From NCBI RefSeq assembly GCF_012290005.1, contig NZ_JAAXMS010000001.1, positions 372,001 through 436,000 on the forward strand: a stretch of DNA of 64,000 nt. The letters are read 5' to 3'. Below are positions 1-64,000 of the stretch, piece by piece; within the stretch, counting starts at the first letter, position 1; every line of letters begins with the position of its first letter. The notes under the pieces are model-generated. The model did not search any database and was not told the DNA's origin. It saw only the letters and a list, made by a program, of their open reading frames with translations. The position numbers and the translations under genes are program-made. Origin of the DNA: Crateriforma spongiae (GTDB lineage Bacteria; Planctomycetota; Planctomycetia; Pirellulales; Pirellulaceae).

Positions 1-2441
1 TCAACCTTCGTCGTCGATCGGGATGCTGCGGCGGGGGACGCCGCGGGCGACGCTTGCGACACGCCCGAATCACCGCCACCGTTCCAGTGATAGGTCATCT
101 GGCGGACTTCGGCGGACGGACCGTTTTGCGGTGCAGGCAGGCTGCGATCGATCGTCCCCGATCCGATCGGTGCCTCAAACGTTTCCGGCGTCGGTTGGGC
201 ACCCGGGACGGTTTCTAAACGATCCACCGGAGCTCCGTAAAGGACATCGCCGGTCGAATCACCCAGGGCGTCCGACAAGGTCGGGGCCATCGATTCGGGC
301 AAATCTGGCACGAAGGCACCGTCACCGCTCAAGACGGTGTCGCTGATCACTTTGCCTTCGGACATGGTCATGCCGGGGGCCATCGTGCTGCCGACAGTTC
401 CGCCGTTGGGACCGGGAATCATCTGGGCCGCAGCGTCGGCCGACTGGACCGGGCCACGACGGACCACCGCGGGCCGGGTGACGCCGTATTCCAGGTGGTA
501 ACCCGCACTACGTTCGCGGGCACGTTCCAAGGCGTCACAGTAAGCCTTTTCATGCCACGGGCCTTCGCTGACGGTGATGCCGTTGTTGACCAACAGCGTG
601 CCGACCAGGTAATCGACGTAGTTCAGTGATTTGTTGTACTCGCCGACCGCACGGTAGTAAGCGATCTGGGCGTCGGCCCGACGTTGTTGGCTTTGCAGCA
701 CGACGTTGGTGTCCCCACGGCCTTCCTTCAAGTTGGCCAAGCGTGCGTCGACTTCGTCTTCCGCATCGGCCCACTGTGCGGCGGAGATCTGGATCTGACG
801 ATAGTGGGTGGCCGTCTTGGTGATCGCGTCGGACAGCAAGAACGTCAACAAGCGTTCCTTTTCTTGCAAGTTGGCTTTCTCGCGGACCAGTCGCCATTCG
901 GCACCGTTGATGCGAGTCAGTTCACGACGGGCACCGAACGCGGGCGGAGTGATTTCCAGTCGGACGCCGCCTTCCTGGTAATTGCCCTCGGTCAATTCCC
1001 CCAACGCACTACTGCCGGGCAGCGGGAAGTTCTGTGCACGACGTTCCGGCGGTCCCAGTTGGTCACCCACACCGACCCAGCGGTACAGCAACGACAGGTT
1101 CACTTCAGGCAAGATTTGGTTTTTCGCTAACATCAATTCCAGTTCGCTTTGCTTGATCCGGAATTTGGTTTGGCGAAGTTCAGCGTTCAGATAAAGCATT
1201 TGTGCGGTGGAAACGAACCAGTCGTGTTCGACGCGGGCGATCGTCGGTTCGTCGATCGGTCGGATCAAACGTCCGTCGGTGGCCGATTGTCCGATCAGTT
1301 CACGCAGACGCCGTTCGCGACCGAACACGCCGAATCGGTCTTGGCCCAAAACATTCGACCCGGTCAGTGTTCCGACCAGTTGGTTTTGGAAGCTGTGGTA
1401 TTGGCCTTGGGCTTGTTTCAAGTCTTGGATCGTGCCAATGCCTTCTTCCATATTCAGCTTCGCAAAGTCCGCGGTAACCTGAGCACTGTTTCGGCCGACG
1501 GCAACGCTGGCGAATGCACGATAGGCGACGTACAGGTCCCAATACGCGACTTCCACGTCGCGAACCAAGTTGCGGACCTGCAGTTCGAATTCGGCGATTG
1601 AAATGTCTTCGTTCAGGCTGGCCAACACGACCGGGATGCGATTGACCAGTGTGCCGCGATTTCGCATCAACGGGTGTTGAACCTGAGCCTCGACGATGGC
1701 GGTCCAGTCACTGGCGACCGATCGTGCGATGCTGTTGGGTTGGGTGTTGTTTCGCGAATACAGGATTTGTTGACGCAGCGTTGCCACGCCACCAGTGGCG
1801 AATCGTTTGCTGATTGCCGATTGTTGGGTGGCCGTGTCCGACTGGGCGAACACCGGGTTGAACACGTTGCCGGGCAGCACATTGTTCGGACGGTCGCCTT
1901 TTTGATAGTCAAAGAATGCGGTCGCCTGGGCATCAAATTCGGCCAAGGCGTCTTCCACCCCGCCGACCTGGTTGGCTCGCAGCACGCCACGGGGCAGCAC
2001 GCGATTGCCGTTACCGTCGACTGTCAACGGGATCGACTGAGTCGTCGACTGGGCGATGGCCACGTCGTAAACGCTGCCGAATTGATCGGAGGTGCCAGCG
2101 ATGAACTGTTCCGCGGTGTTGGCGCGTTGCTCGGCGATGCCGTTGGTGGTGATCAAGAACTTGGCGTTGTGCAGCGCCATGTTGACGCATTCTTCCAGCG
2201 TCAGATCCCAGAACTGGTAATCGTGGTTGTTGATCGACAACGGCGGCAACGCCTCGCGAGTTTCCGCGAGGCTTTCGACTTCCACATCGGGATACTCGAT
2301 CTGGGTGGCCGTGTTCAGATAGTGCTGCAGCTCCGGCGACTCTTTCAAAAAGAAAGGTTGCGTCGGCGCGCAGCCGGTGGCCAACAAGACCGTCAGGCCG
2401 ATTTGCAAGTATGCAGTCAGTCGAAACAGCGAGCGATTCAT
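1..2441 (-). CDS. TolC-family outer membrane efflux lipoprotein (partial, 3' end outside window)
   Basis: Likely the outer-membrane channel of an efflux or type I secretion system. The ATG at 2441 opens a frame with no stop down to base 1, so more than 813 codons are present and the C-terminus is missing. The N-terminus is a lipoprotein signal (MNRSLFRLTAYLQIGLTVLL, then ATGC), giving a predicted lipidated Cys near residue 24. The middle is rich in long Gln/Ala/Asn helices with the repeated pattern of outer membrane efflux proteins, for example WDLTLEECVNMALHNAKFL near residue 70 and later AYWDLYVAYRAF. The last ~170 visible residues are a low-complexity Ser/Pro/Ala/Gly tail beyond the usual TolC core. 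Planctomycete TolC-like proteins are often longer than the ~450-residue proteobacterial ones. No RND or membrane-fusion partner is visible, and the neighbour beyond the left edge is unknown. The family call is from motif pattern only; the substrate cannot be inferred. Confidence 0.75.
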   Translation of the reverse strand, partial: MNRSLFRLTAYLQIGLTVLLATGCAPTQPFFLKESPELQHYLNTATQIEYPDVEVESLAETREALPPLSINNHDYQFWDLTLEECVNMALHNAKFLITTNGIAEQRANTAEQFIAGTSDQFGSVYDVAIAQSTTQSIPLTVDGNGNRVLPRGVLRANQVGGVEDALAEFDAQATAFFDYQKGDRPNNVLPGNVFNPVFAQSDTATQQSAISKRFATGGVATLRQQILYSRNNTQPNSIARSVASDWTAIVEAQVQHPLMRNRGTLVNRIPVVLASLNEDISIAEFELQVRNLVRDVEVAYWDLYVAYRAFASVAVGRNSAQVTADFAKLNMEEGIGTIQDLKQAQGQYHSFQNQLVGTLTGSNVLGQDRFGVFGRERRLRELIGQSATDGRLIRPIDEPTIARVEHDWFVSTAQMLYLNAELRQTKFRIKQSELELMLAKNQILPEVNLSLLYRWVGVGDQLGPPERRAQNFPLPGSSALGELTEGNYQEGGVRLEITPPAFGARRELTRINGAEWRLVREKANLQEKERLLTFLLSDAITKTATHYRQIQISAAQWADAEDEVDARLANLKEGRGDTNVVLQSQQRRADAQIAYYRAVGEYNKSLNYVDYLVGTLLVNNGITVSEGPWHEKAYCDALERARERSAGYHLEYGVTRPAVVRRGPVQSADAAAQMIPGPNGGTVGSTMAPGMTMSEGKVISDTVLSGDGAFVPDLPESMAPTLSDALGDSTGDVLYGAPVDRLETVPGAQPTPETFEAPIGSGTIDRSLPAPQNGPSAEVRQMTYHWNGGGDSGVSQASPAASPAAASRSTTKV

Positions 2442-2773
2442 GCTCCGGGCTTCCCTGTCGCGGTGCCGCTGTGAAACACACCCGTCAGACGTCGGTCAAT
2501 CGACCGGCGTGCCGATTCGTCGGCATGGCGTGTTCCCGCAATGCGGGCCGTTAATTGGAAAGCCCCCCACCGAGGTCGTCTTCGCGTACACCGTCCACCA
2601 ACGATTGGCGAAAAGACCTCGTCCACGGGCAGTTATCGGAAGCCCCGCTGTCAAACTTTGACGGTTCCTGGAAACTTTCTCAAGAATCCGTCACTTCGAT
2701 GCCGGCACGGTTTCACATGCGTGTTTCGCGGGCCCACCACGCCGGAAATCGCGACCGGACAGACGATGATCGA
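2442..2773. other. Intergenic stretch between two minus-strand genes
   Basis: 332 bases between the small secreted protein and the TolC-like gene. It should hold the promoter and leader of the latter. I see only a short 13-base palindrome near 2535-2547 without a T-run, and no convincing gene. Confidence 0.4.
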
Positions 2774-3277
2774 CTATCGCAATGGGATCAATTCCAAGGC
2801 CGAAAAGTCCAAGTCGTCTTCCTCGGGTGCAACGGGCAGCTCGGGCAACATGTCACCGGCGGGCTTCTCGTCGACTTCACGCAATTGGACGTCTTCTAAA
2901 CGATCCGACGGGCTGGTCTGTTCGGACCGTGCCGGTGCGTTGACGTCTTTGCGGCCCCCAATTTTCAACGCCTCATACGGCTTTTGATAGAAGTACTGAG
3001 GCACGACGCGGCCGCGTTTGCACTCATAATCGCCGCGGTGCTCCGCACGGTGCCACGCCATCGCTTCCTGGCTGGACGGTGCGATGTAATACGCGATCTT
3101 GCCGCCGATGTAGGTCGGTCGATTGTATTTGCGGCGATAACCTTCGGGCAGGCAGTTGCCCAGCGGCGGTAGCAAGTCGACCCGCGGGATGACGGGCGTG
3201 GTTTCGCGATTTGGATGATGGGCGCTGGCCGGTATCGTCATGACCGCGACAACCGCGGTGAAGATGGCAATTCGCAT
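2774..3277 (-). CDS. Small secreted protein of unknown function
   Basis: 167 residues. I chose the ATG at 3277 over the longer frame starting at 3337 because it begins a clean signal peptide (MRIAIFTAVVAVMTIPASA, cleavage before HH) and has AAAGGA about 9 bases upstream. The mature part carries conserved-looking aromatic and basic patches (NCLPEGYRRKYNRPTYIGGK, YYIAPSSQEAMAWHRAEHRG) followed by an acidic C-terminal tail rich in Glu and Asp. I do not recognise a named domain; it looks like a lineage-specific exported protein. It lies 160 bases downstream of the kinase gene and upstream of the TolC-like gene, all on the same strand, so co-transcription with the kinase is possible but not shown. 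Confidence 0.65.
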   Translation of the reverse strand: MRIAIFTAVVAVMTIPASAHHPNRETTPVIPRVDLLPPLGNCLPEGYRRKYNRPTYIGGKIAYYIAPSSQEAMAWHRAEHRGDYECKRGRVVPQYFYQKPYEALKIGGRKDVNAPARSEQTSPSDRLEDVQLREVDEKPAGDMLPELPVAPEEDDLDFSALELIPLR

Positions 3278-3436
3278 GTCGAATCCTTTCGGGGCGGGGT
3301 CGGCACGGCACGAATCCTTTCCAGCCGTTTGCGACACCCTCCTGTTTCGGCGTCCGGTCGGGTGGTTCGCGATCGTCCCGTGCCGAATTCGGGAAACACC
3401 ACTGGTAACGACTGTGACGTCTGATCGGGCCGTGAT

Positions 3437-5167
3437 TCACGAATCGATTAGGGAAGAATCCTGGGGATGGTGACCACGATAGCGACGTCCCAATACCGCC
3501 AACGCGATCCACCACATGCCGCCGAATATCAAGGGTGCCACCGCCGGAAACCATGCGTTCAACGCGGCAACCACCAAGAACGAGGCTCCCAACGCCGCGG
3601 ATACGCCCCAGACGTGGCCGCCCATGGCCATGAAACCGAACCCGCTCATCGCCGCCGCGATGGGAAACAGGCCGCGAGGGTCCACGCCGCCAAAGATCAT
3701 CAACAGGTTGATCATGCCCAGTGCCGCCAAGTAGCCCAGCCAGATCGACCACAGAGGACGCTCTGCGGCGGTCCGTGGCATCATTGCCCCGCCGCGTGCC
3801 CAGTGGATCACCCCCAAAATTGCGCCCAGCATCATCAGCCTTGGCAGCCACACGGACCACCAACGCGGCCAACCATACTGCTGGAGCGCGAAAATGATCA
3901 CGTGTGCCGTCAGCACGATGTGACCGATCAGTTGCAGCGGACCTCCCCAACGTTGAAACGCTTCACCGTGTTGATCACGTCGCAGTTCGCGAGTCACCAC
4001 ATCGACGATGCCGCTGTGATGGGCCACCAAGTTTTCGCCTCGCAAGAATCGATCCAAGTCGTCCGCCATCGCAGTGGCAGATTCGTAACGATCGTCGGGT
4101 GCGAATCGCATCGCGGTCGAACAGACGACTTCTAGGTCCGGGGGAACGTCGCGACAGATTTGACGCGGCGCGATCGGTTCGTCTTGCAGAACACTACGCA
4201 AGACTTCGGCAACGGCGGGGCCTTCGTGCGGTGGCCGTCCACAAAGCAACGCATAAAGGATTGCCCCCAAGGCGTACACATCGACGCGACAATCACCGTC
4301 GCTGAATCCGGCCGCCTGTTCGGGGCTCATGTAATTGGGCGTGCCCAAGACTTGACCGGTACGCGTGACCACCGTGCCTTCGCGATGCCACTTGGCCAAC
4401 CCAAAATCGGTCACCATTGGCCGGTTTCCATCCGCCATCAAAATGTTTTCCGGCTTCAGGTCACGGTGCACGATCCCATGGTCATGCGCATAGGCCACCG
4501 CGCGGGCGATGTCTCGCACCACGGTCGCCAATGCTTCATAGCTTTGCCCGCGGACTCCGCCGTCGTCGATGTGTTGACGTGTTTGTTGGACCCATGATTG
4601 CAGCGTGGGACCTTCGACCAAGGCCATCGAAAAATACTCATAGCCCTGCCAAGAACCGGTCTCGTGAATCGGCACGATCCCGGGATGTTGCAGATTGGCG
4701 GCCGCCTCGGCTTCGTTGCGGAATCGGATCCGCTGTTCCGGACCCGCCAACACGCCGCTGCCGATCAGTTTCAGGGCGACGGGACGCTGCAGTCCGGACT
4801 GTCGCGCGCGATAGACGACGCCCATCCCGCCACGCGCGATTTCGCTTTCGATGCAATACGGGCCGACCCGGTGTCCGACCAATTCGCCCGCATCGGTGAC
4901 ATTGGCGCCCGCTGGTGGCGAACTATCACAGGTTTCTTCTGGATCCCCAGCCATCCACTGGTGGTTGTCAAAGAAGCTCCGCAGTTCGTCGGCATGTTGC
5001 GGATAGCGACGCAAGATCTGATGCGGATCGGGCGTCTGACCGCTTTCAGCCAACTGCAAGAAATCGGCCATGATCGATTCCAAAGATTCCGCCGGCGCGT
5101 CCGACTGCGGCAGCAGCGTCGGTGGCGGATCGGCTTCGTCGTTCGTTCCGGGACCGGTGGATGTCAT
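3437..5167 (-). CDS. Membrane-anchored serine/threonine protein kinase
   Basis: 576 residues from the ATG at 5167 (an in-frame GTG lies two codons upstream). A Hanks-type kinase domain follows an ~100-residue N-terminal region that includes the planctomycete pattern ILRRYPQHADELRSFF. Visible motifs: glycine loop ARGGMGVVY near 113, VALKL with ATP-binding Lys133, HRDLKPEN with catalytic Asp236, DFG Asp254 and the TPNYMSPEQA activation segment. All catalytic residues are intact, so activity is expected. The C-terminal ~190 residues are hydrophobic with about four or five membrane helices and no PASTA or extracellular sensor repeats. The gene is divergent from the giant membrane protein gene starting at 5340, so the two may share a promoter region. 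Role: transmembrane signalling by phosphorylation; the substrate is unknown. Confidence 0.93.
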   Translation of the reverse strand: MTSTGPGTNDEADPPPTLLPQSDAPAESLESIMADFLQLAESGQTPDPHQILRRYPQHADELRSFFDNHQWMAGDPEETCDSSPPAGANVTDAGELVGHRVGPYCIESEIARGGMGVVYRARQSGLQRPVALKLIGSGVLAGPEQRIRFRNEAEAAANLQHPGIVPIHETGSWQGYEYFSMALVEGPTLQSWVQQTRQHIDDGGVRGQSYEALATVVRDIARAVAYAHDHGIVHRDLKPENILMADGNRPMVTDFGLAKWHREGTVVTRTGQVLGTPNYMSPEQAAGFSDGDCRVDVYALGAILYALLCGRPPHEGPAVAEVLRSVLQDEPIAPRQICRDVPPDLEVVCSTAMRFAPDDRYESATAMADDLDRFLRGENLVAHHSGIVDVVTRELRRDQHGEAFQRWGGPLQLIGHIVLTAHVIIFALQQYGWPRWWSVWLPRLMMLGAILGVIHWARGGAMMPRTAAERPLWSIWLGYLAALGMINLLMIFGGVDPRGLFPIAAAMSGFGFMAMGGHVWGVSAALGASFLVVAALNAWFPAVAPLIFGGMWWIALAVLGRRYRGHHPQDSSLIDS

Positions 5168-5339
5168 CGCCACAGTTTAGGTGATTCGCGGGATCTACTC
5201 GATCGGCCGGTCAGCGACTTTGCCCCGCCAGACCACCGAACACCGAAAAAGTAGCGCAGCGTCGGTTTCACAATGGGCTCTGTTGATCGCAGTGCCCGAA
5301 AGAATCGGTCGTGAACAGCCGCCCACCCCCAGCCGTCCT

Positions 5340-8300
5340 ATGAGTGCATTTATCGCCGTCGTTTTTGGCCTGTTCATCATGATGGCGTTGGGCCACGGGG
5401 CCTGGGTCATTTGTGCCATGGTCGTGCGAGCGATGATCGGCGGGGCGGATGACGACGTGGCGACGTTGCTGGGACGAAAGCGACCGCAGGAACCGGTGCA
5501 GCGAGACCCGCTGGTCGATTTCCGCGTGGTGGTTCGCCGGCTGGAATGGAAAGGCGTCTTGCAACAGGGCGAAGGGGATCAGTGGATCCGGCTGGCCGAA
5601 GATCACTTCCCCGATCCGATGCCATACTTGGTGCCCGATCGCGATGCATCGCCCGAAGAAGCATCACCCGAACAAGCGGAGGAGTTCGAATCCGAACTTG
5701 ATGCGATCGATGCCGGCGGAATCGATCCCGAAGCGTCGTACGATCCCCAGCCACACGATGCCGTCCGAGAAACTTCGGGGACCGGTCAAGACGACGAAGC
5801 ACCATCGTCGGCACAGCCGAATGAATCAGGGATATTCGTCGGACAAGTCGTCGACGATGCGGTGACGTCGCCAACCAGCGTTGCCACGTCAGATCGGACA
5901 ACGACGTTGTCCCAATCGGTCAGCCGGTTCATGGCAACCCGCAACATCCGATGGGGCGAACTGGTCGCCGGCGCGATGATCGTGGTGTGTTCGATCGGGC
6001 TGGTGGTCAGCCTTTGGCACACGCTGACAGCGACGCACCGTGTGGTGCCTTCGCTAATCTTCATGGCCGCCAACGCATCGATTTTCGCCGCTGGGTTTTA
6101 CACCTTCAGCCGCTGGCGAGTTCAAGCGACCAGTCGGGCCATCTTGGTGATCGCCAGTCTATTGGTGCCGCTGTCCGTGCTGGCGGGCTTGGCGGCAACC
6201 GGCGAGTACGGGACTGGCGTTTCCCTGGTCGACCCGGTCACGTTGGCCACCGTTGTTGCCGGTGCTTGTGTGTACGGATGGCTATTGCTGCGTGCGTGCA
6301 AGGTCTTGTTCGGATCCAAGCTGGGTGTTCCGGCGGCGCTTTCGTTGTGGGGCCCCACACTGATGATTCCTCTGGTGCCGACGGTGGCTTCGACCCTGGT
6401 GCCGCAGGGCTTGGCGGTTTTTGTGGGTGTGGTTTCATCGGCGGTTGCCGCGGCATGGATGTGGGAACCTTGGGTGCGTCGCGTCCAGCCAAAATCTGAT
6501 GATCCACAGCGTGGGTTGCGGCCCCGAATGTTCTCCAGGCGATTGGTTGCCATCGGACTTGGAGTCTTCGGTCTGGCATGTTTGGTGACGTACTTGGTCG
6601 TCGTGATATTGAACGGGCCAACGGATTCCGTGACGGCCAAAACGTTGGTCTGGCTGGCGCTGGCCACGATTCCGGCTTGGCTATCGATGGCATCGGTGAT
6701 TCACTTTCATGCCCGACGTTCGCGCCGCATCCCGTTGTGCATGATTGCCGATACGATCATCGGCATTGCATGTCTGGTTGTGGCCGTGATGTTTGTGCCC
6801 GCGTTCAGTGGTGTCGGGCTGATTTGGACTTGGGCCATCGTGCTAGCCGGCACGGCGTCGGTCTTGGCCTGGATCATGAATCTTCGTTCGATGGCCATTG
6901 TCACCCTGGCATCGCTTTGGATTGCATCGGTGACAACGTCGACCGCTTGGCTGGGCAACAGCGATTTCCAAAGCGTGGCGCGGTGGCAATGCTTTATTGG
7001 CGGACCGGCGGTTTGGGTGACCGGACTCTGGGTGGTCGGGCTGGCCGTTTGCGATGCATTGACAAATCAAAAATGGACCGATTGGATTCGTCCCGTCCGT
7101 ATCGTGTCACAAATCGCCACCTGTGTGATCGGCGTCGTGATGTTTGTGGGACCTTCCGATTGGCACCTTGGCATATCGGCATCGTCGATCGCGATGATTT
7201 TGGCGATGACGGCCGTCGTTTCTCCGCTTGAACGACGTCCGTTGGGATTGACATTGGTCGCTCCGATAACGGCGACCGTGGCGTTGGCCTTGCCGATCGT
7301 GACTCGGATGTCCGATTGGTTGGTGACCTTCGATGCGATCATCAGCACACGCGGCTTGTTCGGTTGGGCCGGCATCTTTTCTGGCGTCGCCGTGTGGCAA
7401 ACGCTGCGGTCATTGCCGGTCCGGCGGTTATCGGTGACGTCGGCGACGATCCGAATCCATCGCGCGCCGGCCCAGTCGATTTGGATTTATTGGACGGTGG
7501 CGTCCACGTTACTGTGCCTGGCGACCTTGGTCTGGTTAGCACGGATGCTGGTCGGACTGGGACATCCGACCTCCGGCAGAGATGTCATCGTATTGACGTT
7601 GTTTGGTGCCGCGATTTGGACGATGCATTTGGCCGGCACGATCGCTTGGCAGACGCTGGCACGTCGGACATCGGATGGGTGGGGGACATTGTCCTGTGCT
7701 CTCGTTGCGGTGATGACGGTTTGGGCGTCCGTCGCCATCGCCCTGTCGGTCAGACATGCCTCCGATCATCAATGGATGTTGGCGGGCAGCACGAGTCTTT
7801 TGATCTCCGGTGCAATTGCCTGGCTTTTCAGATCTCAATCCAAGGTAGCTTCCAGCGTCGCAGTGGCCGCATTCGGCGTCCTGGCCCTGACGGCCCCATT
7901 GCTGTGGAAGCAAGGTTGGTGGGAACCCTGGACCGCTGGCTATCCCGTGGATCGATTGACGGTTGTGATATTGACGGTCTGGTTGATGGCAACGGCCGTC
8001 GTCGGTGGGACATGGGCCACGCTGCAGCGATCAGTCAATGGTTTGACCACGACGCTTTTGATTCCGCCGGTGACCTTGGGGCTGGCATTGCCCTGCTTTG
8101 GCATTTCGGATGCGATCACTCTCTCGCTGTGGGTGGCTCTGGCGGCAATGGGATGGTTGTTTGTATTGGTCCTGGGGTGGCCTCGCTGTAAGCGAAGTCT
8201 GCAAAGGGTCGGCCCCAGCGGTGCATCCAAAGTTGTCGATGTCTCCGTCGCATCGGCGGTCAGCGTGCTGTGGATTTCGGTATGGGGGATGGCGGTATTC

Positions 8301-10967
8301 GTCGCCGGTGCGGCGTTGGTCTTGATGCTCGGTGGGCAGCCGTTGGATGGTTTCGATTCGGCCGTCGCGGTCATGGTGACCCTGGCGGTGGCGGCTTGTT
8401 GGTCATTCGGCGACCGATTCATTCGGTGGTTTGGTATCCATCGCCACTGCGTTCGCGGGATCGCTTTGAAATCGGATCCGTTGCCGATGCACTGGGGAAC
8501 ACTGCCGTGGCCACTGATGTTGACCGGAATCGCAGCGGTGTGCGTCGCGGGGGCCACCAATGCAGGGTGGGTGATTTCGGAAGCGACAGTAATGATCTGG
8601 GCGATGATCTTGTTAGTCGCGGGTGCCGGATCGCTCGGGCGTGTGGTCTGGAATCGTCGTCAGGATCCATCATCCAAACTGATTGACCTGTTGCACGCGA
8701 TCGTGTTGTCGGTCGGCGTATTCGTGGTGTCCGTCTTCAGCGATCCGGGGATCCAAACGCAGTCGTTCGAAAACATACGAGCCGCGATTGAGCTGTCCGC
8801 CTTGATTCTTGGCGGTCTGACCGTGACCACGATCGGCCGTGATCCATCGATGAACCGCACTGTGGTTGCGCTCGGTCGCGTTTTGGGATGGTTGGTGGTG
8901 TTCGCCGGATTGCCTTTCCTGGCAATTCGATTGGGCAATACGGTGACGCCTACGGAAACAGTGGCCACGTGGGTCGGTTGGCTGGCGACGTGGTTGGTCT
9001 TTTGGCGATTGGCGGCGGCCGATCGCCCAGACGAAGCGCGGCGGTTTGGCGGGGTGCCCGATGCGGCACCTTGGATCGGTTTGATTGGATCTTTGGGGTT
9101 CTACAGTTTGTTGGGGGCTCAGGACCAAGTGCGTTGGCCGGCCAACATTTTCGCCGATGTTTTGGTGCTCGGATCGGTCGTGTCGGTGCTGGCCACCGCC
9201 GGGCGTCGTGCAAGCCGTCGCGCCACGTCCTTGTTGTGGGTCGGTTTGCTGGCCGCATCGGCGTTCAGTGCAGCGGTTCGCATCACTCTATCGCTGGAAA
9301 TCCCGATGTCACGCGGGTGGCCGATCGCTCTATTTGCCACCACGGCCACGATCACCATGTGGACGTTTATCGCTGGCAACACCGTATCGGTACTGCGATC
9401 CGTGGCGGGAGGTTCACCCATCACGCTGCATCGTTTTCTTCGCGCGTTTTGTGTGGTCGCGTTGTTGCTAGCGGTCGCCGGTATGGGGACGGCGATGGTC
9501 GGTATCGATGCGTCGGATGATTTCGCCGCGATGATGGGAATCGGTGTCATCGCGATGGTCGTCATCGGCCAATTTGAATTGGCCGAATGGGCACGAACCG
9601 CTTGGCCGGGTGCGTCGGAACGTCTGCGTGATCTGGGGATGGGCCTGTTGATCGTGGCTTTGGGGACGTTTGCATGGTTGCAAGCGGCCGATCAGCCTTG
9701 GCCGGCACTGCAGTTCGTGATGCGGTTGTTCCTGGCCATGGTATTGGCCACCTTCATGATCGGCTGGTGGTTGCCGTGGATTCTGGGGCAGCGAATGGCC
9801 GGCTACTGGCAAGCCACGCTGCGACGCGGATCGATTTGGACGCTGGGCATCGCCCTCGCGTCGTTGGTCGGGATGCTGATCATGGAGCTCATGATCCACG
9901 AATCGGGCGTCGGGATTGCAACTCTGGACGATGCCCTGATCATGTTGGTCGCCGCAGTTCTGGGGCTGTTCAGTGTCGCCCTGGCCGTCACCAGTGTGGC
10001 CAGTGGCGCGTCCGGTCGTTGGAGCGAACGCTTGCACCTGAGCAACGGATGGCGTCGGTTGTGCATCGACGCGACGCAATTGTTGGCACTGGCAACATGG
10101 GGGCACCTGTATTTGTGCCGCAGTGATTGGGCGGTCCTTGGATTGCGTCCCTATTGGCCATGGATCGTGATGCTCCTTGCGTTCGTCAGCGTCGGCTTGA
10201 CCGAATGGGCGAATCGACGCGGCGACCGTGTGTTGGCAAGTGAACTGCGACGCACCGCCTTATTCCTGCCATTGATTCCGCTTGTGGGCTTTTGGCTGAG
10301 TTTCAATCGTCCCGGTTCGCAGTTGCTGGGACAAGCGGACAGCTGGCTATTGGGGCAAACGGGTGTCAGCTATCAATACATTCTGGCCATCGCATCGGCG
10401 TTCTACATCGCGGTTTCCATACTTTGGAAACAGCGTTCGTCACGCATCGTCGGAATCGTGATGGGGAACCTTGCGTTGTGGGTTTGGCTGATCCAGGTTC
10501 CCGGATGGGGATTTTTGCAGCACCCACAAGCTTGGCTGATCCCGCCGGCGGTTTGCGTGCTGGTGGTCAATCAGCTGTACCGCAAACACAGCGATCCCAC
10601 GACATCGGCGGCCATTCGTTCGACAGCGATCTTGGTGATTTACCTAAGCAGCACCGCCGACATGCTTTTCGCCGGGATCGGAGAAACGCTTGCCGGCCCG
10701 ATCGTACTGATCCTGTTGGCACTGGCCGGAATGCTGTTGGGCGCGGCTTTGCGTTGGCGTTCCTTCCTGGTACTTGGCTTCATCTTTGTGTTGGTTGCAT
10801 TGATCAGCATGGTCTATCACGCCGGCCAGGCGTTGGACGCGGTTTGGCCGTGGTGGGCCTTCGGCATCACAACGGGGGTTGCCCTATTGACCGGGTTGGC
10901 CTTGTTGGAAAAGAACCGGTCCGCGATGCAAAGCGTGACACAACGTTTCAAAGCTTGGGAAACCTGA
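5340..10967 (+). CDS. Giant polytopic membrane protein of unknown function
   Basis: 1875 residues from the ATG at 5340; an in-frame GTG at 5181 would add 53 residues without obvious signal character. One membrane helix (FIAVVFGLFIMMALGHGAW) opens the protein, followed by an acidic, probably cytoplasmic segment of ~190 residues rich in Glu, Asp, Ser and Pro. The remaining ~1650 residues are almost continuous hydrophobic helices separated by short basic loops; by eye I estimate 40-50 membrane spans. No catalytic motif, transporter signature or glycosyltransferase DxD is apparent. The frequent Trp/Val/Ala-rich helices suggest internal duplication. Structural analogues could be multi-helix DUF2157/DUF2339-like proteins, but I cannot support that assignment. 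It is divergent from the Ser/Thr kinase gene. No nearby gene suggests a pathway. Confidence 0.85.
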   Translation: MSAFIAVVFGLFIMMALGHGAWVICAMVVRAMIGGADDDVATLLGRKRPQEPVQRDPLVDFRVVVRRLEWKGVLQQGEGDQWIRLAEDHFPDPMPYLVPDRDASPEEASPEQAEEFESELDAIDAGGIDPEASYDPQPHDAVRETSGTGQDDEAPSSAQPNESGIFVGQVVDDAVTSPTSVATSDRTTTLSQSVSRFMATRNIRWGELVAGAMIVVCSIGLVVSLWHTLTATHRVVPSLIFMAANASIFAAGFYTFSRWRVQATSRAILVIASLLVPLSVLAGLAATGEYGTGVSLVDPVTLATVVAGACVYGWLLLRACKVLFGSKLGVPAALSLWGPTLMIPLVPTVASTLVPQGLAVFVGVVSSAVAAAWMWEPWVRRVQPKSDDPQRGLRPRMFSRRLVAIGLGVFGLACLVTYLVVVILNGPTDSVTAKTLVWLALATIPAWLSMASVIHFHARRSRRIPLCMIADTIIGIACLVVAVMFVPAFSGVGLIWTWAIVLAGTASVLAWIMNLRSMAIVTLASLWIASVTTSTAWLGNSDFQSVARWQCFIGGPAVWVTGLWVVGLAVCDALTNQKWTDWIRPVRIVSQIATCVIGVVMFVGPSDWHLGISASSIAMILAMTAVVSPLERRPLGLTLVAPITATVALALPIVTRMSDWLVTFDAIISTRGLFGWAGIFSGVAVWQTLRSLPVRRLSVTSATIRIHRAPAQSIWIYWTVASTLLCLATLVWLARMLVGLGHPTSGRDVIVLTLFGAAIWTMHLAGTIAWQTLARRTSDGWGTLSCALVAVMTVWASVAIALSVRHASDHQWMLAGSTSLLISGAIAWLFRSQSKVASSVAVAAFGVLALTAPLLWKQGWWEPWTAGYPVDRLTVVILTVWLMATAVVGGTWATLQRSVNGLTTTLLIPPVTLGLALPCFGISDAITLSLWVALAAMGWLFVLVLGWPRCKRSLQRVGPSGASKVVDVSVASAVSVLWISVWGMAVFVAGAALVLMLGGQPLDGFDSAVAVMVTLAVAACWSFGDRFIRWFGIHRHCVRGIALKSDPLPMHWGTLPWPLMLTGIAAVCVAGATNAGWVISEATVMIWAMILLVAGAGSLGRVVWNRRQDPSSKLIDLLHAIVLSVGVFVVSVFSDPGIQTQSFENIRAAIELSALILGGLTVTTIGRDPSMNRTVVALGRVLGWLVVFAGLPFLAIRLGNTVTPTETVATWVGWLATWLVFWRLAAADRPDEARRFGGVPDAAPWIGLIGSLGFYSLLGAQDQVRWPANIFADVLVLGSVVSVLATAGRRASRRATSLLWVGLLAASAFSAAVRITLSLEIPMSRGWPIALFATTATITMWTFIAGNTVSVLRSVAGGSPITLHRFLRAFCVVALLLAVAGMGTAMVGIDASDDFAAMMGIGVIAMVVIGQFELAEWARTAWPGASERLRDLGMGLLIVALGTFAWLQAADQPWPALQFVMRLFLAMVLATFMIGWWLPWILGQRMAGYWQATLRRGSIWTLGIALASLVGMLIMELMIHESGVGIATLDDALIMLVAAVLGLFSVALAVTSVASGASGRWSERLHLSNGWRRLCIDATQLLALATWGHLYLCRSDWAVLGLRPYWPWIVMLLAFVSVGLTEWANRRGDRVLASELRRTALFLPLIPLVGFWLSFNRPGSQLLGQADSWLLGQTGVSYQYILAIASAFYIAVSILWKQRSSRIVGIVMGNLALWVWLIQVPGWGFLQHPQAWLIPPAVCVLVVNQLYRKHSDPTTSAAIRSTAILVIYLSSTADMLFAGIGETLAGPIVLILLALAGMLLGAALRWRSFLVLGFIFVLVALISMVYHAGQALDAVWPWWAFGITTGVALLTGLALLEKNRSAMQSVTQRFKAWET

Positions 10968-11020
10968 ACCGTTGATGTTGATTGATGCGAAAGCCATGGT
11001 CGAAGCAACCGGCCGGGCGC

Positions 11021-11057
11021 AAAAAAGAAGGGAAGACGACCGACCGGTCGTCTTCCC
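11021..11057 (-). terminator. Rho-independent terminator of the RRM gene
   Basis: A perfect 12-bp stem (GGGAAGACGACC / GGTCGTCTTCCC) with a 4-base loop at 11030-11057. On the minus strand it is followed after three bases by six T. It lies 110 bases after the RRM gene stop and also ends the intergenic space behind the convergent giant membrane gene. Confidence 0.9.
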
Positions 11058-11166
11058 TCGCAATTCAACTATCGATTTGGCTTCGCCCGTTCATTCGGTT
11101 GAATGAACACGGCATTCATTCACGGATGAACATTGATCGTTGGCCCAACAAACGGGCCCGGTTCGA

Positions 11167-11517
11167 TCAATAACGGTCACCGCCGCGGCCACGACCGCCG
11201 CCGCCGCCACCGTAACCACCGCCGCCGCCGTAACCACCGCGGCCGCCACCGCCACCGCCCGCGCCTCGGGGTGCACGGGGACGTGCTTCATTGACTGTCA
11301 CGTTTCGTCCGGCGATTGCAGCGCCGTTCAAATTACTGATTGCCTCTTTGGCACCTTCGTCGTCTGACATTTCGACAAAGGCGAAACCACGAGACCTGCC
11401 CGTCTCACGGTCCATGATAATGTTTACCGTGTCGACTTGACCGTACTGCTCGAAAGCACCACGCAAATCGTCGTCAGTTGCTGAGAACGCTAAGTTCCCG
11501 ACATAGATATTCGTCAC
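11167..11517 (-). CDS. Glycine-rich RRM RNA-binding protein
   Basis: 116 residues starting at a GTG (11517). The N-terminal ~80 residues are a single RNA recognition motif: RNP-2 is IYVGNL near residue 4 and RNP-1 is RGFAFVEM near residue 44, with the conserved loop DRETGRSRG before it. The last ~35 residues are a Gly/Arg/Tyr-rich RGG-like tail. This is the architecture of small bacterial (cyanobacterial Rbp-type) and plant glycine-rich RNA-binding proteins, which bind single-stranded RNA and are often cold-induced; such a role here is inferred. The longer frame upstream is not supported, because the RRM begins exactly at this GTG and a weak TAGGG lies just before it. The gene is monocistronic, with its own terminator and a leader hairpin. 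It diverges from the caspase-like gene. Confidence 0.93.
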   Translation of the reverse strand: MTNIYVGNLAFSATDDDLRGAFEQYGQVDTVNIIMDRETGRSRGFAFVEMSDDEGAKEAISNLNGAAIAGRNVTVNEARPRAPRGAGGGGGGRGGYGGGGGYGGGGGGRGRGGDRY

Positions 11518-11544
11518 AAAACTAACCCTACGAACCAGCACCAC

Positions 11545-11561
11545 GGAGGCGAAAGCCCTCC
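11545..11561 (-). promoter_or_regulatory. 5'-leader hairpin upstream of the RRM gene
   Basis: GGAGG, seven bases and CCTCC form a short stem in the RRM leader, 28 bases before the GTG start. It contains a strong purine-rich AAGGAGG-like sequence that is too far from the start to be the ordinary ribosome site. It could modulate translation, but function is only inferred. Confidence 0.35.
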
Positions 11562-12021
11562 TTTTCCCAACGGCGATTTGGAAAGAAAACGGTCCGATCC
11601 AGCTACCCGCCGTTTGGTGTGGTGCCAAACTGATCTCAACTGTCACCCTTGGCGACCCGCCAGTCAATGCCGATACCCGACGAAAACACAAAACCTTCAT
11701 CCCCAAACGCCCGTCGCGGACGCGATTCGGGCGGGCAAGACGGACCGATGCGGTCGCGGCATCAGTCGCCGCTGCCGGATTCTGGTGGAGTCGCCACTTG
11801 GGACCGGAGCCACGCAAAACACGTCCTGGACGGAACGAAATCGTCGATGCAGGGTTCACAAGCGATACACTGGCATGGCTGTGGCCCGGCATTTGTCATT
11901 CAAAACCCGCGGCGAATGTCGTCGCCGGCCACGGCTTTTGGCTGACAGCAAACGGATGGACGGGGAATCTGAAATTCCGGTCCGGCTGCGTCATTTATCT
12001 TCGTCTCACCAATGGATCGAC
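11562..12021. other. Divergent intergenic region between the RRM and caspase-like genes
   Basis: It should hold promoters for both flanking genes. The frame of the caspase-like gene stays open leftward to 11578, but the residues encoded there are Arg/Cys-rich and not protein-like. No clear -35/-10 pair stands out. Confidence 0.4.
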
Positions 12022-13557
12022 ATGTACGCAGGCCTTCATCGGAGTGGTCCGTCACTGGAACGATTGGGCGTTCGGCGACTTGTTGGCGTTTTCGACTTGA
12101 TCGCTTGGGTCGGCTGCCTGATCGTGGTCGGCGGAAGTCCGGCAAAGGTCTTCGCGGATGACCACTGGTTGATTATCGGTGGCGGTTACGCGCCTGAGGG
12201 GAATCAGGCGTCACTGGAGCGAAACGTCTTGGCCGCCCAACAGCGTCTTGCGTTGCCGAATTCCGGTGTGAAGCACAGCTGGATTTTTTTCGCGGATGGA
12301 AATGCACCGGGTCACGACGTTCAGGTCATCGATCGAAAAAGCGTCCCGGTGGCCAATCAGTTGATGGCGGAGTTTTTATCGGATCCGACTGACCTGGGGC
12401 TGCACTATCGCGATCATCAGATCGACGGTGTTCGCGGCGCGGCAACACCAAAGAACCTTCAGCGATGGTTTTCGGTCCAAGGTCGGCAATTGTCGGCCGG
12501 CGATCGTTTGGTGATCTATGTCACTGCCCATGGTTATGCCAGTCGCGGCAATCGAGATCCCTATGACACGTCGATCGCAACCTGGAACAAGACGTCGGTC
12601 ACAACGAAACAATTCGACCAGTGGTTGAACAGTTTGCCCCAGGGCGTTGATGTTGTGCTGGTCATGGTCCAGTGCTATTCCGGTGGGTTCGCTCGCCTGA
12701 TCTTCGATCCGACCGCTTCCGACCAGCAGCCGACGGATCAGCGACGCATTGGCGTGTTTGCAACAGTGCACGATCGTCCCGCGGCCGGATGCACGGCGGA
12801 TGTCGACCAAGCCGACTATCGGGAATACAGTACGTCGTTTTTCGAGGCTCTGGACCAAACACGCGATCCAAAGCGATCTGGTCCGGCCCCGGCCGACTTT
12901 GACGGTGATGGGAAAATCAGCATCGCCGAAGCACACGCTTGGACCGTGCTGCACAGCGACACGATTGATTTGCCTGTCATCACCTCGGGCGAATACTTGA
13001 CGGTCCACAGCCGGCTGGCAGAATCCGGCGATCGAGACCTGTTGGGCGAAGCGGTGCCGTACAGCCAGATCATTCAACTGGCCGGGCCTGCCCAGCGTGC
13101 CGTCTTGGACGGTCTGTCGGAACAATTGGGGCTGACCGGCGAGGACCGTGTGCAACAGGCCGATCGACAAACCCGACGTGGCCGTCGCCGGCGATCAGGG
13201 ACATCCGATGGTCGATGGCGCGCGATTCAGCGTCGTATCGGCGACAGCCTGAAAGAACGTTGGCCCGGTTTGGCGAATGTGTTGAATCCGATCGCTACGG
13301 AACTGCTGACCCATCGCAGTGATGAGTTCATCGCCGCAGTGAAGCAGCATCCCGACTATGCTCGCTATCAGCAACTGAGAGACGAACAGGAAAATCAACT
13401 CAGTACTGCCGAACGGTCGGTGAAATATGAAAGGTTCATCCGAACGGCCGACAATGTCGTGTTGGCGGAAAACCTTCGGCGAATGGGTGACGACCAACTC
13501 TGGCGTGGTTACCAGAACTTGGTTGAACAGGAATCACGGCCGCTGTTCGGTTTTTAA
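12022..13557 (+). CDS. Secreted caspase-like cysteine peptidase with EF-hand loop
   Basis: 511 residues from the ATG at 12022 (an in-frame ATG at 11956 is possible). A long basic N-region and hydrophobic core (LIAWVGCLIVVGGSPAKVFA) look like a signal peptide. The core has a caspase/legumain-like arrangement: LVIYVTAHGYASRG with His170, then VVLVMVQCYSGGFA with Cys218, each after a hydrophobic strand and 48 residues apart, as expected for a clan CD His/Cys dyad. A single canonical calcium-binding loop (DFDGDGKISIAE, residues 292-303) follows in the same domain. The C-terminal ~150 residues are charged and helical with no recognised domain. The likely role is a periplasmic or exported peptidase, possibly calcium-dependent; the substrate is unknown. 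It has no visible operon partner. A non-peptidase member of the C13/C14 fold remains possible. Confidence 0.75.
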   Translation: MYAGLHRSGPSLERLGVRRLVGVFDLIAWVGCLIVVGGSPAKVFADDHWLIIGGGYAPEGNQASLERNVLAAQQRLALPNSGVKHSWIFFADGNAPGHDVQVIDRKSVPVANQLMAEFLSDPTDLGLHYRDHQIDGVRGAATPKNLQRWFSVQGRQLSAGDRLVIYVTAHGYASRGNRDPYDTSIATWNKTSVTTKQFDQWLNSLPQGVDVVLVMVQCYSGGFARLIFDPTASDQQPTDQRRIGVFATVHDRPAAGCTADVDQADYREYSTSFFEALDQTRDPKRSGPAPADFDGDGKISIAEAHAWTVLHSDTIDLPVITSGEYLTVHSRLAESGDRDLLGEAVPYSQIIQLAGPAQRAVLDGLSEQLGLTGEDRVQQADRQTRRGRRRRSGTSDGRWRAIQRRIGDSLKERWPGLANVLNPIATELLTHRSDEFIAAVKQHPDYARYQQLRDEQENQLSTAERSVKYERFIRTADNVVLAENLRRMGDDQLWRGYQNLVEQESRPLFGF

Positions 13558-13977
13558 TTGCCAATCACTGGTGTGGTGATGTGCCCACAGCAATGGCCGC
13601 GTGCCGGCTTGATCCGCGGAAGGCCGTTCGGGTCGCGACATATTGTCGCCTGACGGCACCGACCCGGGATCCCGTGCCACTGTCTAGGGCATCGGCGATC
13701 GCCTCGGCATTGATTTTTGCCGATCCGGACCCGCAGCATCGCAGGCGGTGGGGCTTGGTGGCTTGTGGATCGGCGGTGACATCCGTCCAGGGACGATGGC
13801 CGATCTGTCGACATGCCCGGGTCGTCAAATTAGCCTGTCAGGATGAGACGCTAGGAATTTCCCGCCGTCTTCCCGCCTTTGCCCTACCCCAACTATCCCG
13901 CCTATCGCTTCGTCGCCTTCGTGATTCACTGGACCCGATGATGTCCAGTCGCGAATCGGCGATGTCCGCATTGAATC
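13558..13977. other. Intergenic region upstream of the giant N-module gene
   Basis: 420 bases. It must carry the promoter and leader of the 7.3-kb gene that follows, but I see no good consensus promoter, and no Shine-Dalgarno stronger than weak purine tracts near 13965. Open frames across it have no protein-like composition. Confidence 0.4.
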
Positions 13978-16900
13978 ATGCAAAAACTAACAACGCAGCA
14001 TCGATGGCTCGTGGCCGCGATGGTGGTCATGGCAACGATTGCCGATGCCAACGCACAACAGGGAACGGACTATTCCCTTTTGGCCCAGCCCACGTATGCC
14101 GATCGGTTGAAGCTGACGGACCAACAACGTGCCAAGATCGCGGAGATTTTGGACCAGCGGGTTAGCGAATTGGTCAAGGTCGCCAGTGACCGTCGCGATG
14201 ACGTGGTCAAAGATTCCAACGCGCGTTTGGCCGCCGTGCTGACACCCGAACAACGTGCCGCGTTCGACAACGTTCATCAAAGTGGAAAGATTCAGTTCAA
14301 CTTCCGCGGCCAGCCTTGGTCCAGTGTGCTGCAATGGTTTGCCGACCAAGCGGATTTGTCGCTAGTGATGGACAGTGAACCGTCGGGGAAATTCACCTAC
14401 AGCGACACGAATGATTACACGCCGACCGAGGCGATCGACCTGCTGAACAGTGTGTTGCTGAGCAAAGATTACACGCTGATCCGTCGCGAAAAGATGCTGA
14501 TTCTTGCCGACACCAGCGACGGAATCCCCTTCGAGATTGTGCCGACAGTGTCGGTCGACAAATTGGCCGAGCGTGGCAAGTTTGAAATCGTTTCCACTGA
14601 GTTTCCCGTCGGCGCGCGTCCAATGGATGTGGTCGTTCAGGAAGTCACGCCATTGGTCGGATCGCACGGCCAAGTCACACCGATGGCCGCCGCCAAGAAG
14701 TTATTGGTGACTGAAACTGCCGGAAAGCTTCGTGCGATCAACATTCTGATTGCATCGATCCCGGAACCCAAAAAGCCCGAACCCAAAGAAAAGAAAGAAG
14801 CACCCAAACCGGTCTTTGCAACCTATCCGGCACCCGGGCTTGATGGCGAAGCGACGGTGGAAACGCTGCAAGCCTTGTTTTCATCGGCACAGATTCGCTT
14901 TGATCCCAATGCCGACGAAGTCCATGCGCACGCAACGCCGGAAATGCAAAAGGGCATCGAAGCCAGTATCCAGAAAATGATCGAAAACGCGTCCGGGGAC
15001 AACGCGGATGCGGTGACAACTTACGATGTCGATCCCGATCGTTTGGACGACTTGGTCGAACAGGTTCAATTGGTGCATCCCGATGTCCAGGTGAAAGCCG
15101 ACGCGGATAACCAACGCATTCTGATCGTCGGCGATGCACGTCAACAAAACGCGGTCCAGACGACGTTGCAACGATTGGACGTGGGGGGATCGGGCGGCAG
15201 CGATGGGGCACTTGCCGTGGCCATTCACCAAGTCGATCCGGATTCCACCGATGCGTTGTCGGCTTTGGTTCAAGACGTCGTCCCACGTGCGCTGGTGCTG
15301 TCGCAACCGGGGCGAATCGTCATCCGGGGCAATGCGGGCGAATTGTCGATGGCCAAAGAAACCATCGACCAATACCCGCGTGATCCGGCGTTGGAACGAA
15401 CCCTTACGTTCTACCCTTTACAGCAACCACTCAGCCGTCAAATGCTGACGATGCTGACCAAGGCGGTACCTGATGCCACTGTCGAATGGTTGGACGATGA
15501 AGGCCGGTTAAGCGTTGTTGCGACCCAGCGCGAACACCAACGTGTCACCGAAACACTGGCCCAAATCGAACAGGCGGGCGGCGCGTCATCGCGTCAATTG
15601 AAGCTGTATCCGATCAGTCAATTGCAACGTGATCGATTTGCAATGATCCAGCGTGATCTGCCCGAATCGTTATCCACGATGAAGATCAATCCCCAAGCCA
15701 GTTTGACCGAAATGGCGGCGTGGGGAAGCGAACGTCAACACGCGGAATTGACCAGCTTGTTGGCACAATTGGATGTGGGAACCGACGATACGACGATCCC
15801 CGTTCAAACGTTGGCGGTGGACGTTGAAGACGACCGAACACTGTTGGCTTCGTTGCGAAAACGGTTCCCGCAGTTGGAGATGATTTACAACGATGAGATG
15901 GAGGTGTTATCGGTCTGGGCACAGGAAGAGGAATTCGAAAAGGTCCGTCAAGAATACGACAAGCTGGCGGCAGCGTTGCCACCACGAAGGGAACCAGTGC
16001 TGGAAACCTACGCCGTCGACGCCGCAGACCTTTCCAATCTGCAACGCAACTTGCAATCTTTGGTGCCCGATGCAGTGGTGACCGCGGATTCGGCCAACGG
16101 ACGATTGATTGTGCGTGCCACCGCGGAAGATCAAACGGAGGTGCAATCGCTGATCGAAAAATTGTCGACTGATGCAACCACCGATCGCGGTGTGACCATC
16201 GCTTATCCGCTGGAAAAAGGCGATGCGGATGCCATCGTCAAACTGCTTTCGCGGATGCAGCCTGAATGGAAAATCGTCGCCGACGAACGGTCCAATCGCG
16301 TTTTGGTCGCCGCACCGCTGTCGCAACAGCCTCGGATTCAAGCTCTGGTTCGGCAATTGGATGCCGACCCGGACCAAGCCAGCCAAACCAGCGTGGTTTC
16401 GTATCCGTTTCGAACGTTGAACCCCGGCAACGTTTTGCGAATGCTACAGCCGCTGTTTCCGCGTATGCGTTTGACCGTTGATGCCGACAGCAAGCAATTG
16501 GTGGCATCCGGAACCGGCCTGGATCATCAGGAACTTGCGCAAGCGATCGCACGTGTCGATGGAAATCGTTCGACCCAAACGTCCAAAGTGGTGGGCTACG
16601 ATCTGGGCGACACGAAAGCGGAAGAGGTGGAAAACGTATTGATGCAACTGGTTCCAGCTGCGGTCATTTCGTCCGATCCAGACGAGAGCCGTATCTTTGT
16701 TTGGGCGGACCAGGAAGACCATCAGGCCGTGGCCGAAGCGATCGACCAATTCACCCAAATGACGGGTAAATCCGACTTCAGCTTGCGGACCTACCCTTTG
16801 CCGGTCCGAATCGGGCCGACCGCCATCACCATGTTTCAGTCGATGGCCGATGACGCGGCGTTCTCGTTGGATCAGTCTCGTGAAAACCTGGTCGTGTGGG

Positions 16901-19900
16901 CAAGTAAAAAGGATCACCAGACGATTCAAACAGCGTTCGATCAACTGAATCAGCAGACGTCGAAATCGGACGACCAAGTCTTGCGGGTGTATCGCGACAA
17001 GCCGGAAGTCATTGCGCTCGCGACGGAGGTCCTGGACGACATTGCCCCCGATGCACGGTCGGTGGATGCGGAGGCGGACGATCGGCTGATTCTGTGGGCG
17101 ATCCCCGACGAACACGATGCGATCGAATCCTTGCTGGGACGTCTGCGAACCGAACTCGGCGGCGATGCCACGGACCGAAAGGTTGGCGTGTATCCGATCT
17201 CCGATTTCAGCGTTGAAACGGCCGAAAGTATGTTGCGCGAACAGTTGCCGGACGCGACCGTGTTGGAATCTGATGACTATCAGTTGATGGTCTTGGCGAC
17301 CGAACAGGAACATGACCAAATCAAGGCCATGTTGGAACAGTTGCGTCAGGCGAACCAAGACCGAAAGTCGTCCGTCCTGCGGCAACACCCGGTCCGCAAG
17401 GATTTGTTGCCAGAGATCCGCGAACATCTGGAAGACGAGATTCCGCAGTTGCGATTCGTCGACAGCGAATCGGAAGATGCACTTTCCATCTGGGCAACAG
17501 AGCAGCAACACGAACGAATCGTTGCTTTGATCGAGTCCTTTGAAACTGCGATGAAGCCGGAACCGGATCCGCTGGTTCACGTGTATCCGATCGACCCCGA
17601 GAAGATGGCCGCCTACACGGTTTACCGGGCTTTGGATCGGCGACTGGTTGGATTGATGGGAGTTCAGATCAACAACGAAAGCAACAGCCTGGTCGCACGC
17701 GGGACGCCTGCACAGCAAGCGGAAATTGGTCAAGCGATCGAGGCGATCGTGTCGCAGTTGCCCGATGCCCAACGTCGCCGAACCGCCGTTTATCCACTCC
17801 AGATGGCGGATCCCACTTCCGTTTCCCGAGCCCTAGCGCGATTCGCCACCGATGCGACCATCGTTCCCGAACCCGAGTCTTCCACGTTGATCGTCACGGC
17901 GCTTGAAAAGGATCACGAACGCATCGCCGAGGTGATTGACAAGTTGGACGTCGTGTCTGGTCAACAACCTGTTGTCCAAGCGTATCCGATCCGGCACGGT
18001 GATCCTCAGGCAATTTACCGGTCCGTTTCGCTGGCTTTTCTGCGCAACCCCGATTATTCAATCACCTATCAAGACGCCAGCAAAACACTATTCGTGATCG
18101 CCAAGCCACGCAGCCAAGCGACGTTTGCGGAAATGTTCCAGTCGTTGGATGTTCCCGAGAGCAAACGAGAACTGAAGGTCTATCCTTTGGAACTGGCCGA
18201 TGCGGTGTCCATCATGACCGCCGTGCGTGACGCGGAAAAAGATGCCGTCGTCACCGCCGATCGAGGTTCCAATTCGCTGTTGGTGACGGGAACCGAGCAG
18301 TCGCATGAGTCGGTTGCAAAGATCATTCAGTCGCTAGACGTCGCCTCCGGGACCGAACCCGTTTTGAAAGCGTACCCCATTCGCAACGGGGACCCCGCCG
18401 CCGTGTCTCGTGCTTTGACATTGGCGTTCTATCGAAACCCAAACTACACCGTCAGCTATCAAGCCGTGAACGAAACGGTTTTCGTGACCGCGACACCGAA
18501 GCATCAAGCGATCTTTGCGGAAATGTTTGAGGCGATGGATGTGCCGGAAAGCAAAAAAGTCCTGAAGGTCTATCCCTTGGATTTGGCTGAACCTTCCGCG
18601 GTTGCTCGAGCCGTTTCCAACGTAGCTTCCGATGCAACCGTCGTCGCCGACAGTGGTTCCAGTTCGTTGTTGGTCACCGGAGATGATGAAGACCACGCCG
18701 TCATTGGTGAATTGATCGAACAGTTGGACGTCGTTTCCGGACAGGAGCCAATCGTCGAAGCTTATCCGATCAAAAACGGCGATCCGACGTCCGTTTCACA
18801 GGCGTTGACACAAGCGTTCCTACGTGACCGCAACTACGTCGTGACCTATCAAAGTGCCAACGAAACCATCTTCGTGACCGCGACGCCGCGTTATCAAGCC
18901 ATCTTTGCCCAGATGTTCGAATCGTTGGATGTCGCCGAGGGAAAGAAAGAACTCAAGGTATATCCACTGAAGTTGGCCGATCCCGATTCGGTGGCCGATG
19001 CCATTGCCGACGTACGTCCCGAAGCCATCGTGTCGGCGGACGAAGGTTCAAATTCACTGTTGGTGACCGGAACCGATGACACCCATGAAGCGGTGCGTGG
19101 TGTCGTCGAACAGTTGGATGTCGCATCAGGTCAAGAACCTGTGGTCCGCGCCTATCCCATTCGCAACGGTGACCCCGCATCGATTTCGCGATCTCTGTCG
19201 ATCGCGTTTTATCGCAACAACGATTTCAACATTACCTATCAACAAGACACTAGCACCGTTTTTGTCATTGCAACCCCACGCAATCAATCTACCTTTGCGG
19301 AGATGTTCCAATCGTTAGACGTTCCCGAGTCAACGAAAAAGTTGAAAGTCTATCCGTTGACACTGGCGGATCCCGATAGCGTCGCCGAGGCAATCGAAGA
19401 CTTGGCCCCGACCGCCACGGTCACCGCCGACGCGGGATCCAATTCGATCATGGTGACGGGACCTGACGACGTGCATGCCAAAGTCGACGAAGTGATCGGT
19501 CAATTGGATGTCGCGTCCGGGCAGGAACCCGTCATGCGGGCCTATCCGATTCGAAACGGTGACCCCGACGCGATCGCAGATTCCATCATTCGGGCGTTCG
19601 CACGCAGTCGCGACTATTCCATCACCTACCAGGAATCGAACGAAACCTTGTTTGTGCTGGCAATGCCAAAGCATCAAGTGGCAATCGATGAAATGCTTCA
19701 AGCGATGGATCAGCCGCCACCGCAGCGACCGGCGCAAACGTCTCAACTTTATCCGCTGGCCAACGTCAGCGCGACGGTCGCCGCATCGACGATCGATTCG
19801 ATCGTCCAAGATGAAGTTCCGCGTCCCGAGGTTCTAGCCAATCGAACCAGCAACTCGCTGGTCGTGGTCGCGACGGATCAGCAGCATTCTCGAATCGCCC

Positions 19901-21279
19901 AGGCACTTCAGAAGCTTGACGGAGACGAGCGGATCCTGGAAGTCTTTCAATTGCGAACCACCGATCCCTACATGATCGAAATGGCGGTTCGCGATCTGTT
20001 TGCCGGATTGATCGGGACCAGCCGGCCGTACGTTTCGACCGACTATGGCACGAACAAGATCTTTGTGCGCGGGACCGAAGAACAATTGACCCAAATCCGT
20101 GCGTTACTGTCCAAGTTGGGCGAACAAGTGGACGAGGGGGAAAAAGCGGTCGCCGCATTGGGAACTGGGACCACGCGTCGTATTCCGTTTTCCGGCGATA
20201 CCGAATCGGCGGTGCGTCAGATGCAATCCGTTTGGTCGCGGATCCGGGGAAATCGCATCAAAGTCATCTATCCGGCACAGCAGCGAAGTGGCGATGCGAT
20301 ACCCTGGCCTGGCGAATCACCAAAGCAGGAATTCGCTCCCGAGGAGCAAGGGAAATCCGACAGTGCGATGGACCCGGCAACCGATGCACGCGTCGAAGGG
20401 ATCGTAACGGGCGTTCGGCTGGTGGCACAGCAAGACACGCTGCGTGCTGCCCCGCCCGCGCCAGCGACACAAGATGATCAAGGTCAAGCCAACGCATCGC
20501 ATGAAGAACAAGTTGATGCATCGGAGGGCTTGTCGGATGTGGTCGTCATCCCAGGACCCGACAGCATTACGATTTCCTCGGAGGACACCGAGGCTTTGGA
20601 TCGCATGGAAACGCTATTGCGTGGGATGAGTCAATTGGGGCCCGCTGAAGCATCCGATACCAACTTTGCGGTGTTCATGCTGCAAAACTCTGGCGCGATC
20701 GACATGGAAATGCTGTTGAAACGCTTGGTCGATGAAATGCCGTTCATGCGAGGCGGGCTGACCGACGCCGTGGTCGTCTCGGACGAACGATTGAACGCAT
20801 TGATTGTTTACGGAAGTCCTCGAACTCGAGAGATCGTCGGTGACCTGTTGGAGGTCTTGGACACGGATGAACTGCCGGACTTTTTGAATGTTTATCGGCC
20901 CGAAATCATCAACTTGGAGAACACGCAAGCCGATCGTGTTCTGACAATCCTGCGGACGGTGTATCGGTCGCAGATGAGTACCGCCGGTGGGCGTCGACCG
21001 CTACAGGTCCCACGGGGCGTTGGTGCGTCGGTGGCTTCGGTGCTGCAACAATTGAATGCCGCTGCGGCGGGGCCATTGTTGACTTTGGAAGTGGACGAGG
21101 CGGCCAATGCACTGATCGTCCGCGCGCCGGCGGAACTTCGCGATGAGATTCGATCGTTCGTGACGGAGATGGATCAGCGGGCGCTGAACCAAAGCAACCG
21201 AAACGTCAAAATCATTCGCCTGAAACGCTCCAAGTCTGACAGCATCGAACGGGCATTGCGCGAATTCATCGCCAGGTGA
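13978..21279 (+). CDS. Giant secreted protein of ~29 secretin-type N-modules, no secretin pore
   Basis: 2433 residues. Signal peptide MQKLTTQHRWLVAAMVVMAT, with cleavage expected after ANA. Residues ~35-95 resemble an LTxxQ-type helical segment (LTDQQRAKIAEIL, LTPEQRAAFDNV). Residues ~100-180 resemble an N0/STN domain (FNFRGQPWSSVLQWFADQAD). From ~275 to the C-terminus run about 29 modules of 57-66 residues of the secretin N-domain (NolW-like) type. Each reads roughly: YP(L/I) near its start, then DP..V..AL, a D.A.VTAD.GSNSLLV strand, then H..V...I.QLD. Residues 1272-1921 form five exact 130-residue two-module units. Modules near the C-terminus carry Ala/Gln-rich inserts. The frame stops just inside a further module (IIRLKRSKSDSIERAL). 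The secretin beta-barrel domain seen in the GspD protein encoded at 31955-35443 is absent. The gene lies immediately upstream of the gspE-led operon but has its own terminator. Role inferred: periplasmic scaffold, spacer or ring stack working with the type II secretion machine. Confidence 0.85.
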   Translation: MQKLTTQHRWLVAAMVVMATIADANAQQGTDYSLLAQPTYADRLKLTDQQRAKIAEILDQRVSELVKVASDRRDDVVKDSNARLAAVLTPEQRAAFDNVHQSGKIQFNFRGQPWSSVLQWFADQADLSLVMDSEPSGKFTYSDTNDYTPTEAIDLLNSVLLSKDYTLIRREKMLILADTSDGIPFEIVPTVSVDKLAERGKFEIVSTEFPVGARPMDVVVQEVTPLVGSHGQVTPMAAAKKLLVTETAGKLRAINILIASIPEPKKPEPKEKKEAPKPVFATYPAPGLDGEATVETLQALFSSAQIRFDPNADEVHAHATPEMQKGIEASIQKMIENASGDNADAVTTYDVDPDRLDDLVEQVQLVHPDVQVKADADNQRILIVGDARQQNAVQTTLQRLDVGGSGGSDGALAVAIHQVDPDSTDALSALVQDVVPRALVLSQPGRIVIRGNAGELSMAKETIDQYPRDPALERTLTFYPLQQPLSRQMLTMLTKAVPDATVEWLDDEGRLSVVATQREHQRVTETLAQIEQAGGASSRQLKLYPISQLQRDRFAMIQRDLPESLSTMKINPQASLTEMAAWGSERQHAELTSLLAQLDVGTDDTTIPVQTLAVDVEDDRTLLASLRKRFPQLEMIYNDEMEVLSVWAQEEEFEKVRQEYDKLAAALPPRREPVLETYAVDAADLSNLQRNLQSLVPDAVVTADSANGRLIVRATAEDQTEVQSLIEKLSTDATTDRGVTIAYPLEKGDADAIVKLLSRMQPEWKIVADERSNRVLVAAPLSQQPRIQALVRQLDADPDQASQTSVVSYPFRTLNPGNVLRMLQPLFPRMRLTVDADSKQLVASGTGLDHQELAQAIARVDGNRSTQTSKVVGYDLGDTKAEEVENVLMQLVPAAVISSDPDESRIFVWADQEDHQAVAEAIDQFTQMTGKSDFSLRTYPLPVRIGPTAITMFQSMADDAAFSLDQSRENLVVWASKKDHQTIQTAFDQLNQQTSKSDDQVLRVYRDKPEVIALATEVLDDIAPDARSVDAEADDRLILWAIPDEHDAIESLLGRLRTELGGDATDRKVGVYPISDFSVETAESMLREQLPDATVLESDDYQLMVLATEQEHDQIKAMLEQLRQANQDRKSSVLRQHPVRKDLLPEIREHLEDEIPQLRFVDSESEDALSIWATEQQHERIVALIESFETAMKPEPDPLVHVYPIDPEKMAAYTVYRALDRRLVGLMGVQINNESNSLVARGTPAQQAEIGQAIEAIVSQLPDAQRRRTAVYPLQMADPTSVSRALARFATDATIVPEPESSTLIVTALEKDHERIAEVIDKLDVVSGQQPVVQAYPIRHGDPQAIYRSVSLAFLRNPDYSITYQDASKTLFVIAKPRSQATFAEMFQSLDVPESKRELKVYPLELADAVSIMTAVRDAEKDAVVTADRGSNSLLVTGTEQSHESVAKIIQSLDVASGTEPVLKAYPIRNGDPAAVSRALTLAFYRNPNYTVSYQAVNETVFVTATPKHQAIFAEMFEAMDVPESKKVLKVYPLDLAEPSAVARAVSNVASDATVVADSGSSSLLVTGDDEDHAVIGELIEQLDVVSGQEPIVEAYPIKNGDPTSVSQALTQAFLRDRNYVVTYQSANETIFVTATPRYQAIFAQMFESLDVAEGKKELKVYPLKLADPDSVADAIADVRPEAIVSADEGSNSLLVTGTDDTHEAVRGVVEQLDVASGQEPVVRAYPIRNGDPASISRSLSIAFYRNNDFNITYQQDTSTVFVIATPRNQSTFAEMFQSLDVPESTKKLKVYPLTLADPDSVAEAIEDLAPTATVTADAGSNSIMVTGPDDVHAKVDEVIGQLDVASGQEPVMRAYPIRNGDPDAIADSIIRAFARSRDYSITYQESNETLFVLAMPKHQVAIDEMLQAMDQPPPQRPAQTSQLYPLANVSATVAASTIDSIVQDEVPRPEVLANRTSNSLVVVATDQQHSRIAQALQKLDGDERILEVFQLRTTDPYMIEMAVRDLFAGLIGTSRPYVSTDYGTNKIFVRGTEEQLTQIRALLSKLGEQVDEGEKAVAALGTGTTRRIPFSGDTESAVRQMQSVWSRIRGNRIKVIYPAQQRSGDAIPWPGESPKQEFAPEEQGKSDSAMDPATDARVEGIVTGVRLVAQQDTLRAAPPAPATQDDQGQANASHEEQVDASEGLSDVVVIPGPDSITISSEDTEALDRMETLLRGMSQLGPAEASDTNFAVFMLQNSGAIDMEMLLKRLVDEMPFMRGGLTDAVVVSDERLNALIVYGSPRTREIVGDLLEVLDTDELPDFLNVYRPEIINLENTQADRVLTILRTVYRSQMSTAGGRRPLQVPRGVGASVASVLQQLNAAAAGPLLTLEVDEAANALIVRAPAELRDEIRSFVTEMDQRALNQSNRNVKIIRLKRSKSDSIERALREFIAR
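17791..19740 (+). repeat. Five exact-length 390-bp coding repeats (two-module units)
   Basis: The Tyr codon of the 'VYPL' motif recurs at 17791, 18181, 18571, 18961 and 19351; the Tyr codon of 'AYPI' recurs at 17983, 18373, 18763, 19153 and 19543. Each unit is a 64-residue B module (YPL.LADP) plus a 66-residue A module (YPIRNGDP). Spacing is exactly 390 bp without indels, while the base sequence between copies differs at many positions. The next B module starts at 19750, nine bases out of register, which marks the end of the array. Confidence 0.9.
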
Positions 21280-21352
21280 TTCACAGGTGATCACCAATTG
21301 AGTCGGGCAAAGCGTCGCAGCCGACATGCCCGGCGAAGGGCATTGTCCCGCC

Positions 21353-21376
21353 ACCGCCTGTTAACGGCGGTTTTTT
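21353..21376 (+). terminator. Rho-independent terminator after the giant N-module gene
   Basis: ACCGCC, seven-base loop, GGCGGT, followed by TTTTT. It lies 74 bases after the stop and separates the giant gene from the gspE operon. The stem is only 6 bp, so some read-through is possible. Confidence 0.7.
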
Positions 21377-21681
21377 CTCGCTTGTGGTTTGTTAGCGGTT
21401 TCCTGTGTGCCCTAGATGGGTTCGGCCGCTTGTCCAAATTCGCCAGAACCGTCAATCGGTATCGACCGACGAATCGGAATGTCCATCAGCGGTACCGGCC
21501 GTTTATACTGATAGTTGGTCGTCCGGTTACACCGTCCGGACGGCCCGTCACGACATTGCGTCGTTGACGAACTTTCCCGCCTTCACGGTGCCCCACCCCA
21601 CCAACGACCGGCCCGATGGGTGATCCCACGCACAGCGCATCTGTGCCAGGGACGCACACGTTTTGCCGGCCCCACCGAACG
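21377..21681. other. Leader region of the secretion operon
   Basis: About 305 bases between the terminator and gspE. A TATACT at 21504-21509 could be a -10 element, but I find no matching -35 hexamer at the usual distance. No gene is visible. Confidence 0.35.
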
Positions 21682-23370
21682 ATGTCTCAAGACGTTTCCA
21701 CCGCTGGCCGGTTGGACAAGCATCAGCTGGCCAGTGCCGCTGACGCGATTCGATCGCAGCGTCCGATTCAAGACTTCGCGCCCGAACTCGGGTTCGAAGA
21801 CGCATCCGGATTGTTGCGCGCGATCGCCGATTCGATGCGGCTGAAATTGGCGGACCTGACCGACATCGAGATCGACGAACAGATTCTCGAAGGATTTCCC
21901 GTTCGTTTGATTCACCGCTATGAAGTGTTTCCGATCGCTAAAGAATCGGACGCTTTGGTGGTCGCGCTGAGCAACCCCTTTGATTTTCAAGCGATCGATG
22001 CGCTAAGCGCCGCGACGGGGCAAATCATCCAGCCGGTCGTCAGTGATCCGGAACAAGTCCGCGATTTGATCAAGCGGTTTCTGGGCGTGGGTGCCGAAAC
22101 GATCGACGGTTTGCTGGCACTGCAGAAAGACGAGGACTTGGGTGAACTGAATTCGTTGACCGGGCAAGATCTGGAAGATGCGGAAGTCGCCCAGCAAGCC
22201 TCCGTGGTGCGATTGGTCAACGAGATTCTCAGCGAAGCCATCGAAGCGCGCGCCAGTGACATTCACATCGAGGCTCAAGAAAAAGGCATCAAGATTCGCT
22301 ATCGGATCGATGGCGTTCTGCAGCGTCAACCGGCGCCGCCGGAGATGAATCAATTTCGGTCGGCGATTGTCAGCCGGCTGAAAATCATGGCGCGTTTGAA
22401 CATTGCCGAAAAGCGTGTCCCCCAAGACGGTCGAATCAAGATCCGCGTCAAAGGACGCGAAGTCGACATTCGCGTTTCAATCATCCCGATGCTGCACGGA
22501 GAAGGGATCGTCATGCGGGTCTTGGACAAGGAGAACTTGCGGTTTTCACTTGCCGACATCGGGATGCCCGATGACGTCTATCAACGCTTTCAAAAACTAA
22601 TCCGATTGCCTCACGGGATCATCTTGGTGACCGGGCCGACGGGCTCGGGAAAAACGACGACGCTTTACAGCGCACTCAGTGAGATCCAGGACGAAGAAAC
22701 CAAGATCATCACGACCGAAGATCCGATCGAGTATCAGTTGGAAGGCATCAACCAAATCCAAGTGCACAAAAAGGTCGGGCTGACGTTTGCGGCCAGCTTG
22801 CGAAGCATCCTGCGGCACGATCCTGATGTCGTTTTGGTTGGCGAAATTCGCGACTTGGAAACGGCCGAAAACGCCACACAGGCTTCGCTGACGGGACACT
22901 TGGTTTTCAGCACCCTCCACACCAACGACTCCGCCGGCGCGTTCATGCGATTGTGTGACATGGGCGTGGAACCGTTTCTGGTCAGCAGCACCGTCGAAGG
23001 TGTGATGGCGCAGCGGTTGGTACGCAAATTATGCCCGGAATGTCGTGAACCTGATCTGCGTCGCCAAGCGGATTTGCCCGACGATTTTCCGTATGAGCAA
23101 GCCAAGGAAAACGGCACAGTGGTCTACCGTCCCGTTGGATGTTCGGCCTGTCGCGGCAGCGGGTACCGCGGCCGGATGGGCCTGTACGAATTGCTGGTCG
23201 CCAATGACGAAATCCGCGACTTGGCTACCAACCAAGCGGCCAGCAATGAGATCAAGAAAGCCGCCGTTCGTGGCGGAATGAAGACGCTCCGCCAAGACGG
23301 GTGGAACAAAGTCATGCAAGGCGTCACATCGATTGATGAAGTCTTGCGTGTCACCAAAGCTGACGCCTGA
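21682..23370 (+). CDS. gspE: Type II secretion ATPase GspE/PilB family
   Basis: 562 residues from the ATG at 21682 (the frame extends 22 codons upstream without support). This is the cytoplasmic hexameric ATPase that powers pseudopilus assembly. The N-terminal ~130 residues are the GspE N-domain (EGFPVRLIHRYEVFPI). The ATPase core has Walker A GPTGSGKT at 318-325, the Asp box with the ASDIHIEA motif, Walker B PDVVLVGEIRDLETAE and a His box (GHLVFSTLHTND). A tetracysteine zinc site CPEC...CSAC lies in the C-terminal part, as in GspE/PilB. All catalytic motifs are intact and the length matches the family. It is the first gene of the operon; the downstream gap to gspF is 60 bases. Confidence 0.97.
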   Translation: MSQDVSTAGRLDKHQLASAADAIRSQRPIQDFAPELGFEDASGLLRAIADSMRLKLADLTDIEIDEQILEGFPVRLIHRYEVFPIAKESDALVVALSNPFDFQAIDALSAATGQIIQPVVSDPEQVRDLIKRFLGVGAETIDGLLALQKDEDLGELNSLTGQDLEDAEVAQQASVVRLVNEILSEAIEARASDIHIEAQEKGIKIRYRIDGVLQRQPAPPEMNQFRSAIVSRLKIMARLNIAEKRVPQDGRIKIRVKGREVDIRVSIIPMLHGEGIVMRVLDKENLRFSLADIGMPDDVYQRFQKLIRLPHGIILVTGPTGSGKTTTLYSALSEIQDEETKIITTEDPIEYQLEGINQIQVHKKVGLTFAASLRSILRHDPDVVLVGEIRDLETAENATQASLTGHLVFSTLHTNDSAGAFMRLCDMGVEPFLVSSTVEGVMAQRLVRKLCPECREPDLRRQADLPDDFPYEQAKENGTVVYRPVGCSACRGSGYRGRMGLYELLVANDEIRDLATNQAASNEIKKAAVRGGMKTLRQDGWNKVMQGVTSIDEVLRVTKADA

Positions 23371-23430
23371 CCATGGCGTTTGGCTCCAACATGAAATGTG
23401 AATCCTGACCGAACCTCGTTCCAACCAACC

Positions 23431-24654
23431 ATGCCCAATTTCGCTTATCGTGCCAAAACCGCCGGTGGTGACAACGCCGACGGAACGATCATCGCGGGTG
23501 ACGCCCGCGAAGCGATGGCGTTGTTGCGTCGCCAGGCCTTGTTTCCCATCGAAGTGACCGACCGGTCCGCCCGATCCGGTGCCTTCGAATGGAAGCTGGA
23601 TTTGCCCAAGCGGGTCAAAGCGGAAACGATCGCCGACACGCTGACACAGTTGAGCGATTTGTTGAACGGCGGCGTCACGCTCTTGGAATCGCTGACGATT
23701 CTGGCCGAACAGAGTGCCGACGAAACGATGGCGGATGTCTTGGCCGACGTTCGTGATCGTGTTGCCGATGGAGAGAACTTGGATGAGGCACTTGCGGCAC
23801 ACCCCAAAGTGTTTTCCGAATTGGTGGTCAGCATGGTCCGCGCAGGACTGGAAGGTGCATTCCTAGAGGAATCCCTGCAACATGTCGCCGGGTTCCTACA
23901 GAAGCAGGATGCGATTCGCGGCAAGGTTTCCGGTGCCATGACCTACCCCATCGTTTTGATGGTGGTCGGCGGCATCGTCACCGTGGTGCTGGTGATGTAC
24001 GTCGTGCCGATGTTCGAACCGTTCTTTGAACGATTGCAACGCAGTGGGACCGGTTTGCCACTGGCGACCGTCTTGCTTTTGGCTCTCAGTCATTCGCTGG
24101 TGCGATTCGGCGTGTTCGTTTTGATCGCCGCTGCCGGCGTGGTCGTGATGTTGCGTCGAGCGGTGGGGACCCCCAAAGGCCGCCGTGTTTTGGATCGGCT
24201 GAAGTTAAAGATCCCGATCGCCGGATCGATCTTTCATTCCATGGCGGTTTCTCGATTCTGCCGCGTTTTGGGGACACTGCTACGCAACGGCGTCCCGCTG
24301 CTGAAGTCGCTGGACATCAGCAGCACTTCGACGGGAAACGTCTTGTTGGCCGAAACGATTCAGAAAGCGTCTGAAAACATTTCATCCGGAAATTCGCTTG
24401 CAGCGCCGCTGGCCGCCAGCGGTCTGATTCCGCCCCAGGTGATGGCGATGATGCGAGTGGCGGAAGAATCCAATTCTTTGGATTCCGTGCTGGTCAAAAT
24501 CGCGGACCGAATGGATGAGAAAACCGAGCGCAAGTTGGATGCAATGGTGCGTCTGATAGAGCCGCTGATGTTATTGATCATCGGGGCGATGGTGATGTTC
24601 ATCATCGTCGCGGTGTTATTGCCCGTTTTCGATATGAACACGGCGTTGGATTAA
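23431..24654 (+). CDS. gspF: Type II secretion inner-membrane platform protein GspF
   Basis: 407 residues from the ATG at 23431, which begins the family's typical N-terminus MPNFAYRAKTA; the in-frame GTG at 23398 only adds 11 unsupported residues. Two T2SSF domains are visible: an N-terminal cytoplasmic helical bundle (DTLTQLSDLLNGGVTLLESL) and its repeat (VSRFCRVLGTLLRNGVPLLK). They are separated and followed by membrane helices near residues 170-195, 225-245 and 375-400. The length is standard. GspF sits in the inner membrane, contacts GspE and GspL, and is the presumed platform on which pseudopilins are extracted and assembled. It is placed between gspE and gspG, as in classical gsp operons. 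Confidence 0.97.
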   Translation: MPNFAYRAKTAGGDNADGTIIAGDAREAMALLRRQALFPIEVTDRSARSGAFEWKLDLPKRVKAETIADTLTQLSDLLNGGVTLLESLTILAEQSADETMADVLADVRDRVADGENLDEALAAHPKVFSELVVSMVRAGLEGAFLEESLQHVAGFLQKQDAIRGKVSGAMTYPIVLMVVGGIVTVVLVMYVVPMFEPFFERLQRSGTGLPLATVLLLALSHSLVRFGVFVLIAAAGVVVMLRRAVGTPKGRRVLDRLKLKIPIAGSIFHSMAVSRFCRVLGTLLRNGVPLLKSLDISSTSTGNVLLAETIQKASENISSGNSLAAPLAASGLIPPQVMAMMRVAEESNSLDSVLVKIADRMDEKTERKLDAMVRLIEPLMLLIIGAMVMFIIVAVLLPVFDMNTALD

Positions 24655-24698
24655 AAAACATGCCCACAATCAATTTCTCTGTTCGAAGGATGAATTCA

Positions 24699-25244
24699 AT
24701 GAAACGTCATCAACGTATTCGCGTCGGTTTCACGCTGATTGAGCTGATGATCGTCTTGGTGATTTTGGTGATGTTGTTCGCCATTGCGGGACCCCGATTG
24801 CTGGGGACTCAGAAGAAGGCCGATATCAAGAGCACCAAAGCACAACTGGGAAACCTGGAGGCATCGTTGAAGCTCTATGCGGTGGACATGCGGACCTTCC
24901 CCAGCACCGAGGACGGTTTAGCGGCCCTGATCAAACCACCAGCCGACGAAGCAAAGGCACGCAAGTGGGATGGGCCTTACTTGGATGACGAAGTCATTCC
25001 GGCCGACGCCTGGGGAAATGCATTCGTATATGAGTATCCGCCGACACAAGGTGGTCGTGACTTCCCCAATATTTCTTCACCCGGTTTGGACGGCGAACCA
25101 GACACCGAAGATGACATCGTCAACTGGCGAGCCACTGAAGATGGCGAAGACGGTGAAATGGGAACGATGGATTCGGGCGACAGCTTTGACACCGGCGATT
25201 CAATGTCCACCGACATGTCTTTTGACACAGGGGACGCCTTATGA
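24699..25244 (+). CDS. gspG: Major pseudopilin GspG with acidic C-terminal extension
   Basis: 181 residues from the ATG at 24699, preceded by GAAGGA at eight bases; ATGs at 24660 and 24690 are less well placed. The prepilin leader ends RVG before FTLIELMIVLVILVMLFAIA, with Glu5 of the mature protein present. The globular part has the GspG pattern LKLYAVDMRTFPSTEDGLAAL, PYLDD, DAWGNAFVYEYP and SSPGLDGEPDTEDDIVNW, which includes the calcium-loop region. GspG normally ends here; this protein continues for about 35 residues of Asp/Ser/Gly/Thr/Met (SGDSFDTGDSMS...). It is the main subunit of the periplasmic pseudopilus and needs a prepilin peptidase not encoded in this window. The stop overlaps the next start by 4 bases. 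Confidence 0.95.
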   Translation: MKRHQRIRVGFTLIELMIVLVILVMLFAIAGPRLLGTQKKADIKSTKAQLGNLEASLKLYAVDMRTFPSTEDGLAALIKPPADEAKARKWDGPYLDDEVIPADAWGNAFVYEYPPTQGGRDFPNISSPGLDGEPDTEDDIVNWRATEDGEDGEMGTMDSGDSFDTGDSMSTDMSFDTGDAL

Positions 25245-26020
25245 ACCATCGCGCTTTCACCTTGCTGGAACTAATCATCGTGCTGTCGATCATGGTCGCG
25301 GTGATGGGAATGTCTTGGCCTCGGATGCGGCGGGCTGCCAATCGTGCGGTGCTGCGTGAAGCGGCGCTGCAGGTGAAAGCCGGTTTAGCCGAGGCACGCG
25401 ACCGAGCGGTGCGCACCGGCCAACGTTCCAGCTTTTCGTTCCAACAGAACGGTACCGAGTTTGTCATCGCAACCACGGATCTTCGTGCGGCCGGTTCGCC
25501 TGACGAAAGTTTGATGATTTCGGTGGTATCGGAAGAATCGAACGGCTTTGAATCGGTCGCGAACGAATCGATCGACGAGTCGGCGGATGCCGAAAACAGT
25601 TTGAACGGCGGGCAGTGCGTGAAGCACTCGTTACCCGAACCTGTGACCATTGCGTCGGTTCAATCGGACGATATCGACGAATCGATCTTGGATGTGTCCG
25701 CTGTGACCGACGATGTATCGACTGTCGAAGCCGAGTCATCACAAACCATCGCGTTTTTCCCGGACGGTCGAGGGTCCGCAGCACAGATTCGTTTGGGCAG
25801 TGCGGACACCCAGGAGATGGTCGTGTTGACCGTCCGTGCACTGACCGGTGACGTCACGATTGGCGACATCGAACGAGACCCGGCGATGGTGCTGGAACAA
25901 GACGATCTGTCAGTCGGCCCGTCGGTGGAGACCGAGTTCCAGTCCACGCTTCCCGAATCCGCAGTGATGGATTCGGCTGACGATTTGATTCCCACCACAG
26001 GCTGGGACTTTTCGACGTGA
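25241..26020 (+). CDS. gspH: Minor pseudopilin, GspH-like
   Basis: 259 residues. The start ATG overlaps the gspG stop (ATGA). The prepilin leader is very short, MNHRA before FTLLELIIVLSIMVAVMGMS, so the residue before the cleavage site is Ala rather than the usual Gly. The following region (RRAANRAVLREAALQVKAGLAEARDRAVRTG) matches the GspH/FimT helix that precedes the beta domain. After ~90 residues comes a long acidic Glu/Ser/Asp-rich segment that is not typical of GspH (usually ~170 residues), then a short strand region ending with a Trp-Asp-Phe motif. Assigned to GspH by leader type, the AEARDRAV helix and operon position; the distal part is lineage-specific. It is expected at the pseudopilus tip or base in the inner membrane and periplasm. 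Confidence 0.8.
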   Translation: MNHRAFTLLELIIVLSIMVAVMGMSWPRMRRAANRAVLREAALQVKAGLAEARDRAVRTGQRSSFSFQQNGTEFVIATTDLRAAGSPDESLMISVVSEESNGFESVANESIDESADAENSLNGGQCVKHSLPEPVTIASVQSDDIDESILDVSAVTDDVSTVEAESSQTIAFFPDGRGSAAQIRLGSADTQEMVVLTVRALTGDVTIGDIERDPAMVLEQDDLSVGPSVETEFQSTLPESAVMDSADDLIPTTGWDFST

Positions 26021-26457
26021 TTCGGCGTTCGGCAACCGATGCGTTTTCGCTGTTGGAAGTGATTGTTTCCACCGCGATTTTGGTCACCAGTTCGATGATC
26101 TTGCTGCGACTGATCGCGGTGGGATCGAAGCACCAAGATCGCAGCGAGCGACGGGCTTGGGCCCAGATCGTTTGCCACGATTTGGTCGACCAATGGGTGA
26201 TTGACCCCGTGTCGATTGATAGCGTTGATCGATCCCCCGTCCCCGGCCACCCGGGCTGGGACTATGAAGCGGAGGTGGCGGCGACTGATTATCCCGGCGT
26301 GCGTCGTGTCCGAATTCGAGTCTTCGCAAATGCGTCCGTTCAGGATGATGCGATCGCCGCGGCGTCGCAGTCGACCGAGTCCGAGTTGGATGCACGCCCA
26401 ACCTTTGAATTGGTGCGATGGATGCGAGTTCCTGATCGACCGGGGGCAAGCGGATGA
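26017..26457 (+). CDS. gspI: Minor pseudopilin, GspI-like
   Basis: 146 residues starting at GTG with a 4-base overlap (GTGA) with the preceding stop. The prepilin segment reads A before FSLLEVIVSTAILVTSSMIL, with the conserved Glu5. The remainder is a small alpha/beta domain (WDYEAEVAATDYPGVRRVRIRVF) of about the size of GspI. The SLLEV motif and the position between H- and J-like genes support the I-type assignment; primary sequence alone is weak. Like its neighbour it has Ala rather than Gly before the cleavage point. Confidence 0.75.
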   Translation: MIRRSATDAFSLLEVIVSTAILVTSSMILLRLIAVGSKHQDRSERRAWAQIVCHDLVDQWVIDPVSIDSVDRSPVPGHPGWDYEAEVAATDYPGVRRVRIRVFANASVQDDAIAAASQSTESELDARPTFELVRWMRVPDRPGASG

Positions 26458-27629
26458 AACCGTCCATCGCACCGGATCGTCAACCATTGAAGCCTAAACG
26501 GATTGGCGCGGCAAAGCGTGGGTTCACGTTGCTGGAAACCGTCATCGCCATGACTCTGGTTTCGGTTTTGATGCTGTTGGTGTGGTCGATTTTCGGAATC
26601 TACACCAAGCTGGAAAACAAAGGTGTCAACGCTGCGAACCGCGTGTCTTTGGTTCGGTCGTTTCATCGGCAAATGCGTGACGATCTGGTCCGGTTGCTGC
26701 CGTGCGACATCGATCGTTCCCTGCCCACTGCAAATTTTCAAAACGCTGGCTTTTCCGATGACGGTATTCACAACGGGTACTTTTCGGGGGACCGACAACG
26801 GATTCGCTTTGCAATCGTTCAGCGGCGTCCGGATGCAACTGGTCATGTGGTTCGTTTGGTAACGTATCGCCCCGCCACGGCCGCCGATTTACCGGGCGAC
26901 GACGAATTGCGGGTGTCCGGCGATGGTGGTGATCGCCGTGGTGACGAAGCGATGGAAATCGACGCCATGGAGTCCGAAGCTGGCCGTCTGGATGAATCGT
27001 TGGATCAAGTCCAACATCTAGGAATCGTGCGAGTTGTCGAATCGTGGGACAGTTTTCTTGAATCGGTGGAATTGTCCGAAGCAATCGACGGCGTGGATTC
27101 TGGCCGCCAGCAACTGGCATTGGATGCGGACGATTTTATGACCATCGGTCCGGCCGACTTGACGGACGAATCGGTCGAGCAAGAAACCGAACGTGATCGA
27201 CAGCAAGATTTGGTCCCTGAAATCGCTGATTGTCAGTTTCAGTTTTTCGACGGCCAAGTCTGGCGAAGTCGGTGGGAATCGTCGGTTCGCAACGGATTGC
27301 CACGTGCGGTGGCGGTCACCGTCGATGTTATTGAATCGCAGGATCCGGACACGCCGGACGATGAAGATGACGCATCGGATGAAGTCGTGATCGGACCAGA
27401 TGACGAATGGTCCGATGACCAAGACGTCTTTGCATCGGATTCGGGCGATCCTTTGGTTGGGGCGCAGGACGTTTCTGTGGAGACCGAAGTCGACGACGGT
27501 GTCGTCGCGGCGTTGGGCGATCAACCGGTTCGCTGGGTGATCGCTCTCAGCCAAGCGGCAACGGAACCCGTCAACGATTCTCAGCGGTCAGCGGATCCCG
27601 ATGCGGCTGATTGGGGGGGCCTGCCATGA
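26454..27629 (+). CDS. gspJ: Minor pseudopilin, GspJ-like, with acidic insert
   Basis: 391 residues, with the start overlapping the previous stop by 4 bases (ATGA). The prepilin leader KRG precedes FTLLETVIAMTLVSVLMLLV, with the GspJ-type FTLLE..IA pattern. The stretch VSLVRSFHRQMRDDLVRLLPC resembles the GspJ region where arginines follow the hydrophobic helix. The protein is nearly twice the usual GspJ length because of acidic Asp/Glu-rich segments at roughly 140-250 and 285-350. A C-terminal beta region (CQFQFFDGQVWRSRWES, GLPRAVAVTVDV) matches the end of the GspJ fold. Role: minor pseudopilin forming the I-J-K tip complex. Confidence 0.82.
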   Translation: MKPSIAPDRQPLKPKRIGAAKRGFTLLETVIAMTLVSVLMLLVWSIFGIYTKLENKGVNAANRVSLVRSFHRQMRDDLVRLLPCDIDRSLPTANFQNAGFSDDGIHNGYFSGDRQRIRFAIVQRRPDATGHVVRLVTYRPATAADLPGDDELRVSGDGGDRRGDEAMEIDAMESEAGRLDESLDQVQHLGIVRVVESWDSFLESVELSEAIDGVDSGRQQLALDADDFMTIGPADLTDESVEQETERDRQQDLVPEIADCQFQFFDGQVWRSRWESSVRNGLPRAVAVTVDVIESQDPDTPDDEDDASDEVVIGPDDEWSDDQDVFASDSGDPLVGAQDVSVETEVDDGVVAALGDQPVRWVIALSQAATEPVNDSQRSADPDAADWGGLP

Positions 27630-28990
27630 GACGGTTGGCTTCACTTTCCACGCATTCGGCAAAGGTGTTGGGGCCTAAACCAAGGCAAGGAACGGTCATC
27701 ATCGTTGTGTTGGTGATCGTGATTTTGATCAGCTTGGCGGCATACAACTTCACCTTGTCGATGGAGTCAGAGCATCTGGCGACTCGAAACGGCGGTGACC
27801 GTTTGGCTTGTCGCCAAGCAGCGTTTTCCGTTGCGGAGGTCTTGGCGTCCATCATGGAACGTCCGCGTAGCCAAAGAATGACTGACACCTTACCGATCAA
27901 CCAAACGATTGATCTTTGGCCCGATGATACCGATTCCGCCGACGAATCTGATTGGAAGCTTCAGGCTGTGGTGTACCAAGGTCCAAACGCCAACGGATCC
28001 GAATCTCCGCAACGGTTGTTGACCGAATCGGCGAAGTTGAACTTGCGATCTTTGGGACCAAGTGGGGCACCAAGCCCAGATTCTTTACAGCAAAACCTGC
28101 TTCGACTTCCTGGGATGACCGCGGAAACAGCGGCGGACATTCTGCAACGTCTTGGGGGATCGATGCGGAATCCTGGCAAGCCTGTGGATGCTGGGCCCGC
28201 CATGGTTGAATTGCTGCCGCAGCGGACGTCCGATTCGTCATCCGATTCCGATAACCCGAGCGACACTTGGCGAACGTGGGTGACGATGTGCAGCGCCGAA
28301 AGAAACGAGACCTTTGAAGGGTTGCCACGCATCAACATCAATGGAGAATCGCTAACCCAATTGCATCAACAACTTAGCAAGCGGGTGCCTTTGCCGGTCG
28401 CAGACTACATTGTGCTGGCGCGACAACATGGCATCGAAAAATCATCCTCCGCCAATACACCGCTTGATTCGGTCAATGTGGATCTGAACCGGCGACCGGT
28501 CTATCGATTTGAAAGTCTGGCCGAACTCTTCGACAGTGCGGTGTCCGTTTCGGTGTCGAATCGGAAGCGGCAATCCGTGGCGAGTCCGATCGATCGCGTT
28601 AATGGTGCCGCAGGGATGGATCTGGCACGGTTGTTGGATCAATTGACGCTGACATCCGCACGTCGATTGGTCGGTCGTGTCGATGTTGCAACGGCACCGG
28701 TGGAAGTGCTTGCCGCGGTGCCCGGGCTGGATACGACATCGGCCGGCGCAATCGTCAACGCACGGTCGTCCGATTCCAATGGCTGGGTACATCCGATCGC
28801 CGCACTGGCGGCAAGCGGTTTATCCGCGACCGTCGTCGACGCGGCATTGCCGTATCTAACGGTGGGTGGCGATGTCGTGAAAGTGACCGTGGTCGGACGA
28901 TTGGGAGATCACGGTCCATCGTATCGATGTCGTGTTTTGGTGGACGCATCGTGGGGAAAAACGCGTTGGAGCGTCTTGTCGGTTCAGTGA
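27626..28990 (+). CDS. gspK: Minor pseudopilin GspK-like
   Basis: 454 residues from the ATG at 27626, which overlaps the gspJ stop (ATGA); a TTG 15 bases upstream is a poorer choice. After a basic N-region comes a hydrophobic segment (TVIIVVLVIVILISLAAYNF) without the Glu5 of other pseudopilins, as is typical for GspK. The body has the GspK arrangement: AACRQA-like helix (RLACRQAAFSVAEVLASI), helix-hairpin-helix-like segments (LPGMTAETAADILQRLGG and VPGLDTTSAGAIVNAR), and a C-terminal strand pair ending in the 'KTRWSVLSVQ' strand. GspK caps the pseudopilus tip with GspI and GspJ. A gap of 22 bases leads to the gspL-like gene. Confidence 0.9.
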   Translation: MRRLASLSTHSAKVLGPKPRQGTVIIVVLVIVILISLAAYNFTLSMESEHLATRNGGDRLACRQAAFSVAEVLASIMERPRSQRMTDTLPINQTIDLWPDDTDSADESDWKLQAVVYQGPNANGSESPQRLLTESAKLNLRSLGPSGAPSPDSLQQNLLRLPGMTAETAADILQRLGGSMRNPGKPVDAGPAMVELLPQRTSDSSSDSDNPSDTWRTWVTMCSAERNETFEGLPRININGESLTQLHQQLSKRVPLPVADYIVLARQHGIEKSSSANTPLDSVNVDLNRRPVYRFESLAELFDSAVSVSVSNRKRQSVASPIDRVNGAAGMDLARLLDQLTLTSARRLVGRVDVATAPVEVLAAVPGLDTTSAGAIVNARSSDSNGWVHPIAALAASGLSATVVDAALPYLTVGGDVVKVTVVGRLGDHGPSYRCRVLVDASWGKTRWSVLSVQ

Positions 28991-29012
28991 CAAGTTCGCA
29001 GATGTAGACAGC

Positions 29013-30803
29013 ATGAATCAGCAACTTCAGAAAGAGCCACGTGCCGTGAACCTGTTTCAAAAGCAACGACCGCGACGTTCCACGCTTTCGGTGGTCGTGG
29101 ATGCCAGCGATGAAGTCGCAAACGTTTTGGTGATTGACCGCGGTCAGCACCCGCCGAAAATTGTGCAGCGATGTCGGCTGGAGCCACCGGACAATCCGAC
29201 GGATAACGCATCCGATTCATCCGCCGACGCGCCCGATGCCGATGCGGAAACGCCGGACACCAGCAAGGTTTCGGATGCAAATTTGGTGCGACAGTTTCTG
29301 GACCAGCACAAGTTGCGGGCGTCTTCGGTCATTCTGTTGTTAACGCGACCGGACGTCGAAATCATCACGGGTAACTTACCGTCGGCCGATGACCATGAGT
29401 TGCCAGAGATGGTTGCCGCCATGGTGATGCAGGAAACCGATGACGGTACCCCGCGTGAAGTTGATTTTCTGGTGGGGGCCTCCGATTCCAAGACCGACGG
29501 CGAACTGGTCCATGCGGTGACTTGTACCTCAAGTCAATTACAAGCCTGGCGAGATGAATACAAGCAGGCGGGATTACGTCTGGAGATCGTGACGTACGCC
29601 GGTTTGGGAATCATGAACATTCTGGACCAGCAGACATCGACATCGGGTTTATCGATCGGTGTCAGTTGCACGCATACGAAGACCGAGTTGGTGGTCGTCA
29701 AAAATCGCCGTCCGGTCTTGATGCGAACTATTCAACGGGGCACCGATCTCCAGGAACGGTTGGCGCCCGTCCTCTCGTCGGAATTGCAACGTACGGCGGC
29801 CTATTTAAGCGACGAAGACGACCCGGCGATGCAGGTCTGGTTGCTGGGCGACCAAGAGATCTTTGGCGACGCTGCCAAGGATATCTCCGGTGCATTGGAT
29901 TGTGAGGTTTCGGTGTTGGAACCCGACCGAATGCTCGCCTGCCCCGATGATGCCCTGGGGCGATGGACGGAGAATGTCAATGCGATTGGCCATCTTCTTG
30001 ATGCCGATTCGGAATCGCCCGCTGTGAATTTGGTTTCTCCCAAGCGTCCGCCACGTCAACCAAGTCCCTATCGACGCTATGCGATATGGGGCGGTGTCGC
30101 CGCTTCTCTTCTGTTGATGCTGGGCTACTTTGCATGGCAAGACCGAAGCGAGCAATTGGATCAGATCGAAAAGAAACGCGAGACGCTGAAAAAATTGGGC
30201 GGCCGAGCCAACAAGGCGATGGAACTTCAGGACATCGTCAACGCGGTGGCTTCCTGGCGTTCGGGTGAAGTGATATGGCTGGACGAAATCAAAGACCTTT
30301 CCGATCGACTTCCGGCCAAGGATTTGGCTTTGGTACGACGATTTTCGGCACAATCCACGTCCGATGGCACGGGCGTTTTCGACTTGAGTCTGCAAGTCAA
30401 GTCGCCCGAAATTGTGACGGAACTGGAAGCCGCGATTCGGGACAATCGTCACAGCGTTAGCAGCAAGCGTGTCAGCGAGGTTGGTGATTCCAAAGAATTG
30501 GATTGGGCTTTCGAGACCCGAGTGGCGTTTCAGCCGCAGCGACGTCCGCTTCGGCCTGTTAAGAATCCAGAGCGTCCGCCAAGTGACGATGTGCAAGCAT
30601 CGGAGTCGGAGCATAAATCCGACGCAAATGATGAATCGCGGGTACCACGTTCCCCCAGTGATACCGCCCCGCCAGCGGAATCCAACGGCGGTGCGGCAGA
30701 ATCAAAGTCCGATGAATCAACCGGTGGGGAAGACGATGCGACGACGTCCGAAACTCAGGTGATCGATTCAGCATCCGTTGGAAACGGGGGAGCACAACGA
30801 TGA
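29013..30803 (+). CDS. gspL: GspL/PilM-PilN-like inner membrane protein
   Basis: 596 residues from the ATG at 29013; the frame opens earlier but overlaps gspK without support. The N-terminal ~350 residues look like the actin-like cytoplasmic domain of GspL/PilM (VVVDASDEVANVLVIDRG, LLLTRPDVEIITGNLP, GVSCTHTKTELVVVKNRRP). A single membrane helix follows (YAIWGGVAASLLLMLGYFAW, ~380-400). Then come a coiled helix (LDQIEKKRETLKKLGG) and a PilN/GspL periplasmic ferredoxin-like domain (LSLQVKSPEIVTELEAAI). The last ~90 residues are a Ser/Asp/Glu-rich tail. Role: connects the GspE ATPase to the periplasmic parts. It is followed directly by the gspM-like gene with a 4-base overlap. Confidence 0.85.
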   Translation: MNQQLQKEPRAVNLFQKQRPRRSTLSVVVDASDEVANVLVIDRGQHPPKIVQRCRLEPPDNPTDNASDSSADAPDADAETPDTSKVSDANLVRQFLDQHKLRASSVILLLTRPDVEIITGNLPSADDHELPEMVAAMVMQETDDGTPREVDFLVGASDSKTDGELVHAVTCTSSQLQAWRDEYKQAGLRLEIVTYAGLGIMNILDQQTSTSGLSIGVSCTHTKTELVVVKNRRPVLMRTIQRGTDLQERLAPVLSSELQRTAAYLSDEDDPAMQVWLLGDQEIFGDAAKDISGALDCEVSVLEPDRMLACPDDALGRWTENVNAIGHLLDADSESPAVNLVSPKRPPRQPSPYRRYAIWGGVAASLLLMLGYFAWQDRSEQLDQIEKKRETLKKLGGRANKAMELQDIVNAVASWRSGEVIWLDEIKDLSDRLPAKDLALVRRFSAQSTSDGTGVFDLSLQVKSPEIVTELEAAIRDNRHSVSSKRVSEVGDSKELDWAFETRVAFQPQRRPLRPVKNPERPPSDDVQASESEHKSDANDESRVPRSPSDTAPPAESNGGAAESKSDESTGGEDDATTSETQVIDSASVGNGGAQR

Positions 30804-31699
30804 ATGCCCGAACCCGATTGTTGCTGATCCTGATGTCGGTTGTCGGCCTGGTTTGGATGGCAGACGCAGGATATCGAAATCTGATCGAAGGCCCCGCGGC
30901 GGATCGCGAGCGCGAACTGGATCGTTTGACCCGGCAAGTCGCCGAAACCCAAGACAGCATCATCAAGACATCCAAAGCAGCCGATGTCTTGGCCGTGTTG
31001 GAACAATTTTCGCTTCCCTATGATCCCGAATTGGCACGGGCGGCCTATCAAGATTGGTTGTTGGGGTTGGTACAACAGGCCGAGATGACTGGGGCTAGTG
31101 TCGATGCATCGCAACCAGCACCGGTGAAGATCAAGGACCGCGATTCGAAAAGGCAGAAAGAAATTTACGTTCGCTACAACTACTCGCTTCGAGCGCGTGG
31201 CAACTTGCAACAAGTCACCAAGTTCCTTTATCTGTTTTACCGCAGCGGTCACTTGCACAAAATTTCATCGATCAGTTTGAATCCAGTCGGTGGGGGACGA
31301 TCGGTCGACATGTCGCTGGCCGTCGAAGCCATTGGTTTGAGCCGTTGCGAACGAAAGGGTGAATTGTCACCCTACGCGGCCACTCGACTGACTCATGATC
31401 CGTTCCAAGACTATCTGACGATCGCCCGACGAAATCTATTCTCGCGTGGCGGTGACTCGGTTCTTGCTCAAACCACCGTGACTGCGGTGACCGTGTCATC
31501 CGATGGCGTTGCAGAGGCTTGGATTTCGTTACCCGACAACGAAACCAGCGTATTACGACGTGGGCAATCCGTTGAAACCGAAGCACACGTCATCGAAGTT
31601 GTCGACGTGTTGGATCGGCAGGTATTGCTGGATGTTGACGGGCAGGTCATCACGGTCCGCGCCGGTGAAACTCTTGCCGAAGCGACAAGTTCAGGGTGA
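30800..31699 (+). CDS. gspM: GspM/PilO-like protein with fused GspC-like C-terminal region
   Basis: 299 residues; the start overlaps the gspL stop (ATGA). One N-terminal membrane helix (LLLILMSVVGLVWMADAGY) is followed by a heptad helix (~30-65) and a PilO/GspM ferredoxin-like domain (~65-180; YVRYNYSLRARGNLQQVTKF). After a short linker, residues ~200-295 read YLTIARRNLF, then AEAWISLPDNE, RRGQSV and VVDVLDRQVLLDVDGQVI. That is the order of elements in the GspC homology region/PilP fold (NLFG-type box, strand, 'G..V', 'V..I....V.L..DG'). No separate gspC lies in the locus, so this protein may provide both the M and C functions. The GspC part is inferred from pattern. Confidence 0.8.
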   Translation: MNARTRLLLILMSVVGLVWMADAGYRNLIEGPAADRERELDRLTRQVAETQDSIIKTSKAADVLAVLEQFSLPYDPELARAAYQDWLLGLVQQAEMTGASVDASQPAPVKIKDRDSKRQKEIYVRYNYSLRARGNLQQVTKFLYLFYRSGHLHKISSISLNPVGGGRSVDMSLAVEAIGLSRCERKGELSPYAATRLTHDPFQDYLTIARRNLFSRGGDSVLAQTTVTAVTVSSDGVAEAWISLPDNETSVLRRGQSVETEAHVIEVVDVLDRQVLLDVDGQVITVRAGETLAEATSSG

Positions 31700-31828
31700 T
31701 GCCCGTCGGTCCACGCCGTCGGTTGACTGAGGGTGAACCCGATTGCCGGCCGGCACGTGGGGAAATTCCCGTCGTCTGGGCGTCGTTCGCGGGGCAAAAA
31801 TCGGCAAAAACAAAGGAAAAATGAACTG

Positions 31829-31859
31829 GTCCGCTCAGTCAACTTGACATCGAGCGGAC
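31829..31859 (+). promoter_or_regulatory. Nested inverted repeat upstream of gspD
   Basis: An 8-bp outer stem (GTCCGCTC/GAGCGGAC) encloses a second 5-bp stem (GTCAA c TTGAC). It lies in the 255-base gap before the secretin gene, the only large gap in the operon. TTGACA at 31844-31849 overlaps it and could be a -35 element, but no good -10 is visible. It has no T-run, so it is not a classical terminator. It may be a binding site or leader structure tuning secretin expression. Confidence 0.4.
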
Positions 31860-31954
31860 GGATTTCTTACGCCGCATTCTTGTGTTCCGTCGGATACGAC
31901 GGACAAGAAATCAATATCGATGCGGTGAACCGATCGCACTCGAAGGGAGACAGG

Positions 31955-34900
31955 ATGCTCCGTGGAACATTTGCGTCGGCACTGCTGATCTTGATGGTCA
32001 GTTCTGCCTGCGCCCAATCATCATTCGTTGCTCATCCCTGCCGCCATCAATCGGCGCAGAAATTGGCGGAAGTATTGCGCCCCTTGTTGCCGCCCCAGTC
32101 GGATGCACAAGTGGTTGTGGATTCGGAATCCAACCGTCTGCTGATCAGTGGATCGGAGGATGTTCAGCGAATCGTCCAGGAATTCATGCGCCGTGCGGAC
32201 TTGCCGTCGTCACAAAAGACGTTGAATTCGACGTTGACCATGTCCCCAAAACCCTCGGCTCAGATCCAACCCATCGCAAAGAATCGATCGCCGCAAGAAG
32301 CCTCACAAAGCGTGTTTGTGTCGATTGAACGCGGGCGTTTGGAATCGGTACAGCAGGGCCTGATGCAGATCTTTGGATCCCAGATGCGTCCGTCACAGAT
32401 CAACGACGGTGTGTCTTGGTTGCTGCAAACTCGCGACCCCCAGCAATCGATCACGCTCCAGTTCGACTTGGTCCGCAGTGGCGTCAAGATTTCGTCATCA
32501 CCCGGGTTGGTACAACAAGCCGGACGTTTGGTTCAAAAGCTTGCGGAATCACCCGAACTGGATCGTCGAACTCAGGTCTTTCGCATTCGACGCGAAAACC
32601 ATTCCAGTTTGCGTGAAACCGTCGATGCAATACGTCGCAACGCCGACCGGTCGCCAGTCGCCCCGGCTTCGGGTGATCAAAGTCGGTGGATGATGCCGGC
32701 GGGCGTGTGGGGAACGATTCGCCAAGTGGCATTCCAGAACGCACAAACGACACCTCATGGCAACGACGCGCAAGCGTCGGGGCAGTCAAACACCGACGAT
32801 GCCGATGACGTGCTGCGTCAATTCGAAGGTGTCGAGATTGAATCGCTGCCCGACTTGGATGTGATCATCTTACGAGGCCGTGATCCCGATCTAAAACAAT
32901 TGGCGGAGGTCATTTCACAACTGGAGCGGATCAGCCAGGAAACGCAGCCGGAAATCAAGGTCATCCCGCTGGCACATGCCTCCAGCGAATCGGTTGCGTC
33001 AGTGATCCTGCAGACAAGCCAAGACTTGACCAGCGGTCGGCAAGGCCGGGTATCGGTCACGCCGTTGGTGAAGCCCAACGCGTTGCTGTTGATCGGTTGG
33101 GGCGACGCGGTCAATGCGATCATGGACTTGACGCGTCAGTTGGACACGCCCGTTTCAGCCGATTCGCAGTCGGCCGTTTTTCGTATCCAGCACGCAACGG
33201 CGCAAACTGTCGGATCAACAATCGAAACGTTCTTGTCCGGGCGGGGCACGATGGGACCGGACGTCAGCATCGCGGTTGATCAACGAACCAATTCGCTGAT
33301 CGTGTACGCGTCGCCACGCGATCTGCAGGAGGTCGCCAAATTGGTCAAAGACCTGGATCAACCGGGCGGTGACAGCGTGCTGCACACACGCGTGTTTCCG
33401 ATCACCAATGCATTGGCCGCCGACATTGCGACGTTGTTGCAACAGGCGATCAACGAACAATCCAGCAACTTGGCATTGGAGGTACAGGACGATGGCGGCA
33501 AGCGGTTGATCCAATCGGGATCATTGGAACAGGTCAGCATCACACCGAACGTTCGAAATAACACTCTGATCATTGCTTCACCGATCAAGAATTTTCCGCT
33601 GTTGGAAGCCCTCATTCGCCAACTGGACATGCCATCGAGTGAAGTGCAACTGAAAATTTTTCAAATCGTCAATGGCGATGCGGCCAGCATGATCCAGACA
33701 TTGCGGTCGTTGTTGCCGTCGCAAGTCGGCACGAATTCGGTGCCCCAGTTGTCCAGTGCTGAAGGAGAATCGTCATTGGCACCGCTGCGGTTTTCGGTGG
33801 ATTTGCGTAGCAACAGCATCATTGCCACCGGCAGCGAAGGTGACCTGCGAATTGTTGAAGCTTTACTGTTGCGGCTGGATCAAGCCACCACGCAGCAACG
33901 CAAAAGCACGGTGATTCAATTGAAGAATGCGCCGGCCGTCGATGTGGCCGCATCGATCAATCAATACTTGCTGGAACAACGCCAAATCGAAAATGCGGTT
34001 CCGGGCGAACGTAATCCATTTCAGGAAATTGAACACGAAGTCATCGTTGTCCCCGAACCGATCGCCAACAAGTTGATTCTGGCAGCGACACCACGCTACT
34101 ACGACGAAATCAAAGCGTTGATTGACAAGCTGGATGAACAACCGCCACAGGTTTTGATTCAAGTTCTGATCGCCGAAGTCGCTTTGAACAATATCAACGA
34201 ATTTGGTGTTGAACTGGGCGTGCAAAGTGACGTCTTGTTTGACCGCAGCCTGTTGGGTGATCTGCTGACGACGACCAATTCGAACCAGTTTTCGACCCCC
34301 GGTGGTGTGACCACCGTGACCGAGGAAATCATCCAGGCGGCGACCAACGTTCCCGGTTTTTTGTTCAACGATACCAGCCCGCTTGGCAACAGCGGCAGTG
34401 CCAAATCGCTGCAATCGGCTGGTGTGGTCGGCGGACAAGGGATCTCCAACTTCGCGGTCGGGCGTGAAAGTTCCGAAGCCGGTTTCGGCGGCCTGGTGTT
34501 ATCGGCCAGCAGCAGCAACGTCAGCGTGTTGCTGCGGGCGTTGGCTGAAACACGACAAGTTCGCGTGCTCAGTCGTCCGCAAATCCGAACGCTGGACAAT
34601 CAACCCGCGTTCATCCAAGTCGGGCAACGCGTTCCGCGGATCATCGGTTCGACGGTGAACCAAAACGGGCAATCCAATTCGATCACATTGGAAAACGTTG
34701 GTTTGATTCTGGGAGTGACGCCCAGGGTCAGTCCAGACGACATGGTCGTTATGGAAATTGATGCCGAAAGGTCCAAGTTGGGCGAAGAAGCCGATGGTGT
34801 TCCCGTGGCCGTCGGCGCCGAAGGCACGGTGATTCGTTCGCCACCGATCGACACGATCACGGCGCAAGCAACCGTCAGCGCGGCCAATGGAGAAACGATC

Positions 34901-35443
34901 ATCCTGGGCGGGCTGATTTCCGAGGACAAGCAATCGATTCGCCGCCGAGTGCCCTACCTGAGCGATATCCCTGTTTTGAAGCATCTGTTTAAATTTGATT
35001 CGGATCGCTGGTTTCGCTCGGAATTGTTGGTGATCCTGACGCCCCATGTGATTCGTTCCTCCGACGACAACGAACGTCTGAAGCAAGCGGAATTCGCGCG
35101 AATGAGTTGGTGCGAATGTGACGTGTACCGTGTGCATGGCGACATCCACATGTCTGGATTGCAATACAGCGACGTGTTGGATTCGGCACAACCGCCGACG
35201 GTGTATCCCGATCTGAATCCATCCGGATCACTGGAGGATGCGATCATTTCGGAAACCGTGATCTCTGATTCCGCGATCTCTGAAACAGCCGTTCCCGAAT
35301 CCGGTGGTCAGATCCAGGATGCCGTTTTGCAAACACCGGACCTTCAGCCGGTTAACGTCGCGCCAATGGACCCGGATGCCTTTCGATTGGACCCCGCCGA
35401 TGCTGGCGAGTTGCCCGAGCCGAATTACGAGGTGTTGCCATGA
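31955..35443 (+). CDS. gspD: Enlarged outer-membrane secretin GspD
   Basis: 1162 residues from the ATG at 31955, which has AAGGGAGA just upstream and begins a signal peptide (MLRGTFASALLILMVSSACA); the frame is open from 31733 without support. Residues ~25-790 contain about eight N-type modules. The secretin domain proper follows: VLIQVLIAEVALNNINEFGV, VRVLSRPQIRTLDNQPAFIQ with the VGQRVP motif, LILGVTPRVSPDD, and the hallmark end GETIILGGLISEDK...VPYLSDIPVLKHLF...LLVILTPHVI. A ~110-residue tail follows. GspD forms the outer-membrane pore of type II secretion. Typical GspD has four N-domains and ~650-700 residues, so this one is almost twice as long. The stop overlaps the next gene by 4 bases. 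Confidence 0.95.
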   Translation: MLRGTFASALLILMVSSACAQSSFVAHPCRHQSAQKLAEVLRPLLPPQSDAQVVVDSESNRLLISGSEDVQRIVQEFMRRADLPSSQKTLNSTLTMSPKPSAQIQPIAKNRSPQEASQSVFVSIERGRLESVQQGLMQIFGSQMRPSQINDGVSWLLQTRDPQQSITLQFDLVRSGVKISSSPGLVQQAGRLVQKLAESPELDRRTQVFRIRRENHSSLRETVDAIRRNADRSPVAPASGDQSRWMMPAGVWGTIRQVAFQNAQTTPHGNDAQASGQSNTDDADDVLRQFEGVEIESLPDLDVIILRGRDPDLKQLAEVISQLERISQETQPEIKVIPLAHASSESVASVILQTSQDLTSGRQGRVSVTPLVKPNALLLIGWGDAVNAIMDLTRQLDTPVSADSQSAVFRIQHATAQTVGSTIETFLSGRGTMGPDVSIAVDQRTNSLIVYASPRDLQEVAKLVKDLDQPGGDSVLHTRVFPITNALAADIATLLQQAINEQSSNLALEVQDDGGKRLIQSGSLEQVSITPNVRNNTLIIASPIKNFPLLEALIRQLDMPSSEVQLKIFQIVNGDAASMIQTLRSLLPSQVGTNSVPQLSSAEGESSLAPLRFSVDLRSNSIIATGSEGDLRIVEALLLRLDQATTQQRKSTVIQLKNAPAVDVAASINQYLLEQRQIENAVPGERNPFQEIEHEVIVVPEPIANKLILAATPRYYDEIKALIDKLDEQPPQVLIQVLIAEVALNNINEFGVELGVQSDVLFDRSLLGDLLTTTNSNQFSTPGGVTTVTEEIIQAATNVPGFLFNDTSPLGNSGSAKSLQSAGVVGGQGISNFAVGRESSEAGFGGLVLSASSSNVSVLLRALAETRQVRVLSRPQIRTLDNQPAFIQVGQRVPRIIGSTVNQNGQSNSITLENVGLILGVTPRVSPDDMVVMEIDAERSKLGEEADGVPVAVGAEGTVIRSPPIDTITAQATVSAANGETIILGGLISEDKQSIRRRVPYLSDIPVLKHLFKFDSDRWFRSELLVILTPHVIRSSDDNERLKQAEFARMSWCECDVYRVHGDIHMSGLQYSDVLDSAQPPTVYPDLNPSGSLEDAIISETVISDSAISETAVPESGGQIQDAVLQTPDLQPVNVAPMDPDAFRLDPADAGELPEPNYEVLP

Positions 35444-36531
35444 ACCAGCAAATGAGACTGTCGGTTCAAACGTTCGCGGCGATCACCCTATGGATGGTCG
35501 GCGGCTGTACAACGATACAACCCGACTGGAAATGGCCGGACAAAGACAAGCCCGTGACTCCCGAAGTCGTGATGCCGATCTGGACCGATACGGTATTGCA
35601 TCAGCCCGGCAAGCCGGGCGTTCGTGGATTCGGTGGACGAGTGTTCTTTTATGAACAGGAAGGCGCCGATCCGATCAAGGTCGATGGATCGCTGACCGTG
35701 TACGTCTTTGATGGCGAACAGTTGGATGTCCAGCAAGCCAAACCGCTTCGTAAGTTTGTCTTCACGCCTGAACAACTAGCCAAGCACCACAGCAAGTCAG
35801 ACCTGGGCGATTCCTACAGCGTCTGGATCCCTTGGGAAAAGGTGGGTGGCCCCAGCAAGGCGTTGTCTTTGATCACGCGTTTCGACGGTCGCAACGGCGG
35901 GACGGCGATTTCTGATGCTTCGAACAAATTGTTGCCTGGAATCTCCCCCGCTTTGGCTAAGAAGTCGTCAGATCCGCCGAGCAACGCCCAATCCCCATCG
36001 CCCGTGCAACAGGTTTCATTCGAAACCGACACTGTCCAGGCGGCAGACGTTTCGGCAAACGGAAATGCAAACGCGTCGATGGACGATCGCGAAAGCAAGA
36101 TGAAGACGTATTCGCTCGCCTTGCCCAGCCATTTTCAACGGCATTTGCGAAGCGGGGAAACGGGCCAGTCGGGCGAAAATCCGTCCACGACCGGCGGGCT
36201 ACAGCGATTGCCGCCGGCCGGTTCTGGTTCGGCAATTCCCATGGCGACGCCCGTGGAAAACACGACTGACGAATCGGTCAACGCGACGGATCAATGGGAA
36301 TCCCTGACGACGTCGCCGTCACGCGCAGTTGATTCTTTACCGTCGAAATACCCGGCTCGAAAAGCACCAGTGTTTCCGCCATCGACTTTTCAGATTCGGA
36401 AGCAACCAATCCGCGCAACGTGGCAGTCCGGCCTTGAACCGACACCTCGATCGGTGATGACGAAGCTAGGCGCACGGTCTGTTGAAGCCGAGACTGCAGA
36501 GGGCGAAGCGGCGCCATTCGCTGGTCGCTGA
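35440..36531 (+). CDS. Lipoprotein encoded directly after the secretin
   Basis: 363 residues; the ATG overlaps the gspD stop. The signal MNQQMRLSVQTFAAITLWMV ends in GGC, a lipobox-like site. Residues ~40-180 form a compact domain (GFGGRVFFYEQEGADPIKVD, GSLTVYVFDGE, SYSVWIPWEKVGGP, LITRFDGRNGG) that looks like a beta-sandwich and that I cannot name. The rest is Ser/Pro/Thr-rich and probably disordered. Translational coupling to gspD suggests a role with the secretin, for example as a pilotin-like or assembly lipoprotein; this is inference from position only. The last 254 bases overlap the convergent BON-domain gene on the other strand, so the true C-terminus of one of the two could differ. 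Confidence 0.75.
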   Translation: MNQQMRLSVQTFAAITLWMVGGCTTIQPDWKWPDKDKPVTPEVVMPIWTDTVLHQPGKPGVRGFGGRVFFYEQEGADPIKVDGSLTVYVFDGEQLDVQQAKPLRKFVFTPEQLAKHHSKSDLGDSYSVWIPWEKVGGPSKALSLITRFDGRNGGTAISDASNKLLPGISPALAKKSSDPPSNAQSPSPVQQVSFETDTVQAADVSANGNANASMDDRESKMKTYSLALPSHFQRHLRSGETGQSGENPSTTGGLQRLPPAGSGSAIPMATPVENTTDESVNATDQWESLTTSPSRAVDSLPSKYPARKAPVFPPSTFQIRKQPIRATWQSGLEPTPRSVMTKLGARSVEAETAEGEAAPFAGR

Positions 36532-36958
36532 CCGAAACCACTGGTTCCAAGACGACATTCAGCTTTGGCAAATACATTTGTCCGCGTCGCGGTGCGGTCA
36601 AGGGGCGATTGATGCGTGCCGATCGATCCGGTGGTGGTTGAATTCCCGCGGTTGAAGAAACGATTCGGCCCGATGTCCGGCCTTGTGTGCTGCCGACAAA
36701 ACTTCCGCCCTCGGTCCGATCGGCCCCGACAAAGCTCGCGCGATCGCGGTTGTCACGCAGGAAACGTTCGGCACCGGTGATCTGACCCACCTCTTCCATC
36801 GCGACCGGCGAAGCCTGGCGTGTCAGTGGCTGTCCGAGTTCACGAGGTCGATTGAAAATCTGGGCATCGCAGACCGACATCGAGCCCAGCGAAATCATCA
36901 GGCTGGTCAATCCGATCGCGAACGAAGACCGTTCGGTCATGCGTTGTGCAGCCTTCAT
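36278..36958 (-). CDS. Secreted BON-domain protein
   Basis: 226 residues from the ATG at 36958; MTERSS at 36940 is an alternative start. A signal peptide is visible (SSFAIGLTSLMISLGSMSVCDA, then QIF). The central part is Arg/Gly/Pro-rich. The last ~75 residues form a BON-like fold: LASSSPIEVSVQGRTATLRG, then VASESEKSMAETLVLFEPGI, then STVKNQLRV, matching the pattern 'V.V..G.V.L.G.V.S...K..A.......GV..V.N.L.V'. BON domains occur in periplasmic and outer-membrane proteins and in secretin-associated proteins, and bind lipid or peptidoglycan-linked partners. It converges on the gspD-linked lipoprotein gene, overlapping it by 254 bases antisense. Its domain is convincing, so I favour it as a real gene. 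Confidence 0.8.
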   Translation of the reverse strand: MKAAQRMTERSSFAIGLTSLMISLGSMSVCDAQIFNRPRELGQPLTRQASPVAMEEVGQITGAERFLRDNRDRASFVGADRTEGGSFVGSTQGRTSGRIVSSTAGIQPPPDRSARINRPLTAPRRGQMYLPKLNVVLEPVVSVSDQRMAPLRPLQSRLQQTVRLASSSPIEVSVQGRTATLRGLVASESEKSMAETLVLFEPGISTVKNQLRVTATSSGIPIDPSR

Positions 36959-37613
36959 GTCCTGCTCGGTAAATCCAGGGTGAACTTATAACCACTTCAT
37001 CGAAAACACACGGCACATCACCAGTTTAACCCGCTTTTTGCAGCGATGATCGCTTGTCGGTGTCTGCGGTGCATCGGTGGTGATAATCGCAACGACTTCA
37101 GGCGACGGTGATCCATACGTGTTGCATCATCCGATGCTGCCATCAGACCGTTGACCATCGCGACACACCACAAAATTCATCGACGTTGGCCACCACAATG
37201 ATCCAGTTTCCGCCCGTATCGCCGACCGAATTTGGCAATCATGCCGGCGTGCCGAACCGCTTGTACCCATTATTCCGAAGGCCCGCTAAAGTAGTCTGGA
37301 TCAGAATCGGGTTTCTGATCAACGGTCGGCGATCCCCAACGCTGCGAATGGACAGGCAGCGGTTTACACCGACGAAGTGTAAAGTGCCGGCATTCCGGTC
37401 ATGTTTGTGATTCGGGCGAATGCCTGGCTGAACTACTTGTTTTAGACTGTTCGCGGTGTCCAGGCCTGTGGATTGACAACTCGAGACTTCGGCGTGCTGG
37501 ATACGTTCATTCGGCATTGAAGATTGGCGTCGTGTTGTTACCGCGTCGCCTACGAACCACGAAAGTGCCCACCATCCAAGAAAGTGCCCACCAACCAAGA
37601 AAGTGACGGTGCA
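36959..37613. other. Long intergenic region with a short direct repeat
   Basis: 655 bases. No protein-like frame on either strand. Near 37560-37605 a 19-base unit (GAAAGTGCCCACCATCCAA) is repeated almost exactly, with a third partial copy (GAAAGTGA) just before the SpoIIAA-like start, so it may lie in that gene's leader. Otherwise I see nothing. Confidence 0.45.
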
Positions 37614-37970
37614 ATGATTACTCCCTTGGAATCTCCTTCATCCAACGTGGTCGGATTTCAGCTGTCCGGCAAACTACACGACGAAGACTACAAGACCTTC
37701 GTGCCGCTGGTGGACGAACACATCGCGAAGAACGAAACGACGCGAATCCTGGCACAGTTTCATGATTTCAGTGGCTGGGATGCGCATGCACTATGGGATG
37801 ACATCCGTTTTGCCACGACCCATTGCACGTCGATCGAAAAGATCGCCTTGGTCGGTGAAAAGCAGTGGGAAAAGTACATGGCAACGGTGTGTAAGCCGTT
37901 CACCATGGCAAAGATCCAGTATTTCGACCAAACAGAAATGGAATCGGCCTGGAATTGGCTCGCCGAATAG
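37614..37970 (+). CDS. SpoIIAA-like (STAS-fold) protein
   Basis: 118 residues from the ATG at 37614; the frame is open further upstream but begins in the repeat region. The sequence has the SpoIIAA-like/STAS pattern: VVGFQLSGKLHDEDYKTFVP, a hydrophobic strand RILAQFHDFSGWDAHALWDD, then FATTHCTSIEKIALVGEKQW and AKIQYFDQTEMESAWNWLAE. This family (small cytoplasmic proteins related to anti-sigma antagonists) is widespread in marine bacteria and may bind nonpolar ligands; no phosphorylatable Ser context is evident. It is followed 113 bases later by moaA on the same strand. Function is unknown beyond the fold. Confidence 0.85.
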   Translation: MITPLESPSSNVVGFQLSGKLHDEDYKTFVPLVDEHIAKNETTRILAQFHDFSGWDAHALWDDIRFATTHCTSIEKIALVGEKQWEKYMATVCKPFTMAKIQYFDQTEMESAWNWLAE

Positions 37971-38083
37971 CAACCGTCGATCCAGTTGATTTCGTGGGGT
38001 GATGTGACGGACGCGTCCGGCGTTTTGTCGGTCGTTTCCAGTGTAAGTTTTTCCTTTTCTTTTTGCCCCGTCTGGTCACGTCG

Positions 38084-39064
38084 ATGCTGGTTGATGGATT
38101 TGGACGCAAACATACCTCGTTGCGCATCAGCGTCACCGATCGGTGTAATCTGCGTTGCACCTATTGCATGCCGGCGGTGACGCCGAAGTATCAGGCCAAA
38201 TCGCTGTTGTTGACCTACGAAGAAATCATCCGCTTCACTCGTGTGGCGGTTGATCTCGGTGTCAACGACGTCCGGGTGACCGGTGGCGAACCATTGGTAC
38301 GAGCCGACTTGGATCGCTTGATCGCAATGTTGGCGCGGGTTTTGGATCCGTCGCGCATTTCGTTGACAACCAACGGCGTGTTGCTGCAGCAGCAGTTACC
38401 ACGCTTGACCGAGGCAGGACTGCGTAGCGTTAATGTCAGCTTGGACGCTTTGGACGAGACATCATTCGAGCAGTCAACTCGACGCCGCGGGCTATCAATG
38501 GTGCTGGACAGCATTCGCGCGGCGGTCGATGCGGGAATGAAGGTGAAGGTCAACGCGATTGCCAAACGTGACTTCACAGAATCGCAACTGGCCGCCTTTG
38601 GACACTTTGCCAACCGCACGAAGTTACCAGTCCGGTTCATCGAGTACATGCCTTTGGATGCCGATGGAAATTGGGACGCAGACAACGTTCTGTCCGGTTC
38701 GGAAATCCTTCGTCGCTTGTCGGAGCACTTTGGTCCGCTGCGTCCCCTGCCCCGTCGCCAGGGTGCTCCGGCGGCCGATTACGAAATCGAATCGGGTGGC
38801 GGAACGATCGGAATCGTTGCGTCGGTGACCGAGCCATTTTGCCAAGCTTGCAATCGTATTCGCTTGACCGCCGACGGTAAAATTCGCAATTGCCTGTTCG
38901 GGGATGATAGTGGCGATGTGCGATCGCTGTTGCGTTCGGGAGCTAATGATCAAGCGATCGCAGATTTATTGAAGTCCGCTGTGGCGGCGAAAAAACGGGG
39001 CCACGGCAGCGACGATCTTGTCTTTGTGCGACCGTCCCGGCCGATGTATTCGATCGGCGGGTGA
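38084..39064 (+). CDS. moaA: GTP 3',8-cyclase MoaA (molybdenum cofactor biosynthesis)
   Basis: 326 residues from the ATG at 38084; a TTG seven codons earlier is less likely. Radical-SAM enzyme for the first step of molybdopterin synthesis, converting GTP to 3',8-cyclo-7,8-dihydro-GTP. The SAM cluster motif CNLRCTYC uses Cys21, Cys25 and Cys28; VTGGEPL is the SAM-binding GGEP motif. The C-terminal cluster motif FCQACNRIRLTADGKIRNCL carries the second [4Fe-4S] ligands, and the protein ends in the catalytic-type Gly-Gly. The length is normal. No other moa/moe genes are adjacent, so the cofactor pathway must be scattered. It converges with the sulfatase fusion gene. Confidence 0.97.
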   Translation: MLVDGFGRKHTSLRISVTDRCNLRCTYCMPAVTPKYQAKSLLLTYEEIIRFTRVAVDLGVNDVRVTGGEPLVRADLDRLIAMLARVLDPSRISLTTNGVLLQQQLPRLTEAGLRSVNVSLDALDETSFEQSTRRRGLSMVLDSIRAAVDAGMKVKVNAIAKRDFTESQLAAFGHFANRTKLPVRFIEYMPLDADGNWDADNVLSGSEILRRLSEHFGPLRPLPRRQGAPAADYEIESGGGTIGIVASVTEPFCQACNRIRLTADGKIRNCLFGDDSGDVRSLLRSGANDQAIADLLKSAVAAKKRGHGSDDLVFVRPSRPMYSIGG

Positions 39065-39106
39065 CGTTGGTCAGCAAGCTCCGTTGGAAGGAGATCCGAC
39101 GTTTCA

Positions 39107-41404
39107 CTAATTCGAATCCGCCTGGACGTTGACGGGCGTGACGGCAGCCCGGAATAGCCCGCAGGTCCCTCGGGCGGTTTGGCAGGTGACCAACAAGAAC
39201 GTCTGATCATCGACCGACATCAAGCAGCAATTCGTCGGTACGTCGGGAACCGGCAAGACGGCCAACTGTTCGCCATCGGGGCCGAACACATACACCCCCG
39301 CATCGTTGCCCTTGCCGGCCGTGGCATAGACGTTGCCGAACTGGTCGACGCACATGCCATCGATCCCACGGCGTCCCATTCCGAAATCATAAACGACCTT
39401 GCGATTATCCAGCGACCCGTCGCTTTTTCGATCAAACGACAACAATGTCCGGGCTCCCCCGTAATCATTGTTGTTATCAGCGACAAACAAGCGGCTTTCG
39501 TCATTGCTGAAGGCCAAGCCGTTGGGACGCTGGACCTGATCTGTCGCAAGAGTCACCTCGCCGTCTTCGACGCGATAAACACCTTCGTGATCCAGTTCGC
39601 GATCACTTTGGTCACCGTAACGTGGGTCGGTGAAATACAGCGCACCATCGGAGTCGATGATGACGTCATTGGGGCTATTGAATCGTTTGCCTTCGAAGCG
39701 ATCAGCGATGACATCGACTTTGCCATCAAAGCTGACCTTCAGCAAAGCCCGGCGACCGCCGCCCTGGCAGGCATAGAAGTACGAAGAATCAATCGACGCT
39801 AAGCCGTTAACCCCCGGCAAGTCATCGATCAAGATGGATGTTTGGCCCGTTTGATGATTCCAATGCATGACGCGTCCGGCACGGACATCGGAAAACAGGA
39901 TATCGCCGTCGGGGGTGACCGTCGGGCCTTCGGTGAACTTGCCTTCGCCCCAAAGCAGTTCCATCGATGGTGATTTACCAAAAAACGCTTCTTGATGACT
40001 GGCCGAAAATGCCAACGGGTCTCGCGGCATCGGTTCGGGATTGGGCATCTGGTCCAAGACCGATTGCAAACGAAGTCGCGTGGCGACTCGTTCGTCATCT
40101 TCCGTCCCCAGGTTGATCGGTGACTGTTCCAAGGGATCCTGTTCGACGTCAAAAAATTGACCGTCACCGTACAGCTTGTACCGATGGTCCCGGGCAAAAC
40201 GAGCATGTGAAAACTGGTCCTTGTCCCAACCCGGACGCGGGTCGTAATGGCAAAAGATCCAGTCGCGCCGAGCGGTATCGTCGCCCCTCAAGATCGGCAG
40301 AAAACTGACGCCGTCGGTCCGTTTCAGCGATTCCGATTTGCCGGCAGCATCCAAGACCGTTGGTAAGAAATCCGTTGAGTCCACGAGGTGAGGCTTTTCG
40401 CCCGGTTGGATCACGCCGGACCAGCGTACGATCAACGGAACATGAGTTCCCGCGTCGGTGGTCAGTCCCTTGCCGCCACGGATCGGTCCGTTGTCCGTGT
40501 TCGACGTGATGCTTTGGTGTGTCCCGTTGTCGCTGTAAAAAATGATCAATGTCTGTTCGGCCAAACCGAGTTGGTCGATCTTGTCGACCACGCGACCGAC
40601 GCATCGGTCGGTGTATTGCACCATGTCGGCGAAATAGTCGGTGCTATCATCATGACGTTTCGATGGGTCTTGCCAGTCGTTGCTGATCGGCGTCGGCGTC
40701 ATCGGGCCGTGCGGCAATGCCATCGGATAGTACACAAAGAACGGTTGGTCATCCGATTGCTTGCGATCAATGAAATCACAGATGTAATCGACCCAAAGGT
40801 CCGGGCCATACTGGCCTGCCGTGTCGGTGCGCATCGCACCGTTTTGTTCAATGACGGGATCGGCGTACCGTGAACCTTTGTCTTCGGTGTGACCGTTGTG
40901 CCATAGGCTGTATTCGTCAAATCCGGCATCCTGGCCTCGCATGCCTGTGCCCCGTCGCATCGCGGCACCGGGATAGTCCGGCGGATCATAGCTGTACAAC
41001 TGCCACTTGCCCGCGATGCAGGTTTGATAGCCCGCATCGCTCATGTAGTGACCGATCGTCTGGCTATTGCGATCCAGGATTCCAAACGCTTGCCAGTTGC
41101 GGTTGTTGTACAAACCGGTCATCAATTGGACGCGAGTATTCGTACACAGTGGCTGGGCATGAGCGTTGGAAAAACGAATACCCTGACCGGCCAGTTCATC
41201 CAGGTTGGGCGTTGCATAACTAGTGCCGCCGTACGAACCCAAGCACTCGACGCCCAGGTCGTCGGCCATGATGAGGACGATGTTGGGCCGTGCCGGACCG
41301 GCGGCATCTGCTGTCGCCGCAAAGAGAAGAAGCAAAGCCAAGCCGCGCAGGACCGCGGAGAACGGGCCATTGGGAATGCAGCGACGCAACACAGAAACTT
41401 TCAT
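39107..41404 (-). CDS. Secreted sulfatase fused to SMP-30/gluconolactonase-like propeller
   Basis: 765 residues from the ATG at 41404 (a TTG precedes it). A signal peptide (VLRGLALLLLFAATADAA) is followed by an alkaline-phosphatase-fold sulfatase domain: RPNIVLIMADDLG supplies metal-binding Asp residues, and PLCTNTRVQLMTG holds Cys87, the residue converted to formylglycine. The motif reads C-T-N-T-R rather than C-x-P-S-R, a variant common in planctomycete sulfatases. IIFYSDNGTH supplies the second metal site. From about residue 480 a six-bladed SMP-30/gluconolactonase-like domain follows (GKFTEGPTVTPDGDILFSDV, FNSPNDVIIDSDGALYFTDP, QRPNGLAFSNDESRLFVADN). It probably desulfates algal polysaccharides in the periplasm or outside the cell; the propeller may be a lactonase or a binding module. 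No frameshift or stop separates the two halves. Confidence 0.93.
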   Translation of the reverse strand: MKVSVLRRCIPNGPFSAVLRGLALLLLFAATADAAGPARPNIVLIMADDLGVECLGSYGGTSYATPNLDELAGQGIRFSNAHAQPLCTNTRVQLMTGLYNNRNWQAFGILDRNSQTIGHYMSDAGYQTCIAGKWQLYSYDPPDYPGAAMRRGTGMRGQDAGFDEYSLWHNGHTEDKGSRYADPVIEQNGAMRTDTAGQYGPDLWVDYICDFIDRKQSDDQPFFVYYPMALPHGPMTPTPISNDWQDPSKRHDDSTDYFADMVQYTDRCVGRVVDKIDQLGLAEQTLIIFYSDNGTHQSITSNTDNGPIRGGKGLTTDAGTHVPLIVRWSGVIQPGEKPHLVDSTDFLPTVLDAAGKSESLKRTDGVSFLPILRGDDTARRDWIFCHYDPRPGWDKDQFSHARFARDHRYKLYGDGQFFDVEQDPLEQSPINLGTEDDERVATRLRLQSVLDQMPNPEPMPRDPLAFSASHQEAFFGKSPSMELLWGEGKFTEGPTVTPDGDILFSDVRAGRVMHWNHQTGQTSILIDDLPGVNGLASIDSSYFYACQGGGRRALLKVSFDGKVDVIADRFEGKRFNSPNDVIIDSDGALYFTDPRYGDQSDRELDHEGVYRVEDGEVTLATDQVQRPNGLAFSNDESRLFVADNNNDYGGARTLLSFDRKSDGSLDNRKVVYDFGMGRRGIDGMCVDQFGNVYATAGKGNDAGVYVFGPDGEQLAVLPVPDVPTNCCLMSVDDQTFLLVTCQTARGTCGLFRAAVTPVNVQADSN

Positions 41405-41568
41405 CAAGTCAAACCGATGTTGTGCAAGGAATGTTCGACCGCAATCGGGCGAAAGCGGGGCAACAGACTAGCACAAACCGGTGTTGACCGTGTCGTCTAG
41501 CGATGGCGCAGGCGTTCGGAGATATGAAGGCCACTACGCGGTGCATGCCCCTGGTGATGACCGCACCA

Positions 41569-41630
41569 CGCAGGGTCTTGCAGGGCTTCGCAGAGTCTTG
41601 CAGGGCCGTGGGGGGGCTTCGCAGGGCCGG
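41569..41630. repeat. Short imperfect tandem repeat in intergenic DNA
   Basis: The unit CGCAGGGTCTTGCAGGGCTT occurs, then a near copy with an insert (CGCAGAGTCTTGCAGGGC...), then a partial third copy CGCAGGGCCGG. It lies between the CBS gene and the sulfatase fusion. No function is apparent. Confidence 0.6.
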
Positions 41631-41671
41631 GGACCATTGTCGAATGATCCCGGCTGACGGACTTGTTCTGA

Positions 41672-42217
41672 TCAGCGGGTGACCAGGAAACGATGGTTCA
41701 TGATCTCGTGAACGTTGACCGGGAATCGGTCGCGATCGCGTGTCCCCAGCCATTGGCGATAATACTGTTCCAGTGCCGCGATCACGTCGTGGCGGTTCAC
41801 GATGCCGACGAATTCCTCACCCTCGGCGATGATCAGATGCCGAAACGGATGATGAAGGAACATCGACGCCAGCGTGAACAGATCCACATCACGCGATACG
41901 CAGATAGGATGCTTTTGCATGATCGTCTGGGCATCGGTTCGCGGACAGGGATCACCGTAAAAGATTTCGTTGACCAAGTATTCCAGACAGGTTTGTTCGG
42001 TCACCAAGCCCAACAGGATCTTTCGATTTCCGTCGTCTCGTACAACCGGCGCGATGCACTGACGATGTTCCAACAGAAATGACGTGATTTCATCCAATCC
42101 CATATCCGGTCGGATGACACGGACGTTGGGCATCATTAGCGAAACCGCTGTGGGGGCGTTGGCGGGAACGGCACGTTCGGTATCACTGGCATGGGGCGCG
42201 AAGCTGGAACGGTTCAT
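41672..42217 (-). CDS. CBS-domain protein
   Basis: 181 residues from the ATG at 42217, which has AGGAG about nine bases upstream; the longer frame to 42304 lacks support. Two CBS motifs form one Bateman module: VRVIRPDMGLDEITSFLLEH... with RKILLGLVTEQTCLEYLV, and HPICVSRDVDLFTLASMFLHH... with FRHLIIAEGEEFVGIVNRHD. CBS pairs bind adenosine nucleotides and act as regulatory sensors; there is no fused catalytic domain here. It lies 315 bases downstream of the AspT-like transporter and 268 bases upstream of the sulfatase, all on the minus strand. The gaps are large enough for separate promoters. Confidence 0.92.
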   Translation of the reverse strand: MNRSSFAPHASDTERAVPANAPTAVSLMMPNVRVIRPDMGLDEITSFLLEHRQCIAPVVRDDGNRKILLGLVTEQTCLEYLVNEIFYGDPCPRTDAQTIMQKHPICVSRDVDLFTLASMFLHHPFRHLIIAEGEEFVGIVNRHDVIAALEQYYRQWLGTRDRDRFPVNVHEIMNHRFLVTR

Positions 42218-42531
42218 GGTGACCACTCCTGGAAGATTTTGGGGCGTTGCCGATGGACGTTGCACACATCCAGGTGCGACCATCGTGCCAGTCAGGCTGC
42301 ACACTCTCTCGACGCGTCACCAAGTCGCTGGCGAATTCCCAATACCTTGCGAACACACGCGAATCGGGACCGTGCGTGTTGTTCGTTTTGGAAGACAGTT
42401 GGACCCGTGGTTACATTCGGCGCGCCCATGGTGCGTCCAGCAGGGCCAAATCCAACACGCTTGTGTGCGAAACCGCCCGTGTTGCGATGGCGGGACAACT
42501 CTGCTTGATCCGATGTTCCCGTCTTGGGCCG
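42218..42531. other. Intergenic region between transporter and CBS genes
   Basis: 314 bases with no protein-like frame, no clear terminator and no recognisable promoter. It presumably includes the CBS gene promoter. Confidence 0.3.
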
Positions 42532-44217
42532 TCAGATCAGCAGATAGACCAAGCTCTGTGCGGCGACGATCCGCAACACCATGGTCAACGGATACACCGC
42601 GGCATAGGCGGTCGCGCAGGCATCATGGTCCGCTTGCGAACTGGCAAACGCCAGCGCCGGCGGGTCCGTCATGCTGCCGGCAAAGACGCCGCAAATCGTC
42701 AGATAGTTGATCTTCAGCAGTTTTCTTGCCAATGCACCGACACCAAGAAGCGGCAGCATCGTCACGAAGATTCCCGCCAGCATCCACTTCAGCCCGCTGG
42801 CCGTCAAAGCGATCGAAAAGAAAGTTTCGCCGGCCGACAGGCCCGCGCTGGCCAAGAACAGGATGATGCCCAATTCACGTAGCGATAGGTTGGCCGAATA
42901 GGGGATGTACCAAACCAGCCCGCCCAGGCGTCCGATCAAGCTGAAACTGATCGCGGCGATCAGCGGTCCGCCTGCCAAACCCAGCTTCACTGGAAACGGC
43001 AACCCAGGGATTTGGATCGGAATCATGCCCAGCAATACGCCGACAGCGATCCCCAGAAACACCGGGGCGAATTGCGTTTCGTTAATTGCTTTGACCGAAT
43101 TGCCGAGCAGTTTGGAAACGCGATCGACCGCTTCTTCATCACCAACCAAGTGCGCGATATCGCCATAGTGAAAACGCGTCGATCCACGAGCGGTCATTTC
43201 CACCCCGCCCCGGCGAATCCGAGTCACCGAAACGGCGTACAAGTGGTCCAGTGACAAGTCACGAAGCGATTGGTTGATGACCGATGGCTCGGTGACGAAT
43301 ACCTTGCGAAAGCGAACATCGCTTTCTTGTTGAGTCAGGTCGACATCGACCGCGTGTCCGATCAAAGGTTCGAATCGGTTCAAATCGTTTTCGGTCCCCA
43401 CGACCGAAACGATGTCGCCGGGATTCAAACGAGTTTCATCGTTGGCCACCAAAACCTCATCACGATCGGACGGACGGATGCGCGAAATCCGGACGCCGGT
43501 TTCTTCCACACCGGGAATTTCCCCGAATGGCATTGAAGACAAACGCTGATTGTCGACTTCGATACAGCGACGGTGGATCGCTTGAGTCTTGGAACTGTTT
43601 TCGGCATCCATTTGTCGGACTTCATCGTCCACCTTGACTTTGAACACCCGTCGCAAAATCAGCATGCTGGCGATGATTCCCGCGATGCCGCCGGGATAAG
43701 CCACCGCGTAAGCGGATGCCAGCGTTCCCACGTCCGCGCCTTCAATCCCGTTTTGTTCGATCAGTGAGTTGGCCGCTCCCTGTGCGGCACCCAGGGATGG
43801 TGTATTGGTCGTTGCACCGCTGAACAAACCCGGTGCGGCCAGCGGGATCAGGTCCAAAATGTAGTGAAACGCGATCACCAGCGACGCACCCAACACCACG
43901 ATGCACAACGCCATCGCGTTTAGGACCAGGCCCTGATCACGCCACAGTTGGATGATCCCCGGTCCCAACTGTAATCCGATCGTGAAGACGAACAGTACAA
44001 GCCCGAATTCTTTGACGAAGTGGGCGATGTCGTGATCAATGGTGCCGCCGAAGTGGCCGACCACGATCCCGGCAAACAGCACGCCGGCCGATCCGATACC
44101 GATCCCGCGAAACGTGATGCCACCAATGCAGATGCCGATCATCGCGACGAACGACAGAATCAAAATGGCCGTAGCGATCGAAGACAAAATGCGGGCTCCA
44201 CCGACAAGAATTCGCAA
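42532..44217 (-). CDS. AspT/YidE-family transporter with two RCK-C domains
   Basis: 561 residues; the best start is the TTG at 44217, since no in-frame ATG or GTG lies at a sensible position before the first helix. The order is five or six membrane helices (SIATAILILSFVAMIGICIGG; LFAGIVVGHFGGTIDHDIAHF; GLVLFVFTIGLQLGPGII), a cytoplasmic region with two TrkA-C-like domains (IRPSDRDEVLVANDETRLNP; VTRIRRGGVEMTARGSTRFH), then about five more helices. This is the architecture of the AspT/YidE/YbjL family (aspartate:alanine exchanger-like). The motif PGLFSGATTNTPSLGAAQGA and its partner VFAGSMTDPPALAFASSQAD in the second half are the conserved repeated pore motifs. Likely an organic-anion exchanger in the inner membrane; substrate unknown. 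Confidence 0.93.
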   Translation of the reverse strand: MRILVGGARILSSIATAILILSFVAMIGICIGGITFRGIGIGSAGVLFAGIVVGHFGGTIDHDIAHFVKEFGLVLFVFTIGLQLGPGIIQLWRDQGLVLNAMALCIVVLGASLVIAFHYILDLIPLAAPGLFSGATTNTPSLGAAQGAANSLIEQNGIEGADVGTLASAYAVAYPGGIAGIIASMLILRRVFKVKVDDEVRQMDAENSSKTQAIHRRCIEVDNQRLSSMPFGEIPGVEETGVRISRIRPSDRDEVLVANDETRLNPGDIVSVVGTENDLNRFEPLIGHAVDVDLTQQESDVRFRKVFVTEPSVINQSLRDLSLDHLYAVSVTRIRRGGVEMTARGSTRFHYGDIAHLVGDEEAVDRVSKLLGNSVKAINETQFAPVFLGIAVGVLLGMIPIQIPGLPFPVKLGLAGGPLIAAISFSLIGRLGGLVWYIPYSANLSLRELGIILFLASAGLSAGETFFSIALTASGLKWMLAGIFVTMLPLLGVGALARKLLKINYLTICGVFAGSMTDPPALAFASSQADHDACATAYAAVYPLTMVLRIVAAQSLVYLLI

Positions 44218-44503
44218 GCGAATCGGGATCGAGAAAGCGGCGATTGTAGTGATTCACGCGTGTGCGAAAATGGACCACCCCCGAACGCCGACGCCCGTTC
44301 GCCGGTGGGGACGGTTCTTTGCAGTTAGCCTGCCGCAATGGAAGATCCGACGCTGAAAAGCAATGGTTGACCGAACCTGGATTTTGCCGCGCTGCCGCAG
44401 CGAACGGCGTTTCGGTGCCCATGGTTGGTGATGAAGCGGTTAGGCTGGTCGAACTTGATGGCTTCTAATTCCGCTTTGATTCCCCGGTTTGTCGATGTTG
44501 GTC

Positions 44504-45463
44504 ATGATTCGAAATCTGGCTTCGCTCCGCGCCACCGCCGCGCTGCTGTGCGGTTTTCTGTTTGCGGGAAATCTGTGGGCCGAACATCGGGTGCTGTTGC
44601 AGGGCGATGGGCGGTTGGTCATCGTCGAACCCGATGGCAGCCTATCCTGGCAGATGCCTTGGGGAGCGATCCACGACATTCATCGCTTGGAAAATGGACG
44701 GATTCTGACCCGTCGTGGGAAAGCCGAGGTCGTGGAAATCGATCCCGATTCACGCCAAGTCGTCTGGTCCTATGACTCCGCCGCGGCGAATGGCAACGCG
44801 GGAAAGCGTGTGGAAGTCCATGCGTTTGAGCGGCTGCCCGGTGGTCATACGATGATCGCCGAGTCGGGAACGGCGCGCATCGTCGAGGTGAATCGTGAAG
44901 GTGAAATCCAACGCGAAATTCCGTTGGTCGTCGATCATCCCAATGCCCACAGCGATACCCGACTGGTTCGCCGAACGCCCGACGACGATTACTTGGTCGC
45001 CCATGAAGCCGACGGCAAAGTCAGGCAGTATGACCGGGAAACCGGTGAAGTGGTTTGGGATTACTCGGTTCCTCTGTTCGGCAAACAGCCGGCCAAGGGA
45101 CATGGCCCGGATGCGTTCGGCAACCGACTGTTCGCCGCGCTGCGTCTGCCCGACGGGAACACCTTGATCGCCACCGGAAACGGACACGGCGTCATCGAAG
45201 TCACGCCCGACAAGGAAATCGTCTGGGAATTGCACCAGGACGATTTACCCGGCATTCGCCTGGCCTGGGTCACCACGTTGGAAGTCCTGCCGAGTGGGCA
45301 TTTGGTGATTGGCAATTGTCACGCAGGACCGGGCCAGCCGTTGTTGGTCCAGATCGACCGCGAAACTAAGGAAGTCGTTTGGACATTGGACCGTTTTGAC
45401 GACTTCGGCAACGCGGTATCCAATTCGCAACTGCTGGACCTTGCCGGCCAAACGATTCGTTAA
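44504..45463 (+). CDS. Secreted PQQ-like beta-propeller protein
   Basis: 319 residues from the ATG at 44504; an ATG at 44495 and a TTG at 44489 are alternatives. A signal peptide (SLRATAALLCGFLFAGNLWA) is followed by repeated strands of the PQQ/BamB-like propeller type, each with Glu/Asp before a Val-Trp pair: REGEIQREIPL, RETGEVVWDYS, TPDKEIVWELH, RETKEVVWTLD. Interleaved LPGGHTMIAES, LPDGNTLIATG and LPSGHLVIGN give the second strand of each blade. No cofactor-binding residues can be assigned. It diverges from the AspT-like gene and converges with the lipocalin-like gene 51 bases downstream. Function is unknown; it is likely periplasmic. Confidence 0.85.
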   Translation: MIRNLASLRATAALLCGFLFAGNLWAEHRVLLQGDGRLVIVEPDGSLSWQMPWGAIHDIHRLENGRILTRRGKAEVVEIDPDSRQVVWSYDSAAANGNAGKRVEVHAFERLPGGHTMIAESGTARIVEVNREGEIQREIPLVVDHPNAHSDTRLVRRTPDDDYLVAHEADGKVRQYDRETGEVVWDYSVPLFGKQPAKGHGPDAFGNRLFAALRLPDGNTLIATGNGHGVIEVTPDKEIVWELHQDDLPGIRLAWVTTLEVLPSGHLVIGNCHAGPGQPLLVQIDRETKEVVWTLDRFDDFGNAVSNSQLLDLAGQTIR

Positions 45464-45513
45464 GCCGGTTGGGGCATCGCTCGAACCGGTGGAACATTTC
45501 GACGGGGCAAAGG

Positions 45514-46428
45514 CTATTGCCCGACACGACGCCATCGATGCGTTTGTGTGGTTCCGTCAGGACGACTGTGAATTTCGGTAAATGCGGAAGAATCGACCCG
45601 GTAAATGTATCCCAGATTTTGAAGTAGGCCTTGAGGAACCTGGATTCCTTTTCGCGGTCCAGCGGTGAACTCCATCGTGGCGATGCTGAATCGTTTGTCG
45701 TCGCCTGCTTTTTGCACAGAAATTGTGGCCCGGTGTGATTCGTCGACAGCGCCCTCGGCGTTGTAGCGTGTCAGCGTTTCGTGGTTGCCGTCGATCTGCT
45801 TGATGACCCAACCGCCGTTGCCCCGTTCCAAACGCCAGACGCCTTGAAGCTCAGCCAACAACTCGGGATCGGACTTCGCGGCTTCCGACTCTTCTGCAAC
45901 GCTCGGCACGCGATCCAAGATCACGCGTTCATCCGGAATAGGTGTTTCATTCGCCAGACCGTCCGACTGTGACAGAATCAGCTTGTCGTCATCGAGTTCC
46001 ATCTGCAAACGAAGCGTCATCGCTTGACCGCGATTGGTGACCCCGGTGGCCAACGTTTCGCACGTGTTTTCTGAGATCTCCGTAGGGCCATCCATGCGAC
46101 CTTCGATGCCATGAAACCATGAGTGCAACCTGTTGGTCGGTTCTTCAACGCGAACAATCCCATGGGTCAGCAAAATCGCCTTTCCCTGCCCACCGATCTT
46201 GTAGCGCGTTGAGATGGAAACGAAGGATCCCATTCCGCCCTGTTCGACGATGACGGTCATCTTGCCGGCCGGACCACCGTTGGGCGTCACGTCGCCGGAC
46301 CAAGTTCCCATGAACGGTGCGAGCGATTTCGCCAAGTCCACCTTGGAAGCCGTTTCCGCATGAAGGAAAGATGGAAGCAATAACAATGCCCAGGCAACGG
46401 TAAGGGCACAGGCGGTCAACTTTCGCAT
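45514..46428 (-). CDS. Secreted protein with two lipocalin-like halves
   Basis: 304 residues with a clear signal peptide (MRKLTACALTVAWALLLLPS, then FLHA). The mature protein has two similar parts. One starts LAPFMGTWSGDVTPNGGPAG and resembles DUF1579-type domains. The other starts LLAELQGVWRLERGNGGWVI and resembles small lipocalin-like domains (GVW..............ATISV..........FTAG). I cannot name a function; such domains occur often in exported planctomycete proteins. It is monocistronic as far as can be seen, with convergent neighbours on one side. Confidence 0.7.
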   Translation of the reverse strand: MRKLTACALTVAWALLLLPSFLHAETASKVDLAKSLAPFMGTWSGDVTPNGGPAGKMTVIVEQGGMGSFVSISTRYKIGGQGKAILLTHGIVRVEEPTNRLHSWFHGIEGRMDGPTEISENTCETLATGVTNRGQAMTLRLQMELDDDKLILSQSDGLANETPIPDERVILDRVPSVAEESEAAKSDPELLAELQGVWRLERGNGGWVIKQIDGNHETLTRYNAEGAVDESHRATISVQKAGDDKRFSIATMEFTAGPRKGIQVPQGLLQNLGYIYRVDSSAFTEIHSRPDGTTQTHRWRRVGQ

Positions 46429-46670
46429 GACATTTCCTTGGTGATCCGGGTGAAGTACCTACTCGAACCATCGCGTCGGGGTCGATCCGACCTGCCGACA
46501 CGCTGGTTCTAGTGGGTGGTTCTCGGTTGGCTTATGTTAGCTGCTTCCGCTGGCGCTATCAACGCAGCGTGGGGGGGGCGATAACTCCAACGGCAAGTTG
46601 CCAAATTCGACTGGCCCGAAGGAGGGCAAGCCAAGCGAAACTCTCCTCCATCCGTGTTGTGTGATCAGAT
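46429..46670. other. Intergenic region
   Basis: It probably holds the promoter of the lipocalin-like gene reading leftward. I see a poly-G run near 46571 but no gene. Confidence 0.3.
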
Positions 46671-46713
46671 AAAAAAATACCCTTCGGCCACCATGCGGTG
46701 CTGCCGGAGGGTA
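46671..46713 (-). terminator. Rho-independent terminator of the DUF1559 gene
   Basis: On the minus strand TACCCTCCGGC pairs with GCCGAAGGGTA (one mismatch), with a loop that can form a second short stem, followed by seven T. It lies 48 bases after the DUF1559 stop. Confidence 0.88.
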
Positions 46714-46760
46714 TGAACGAAGAATGTGACGAATCCGGGGAAGGTACCGAAGTCGGTAAC

Positions 46761-47972
46761 TCAGAAAGGAAGCTCCACGGTCTCTCTTGACGATCGAGTT
46801 CCCATAGCGCCCCAGACACCGTAAGCCGATGGTTGTCCGCCATACGCGGGAGGAGCGTTTTGATTGCCGGTGTCGATTCCTTCACTGATGAACTGAACCG
46901 CACCGTCTCCCATCACCACATGGCAACCGCCAGGGTGGCGACTGCTGGCCGATGATATCCCTTGCGAGGCATCGTTTCCTGCGAAGCAGTTAAACGAATT
47001 CGGTGGTTTGATCGTCTGGAACGACGTGTATTGAATTCGGCCATCGGCCCAACGGCCCCCTCGAATCTGGTTTCCGGTTCCCATGTTTCCGGCGAATGCG
47101 GAATTTGGAAGCCAAAACTCGGGGCGAAGCGGATCGACACCACCATTGCAATACGAGGGATCCGTCAATACATCCGTTCCCACATTCAAACGCAATTCGG
47201 AAATGATCTCGTTTTGCCCGACGGTAGTGGCGATCTCACCCATTGCAATGGTATTCGATAAGCCGTCCACGCAATCACGCATTCGGGTTCGGTGGCGTGA
47301 CCAAAACATGCCGCGATTGCGTTCTTTTGCCAACGACGACCAACTGCTGCTTTCGCCTGTGCCACGCGATTTAATGTTAGCCCCAGACGAATTGATGTCG
47401 CCGCTTTGATAGACACCTCGTTCGTTTCTGCCGCCGGAGTGTACCAATTGGATGTTGTCACCCACGCAGAACGCAAAGTTGGATCTGCCAAGCGCGGGGC
47501 TGCCGACGCCTGTGTCACTCGGGCATCGAAGTGTCGAAACGTTCGTCATCCATGGCGGATAAGAGGTCCACCACGGACCAGGGCCCATCGCAGGGAAATC
47601 ATATCCCGGATCCCATACTCCGTCTTGATTGCGGTCATAGGGATTGCTGATGGTGTCCCACAGTGGTTGCTGCTCAATAAAGGGAGTCAACGCAACAAGC
47701 CCACTGAGATACAACCGCTGCGTTACCCGAGAATCAGCGGTGTGAGTGTAGTGGCTTCCGCCCATTTGTTGCGGAAAGCTCTTGAATGTCGAATGGTAAT
47801 TGTGAAGTGCAATTCCCATCTGTTTGAAATTATTGCTGCAAGCCATTCGCCGGGCGGCTTCGCGAGCGGATTGAACTGCTGGTAAAAGCAAGCCGACAAG
47901 CACCCCAATGATCGCAATGACGACCAACAATTCGACGAGCGTAAAACCGCTCCGGCGCAGAGAATTCCTCAT
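46761..47972 (-). CDS. DUF1559 protein with prepilin-type leader
   Basis: 403 residues from the ATG at 47972, with AAGGGG upstream; earlier in-frame codons are unsupported. The leader MRNSLRRSG is followed by [20 protein letters not shown], a type IV prepilin signal with Glu5, then the family's invariant [20 protein letters not shown] and the pattern [16 protein letters not shown]. The C-terminal [20 protein letters not shown] is the planctomycete DUF1559 signature ('HPGG..V...DG.V.F'). These proteins exist in many paralogues per planctomycete genome, and their function is unknown; they are thought to be surface or pseudopilin-like. It is encoded 46 bases after a tiny lipoprotein gene, with a strong terminator downstream, so the two form a bicistronic unit. 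Confidence 0.97.
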
Positions 47973-48018
47973 GATGAACCCCTTATAAATTGGAAGATGT
48001 GTCAATGATCAGATGGGG

Positions 48019-48186
48019 CTATTGGTCCATCTCGGCGATGTTTCTGGCCTCTTCGGCAAGTTGTTCTTCGGTCAGATCCCCGGGGGCGACCGTTGCTTGT
48101 TCAGTGCTGCCACCAGAACAACCTAGGGAGAACAGCGTCAGCAGTGACAAGAGTACGAAGGCAGTAGCGGGTTTGAATGATGGCAT
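48019..48186 (-). CDS. Tiny lipoprotein paired with the DUF1559 gene
   Basis: 55 residues, starting ATG at 48186 and ending TAG. The sequence begins MPSFKPATAFVLLSLLTLFS followed by LGC, so the mature lipoprotein is only about 33 residues long, Gly/Ser at the start and then acidic (TVAPGDLTEEQLAEEARNIA). Small lipoproteins of this type often accompany DUF1559 genes in planctomycetes. It is 46 bases upstream of the DUF1559 start on the same strand, so co-expression is likely. Confidence 0.8.
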   Translation of the reverse strand: MPSFKPATAFVLLSLLTLFSLGCSGGSTEQATVAPGDLTEEQLAEEARNIAEMDQ

Positions 48187-48770
48187 CGAAACTCCGAATC
48201 AATGAGGAAAACGAAACAGGAACAATGGTGGTTCAGCAAAGTCGGTCTCGCATCTCTGGCGGGACGAAGTTGATCGGTTCGATCGGATGAAATGTCATTC
48301 AATAAGATTGGTGGGTTTTGATGAGGCTCTGCTGATCTTTGGACTCCCAGTGGGAACTCAAACCGCGCCATAGGGCGTTCAACGCCGGTGCCTCGGCCGA
48401 AACTAATTTCACCGCAACATGGCATTCGCCAGAGCGCGTACGCGAACGCGCCATCGAGTTTGACTGGTCGCCAATGAGGTGGACCTTTGACATGGTGCCT
48501 GTATCTTTGGGCGATGTTGGGGGGGCGTGCTGCCCTAACGGCAGGTTCTTCACTGTAAGGCAGCCAGGATGTGAATGCAGCTCAATCCATTGTCAAAATA
48601 ATGGTAGAAATTTGTCGCACCCGCTTGACAAGGAGGCTTGTTGGCGCGCGGTCGTGGTGGCCGGGATGCGATGTCATCTGTCTGCAGGAACACGACGATT
48701 CTGCTGGCTCGTGACAGTCTTGCTGGTGCACGGGGGGATCTATCGCATACTGCTTTTGCGATGAAGACAT
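48187..48770. other. Long intergenic region, probably non-coding
   Basis: About 580 bases before the HAD gene terminator. It should carry the promoter of the lipoprotein/DUF1559 unit. Frames on both strands are short and irregular in composition; I see no convincing gene. Confidence 0.35.
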
Positions 48771-48801
48771 AAAAAAAGCCGACGTCCTTCAAGACGTCGG
48801 C
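48771..48801 (-). terminator. Rho-independent terminator of the HAD phosphatase gene
   Basis: Perfect 9-bp stem GCCGACGTC / GACGTCGGC with a 6-base loop, followed on the minus strand by seven T. It lies 54 bases after the gene's stop. Confidence 0.93.
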
Positions 48802-48855
48802 CACGCGATGTTGGCACATCGATATGTGTATGAGATGAGGGAGGTCGGGCTGAGA

Positions 48856-49848
48856 TTACTTTGGATAAATCTGTTTCCAGTCATGCTTCATGTCGACCAC
48901 GGTCCATCCTTGTTTGGGGGCGTCGTCCAAAGCCTTGTCCAATTTGCCGATTGCGGATTGGCGATCGTAGGCCCATTCACGATCGGCGTCCGTATGGTGC
49001 ACGATCAGGCCGAAACTGGGCGAATGGTCCATGGTGGCGTACTGCAGCATTTGCCAATCCCCGTCGCTGTTGCCGGCGGCGAAAATGGGACGGCGTCCGA
49101 TATGGGAGTGAATCCCGATGGGCTTGCCTTCTTTGTCATCGATAAAGTCGATATCGGACATGCGCAGGATCGCGGGCTTGCCGTCACGAAGCTGATACTT
49201 GGTTTTGATGCTGCTGCCGACCACTTGTTCCGGCGGAATGCCATAGGTTTCCATGGTCCAGGGACGCATGAAATCAATACCGCCGCCGGAGACGATAAAG
49301 GTTTTGAATCCGTTGGACCGCAGGTAGGTCAGCAATTCAAGCATCGGTTGATAGACCATGTCTTTGTAGAGGCGACCCGTCTTGGGGTGTTTGGCCGTCT
49401 GGATCCAATCATAGGCAAGAGCCTCAAATTCGGCCGACGTCATTCCGGCGTGAGTGGTGGCCATGATTTTCAGCAGGGACTCTTTACCACCGGCCATGAC
49501 GGTCTTCATGTCGCCTTCGAGGACCGCTTGGAATGGCTGAGTGTGCTTCCAATCGGGATGCTTCGGAGCCATGGCTTTGACACGATCAAACGCAAAAGCC
49601 AATTGGAAGTAGAACGGCTGTTCCGACCACAGTGTTCCGTCGTTATCGAAGGTGGCGATGCGCAGGGCCGGTTCGACGAAATCGGTGCTATCAGGATCTG
49701 TCACTCGCTGAACAAAGCTCGTGATCGACGTTTTGGTGTCGGTGTCATTCCAGGACGGAAGCGGATCGTCAGCCGATACGGCATGAGGACCGATCGAACG
49801 GATCGCCACGACCAGGGCAAGGGCGATGTGCAATGGAGTCAATTTCAT
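48856..49848 (-). CDS. Exported HAD-superfamily phosphatase
   Basis: 330 residues from the ATG at 49848, which begins a signal peptide (MKLTPLHIALALVVAIRSIG, cleavage near VSA). HAD motif I is IATFDNDGTLW (nucleophile Asp then Asp+2). Motif II is FKTFIVSGGGIDFM. Motif III/IV is IGRRPIFAAGNSDGDWQML with the acidic Asp pair. The domain is of the SerB-like haloacid dehalogenase type, with a helical cap between motif I and II (~residues 85-170). Because it carries a signal peptide, it probably acts in the periplasm as a nonspecific acid phosphatase or on a phosphorylated metabolite; the substrate is unknown. It has its own terminator and stands alone. Confidence 0.92.
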   Translation of the reverse strand: MKLTPLHIALALVVAIRSIGPHAVSADDPLPSWNDTDTKTSITSFVQRVTDPDSTDFVEPALRIATFDNDGTLWSEQPFYFQLAFAFDRVKAMAPKHPDWKHTQPFQAVLEGDMKTVMAGGKESLLKIMATTHAGMTSAEFEALAYDWIQTAKHPKTGRLYKDMVYQPMLELLTYLRSNGFKTFIVSGGGIDFMRPWTMETYGIPPEQVVGSSIKTKYQLRDGKPAILRMSDIDFIDDKEGKPIGIHSHIGRRPIFAAGNSDGDWQMLQYATMDHSPSFGLIVHHTDADREWAYDRQSAIGKLDKALDDAPKQGWTVVDMKHDWKQIYPK

Positions 49849-50516
49849 GGAAGTGATTGATCGCAAAAAGAGTGAGTTGTCGAGGCGAACCAGTTTACCC
49901 GAAAGAAGTTGCAAGCATCCAACAAAACAGGCCACCCAAGAACCGACGACCTGTTTGCTGGCGGACCATTGATGATCGGGTTCGGCCTTTCTGTCCCGAT
50001 CTGTGTTTCAAAGGCGGCTTTGCTAAGTTAGCTCTGCGACGTATTCACAGACACGAGTATTGGCAAGGAAAGCCGATCAATGAGTCGTGTCTCATCAACG
50101 CTGGTGTACCAATCATCTCGCCAAGTGCATCATTGGCTTTGATAGCGACGGTGTGCGTCCAGAACGTGATGTCTGAATCGTTGTCGACACAAGGCCCGGG
50201 CCGAGTTGACTGCCTGCTGTGGTTTTTGTTTGCAGCACGCGAGGCTTTTCGAGTCAGATTCGGGTAACGGATTTAGGGCTCGAAAACGGGATGGATCCTT
50301 GGTGGACACAAAGTGTTCGGGGGTCACGCCCACTCGGTTCTTGGGCGGAAAGCCAACCACGATCAGCTTGCAGCATTAAACATCGCGCGGAGCTTGAAGG
50401 TTTAGACGCCGCTACAGCAAATGCTCGGTCGCAAGGTTGAGTGCCGTTTCGACGGGGATTTCTCTGTCGCTAGCCTTGCCGAAATCTTGTCACCGAGAAT
50501 TCAGTAGGCCGAAACG
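49849..50516. other. Long intergenic region between HAD gene and tRNA
   Basis: About 670 bases. One plus-strand frame spans part of it (49857-50267) but has unusual composition and no domain. I see no transposase remnant or attachment site next to the tRNA. Confidence 0.35.
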
Positions 50517-50549
50517 AAAAAACGCCGCAAAGCACTTGGCTTTGCGACG
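50517..50549 (-). terminator. Terminator downstream of tRNA-Ala
   Basis: On the minus strand CGTCGCAAAGC pairs with GCTTTGCGGCG (one mismatch) around a 5-base loop, followed by six T. It begins 12 bases after the tRNA 3' end. Confidence 0.85.
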
Positions 50550-50561
50550 TTTGTCGGAAAG

Positions 50562-50634
50562 TGGAGCTGAGGAGATTCGAACTCCCGACCTCTGCATTGC
50601 GAACGCAGCGCTCTCCCAGCTGAGCTACAACCCC
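50562..50634 (-). tRNA. tRNA-Ala (anticodon CGC)
   Basis: 73 bases folding as a standard cloverleaf. The acceptor 5' side GGGGTTG pairs with CAGCTCC (one G-U). The D-arm GCTCAGCTGGGAGAGC is typical of tRNA-Ala. The anticodon loop is TTCGCAA with CGC at positions 34-36, reading GCG. The T-arm contains GTTCGAATC. The discriminator base is A. The CCA end is not encoded. A terminator follows. Confidence 0.97.
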
Positions 50635-50692
50635 GAATCAACTAATATTGTGCCGGATCGGCTTGTGGCGGTCCAGTGCCGGCGCGGCAAAT

Positions 50693-52141
50693 CTAGCGGG
50701 CTTCTGGTTGAGTCCAGACCACCAGCAGTGTCTTGAACATGATTTTCAGGTCCAACCAGATCGACCAGGATCGGATGTATTGGTGGTCAAAGTGCACGCG
50801 TTTTTCCATCTTGTCGATGGTTTCCGTTTCACCGCGGCATCCGTTGACTTGCGCCAATCCTGTGATCCCCGGCTTGATCTTGTGTCGCAGCATGTAGCCG
50901 CGGATTTGGCCGCGGTATTGTTCGTTGTGCGCCGTGGCATGGGGACGCGGGCCGACCAGGGACATGCTGCCGTCGATGACATTGAACAATTGCGGCAATT
51001 CGTCCAGGCTGGTTTTCCGTAGGATCCCGCCCAGCGGCGTGATCCGAGGATCGTCTTTGGTGGCTTGCTTGACCACCGGGCCGTTGTCACAGGTCCGCAT
51101 GCTGCGGAATTTCCAGACCAAGATTTCCTTGCCGTCCAAGCCGTATCGTTTTTGGCGAAAGAAGACCGGGCCTCGCGATGTCACTTTCACCGCAATCGCA
51201 ATCAACGTCATGGGCACCGCGGCACATAGCAGCGCGGCACAGGCGACGGTGACATCGAACAGTCGTTTCGCGATGCCGTCGACACCGAACAGCGGGTTTT
51301 CAAAAACGCTGACCGCCGGAAGACCGCCCATGTTGGTCCAGCGGGAATGCAAGAGTTCAAACACAAAGAAGTCGGGCACGATGTAGACCGATGCCGTGGT
51401 ATCGCTTAGCTGATCCAGAAGACCGCGGATTCGGGCTTCGGCCCGCATCGGCAACGTGATCAGGACGGTATCGATTTCGCCAGCCTTGGCTGCGGCGACC
51501 AATGCATCCAATCCGCCGTGAAGCGGGTGATCGGCCGACAGTGGTTGCTCCGATTCGGGACCGGATGCATCCATCGGCTTGGCGTCTTTGTCGGTGTCGT
51601 CCGGACGCACATGTTTTCGGTCGTCATAAAAGCCGACCATGCGAAAACCGATCGACGGATCTTGTTCTATGTTGTGTGCGGTGCGCAGCCCCAATTGATT
51701 GAAGCCGGCAATCGCCACACGCCGCACGCCGATCCCGCGACGGTTCATCGCGTTTTGCACCAACCGGATCGACATTCGAAAGAACCCGATCATTGACGGC
51801 GCGACGATGATCCATGCCAGGATCACCGAGCGAGCGAATTCTTGGCCGTAACGTGTTGCAAAGGCGATCATCGACATGACCAAGACGGTCAGCGTCCATG
51901 TCACCGCCAAGCCCGACATTTCGTTGTCGGCGGACCCCGATCCGAACTTGCGTTGCAGCCCCGTCAGCTGCGACAGCAGCAAAAACACGACGGTCGCGAT
52001 CATCCCCGCAATGACGACCTTGTCATCGATGACACCCTTGACGGCCCACTTGACAAGTGCGGCAGACAAAACGATGGCGATCGCATCGAACGTCGGTTGT
52101 AGAAAATCCCACCAGTGACGGTGTGCCCGAATCGAACTCAT
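50693..52141 (-). CDS. Polyprenyl-phosphate sugar-1-phosphate transferase (WcaJ/WbaP type)
   Basis: 482 residues from the ATG at 52141; the upstream frame lacks support. About four N-terminal membrane helices (residues ~10-130) are followed by a cytoplasmic CoA-binding-like domain (RRVAIAGFNQLGLRTAHNIE) and a re-entrant helix (KRLFDVTVACAALLCAAVPM). The catalytic bacterial sugar transferase domain has PVFFRQKRYGLDGKEILVWK, FRSM, TSLDELPQLFNVIDGSMSLV with the essential Asp-Glu, GPRPHAT, and the C-terminal MLRHKIKPGITGLAQVNGCR motif. Role: transfers a sugar-1-phosphate to undecaprenyl phosphate, the first membrane step of exopolysaccharide assembly. No other polysaccharide genes lie next to it. 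It is downstream of nadC (110-base gap) on the same strand. Confidence 0.96.
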   Translation of the reverse strand: MSSIRAHRHWWDFLQPTFDAIAIVLSAALVKWAVKGVIDDKVVIAGMIATVVFLLLSQLTGLQRKFGSGSADNEMSGLAVTWTLTVLVMSMIAFATRYGQEFARSVILAWIIVAPSMIGFFRMSIRLVQNAMNRRGIGVRRVAIAGFNQLGLRTAHNIEQDPSIGFRMVGFYDDRKHVRPDDTDKDAKPMDASGPESEQPLSADHPLHGGLDALVAAAKAGEIDTVLITLPMRAEARIRGLLDQLSDTTASVYIVPDFFVFELLHSRWTNMGGLPAVSVFENPLFGVDGIAKRLFDVTVACAALLCAAVPMTLIAIAVKVTSRGPVFFRQKRYGLDGKEILVWKFRSMRTCDNGPVVKQATKDDPRITPLGGILRKTSLDELPQLFNVIDGSMSLVGPRPHATAHNEQYRGQIRGYMLRHKIKPGITGLAQVNGCRGETETIDKMEKRVHFDHQYIRSWSIWLDLKIMFKTLLVVWTQPEAR

Positions 52142-52250
52142 CGAATGAAACCGGAGATTATTGGCTTGGGTCGAGTCAATGCACCGGAGATTCGGATGCG
52201 TCTGTAACAGATGCATCGAAACAGATGTTTCCCCCCGGCGACGCGCAACC

Positions 52251-53240
52251 CTAGCTTGCCTGTGGCGGCAACCAATCCAATCCCAGGTCCAACCACATGG
52301 CGCGGTGGGTCAATGCACCACTGCTGATTCGGTCCACGCCGGTCGCAGCGATTTCGCCGATCGTGTCGATCCTGACGTTCCCCGATGCTTCCAGCTGAAC
52401 GGAAGGGTTCAACTGGTTACGCATCGCGACCGCCTGACGCAACTGGTCCAGGGTGAAGTTGTCGACCAGGACGATATCGGGGCCGGCCGGCAAGACTGCT
52501 TGCAACTGATCCAAGCGATCGACTTCGATTTCGACGATGTCGGGGGCTGGCAACTGGTTGATGCGTCCGGAGCGCCACTGCAGTGCTTTGCGCACCGCGT
52601 CAGCGGGATCCAGTGGCGTACCCGGACCGCCACCCAAAGCAAGGTGGTTGTCTTTGATCAAAAAACCGTCGAACAGTCCGGTGCGATGGTTTTGGCCGCC
52701 GCCCATTCGAACGGCGTACTTTTCCAGGCGACGCCATCCCGGTGTTGTCTTGCGTGTGTCATAAACTTTTGCGTGGTGGCCTTCGATGGCTTGGACAAAT
52801 TCGCGGGTCTTGGTTGCGATCCCGCACAGCTTGCACAGGATGTTCAGGACGACGCGTTCGCTGGTCAACAAATCACGTGCGTTGCCTGACAACGTCACGA
52901 TCTTTTGTCCTGGGACCAGCGGTTGTCCGTCTTTGATGTGACACTCGTGATCGATGTCGGCATCAAATTCATCCAAGATCCAGGGGACCAACACCATTCC
53001 GGCAGCGACCCCGGGGGCACGCGGGACGATGGAGCATTGACCGCATGTTTCTTCGCCGATCAGACAGACCGTGGTCCAGTCGACCGATCGGCCCAGATCC
53101 TCGGCGATTGCCAGTCGGACCAGTTGCCGCAGATCGTTTTCCATCGTCTCATCGGGCACGACCGCCGCGTACTCCGGTGCAACCGGTGGGTTTTTGCCTT
53201 CACCGGCGTCGGTTGGATTGCTGGGGGCGTCGTCGGACAT
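52251..53240 (-). CDS. nadC: Nicotinate-nucleotide pyrophosphorylase (carboxylating), NadC
   Basis: 329 residues from the ATG at 53240 (a GTG precedes it). Quinolinate phosphoribosyltransferase of NAD synthesis: quinolinate plus PRPP gives nicotinate mononucleotide plus CO2. Motifs: LAIAEDLGRSVDWTT at the N-terminus, ERVVLNILCKLCGIATKT, the quinolinate-binding DTRKTTPGWRRLEKYAVRMG with GGQNHRTGLFDGFLIKDNH, then EIEVDRLDQL and LEASGNVRID, with GVDRISSGALTH at the C-terminus. All active-site basic residues are present. The first ~35 residues are an extra Pro/Glu-rich lead. No nadA or nadB is in the window. Confidence 0.97.
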   Translation of the reverse strand: MSDDAPSNPTDAGEGKNPPVAPEYAAVVPDETMENDLRQLVRLAIAEDLGRSVDWTTVCLIGEETCGQCSIVPRAPGVAAGMVLVPWILDEFDADIDHECHIKDGQPLVPGQKIVTLSGNARDLLTSERVVLNILCKLCGIATKTREFVQAIEGHHAKVYDTRKTTPGWRRLEKYAVRMGGGQNHRTGLFDGFLIKDNHLALGGGPGTPLDPADAVRKALQWRSGRINQLPAPDIVEIEVDRLDQLQAVLPAGPDIVLVDNFTLDQLRQAVAMRNQLNPSVQLEASGNVRIDTIGEIAATGVDRISSGALTHRAMWLDLGLDWLPPQAS

Positions 53241-53448
53241 CACGTCGGCCTGGTCGAATGGGGATCGGAGGGGGCGGCAGTTTGAAAGCTAGCAAATGCC
53301 CCAAAAATTTCGCGTGAAATACTTGCCGTATCGCGGGATGGTGAATCGAGAGTTCGTCGCTCAGGCGATACAATGATGCGACCGATTGGCGTCAGGGGCT
53401 TGCTTTGCGGACGGCAATTCGGCACTTGGCTACGGAGTGGGCATCGTG

Positions 53449-53970
53449 CGGCAGAATCATCTTGACGAATCGAACCGTGTTCGCGAAGTGGCGGAAGATC
53501 CGCTCGCGAATGAAAGCGTCATCGATGAAAAGATAACGCCTCCGCTGGCCACCGATCCGGTCCGCCGCCAATTGACCGTGATGCTGGTTTTGCTGGCGGC
53601 GACGTTGACCGCGGCCTGGTGCTTTCGACCGCAGTCCCCTGCCCCGGTTGGTGACACGTCCCGAGCGTCGAATGCGCCGGCTTGGCCGGACGAGAAAACC
53701 CAGCGAACGGGGCTGGTCATTGATTTAAACGAGGCGCCGCTGCGGGAGCTGAATTTGTTGCCGGGGGTCGGTCCCGTTCTGGCCGGCCGCATTTTGTCGG
53801 ATCGTCAGGCTCGCGGGCCATTTTCCGATTTGAACGATCTGGCGCGGGTGTCCGGGATTGGTCCCAAGACAATTGAGCGGATTCGCCCCTATGCTGTCGC
53901 TCAGGCGGCGTCTGGTTCGGCAACTGCCGATTCTCCTGTGCCCGACGGCTTCGTCGCCGCCCATCCTTAG
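53449..53970 (+). CDS. Membrane-anchored ComEA-like helix-hairpin-helix protein
   Basis: 173 residues from the GTG at 53449, which has GGAGTGGG upstream; the frame opens at a TTG at 53386. A single membrane helix lies near residues 40-60 (QLTVMLVLLAATLTAAWCF), so the C-terminal part is periplasmic. It carries the ComEA domain: IDLNEAPLRELNLLPGVGPV followed by LAGRILSDRQARGPFSDLND, then VSGIGPKTIERIRPY, i.e. two helix-hairpin-helix motifs that bind DNA backbone. Such proteins function in DNA uptake during natural transformation, but shorter homologues exist with unknown roles. No comEC is visible in the window. It is upstream of uvrB, with a 159-base gap. Confidence 0.85.
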   Translation, partial: RQNHLDESNRVREVAEDPLANESVIDEKITPPLATDPVRRQLTVMLVLLAATLTAAWCFRPQSPAPVGDTSRASNAPAWPDEKTQRTGLVIDLNEAPLRELNLLPGVGPVLAGRILSDRQARGPFSDLNDLARVSGIGPKTIERIRPYAVAQAASGSATADSPVPDGFVAAHP

Positions 53971-54129
53971 TTGTCATCGGTGATGGAACAACTTGCGGGT
54001 CAGCGGGTACGCTGGGCATCCCGTGGGTAGAGTTTTTCGGCGTTCGGCCGAAACGCTTCGTTGGGATTTTTGGGCCCTTCACGCCCGCACGCCCTGGTTC
54101 GATCCATTGCCGTCAATCCAAAGCGTCTG

Positions 54130-56268
54130 ATGACCACTGATTCGTCGACCGATTCCACTGCCAAGCTGCCCCGCGCCGATTTCCATTTGGCGTGTCCTTT
54201 CCCGCCGGCCGGTGATCAACCGCAAGCGATCGAGAAGCTGACGCGAGGGTTTGAAAGTGGTCGAGATTCGCAGGTTCTGTTGGGAGCGACGGGCACGGGG
54301 AAGACTTACACCATGGCCAACGTGATTGCCAACGTCGGCCGGCCTGCGATCGTCTTGAGTCACAACAAAACGCTGGCGGCCCAGTTGTATGCCGAGTTCA
54401 AGGAGTTTTTTCCTGAGAACGCGGTCCACTACTTCGTCAGCTACTACGACTATTACCAACCCGAGGCCTACATCCCCCAACGTGACGTCTACATCGAAAA
54501 GGATGCGTCGATCAATGAGGAGATCGATCGTTTGCGGCTGGCGACGACCAGTTCGCTGGTCAGCCGCCGGGATGTTGTGATCGTCGCCTCGGTCAGCAGT
54601 ATCTACGGCTTGGGTTCGCCGGAAGATTACAAGCAACTGATCGTGGGATTGCGTGTCGGTGAAAACACGCGACGCGATCATCTGCTGTTGAAGCTGGTCG
54701 ACATCCAGTACGACCGCAACGACGTCGCCTTTGAACGTGGCAAGTTTCGAGTGCGGGGCGATTCGATCGAGCTGTGGCCCAGCTATGAAGAATTCGCCTA
54801 TCGCATTGAAATGTGGGGCGATGAAATCGAAAAGATCAGCATCATCAAGCCAGTCAGCGGCGAAGTCATCAAGGTCGTTGATCAGCTTTATATCTATCCG
54901 GCCAAGCACTTTGTGATGCCGGAGGATCGCATTCAACGCGCATTGCGTGTGATTCGCGAAGAGCTGGCGCAACAGTTGGAGACGTTTCAAAAGCAGGGCA
55001 AGCTGTTGGAAGCCCAGCGGTTGTCAGCCCGGACCAAGTTCGATTTGGAAATGTTGGCCGAAGTTGGGCATTGCCCAGGGATCGAAAACTACAGCCGCCC
55101 GTTGTCGGGCAAGCCACCGGGGGCGACCCCCGATACGTTGTACGATTTCTTTCCCAAGGACTTCATCACCTTTATCGACGAATCGCACGTGACCGTTCCT
55201 CAAGTTCGGGCGATGTATGCCGGCGACCGCAGCCGCAAGTTGACGCTGGTGGATCACGGATTTCGGTTGCCCAGTGCGCTGGACAACCGGCCGCTGAAGT
55301 TCGAGGAATGGGAACAGCGGAATCACCAGATTTGTTTCGTCAGCGCGACGCCGGCCGAATATGAACTGGGGCGAACCCGCGGCGAGGTGGTCGAACAAAT
55401 CATTCGGCCGACTGGATTGTTGGATCCGGTGGTCGAGGTGGTTTCCGCTCGCGGCCAGGTTGCTCATTTGTTGGAGGAAATTCGCGACCGAGCGGCCAAG
55501 AACGAACGTGTCTTGGTGACGGCGTTGACCAAACGCCTGGCCGAAGACCTTTCCACATTCTTGCAAGAACAGAACGTGCGGTGTCGATGGCTGCACAGTG
55601 AATTGAACGCGTTCGAACGCGTGGATTTGTTGCAGGAGCTTCGCAGCGGCGTGTTCGATTGTCTGGTCGGCGTGAACTTGTTGCGCGAAGGCTTGGATTT
55701 GCCCGAGGTTTCCTTGGTCGCGATTTTGGATGCCGACAAAGAAGGTTTCCTGCGCAGCGAGACATCGCTGGTTCAAACGATCGGTCGTGCCGCTCGGAAT
55801 GCCAATTCAAAGGTCATTTTGTACGCCGACAAAGTCACCGAAGCGATGCAGCTTGCGATCGACGAAACGGAACGACGCCGCAAATTGCAGATCGAATACA
55901 ACCGCGAGCATGGGATTGTCCCCAAGACCGTTTTGAAAACGATCCGGCCGGGAATCGAATCCGAAGCGGCCAAGCACCGCAGAACCACGGCGGCGGCCAA
56001 AGAGGAAGAAGAAGCCGTTTACATCACGATCGAGTATGTCGACGCGCTGGAGCAAGAGATGCTGGCGGCAGCGGAAGACTTGGAATTCGAGCGTGCCGCG
56101 GCGTTGCGGGATCGCGTGATGCAGCTGAAAGACAACATCGGAAAACCGCTGTCGGAGATCGAACAGGATTCGTCCGGTTCGGGCAATGTCGGACGTCAGC
56201 GGAAACGTCGCAAAGGTCAACGCCAAGGATCGGGCCGGACAAAGGTGCCGCGGCCCAAGCGTGGATGA
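54130..56268 (+). CDS. uvrB: UvrABC excision nuclease subunit UvrB
   Basis: 712 residues from the ATG at 54130 (the open frame starts at a TTG at 54061). UvrB is the damage-verifying helicase-like subunit of nucleotide excision repair. Walker A is GATGTGKT at 52-59. The beta-hairpin YYDYYQPEAYIPQRDVYIEK contacts the damaged strand. DESH is present as FIDESHVTVPQVRAMYAGDR, and motif VI is QTIGRAARN. The C-terminal UVR motif (VDALEQEMLAAAEDLEFERA) binds UvrC. A basic Lys/Arg/Gly tail (RKRRKGQRQG...) of ~30 residues extends the protein. Lengths and motifs are otherwise typical. No other uvr genes are nearby. Confidence 0.98.
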   Translation: MTTDSSTDSTAKLPRADFHLACPFPPAGDQPQAIEKLTRGFESGRDSQVLLGATGTGKTYTMANVIANVGRPAIVLSHNKTLAAQLYAEFKEFFPENAVHYFVSYYDYYQPEAYIPQRDVYIEKDASINEEIDRLRLATTSSLVSRRDVVIVASVSSIYGLGSPEDYKQLIVGLRVGENTRRDHLLLKLVDIQYDRNDVAFERGKFRVRGDSIELWPSYEEFAYRIEMWGDEIEKISIIKPVSGEVIKVVDQLYIYPAKHFVMPEDRIQRALRVIREELAQQLETFQKQGKLLEAQRLSARTKFDLEMLAEVGHCPGIENYSRPLSGKPPGATPDTLYDFFPKDFITFIDESHVTVPQVRAMYAGDRSRKLTLVDHGFRLPSALDNRPLKFEEWEQRNHQICFVSATPAEYELGRTRGEVVEQIIRPTGLLDPVVEVVSARGQVAHLLEEIRDRAAKNERVLVTALTKRLAEDLSTFLQEQNVRCRWLHSELNAFERVDLLQELRSGVFDCLVGVNLLREGLDLPEVSLVAILDADKEGFLRSETSLVQTIGRAARNANSKVILYADKVTEAMQLAIDETERRRKLQIEYNREHGIVPKTVLKTIRPGIESEAAKHRRTTAAAKEEEEAVYITIEYVDALEQEMLAAAEDLEFERAAALRDRVMQLKDNIGKPLSEIEQDSSGSGNVGRQRKRRKGQRQGSGRTKVPRPKRG

Positions 56269-56334
56269 TGGTTTGCGAATCGTTCCAACCGATGCATCGC
56301 AGTGACGCATCGTTTGGATTTTCATCCCATTGGA

Positions 56335-57054
56335 TTAACGACCGACCAAACGGAATTCGATCGCCGACGACAGGATGAATCCGTCGTCGGTGCCCAGTTG
56401 GCCGTTTTGATAGCTGGCCATGTCCGACAGGAACTCAAACTTCATCATCGGGCGTGCCGCAACGCCGAAGAAGCAAGCTTCGGTACGCAGGGCGACCGAA
56501 TAGGTGGTCGTGAATTCATCGATCGTTTCGACCGGCCCGGCTGCGGGCGTGAAGGTGCCGTTCAGGTCATACAGCCCCAGGCCAAAATCGATCCAAAACG
56601 GACGGTGACCGAACATGGATTCGAATCCAGCGACGACTTTACCGCCCGTGTAGTCGTTTTCCAGGTTGGTGCCGGCGAAGTCTTGGTCGAAGGTCATTTG
56701 GCTGAATCCGCCACCGGCCGAAAGGTCGGCAAAGCTGAATTCCCACGTGTCACGCAGCAAACCTTCGTAGCCGAACAGGCTGGTATCGCCCGCGTCGCCG
56801 TAAAAGATCGAACCTTCGATGCTGGTGCGATAGCCGTCAAAGCGGTGATGACCACGCAGGCGGGCCAAGAACCCGTAGTCGTCTTGGTCATCGCTTGCCG
56901 CGCCGACTTCATAGGTCGGAAGGAACGGGGCCCAGCTGCCGACGGAGCCACTGATTTCGCTGCCATCGACGGCGGCGGCTTGGCGTACGTCGGCGCTGCA
57001 GCAGGCGATCGCGATCGCCAAGCCGGCCAACAGTTTGAATGTTTTCAGTTTCAC
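56335..57054 (-). CDS. Probable outer-membrane beta-barrel protein
   Basis: 239 residues from a GTG (57054) that opens a signal peptide (KLKTFKLLAGLAIAIACCSA) with GGAG upstream; an ATG at 57081 is an alternative. The mature protein is rich in alternating aromatic/Gly strands: DDYGFLARLRGHHRFDGYRT, SIEGSIFYGDAGDTSLFGYE, WEFSFADLSAGGGFSQMTFD, RPFWIDFGLGLYDLNGTF, KFEFLSDMAS, and a C-terminal strand ILSSAIEFRLVGR. This pattern suggests an 8-12-stranded barrel. I recognise no named family; it may be related to other planctomycete outer-membrane proteins. Confidence 0.65.
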   Translation of the reverse strand: MKLKTFKLLAGLAIAIACCSADVRQAAAVDGSEISGSVGSWAPFLPTYEVGAASDDQDDYGFLARLRGHHRFDGYRTSIEGSIFYGDAGDTSLFGYEGLLRDTWEFSFADLSAGGGFSQMTFDQDFAGTNLENDYTGGKVVAGFESMFGHRPFWIDFGLGLYDLNGTFTPAAGPVETIDEFTTTYSVALRTEACFFGVAARPMMKFEFLSDMASYQNGQLGTDDGFILSSAIEFRLVGR

Positions 57055-57353
57055 GGCCCTGGGTTCTCCATGGACAGACAACGGATACGACGGGAGGTAA
57101 GTTCGCCATCGGCATCACGCTGACCAGAGCGACAAAAAATCCCGTACCCTCCGTTCAGGGCAGACGAATTGAGCGCCACCTGCATTGGCCACGAAAACGG
57201 TATCGGTCGCGGCGACTTTAGCGTTCGCGAAAGGAGGCTCAGCCGCACCGACTGGACGGACCGCTGGCAATAATCGAAGCCGCTAAGAAATCGGCGGCAA
57301 GGAGTTTCGATCCCGAGTGCTCAAGATCTGGGGGCGGGGCCGGTTCCGAGGAG

Positions 57354-58646
57354 TCAGGTGCGACTTAGGATGCTGGCGACCGCAGAGCCTTCCGACGTGT
57401 GGGCCAAACACAGAACGTCGCCATCGGGTGAACCGAAGGCATCGCCGCGGCCCGCGTCGGCCAACCAGCAGGCACCCGTCGCAATGGCAAACGATCCACT
57501 GGCCGCACCGGTGTGTCCGATCAATCGCATCGGCTGGATTCTGGGGCAATCCGCCAGATGGCCTTTCAGTGCATCGTTTTCTGCGCTGTCCATCGACGGA
57601 TCACCCATCGCATGGCTGACCACGCCGCCGATGTCTGATTCGGTGCGACCCGCCTTAGACAAGGCCGCGTCGATGGCGTTGCGAATCGCCGTGGACGAAC
57701 CACGCCCGGCTGATACGCAACGCTTGCTGGTGCGGGCACGCTGCTTCATGGAATCCGCTGGGCTGAACCGCGACGCGATTCCCGAGATACGGACGATCGG
57801 TTCGGCGTTGCGTTTGGCCATGCTGTCGGCGGTTTCCAGGGTGAAGGCGACACTGCCTTCGCCGCCGATGACCCCGGCGTTGCAGCGCAGCGGGTCACAG
57901 GGAAACGTCACCGCGGATTCCGGCGCAAAAGCGGGCAGATCGTGCCGGTACAACAAGCGGGTGGAATTGATTCGCGTCCCGGCAGCGCCACAGATGACCA
58001 AATCCGCGATGCCACGATTCAGACAAGACATCGATTCGATCACCGCCGCCGGTCCCGAGACATCCCCCAAGACCAAGGTATTGTTGGGGCCCTGGGCGTT
58101 GATCGCGATTCCGATTTGGCATGCCGGCATATTCGGCAGGTACTTCAGCATCCACAGCGGCATGATCCCTTTCATTGCCGAGCGGCCGAAATCGGCTTCG
58201 CGGATCTGACCGTCTTCGTCGCGGCAGTCTTCGACGGCCTTGATCATTTCGTTGGGCGAACCGTACAGCATTTCGCTGCCAAAGACGGTTGCCACACGAT
58301 CCGACGCAATGTCACCGTCATCGTCGGCGGGCAACCGATCGGACCAACCTGAATCATCCATCGCCAATTGGGATGCCGCGAAAGCCGTTTGGATTTCGCG
58401 GCACATGACCTTCAACGCTTTTCGCGGACGCACGTATTGTTTGGCGTCAAAGCCGGTCACCGGGGCACCGATCCAGAACGGCTGTTGGGCCTGATCGGGC
58501 GTGGGTTTGGCACCGTCATCTTCACGTTCAATCAGAGACCGGATTCCGGAGCGTCCGGTGGTCAAACCGGTCCAAAAGTCCGACCGTCCCAGTCCGACCG
58601 GCGAAATGATTCCGATGCCGGTGATGAATACGTCAGACTGTGGCAT
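57354..58646 (-). CDS. Beta-ketoacyl synthase-like protein lacking the catalytic cysteine
   Basis: 430 residues from the ATG at 58646. The thiolase-fold KAS architecture is complete: N-terminal DVFITGIGIISPVGLGRSDF, GPNNTLVLGDVSG where a normal enzyme has GPN....ACA.G, VSHAMGDPSMDSAENDAL (the first active-site His) and LIGHTGAASGSFAIATGA (the second His). The residue aligned with the nucleophilic Cys is Asp195 (codon 58062-58064). The two His are retained, so the enzyme could decarboxylate or act as a structural partner but not form the usual acyl-thioester. KAS-like subunits without Cys include chain-length-factor proteins, where Gln usually replaces it. No acyl carrier protein or second KAS is adjacent. 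It is downstream of the acetyltransferase-like gene on the same strand (152-base gap). Confidence 0.9.
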   Translation of the reverse strand: MPQSDVFITGIGIISPVGLGRSDFWTGLTTGRSGIRSLIEREDDGAKPTPDQAQQPFWIGAPVTGFDAKQYVRPRKALKVMCREIQTAFAASQLAMDDSGWSDRLPADDDGDIASDRVATVFGSEMLYGSPNEMIKAVEDCRDEDGQIREADFGRSAMKGIMPLWMLKYLPNMPACQIGIAINAQGPNNTLVLGDVSGPAAVIESMSCLNRGIADLVICGAAGTRINSTRLLYRHDLPAFAPESAVTFPCDPLRCNAGVIGGEGSVAFTLETADSMAKRNAEPIVRISGIASRFSPADSMKQRARTSKRCVSAGRGSSTAIRNAIDAALSKAGRTESDIGGVVSHAMGDPSMDSAENDALKGHLADCPRIQPMRLIGHTGAASGSFAIATGACWLADAGRGDAFGSPDGDVLCLAHTSEGSAVASILSRT

Positions 58647-58798
58647 AAACGAAAGCGGACGGCGGCGTGTTTGCGGCGGACGGGCGACGAGCAAGGATTC
58701 CGGCGACGGCACCGGCGGGCAACGGCGGGGATGCGATAGTCCAGCCGTTGGGCCCGATTATGGTTGCAGATGGGGCCGATGCCTAGGCAAGCCGTCGT

Positions 58799-59932
58799 TT
58801 AAACATCGACACTGCGGTCGTACAGACGCAGGGTTTTGCGGCGACGGGCTCCACCCCGTTCGATCGTGTTTCGCGACAGCGAATTAGATTCCAGCACCCA
58901 GCTGAACTCACCAATTTCGATGCCGTATTCCAATGCGTCTGGCAAAATTCGGGCCAGCGTCACCAGGCCCAGACCCCATTTTTGATAGGTCGGCAGGACG
59001 TTTGTGCTGATCACCCGCAATCGTTTGATGTTTTTTCGCTGGGTCAGCAGGCTGAGCCAGCCCAGTGGGAACAGCTTGCCGCCGATCCGCCGGATGATCG
59101 GGTTGTAATCCAGCAAACCGAAGCCGGCACCGACCGGTTCCCCGTCGATTTCAGCGATACTGGTCAATTCGGGCACGATCAGGTGTTTCAAGCCCGCGGC
59201 CTGATGATTGATCTCCGCTTCGCTCATCGGCACGTAGCCCCAGGTCCGCTGCAGCGACAGATTGTAGATTTCCAAAAAGGATCGGACGTCTTTGGCAAAA
59301 CGTTTCCGATCCAAGGGACGACAGGCCACATCGAATCGATTGGTGGCTTCTTGAATGACGAATGCCAACTTGGGATCCAAGTCATTCAGTTCATCCATGT
59401 GGGCGTCGTAACAGAACATGTCTTGGCATTTGATAAAGCCGAACGCTTCGATCAAATCGCCATAGAAGGTCTGGTTGTAGGGAATCAAGAACGTCGGCGG
59501 CGTATCGAATCCGTCGACCAGCAGACCGCATTCATAATTCAGGCTCGGGTGCACCGGGCCGCGGACGTCGGTCAATCCTTTTTCTTTCAACCACCGGCAG
59601 GCCGCGGCCAACAGTGCGTCGCTGGCTTCTTGATCGTTCTCGCACTCATAGAAACCGAAAAATCCCAGCTTGTCGTCGTGGTAACGGTTGTGGGCATGGT
59701 TGGCGATGGCGACCACACGTCCGACCACGCGATCACCGCGGCGGGCCAGGAACGCTTGGGAATCGGCATCCAGATAAAACGGGTGAGGCTTGAAGTTCAC
59801 CAGTTCTTTTCGCACCGACCACAGCGGCGGAACCCAATTCGGGTCGTTTTGGTACAGCCGTTTTTCCAGTGCCAAAAATTCTTTTCGGTCACGGCGGGAT
59901 GTGACGGCGTCGCAGCGGATCGGTTGGGTCAT
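58799..59932 (-). CDS. GNAT-like acetyltransferase family protein
   Basis: 377 residues from the ATG at 59932; the frame extends 40 codons upstream without support. Recognisable pieces: DRKEFLALEKRLYQNDPNWV, LDADSQAFLARRGDRVVGRV (an acetyl-CoA-binding-like strand with following loop) and VRGPVHPSLNYECGLLVDGF. The C-terminal half has a second GNAT-like segment (SIAEIDGEPVGAGFGLLDYN, RLRVISTNVLPTYQKWGL). This is the long 'N-acetyltransferase/hypothetical' family seen in many planctomycetes and proteobacteria, of about this length. The substrate is unknown. It diverges from the methyltransferase gene at 60086. Confidence 0.8.
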   Translation of the reverse strand: MTQPIRCDAVTSRRDRKEFLALEKRLYQNDPNWVPPLWSVRKELVNFKPHPFYLDADSQAFLARRGDRVVGRVVAIANHAHNRYHDDKLGFFGFYECENDQEASDALLAAACRWLKEKGLTDVRGPVHPSLNYECGLLVDGFDTPPTFLIPYNQTFYGDLIEAFGFIKCQDMFCYDAHMDELNDLDPKLAFVIQEATNRFDVACRPLDRKRFAKDVRSFLEIYNLSLQRTWGYVPMSEAEINHQAAGLKHLIVPELTSIAEIDGEPVGAGFGLLDYNPIIRRIGGKLFPLGWLSLLTQRKNIKRLRVISTNVLPTYQKWGLGLVTLARILPDALEYGIEIGEFSWVLESNSLSRNTIERGGARRRKTLRLYDRSVDV

Positions 59933-60085
59933 GGATGGATTCGGTCGACGTGGATGCGATAGCGATACGTGGGCGAAATCAGGGCGGGAAACGCCACGAG
60001 GCGGCACGGTGACGGTTGGCCCGGCATCGGATTGGTCTAAACTTTCGGCCAAAACATAACAGACCCACCCCCGGACGTTTCAGCG

Positions 60086-60991
60086 GTGACTTCATCGACG
60101 CGACCAATCCTGCGCAGCCCCGCCAATCCCACCATTCGGCGTTTGGTGCGGCTTCGTGACAACCGCCGTCGCCGCCAAGCCGGACGATTTTTGATCGATG
60201 GTTGGCGTGAAACGGCGGCCGCGGTGCAGTCTGGACTATGCCCCGAAGCGATCTATGTTTCGGCGAATCAAGGATCTCGTTCGGGAAAACAGGCGGATGC
60301 CGCCGCCTCGGAGATGGTCTCCGCGACAGGCGAAGCGGCATGGTCCGATTGGCTGCCCGGCGACGAGTTTGACCAGGACGCTCGAACGGTCTTGAAGGCC
60401 ACGCCGATCATCCAGCCGGTCAGTCCGGCGGTCATGAGCCGGATCAGTTACGGGCAGAACGCTCGCGGTGCGGTTGCCGAGTTTATGCAACCGGATTGGT
60501 CGCTGTCGCGTCTGGATCTTCCGGCCAGCCCGCTGCTGTTGGTGCTGGATTCGATCGAAAAGCCGGGGAACCTGGGGGCCGTTTTTCGATCCGCTGACGC
60601 GGCCGGGGTCGATGCGATCCTGATCACCGGCGATTCCGTCGATCCCTTCAACGCCAATGCGATCCGGTCCAGCTTGGGGACGCTGTTCACCGTGCCCGCC
60701 GCGGTGGCCGATCGTGACCAAGTCGCAGAATTTTTGAATTCGCGGAACATCGTCGCGTACGCGGCCCGGGTCGAAGGCGCCGAATTGTTGTGGGAATGCG
60801 ATCTGACGGGGCCCGTGGCGGTCGTTTTGGGCAGCGAGGCGAAGGGGCTGGGGAGCCACTGGCGGTCATGCGGCGGGCGTCCGGTGCGCGGGATTCGGAT
60901 CCCCATGTCTGGGAGTGCCGACAGTCTGAATTTGTCGATTTCAGCGGCTGTGATTGCATTTGAGGCCGCACGACGGCGTCAATCCGAATGA
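60086..60991 (+). CDS. SpoU/TrmH-family RNA 2'-O-methyltransferase
   Basis: 301 residues starting at GTG. An N-terminal SpoU substrate-binding region (NPTIRRLVRLRDNRRRRQAG, RFLIDG) precedes the SPOUT catalytic domain. The three SPOUT motifs are present: LDSIEKPGNLGAVFRSADAA (motif 1 with the catalytic Arg), PVAVVLGSEAKGLGSHW (motif 2) and IPMSGSADSLNLSISAAVIA (motif 3, forming the knot). It uses SAM to methylate a ribose in tRNA or rRNA; the exact site cannot be told from sequence. It lies 153 bases from the divergent acetyltransferase-like gene. Confidence 0.95.
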   Translation: MTSSTRPILRSPANPTIRRLVRLRDNRRRRQAGRFLIDGWRETAAAVQSGLCPEAIYVSANQGSRSGKQADAAASEMVSATGEAAWSDWLPGDEFDQDARTVLKATPIIQPVSPAVMSRISYGQNARGAVAEFMQPDWSLSRLDLPASPLLLVLDSIEKPGNLGAVFRSADAAGVDAILITGDSVDPFNANAIRSSLGTLFTVPAAVADRDQVAEFLNSRNIVAYAARVEGAELLWECDLTGPVAVVLGSEAKGLGSHWRSCGGRPVRGIRIPMSGSADSLNLSISAAVIAFEAARRRQSE

Positions 60992-61247
60992 CCAAACCCG
61001 CTGTGGCAATCAGCACCAAACTTCGCATCGACAGAATCGTTAATGTCGCGGTCGGGTGGTTCCGATAACACAAGCATCCGAGTCCGTCGCCGCGCCGACG
61101 CATGCCCAGTGGCCTGCTGACTTCGCGACCGATCGGGTTCAAGGTTTTTTGCGCCGGGGGGGTGCAGAGGCCAAGACGCTTCAATGCAAGGATGCGCAGG
61201 TGGGTGACCGTCGACTCCAAAGCGGCCAACGAAAGAATCCCGAAAAC

Positions 61248-63266
61248 GTGCAACGATTCCGGCGCCGCCGGCGTCTGTTCGCGTTGTTGATGACTGCCGG
61301 GGTTTCTGCCACTGCCTGGATGCCAGCGGCCGTCGCACAGCAGCCGTCGGCCGCACCGATCCGCACGAATCCGTTTGTGCAGACACAGCCGATCCATCAA
61401 GCGGCCGTCCATCAAACGTCCGGCCGATCCGAATCCGCCGTGTTGCTCAAGCCGATGGGTTCCGTTGTCGGGCTGCGACCGATCGATGCGGCGTCGAAGC
61501 ATCAGGCCGCATCTGCGCAGCTGTCAGTCCAGGCCCCGCAGCCGTCGCCCATCCGAACCAACCCGCTGCTGCGTTCGACCAACCTGGGCGCCCGTCAATT
61601 GCACGAGGTCACCGCAGGTGACGCTACGAAAGTCGACGCCGACAGTCGAGCCTACTTCAACCAACCACCGACTTTCGCCGGACACGTCGCTGCCGGTCAG
61701 GTGGTTGCACCGGAGTCTGTTGCGCCCAACGTCGATCGCATTCGCCAGACGGCCGCTGATACGGTCGTCGGTTCGGCACAGCCGTATTCGTTCTCTCTGG
61801 CGGATGTCCCCGAACGTTCCACCGATCCCGAGGTGAAAAGCGAATCATCGAATGGAGACATGGTCGCCGATGCCGATGACGCAGGCCGCATCGGTGAAGC
61901 GATCGAGTTTTCGCTGTCGGATTCGTCCGACGAAATGACAGTGGAGCCTGCCAAGGGACCGACAGACCAAGCGGATCAAGAATCGTCGACGATGCAGGCA
62001 CGGCCCGCACTGAGCAAGGCCGGATTAGCGGCGGCACCAAGAATCGACTTGGCCGAAGTTCCGCCAATGACTTTGGACAGCAAGCCCGAACAAGTTGACG
62101 TACCGGAAGCGGTTGCTGAGCAGACCGAAACACCGGTCGCTTCCCAAGAACAGTTTGCTGATCCGGCATCGGTCAGCCCCGCGACCGGCCACGCCGGTCA
62201 TACCGCTGACGCGCAGATGCGTGCCGACATGGACGTTTCAGATGCGCCCGAGGTGGATGAGACGCGCTCGTCGGTCGACACGGAAAGCTTGGCGGCGGAG
62301 CAACGCCAACTGCCCGCGCCACAGCCGATGGAACCGCCTGCGGCCCGACCAGAGGAAGCCACACCGCTGGCCGACCCGATGGAAGCCGAACCGGTTGTCG
62401 CGTCGGAAGTGCCCAAGGCTCCGACGAATCTAGATCCTGCCGTCCAATGGCGTCCGCCGGTTGCCGTTGCAGCGGCACCGGCATCGTTCCGGCCGGCATC
62501 CGATATTGACGCCAGCATTGTTCGCACGGCGCCGGACCCGATCCGGGTTGATCAGCAGTCGGACGACACCGCGGAGCAAGACGACACGGCGGATCCGTCC
62601 GAAAACGTCGCGGCCGACATTCCGACACCGATGCCGGAAGCCGAGTCAGTGGCGGAGACCGAAGCGATGACGGCCCAAACGCCCAAGCTGCCTCCGCTAC
62701 CTCGCGGTCCCCAGACGCTTCACTGGAAAACACCCGTGCAAAAAGTTTCGGCTCGGTTGACCCCCGAGACCGGGGCGACTGATGCCGCCGAAGCCGCCCA
62801 GCAACTGCGGGCCACATCGGCAACGCCGTTGTACATGACACGTGCCCAGGTTCGGTCGCTGACCATCCGCGGCCAGCTGCACAAGGTCAGTGTCAACGAC
62901 AAAGGCGTATGCCAGGCCGTCGCGGCAGGGCCCAGCCAAATCAAGTTGATCGGTGCCAGCAATGGTGTCACCCAAATGACCGTGTGGGCATCGCCAGTCG
63001 GCAGCGATTCGGTGGTCTCGCGTGAATTCGAAGTTCACGTGACTGCACCGGTTGAAGCTTCGCACGACCCGGCAAGTGAAAAAATGTCGGTGCTAAGCCA
63101 AGCGATTCGGCACGCCTTTCCGACCGCGGACGTGACGGTGCAACTGTTGGCTGATGAATTGATTGTCAGCGGACACTGCCCGAGCGAAGAAGCGGCCAAG
63201 AAAATCATTCGTATGGTTCGGAAGACTTGTTTGATTCCCGTCAGGGATGAATTGGTCGTCCGTTGA
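61248..63266 (+). CDS. Secreted protein with CpaC-type N-domain and BON-like C-terminus
   Basis: 672 residues from a GTG (61248) that begins the signal region (RRRRRLFALLMTAGVSATAW, with AVAQQ); the frame is open from a GTG at 61056, which would add 64 residues of unlikely composition. Residues ~40-530 are Pro/Ala/Glu/Asp/Ser-rich and probably disordered. The ordered C-terminal ~130 residues have MTRAQVRSLTIRGQLHKVSV and IGASNGVTQMTVWASPVG, the pattern of the pilus-assembly CpaC/RcpA N-terminal domain ('G....L......V..V.......'). Then come SVLSQAIRHAFPTADVTVQL, DELIVSGHCPSEEAAKKIIR and LIPVRDELVVR, a BON-type fold. No secretin pore follows. It may be a pilus- or secretin-associated periplasmic protein. 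The BBP7-like gene follows on the same strand. Confidence 0.78.
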   Translation: MQRFRRRRRLFALLMTAGVSATAWMPAAVAQQPSAAPIRTNPFVQTQPIHQAAVHQTSGRSESAVLLKPMGSVVGLRPIDAASKHQAASAQLSVQAPQPSPIRTNPLLRSTNLGARQLHEVTAGDATKVDADSRAYFNQPPTFAGHVAAGQVVAPESVAPNVDRIRQTAADTVVGSAQPYSFSLADVPERSTDPEVKSESSNGDMVADADDAGRIGEAIEFSLSDSSDEMTVEPAKGPTDQADQESSTMQARPALSKAGLAAAPRIDLAEVPPMTLDSKPEQVDVPEAVAEQTETPVASQEQFADPASVSPATGHAGHTADAQMRADMDVSDAPEVDETRSSVDTESLAAEQRQLPAPQPMEPPAARPEEATPLADPMEAEPVVASEVPKAPTNLDPAVQWRPPVAVAAAPASFRPASDIDASIVRTAPDPIRVDQQSDDTAEQDDTADPSENVAADIPTPMPEAESVAETEAMTAQTPKLPPLPRGPQTLHWKTPVQKVSARLTPETGATDAAEAAQQLRATSATPLYMTRAQVRSLTIRGQLHKVSVNDKGVCQAVAAGPSQIKLIGASNGVTQMTVWASPVGSDSVVSREFEVHVTAPVEASHDPASEKMSVLSQAIRHAFPTADVTVQLLADELIVSGHCPSEEAAKKIIRMVRKTCLIPVRDELVVR

Positions 63267-63269
63267 TTG

Positions 63270-63295
63270 GTGTGGTTCGACGCGTCGAACCACAC
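63270..63295. promoter_or_regulatory. 26-bp perfect palindrome between two exported-protein genes
   Basis: GTGTGGTTCGACG followed at once by its exact reverse complement, 4 bases after the stop of the CpaC-N gene and 83 bases before the BBP7-like start. It could form a 13-bp stem or be a dimer-binding operator. It lacks the T-run of an ordinary terminator. Confidence 0.7.
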
Positions 63296-63378
63296 AACGT
63301 GTTTCCTTTCACCATCCTTAGTCTTTCCAGCCACGCGGTCAGCGCAGTAGCCGCGATTAAAGTCTACGAGGTTTGATC

Positions 63379-64000
63379 ATGAAGATCCAAGCGATCCGCC
63401 AGGGCATCGGCCGCAGGCTTCGCCAGCTGGCAGCCCTTAGCAGCATCTTGATGCTGGGCGTTTCAGCCGAAGCGCAGCAGCCGGCCAGTGATGCTGGTCA
63501 AACCGGAACGACGACGGCGTCCAACGCCGGCGATTTGACCGGGGGCATCACATTTCACAACGGTCAGCTGATCAATGGCGGCCAAGCGTTTCAGGTCGTC
63601 GACCCGTCACAATTGGGACTGTTGAATTCGCAGGTTCGCAACGCCGGCGGTGACTCCGTCGAATCGTTGGTCGACCAGCGAATCGCCCAAGTCAGCAACT
63701 GCCAGAGCTGCCAAACCGGCGGCGTCTATCAAGGCGGTGGCAACTATGTGCCGGGTGTCGCATCGGGATTCAGCACCGCCTGTCCGACTTGCGAACCGTA
63801 TCGGTACGGCTATGTCGACTTGCTGTACATGAAGCGTTTCGACGACAAACGATACACGCTTAGCCAAAACTACTTCGTCGGTGAATTCGATTGGGAACTG
63901 GCCCCACGAATCACCTTCGGTGCGGTACCCGATTGCGTTCACGGTTGGGAAGGCAGCTTCACCGGACCGCTGGAATGGGATCGTTCGGCTGGCATCACCG
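63379..64000 (+). CDS. BBP7-like outer-membrane beta-barrel protein (partial, 3' end outside window)
   Basis: 207 codons are visible, from the ATG at 63379 to the right edge with no stop. A signal peptide is present (LAALSSILMLGVSAEA, then QQ). The mature part has a Gly/Ser/Gln-rich linker, two Cys pairs (SNCQSCQTGG and ACPTCEPYRYG), and then the barrel start YGYVDLLYMKRFDDKRYTLS, matching the strand pattern 'Y...DLLYM.R' of planctomycete BBP7-family proteins. The first strand turn (FVGEFDWELAPRITFG) and VHGWEGSF continue the pattern. The family is outer-membrane and of unknown transport role. Co-expression with the preceding CpaC-N gene is possible, since only 112 bases separate them. Confidence 0.8.
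   Translation, partial: MKIQAIRQGIGRRLRQLAALSSILMLGVSAEAQQPASDAGQTGTTTASNAGDLTGGITFHNGQLINGGQAFQVVDPSQLGLLNSQVRNAGGDSVESLVDQRIAQVSNCQSCQTGGVYQGGGNYVPGVASGFSTACPTCEPYRYGYVDLLYMKRFDDKRYTLSQNYFVGEFDWELAPRITFGAVPDCVHGWEGSFTGPLEWDRSAGIT

Follow-up and report, generated by a model that had tools for sequence, protein, structure and literature searches.

A giant pore-less protein of secretin N-modules beside a type II secretion operon of Crateriforma spongiae, apparently a split and greatly expanded secretin periplasmic part

Analysis of a 64,000-nucleotide window of the Crateriforma spongiae genome identified, immediately upstream of a type II secretion system (T2SS) operon, an uninterrupted ATG-initiated open reading frame for a protein of 2,433 amino acids (aa; positions 13978 to 21279, forward strand) carrying an N0 domain and about 30 secretin N-modules. 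This giant N-only secretin protein, called the giant below, appears from its sequence to be a split and greatly expanded periplasmic part of a T2SS secretin, with giant secretins of other lineages, in which array and pore are fused in one chain, as its counterpart. The arrangement is apparently undescribed; no account of giant or long planctomycete secretins was found in the open-access papers searched, and one may exist elsewhere. Our preferred reading, which we regard as probable, is that the giant would be the enlarged periplasmic half of the split secretin and would lengthen the stack from the inner-membrane platform to the pore. It builds on direct observations: a giant without a pore, a GspD without an N0, their domain content and fold, the conservation of the giant, its co-occurrence with one T2SS class, and the fused form.

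The features of the giant and its operon are listed in Table 1. Pfam Secretin_N (PF03958), the profile that the first-pass annotation of this DNA had proposed for checking its reading, matched 21 stretches (whole-protein E value, 9.3e-155), and an HMM built from the giant's own modules identified 30, close to the ~29 counted in that annotation. By this HMM, 28 of the 30 lie at residues 223 to 2047 with a spacing of ~65 residues, and the last two (residues 2246 to 2296 and 2348 to 2400) follow a linker that gave no module matches. The secretin barrel, already reported as missing, was not found with Pfam (PF00263) or with our own pore HMM. Against the NCBIfam GspD equivalog TIGR02517 the giant scored 306.8 bits, below the cut-off of 351.35, and this score came from the N-module stretches; lacking the pore and scoring under the cut-off, the giant falls outside the definition of a GspD. 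The GspD N0 family (PF21305) matched below threshold (E value, 0.024), and an N0-N1 profile made from 30 family members matched GspD N-domains in the PDB (E value, 1.4e-5). The signal peptide described at first pass was also seen by eye. The LTxxQ-like motif in the helical segment ahead of N0 could likewise be recognized by eye, although its match to LTXXQ/Spy (PF07813) was sub-threshold (E value, 0.79; 10.9 bits against a gathering score of 24.3).

Table 1. Features of the giant N-only secretin protein and the adjoining T2SS operon (positions within the window)
Feature	Coordinates	Strand	Basis and remarks
Giant N-only secretin protein (N0, ~30 N-modules, no pore)	13978..21279	+	ORF, Pfam, own HMM
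Signal peptide, residues 1-26; likely cleavage between ANA and QQ (MQKLTTQHRWLVAAMVVMATIADANA followed by QQ)	13978..14055	+	By eye
LTxxQ-like helical segment, residues ~40-100	14095..14277	+	By eye, giant and relatives
N0 domain, residues ~103-179	14284..14514	+	PDB profile match and AlphaFold2 model
N1-type module, residues ~204-262	14587..14763	+	AlphaFold2 model; colinear with PulD N0-N3
27 contiguous N-modules, ~65 residues each, residues ~279-2050	14812..20127	+	Own HMM, AlphaFold2, Foldseek
Sub-array of five 130-residue two-module units, residues 1272-1921	17791..19740	+	Between-unit identity
Variable linker, residues 2060-2200	20155..20577	+	dN/dS; no module matches (own HMM)
C-terminal part with two more N-modules, residues 2200-2433	20575..21276	+	Own HMM; kept in giants
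gspE ATPase	21616..23370	+	Pfam T2SSE, E value 1.1e-141; class A clade in gspE tree
gspF	23398..24654	+	By order alone: position between gspE and gspG, conserved in relatives
gspG major pseudopilin	24660..25244	+	Pfam T2SSG, E value 2.4e-27
gspH-like pseudopilin	25241..26020	+	Pfam GspH, E value 4.4e-7
gspJ-like pseudopilin	26454..27629	+	Pfam T2SSJ, E value 6.4e-7
gspK-like	27611..28990	+	Pfam T2SSK, E value 0.0023, sub-threshold
Probable gspL	28932..30803	+	Placed solely by location and conserved gene order; Pfam gave no match
GspM-like protein with extra C-terminal domain	30800..31699	+	PilO and T2SSM_b at E value 0.02-0.04, in relatives only
gspD secretin, pore and ~6-8 N-modules	31733..35443	+	Secretin, E value 3.3e-42; Secretin_N, 6 stretches; likely true start ~31955

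Two parts of the giant were modelled with AlphaFold2, as had been suggested at first pass, and both are predicted to fold as secretin N-modules. The model of residues 95 to 612 (alignment of 49 sequences) had a mean pLDDT of 84.8 and a pTM of 0.40, with block pLDDT values of 92 to 96 in the N1-type module, and that of residues 1262 to 1920 showed ten beta-alpha-beta-beta-alpha repeats with a pLDDT of 77.7 and a pTM of 0.32. The repeat pattern was present in both models, and the top Foldseek matches of both were T2SS secretins. PulD (6hcg_A) was the best structural match to the first model (Z score, 13.5), covering N0 to N3 (model 12 to 309 against chain 27 to 338) with an rmsd of 18.8 because the placement of the modules differs. 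The modelled N0 alone aligned to the N0 of enterotoxigenic E. coli GspD (4jtm) with a Z score of 11.2 and an rmsd of 2.3 over 79 residues, and together with the PDB profile match this strengthens the earlier call of an N0-like domain. Another fold for the modules (KH, BON) was considered and rejected, as KH models matched weakly, as related folds, and the best structural matches were T2SS secretins. By these predictions the fold of the modules is settled, and their relative placement is left open by the pTM values. Compared with GspD, PulD, and XcpQ N0-N3 (PF21305 and PF03958; 6hcg, 4jtm, 3ezj, and 5mp2), the giant has the same N0 fold and the same type of module in the same order from the N terminus; it differs in having ~30 rather than 3 modules after N0, in lacking the pore, and in being a chain separate from GspD.

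Low pTM combined with well-folded modules, and the dips in pLDDT between modules, would also suit a monomeric or low-copy tether, a beads-on-a-string chain without rings that runs from the inner-membrane platform to the outer-membrane secretin or peptidoglycan and takes the role of GspC or GspB/OutB. Of the alternatives to a split, lengthened stack, this flexible tether is the foremost, and on the whole we think it unlikely. Any long repeat would be expected to give a low pTM when a monomer is modelled, and isolated secretin N-domains form rings (PMC5646246).

A second genome of the same genus carries the giant intact, with 96% protein identity, and the dN/dS between the two was 0.077 over the whole gene, which identifies a conserved gene rather than a chance reading frame; a frame disrupted in close relatives would have told against the first-pass reading. 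Values were 0.01 in the N0-N1 region and 0.03 in the array of two-module units, and the linker reached 0.31 versus 0.01 to 0.11 elsewhere. N0 and N1 were the best-conserved part of the giant family, and the C-terminal part retained 35 to 44% identity to more distant giants. The five 130-residue units shared 47 to 59% aa and 58 to 64% DNA identity with each other, and other module pairs were mostly 15 to 35% identical (cells of the identity matrix such as 66, 77, and 100 were left out as free-end-gap artefacts over few aligned residues). A recent tandem duplication of the units was rejected given their DNA identity of 58 to 64%, a level that indicates an old array. Divergence among the modules would leave room for different ligands if the giant were a T2SS assembly, sorting, or substrate-binding factor, its array holding exoproteins or pseudopilins in the periplasm while the channel is not extended. 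We judge this role improbable, since it is the terminal parts of the giants, N0 included, that are most conserved.

Downstream of the giant the operon follows the order gspE-F-G-H-J-K-L-(M-like)-gspD and ends at 35443. The adjacency to gspE noted at first pass was borne out, as the two genes share a strand and are separated by 336 bp. A gap of this size would permit separate transcription. It contains a terminator-like hairpin with a T run (21353 to 21371), which was dropped as a terminator because it was absent from the same-genus copy and nine other relatives; terminator-like sites numbered 14 against 13.5 expected. In the window's GspD no N0 was matched, and the first module directly follows the probable signal peptide. 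The complete Pirellulales secretins that were examined likewise had no N0, whereas the giant carries one. The GspC HR domain (PF11356, T2SSC) was not found in the C. spongiae genome at E values up to 1, with control genomes positive, a result that would be in keeping with a tether acting in place of GspC, although a diverged partner of N0 may be present. The extra C-terminal domain of the GspM-like protein could itself stand in for GspC. A GspC-like HR read by eye in this C terminus ('RRNLF...') was rejected for want of PDB or Pfam support, and hhalign gave no similarity between the C terminus and E. coli GspC.

The comparison was extended to 60 genomes (that of C. spongiae and 59 relatives). 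Pore-less giants occurred in 17 of these, including contig-truncated copies in two (G024 and G034), and complete ones ranged from 1,614 to 3,749 aa with 15 to 48 modules, a variation that a tether would easily accommodate. In nine genomes, the congener (G001) included, the giant immediately precedes gspE (G000, G001, G005, G008, G025, G031, G033, G037, and G044). One more (G012) has a single cluster in which the run from gspE through the GspM-like gene is joined by a gspD of divergent orientation and by the giant itself. G023 and G056 carry the giant away from gspE, and in three genomes (G010, G011, and G017) the contigs end before its position relative to gspE can be read. With the N0-N1 profile, 80 named loci were also fetched from Rubripirellula, Pirellula, Blastopirellula, and other Pirellulales. 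The closest named relatives were from Rubripirellula and other Pirellulaceae, in line with the planctomycete origin proposed earlier. Complete N-only reading frames in these loci fell into two groups, with 5 to 6 or 15 to 34 modules. Those longer than 1,550 aa numbered 35, one of which (L227) had 6 modules, and gspE lay ≤3 kb downstream in 15 of the 23 that had at least 3.5 kb of downstream flank; other giants had gspD upstream and divergent. Over all loci, 51 complete N0 proteins had no pore and 13 or more modules, a count in which a few genomes are represented twice through two overlapping collections, and our pore HMM was negative in all 51, the window's giant included. The first-pass annotation had proposed checking the gene's position next to gspE across Pirellulaceae. 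Most giants whose surroundings could be resolved neighbor gspE or gspD, and at least those of G023 and G056 are unlinked to gspE. Genomic association supports the giant as a putative T2SS component, with a linkage that is not universal.

The two T2SS classes present in these genomes could not be separated by gspE identity or score alone, as the classes overlapped at 63 to 64%, and a FastTree phylogeny of 71 gspE sequences from the compared genomes was therefore built. Giant-associated gspE formed a single clade (class A; support, 0.996) in which 19 of 19 tips belonged to genomes encoding a giant; genomes without one had their best gspE outside the clade. Giants and class A gspE co-occurred without exception among the 60 genomes (raw counts, kinship ignored); a lack of co-occurrence with gsp operons had been named in advance as grounds for abandoning the first-pass reading. 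The same result bears on the idea that the neighborhood is incidental and that the protein serves, for example, a cell-envelope structure or surface adhesion. Giant genes abound in planctomycetes (PMC5177795), and not every giant is linked to gsp genes, yet the exceptionless co-occurrence, the N0 with its secretin modules, and the fused forms with a pore in T2SS operons make an incidental association very improbable indeed.

The second T2SS class is widespread and is also present in most giant-bearing genomes. Beside its gspE there is often a short N-only paralogue (~1,000 to 1,400 aa; 5 to 6 modules), as seen in eight genomes (G000, G003, G007, G013, G021, G028, G036, and G111). C. spongiae itself encodes further N-only proteins at C1:781498-783870, C4:5572-7833, and C8:176895-179162, the first of which (L071:6136-9300) is a 1,054-aa short paralogue directly upstream of the gspE of the second T2SS. 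Like the giant, the short proteins have N0-N1 and modules, lack a pore, and often lie directly upstream of gspE; unlike it, they have 5 to 6 rather than 15 to 48 modules, and several carry a Gly-rich tail. Their position next to T2SS genes implies a function that does not depend on length, which would suit an assembly, sorting, or substrate-binding role. In G111, a more distant planctomycete of the same class, placed in the order Planctomycetales by kinship, GspD (L145:305-4303) and its operon neighbor, the short N-only protein, each have an N0, so that one N0 per system is not a general rule.

Characterized secretins have few N-rings. The first-pass annotation had relied on this contrast, which does not hold within this phylum. 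Among the phylum-wide N0-N1 matches listed, those in other lineages included open frames of 3,500 to 5,073 aa, and the eight examined in full (L128, L130, L132, L134, L136, L138, L140, and L232) each encode N0, 34 to 50 modules, and a canonical pore in a single chain of 3,564 to 5,073 aa, so that few known secretins, if any, are possibly larger. Pfam Secretin confirmed three of them (4,624 aa, E value 3e-45; 3,564 aa, E value 8e-47; 4,999 aa, E value 3e-49). In the two genomes checked (G141 and G301), the fused giant closes a run of T2SS genes, in the place of gspD. In several genomes it was the sole N0-N1 match among those listed, and a split N-only protein thus appears absent from them. The fused giants resemble the window's giant in the N0-N1 start, the long N-module array, and, in those two genomes, the T2SS setting; they differ in having the pore in the same chain, in their 34 to 50 modules, and, in several genomes, in the lack of a separate N-only match. 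Rather than the stand-alone, pore-less oddity first described, the window's giant appears to be the N0-bearing half of a split secretin, with short paralogues and fused counterparts.

That a one-chain form exists elsewhere is our strongest reason to think that the giant acts jointly with its GspD. It also speaks against a tether, because an array held in cis with a multimeric pore implies many copies around the axis in the fused giants, and against a binding factor, as it favors a structural place in the channel. Two further secretins, of 2,328 aa (L141, in G306) and 2,175 aa (L147, in G322), have N0, ~8 detected modules, and a pore, and the former ends in a long Pro-rich tail.

Known T2SS secretins are 15-fold barrels with a basal N0 bound to the HR domain of GspC and extend ~20 nm into the periplasm (PMC6882859). 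Isolated XcpQ N0-N2 forms dodecameric rings ~8 nm high without a pore (PMC5646246). The PilQ of Thermus thermophilus has six rings that span most of a wide periplasm, belongs to a machine described as one of the largest of its kind characterized, and had its rings linked by the authors to periplasm width (PMC5745081). It thus resembles the giant in having N-rings beyond the usual number and in the wide periplasm invoked, and differs in having six rings, in being one chain with its pore, and in serving DNA uptake and a type IV pilus. The T2SS of mitochondria has a split GspD, some Secretin_N domains residing on other proteins, and GspD and GspDN1 interact in the yeast two-hybrid assay (PMC8134430). 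GspDN1-3 share with the giant the location of Secretin_N domains on chains apart from the GspD pore; unlike the giant, they are eukaryotic proteins of single or half domains without N0, so that size has changed in the opposite direction. Taken together, the XcpQ rings, Thermus PilQ, and the split mitochondrial GspD suggest that lengthening the secretin on its periplasmic side is the most likely role of the giant. An extension of the secretion machine, as claimed at first pass, is accordingly still the best reading of N-modules, a missing pore, and association with gsp genes; the stand-alone scaffold gives way to an N0-bearing half.

In the proposed split secretin, the giant would be exported to the periplasm and its N0 would sit at the inner-membrane side of the T2SS, with the C-terminal modules oriented toward GspD. 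Its ~30 N-modules would continue into the 6 to 8 N-modules and pore of the separate GspD, making up the periplasmic part of the channel between assembly platform and outer membrane. This would lengthen the periplasmic section several-fold (~38 modules versus 4), and at 2 to 2.7 nm per ring 30 modules would measure ~60 to 80 nm, which is an estimate only. From the comparisons above we infer the physical partnership of giant and GspD, their orientation, and a stacking of multimeric rings over extended chains, as well as the length and a purpose of spanning a wide periplasm. Counting against such a stack are the pTM values of 0.40 and 0.32, the unlinked giants of G023 and G056, the N0 on both G111 proteins, the lack of a recognizable GspC, and the possible separate transcription of giant and gspE.

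The planctomycete periplasm varies in width, is sometimes very wide, and is deeply invaginated, and crateriform structures are sites where the membranes stay close; their molecular identity is not given in that study (PMC5394234). We tentatively suggest, as a possibility that falls short of being probable, that planctomycetes build stacks of ~30 to 50 N-rings, ~60 to 120 nm long, from one fused protein or from two docked ring to ring, which would carry T2SS cargo or pseudopili across the wide periplasm, possibly at crateriform structures. The link between the giant and these structures is speculation, and it would make the protein a candidate constituent of them. Arrays of 30 to 50 modules, split or fused, bear on how a T2SS bridges a periplasm of variable width and deep invagination (PMC5394234), and they raise the testable question of whether ring number sets length. 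The split form offers a natural system in which N-ring function is separated from the pore, and a way to ask what N0 binds when GspC cannot be recognized.

Several other genes of the window are of note. A reading frame upstream of the giant (11578 to 13557), whose true start is probably later than listed, has AHG and QCYSGG motifs like those of clan CD (caspase-like) peptidases and no Pfam match. Further upstream, positions 5181 to 10967 encode a 1,928-aa protein with no Pfam family above cut-off and, by eye, very many membrane-spanning stretches. On the reverse strand, positions 11167 to 11892 encode an RRM-like RNA-binding protein with a Gly-rich tail, the listed start of which is probably too early.
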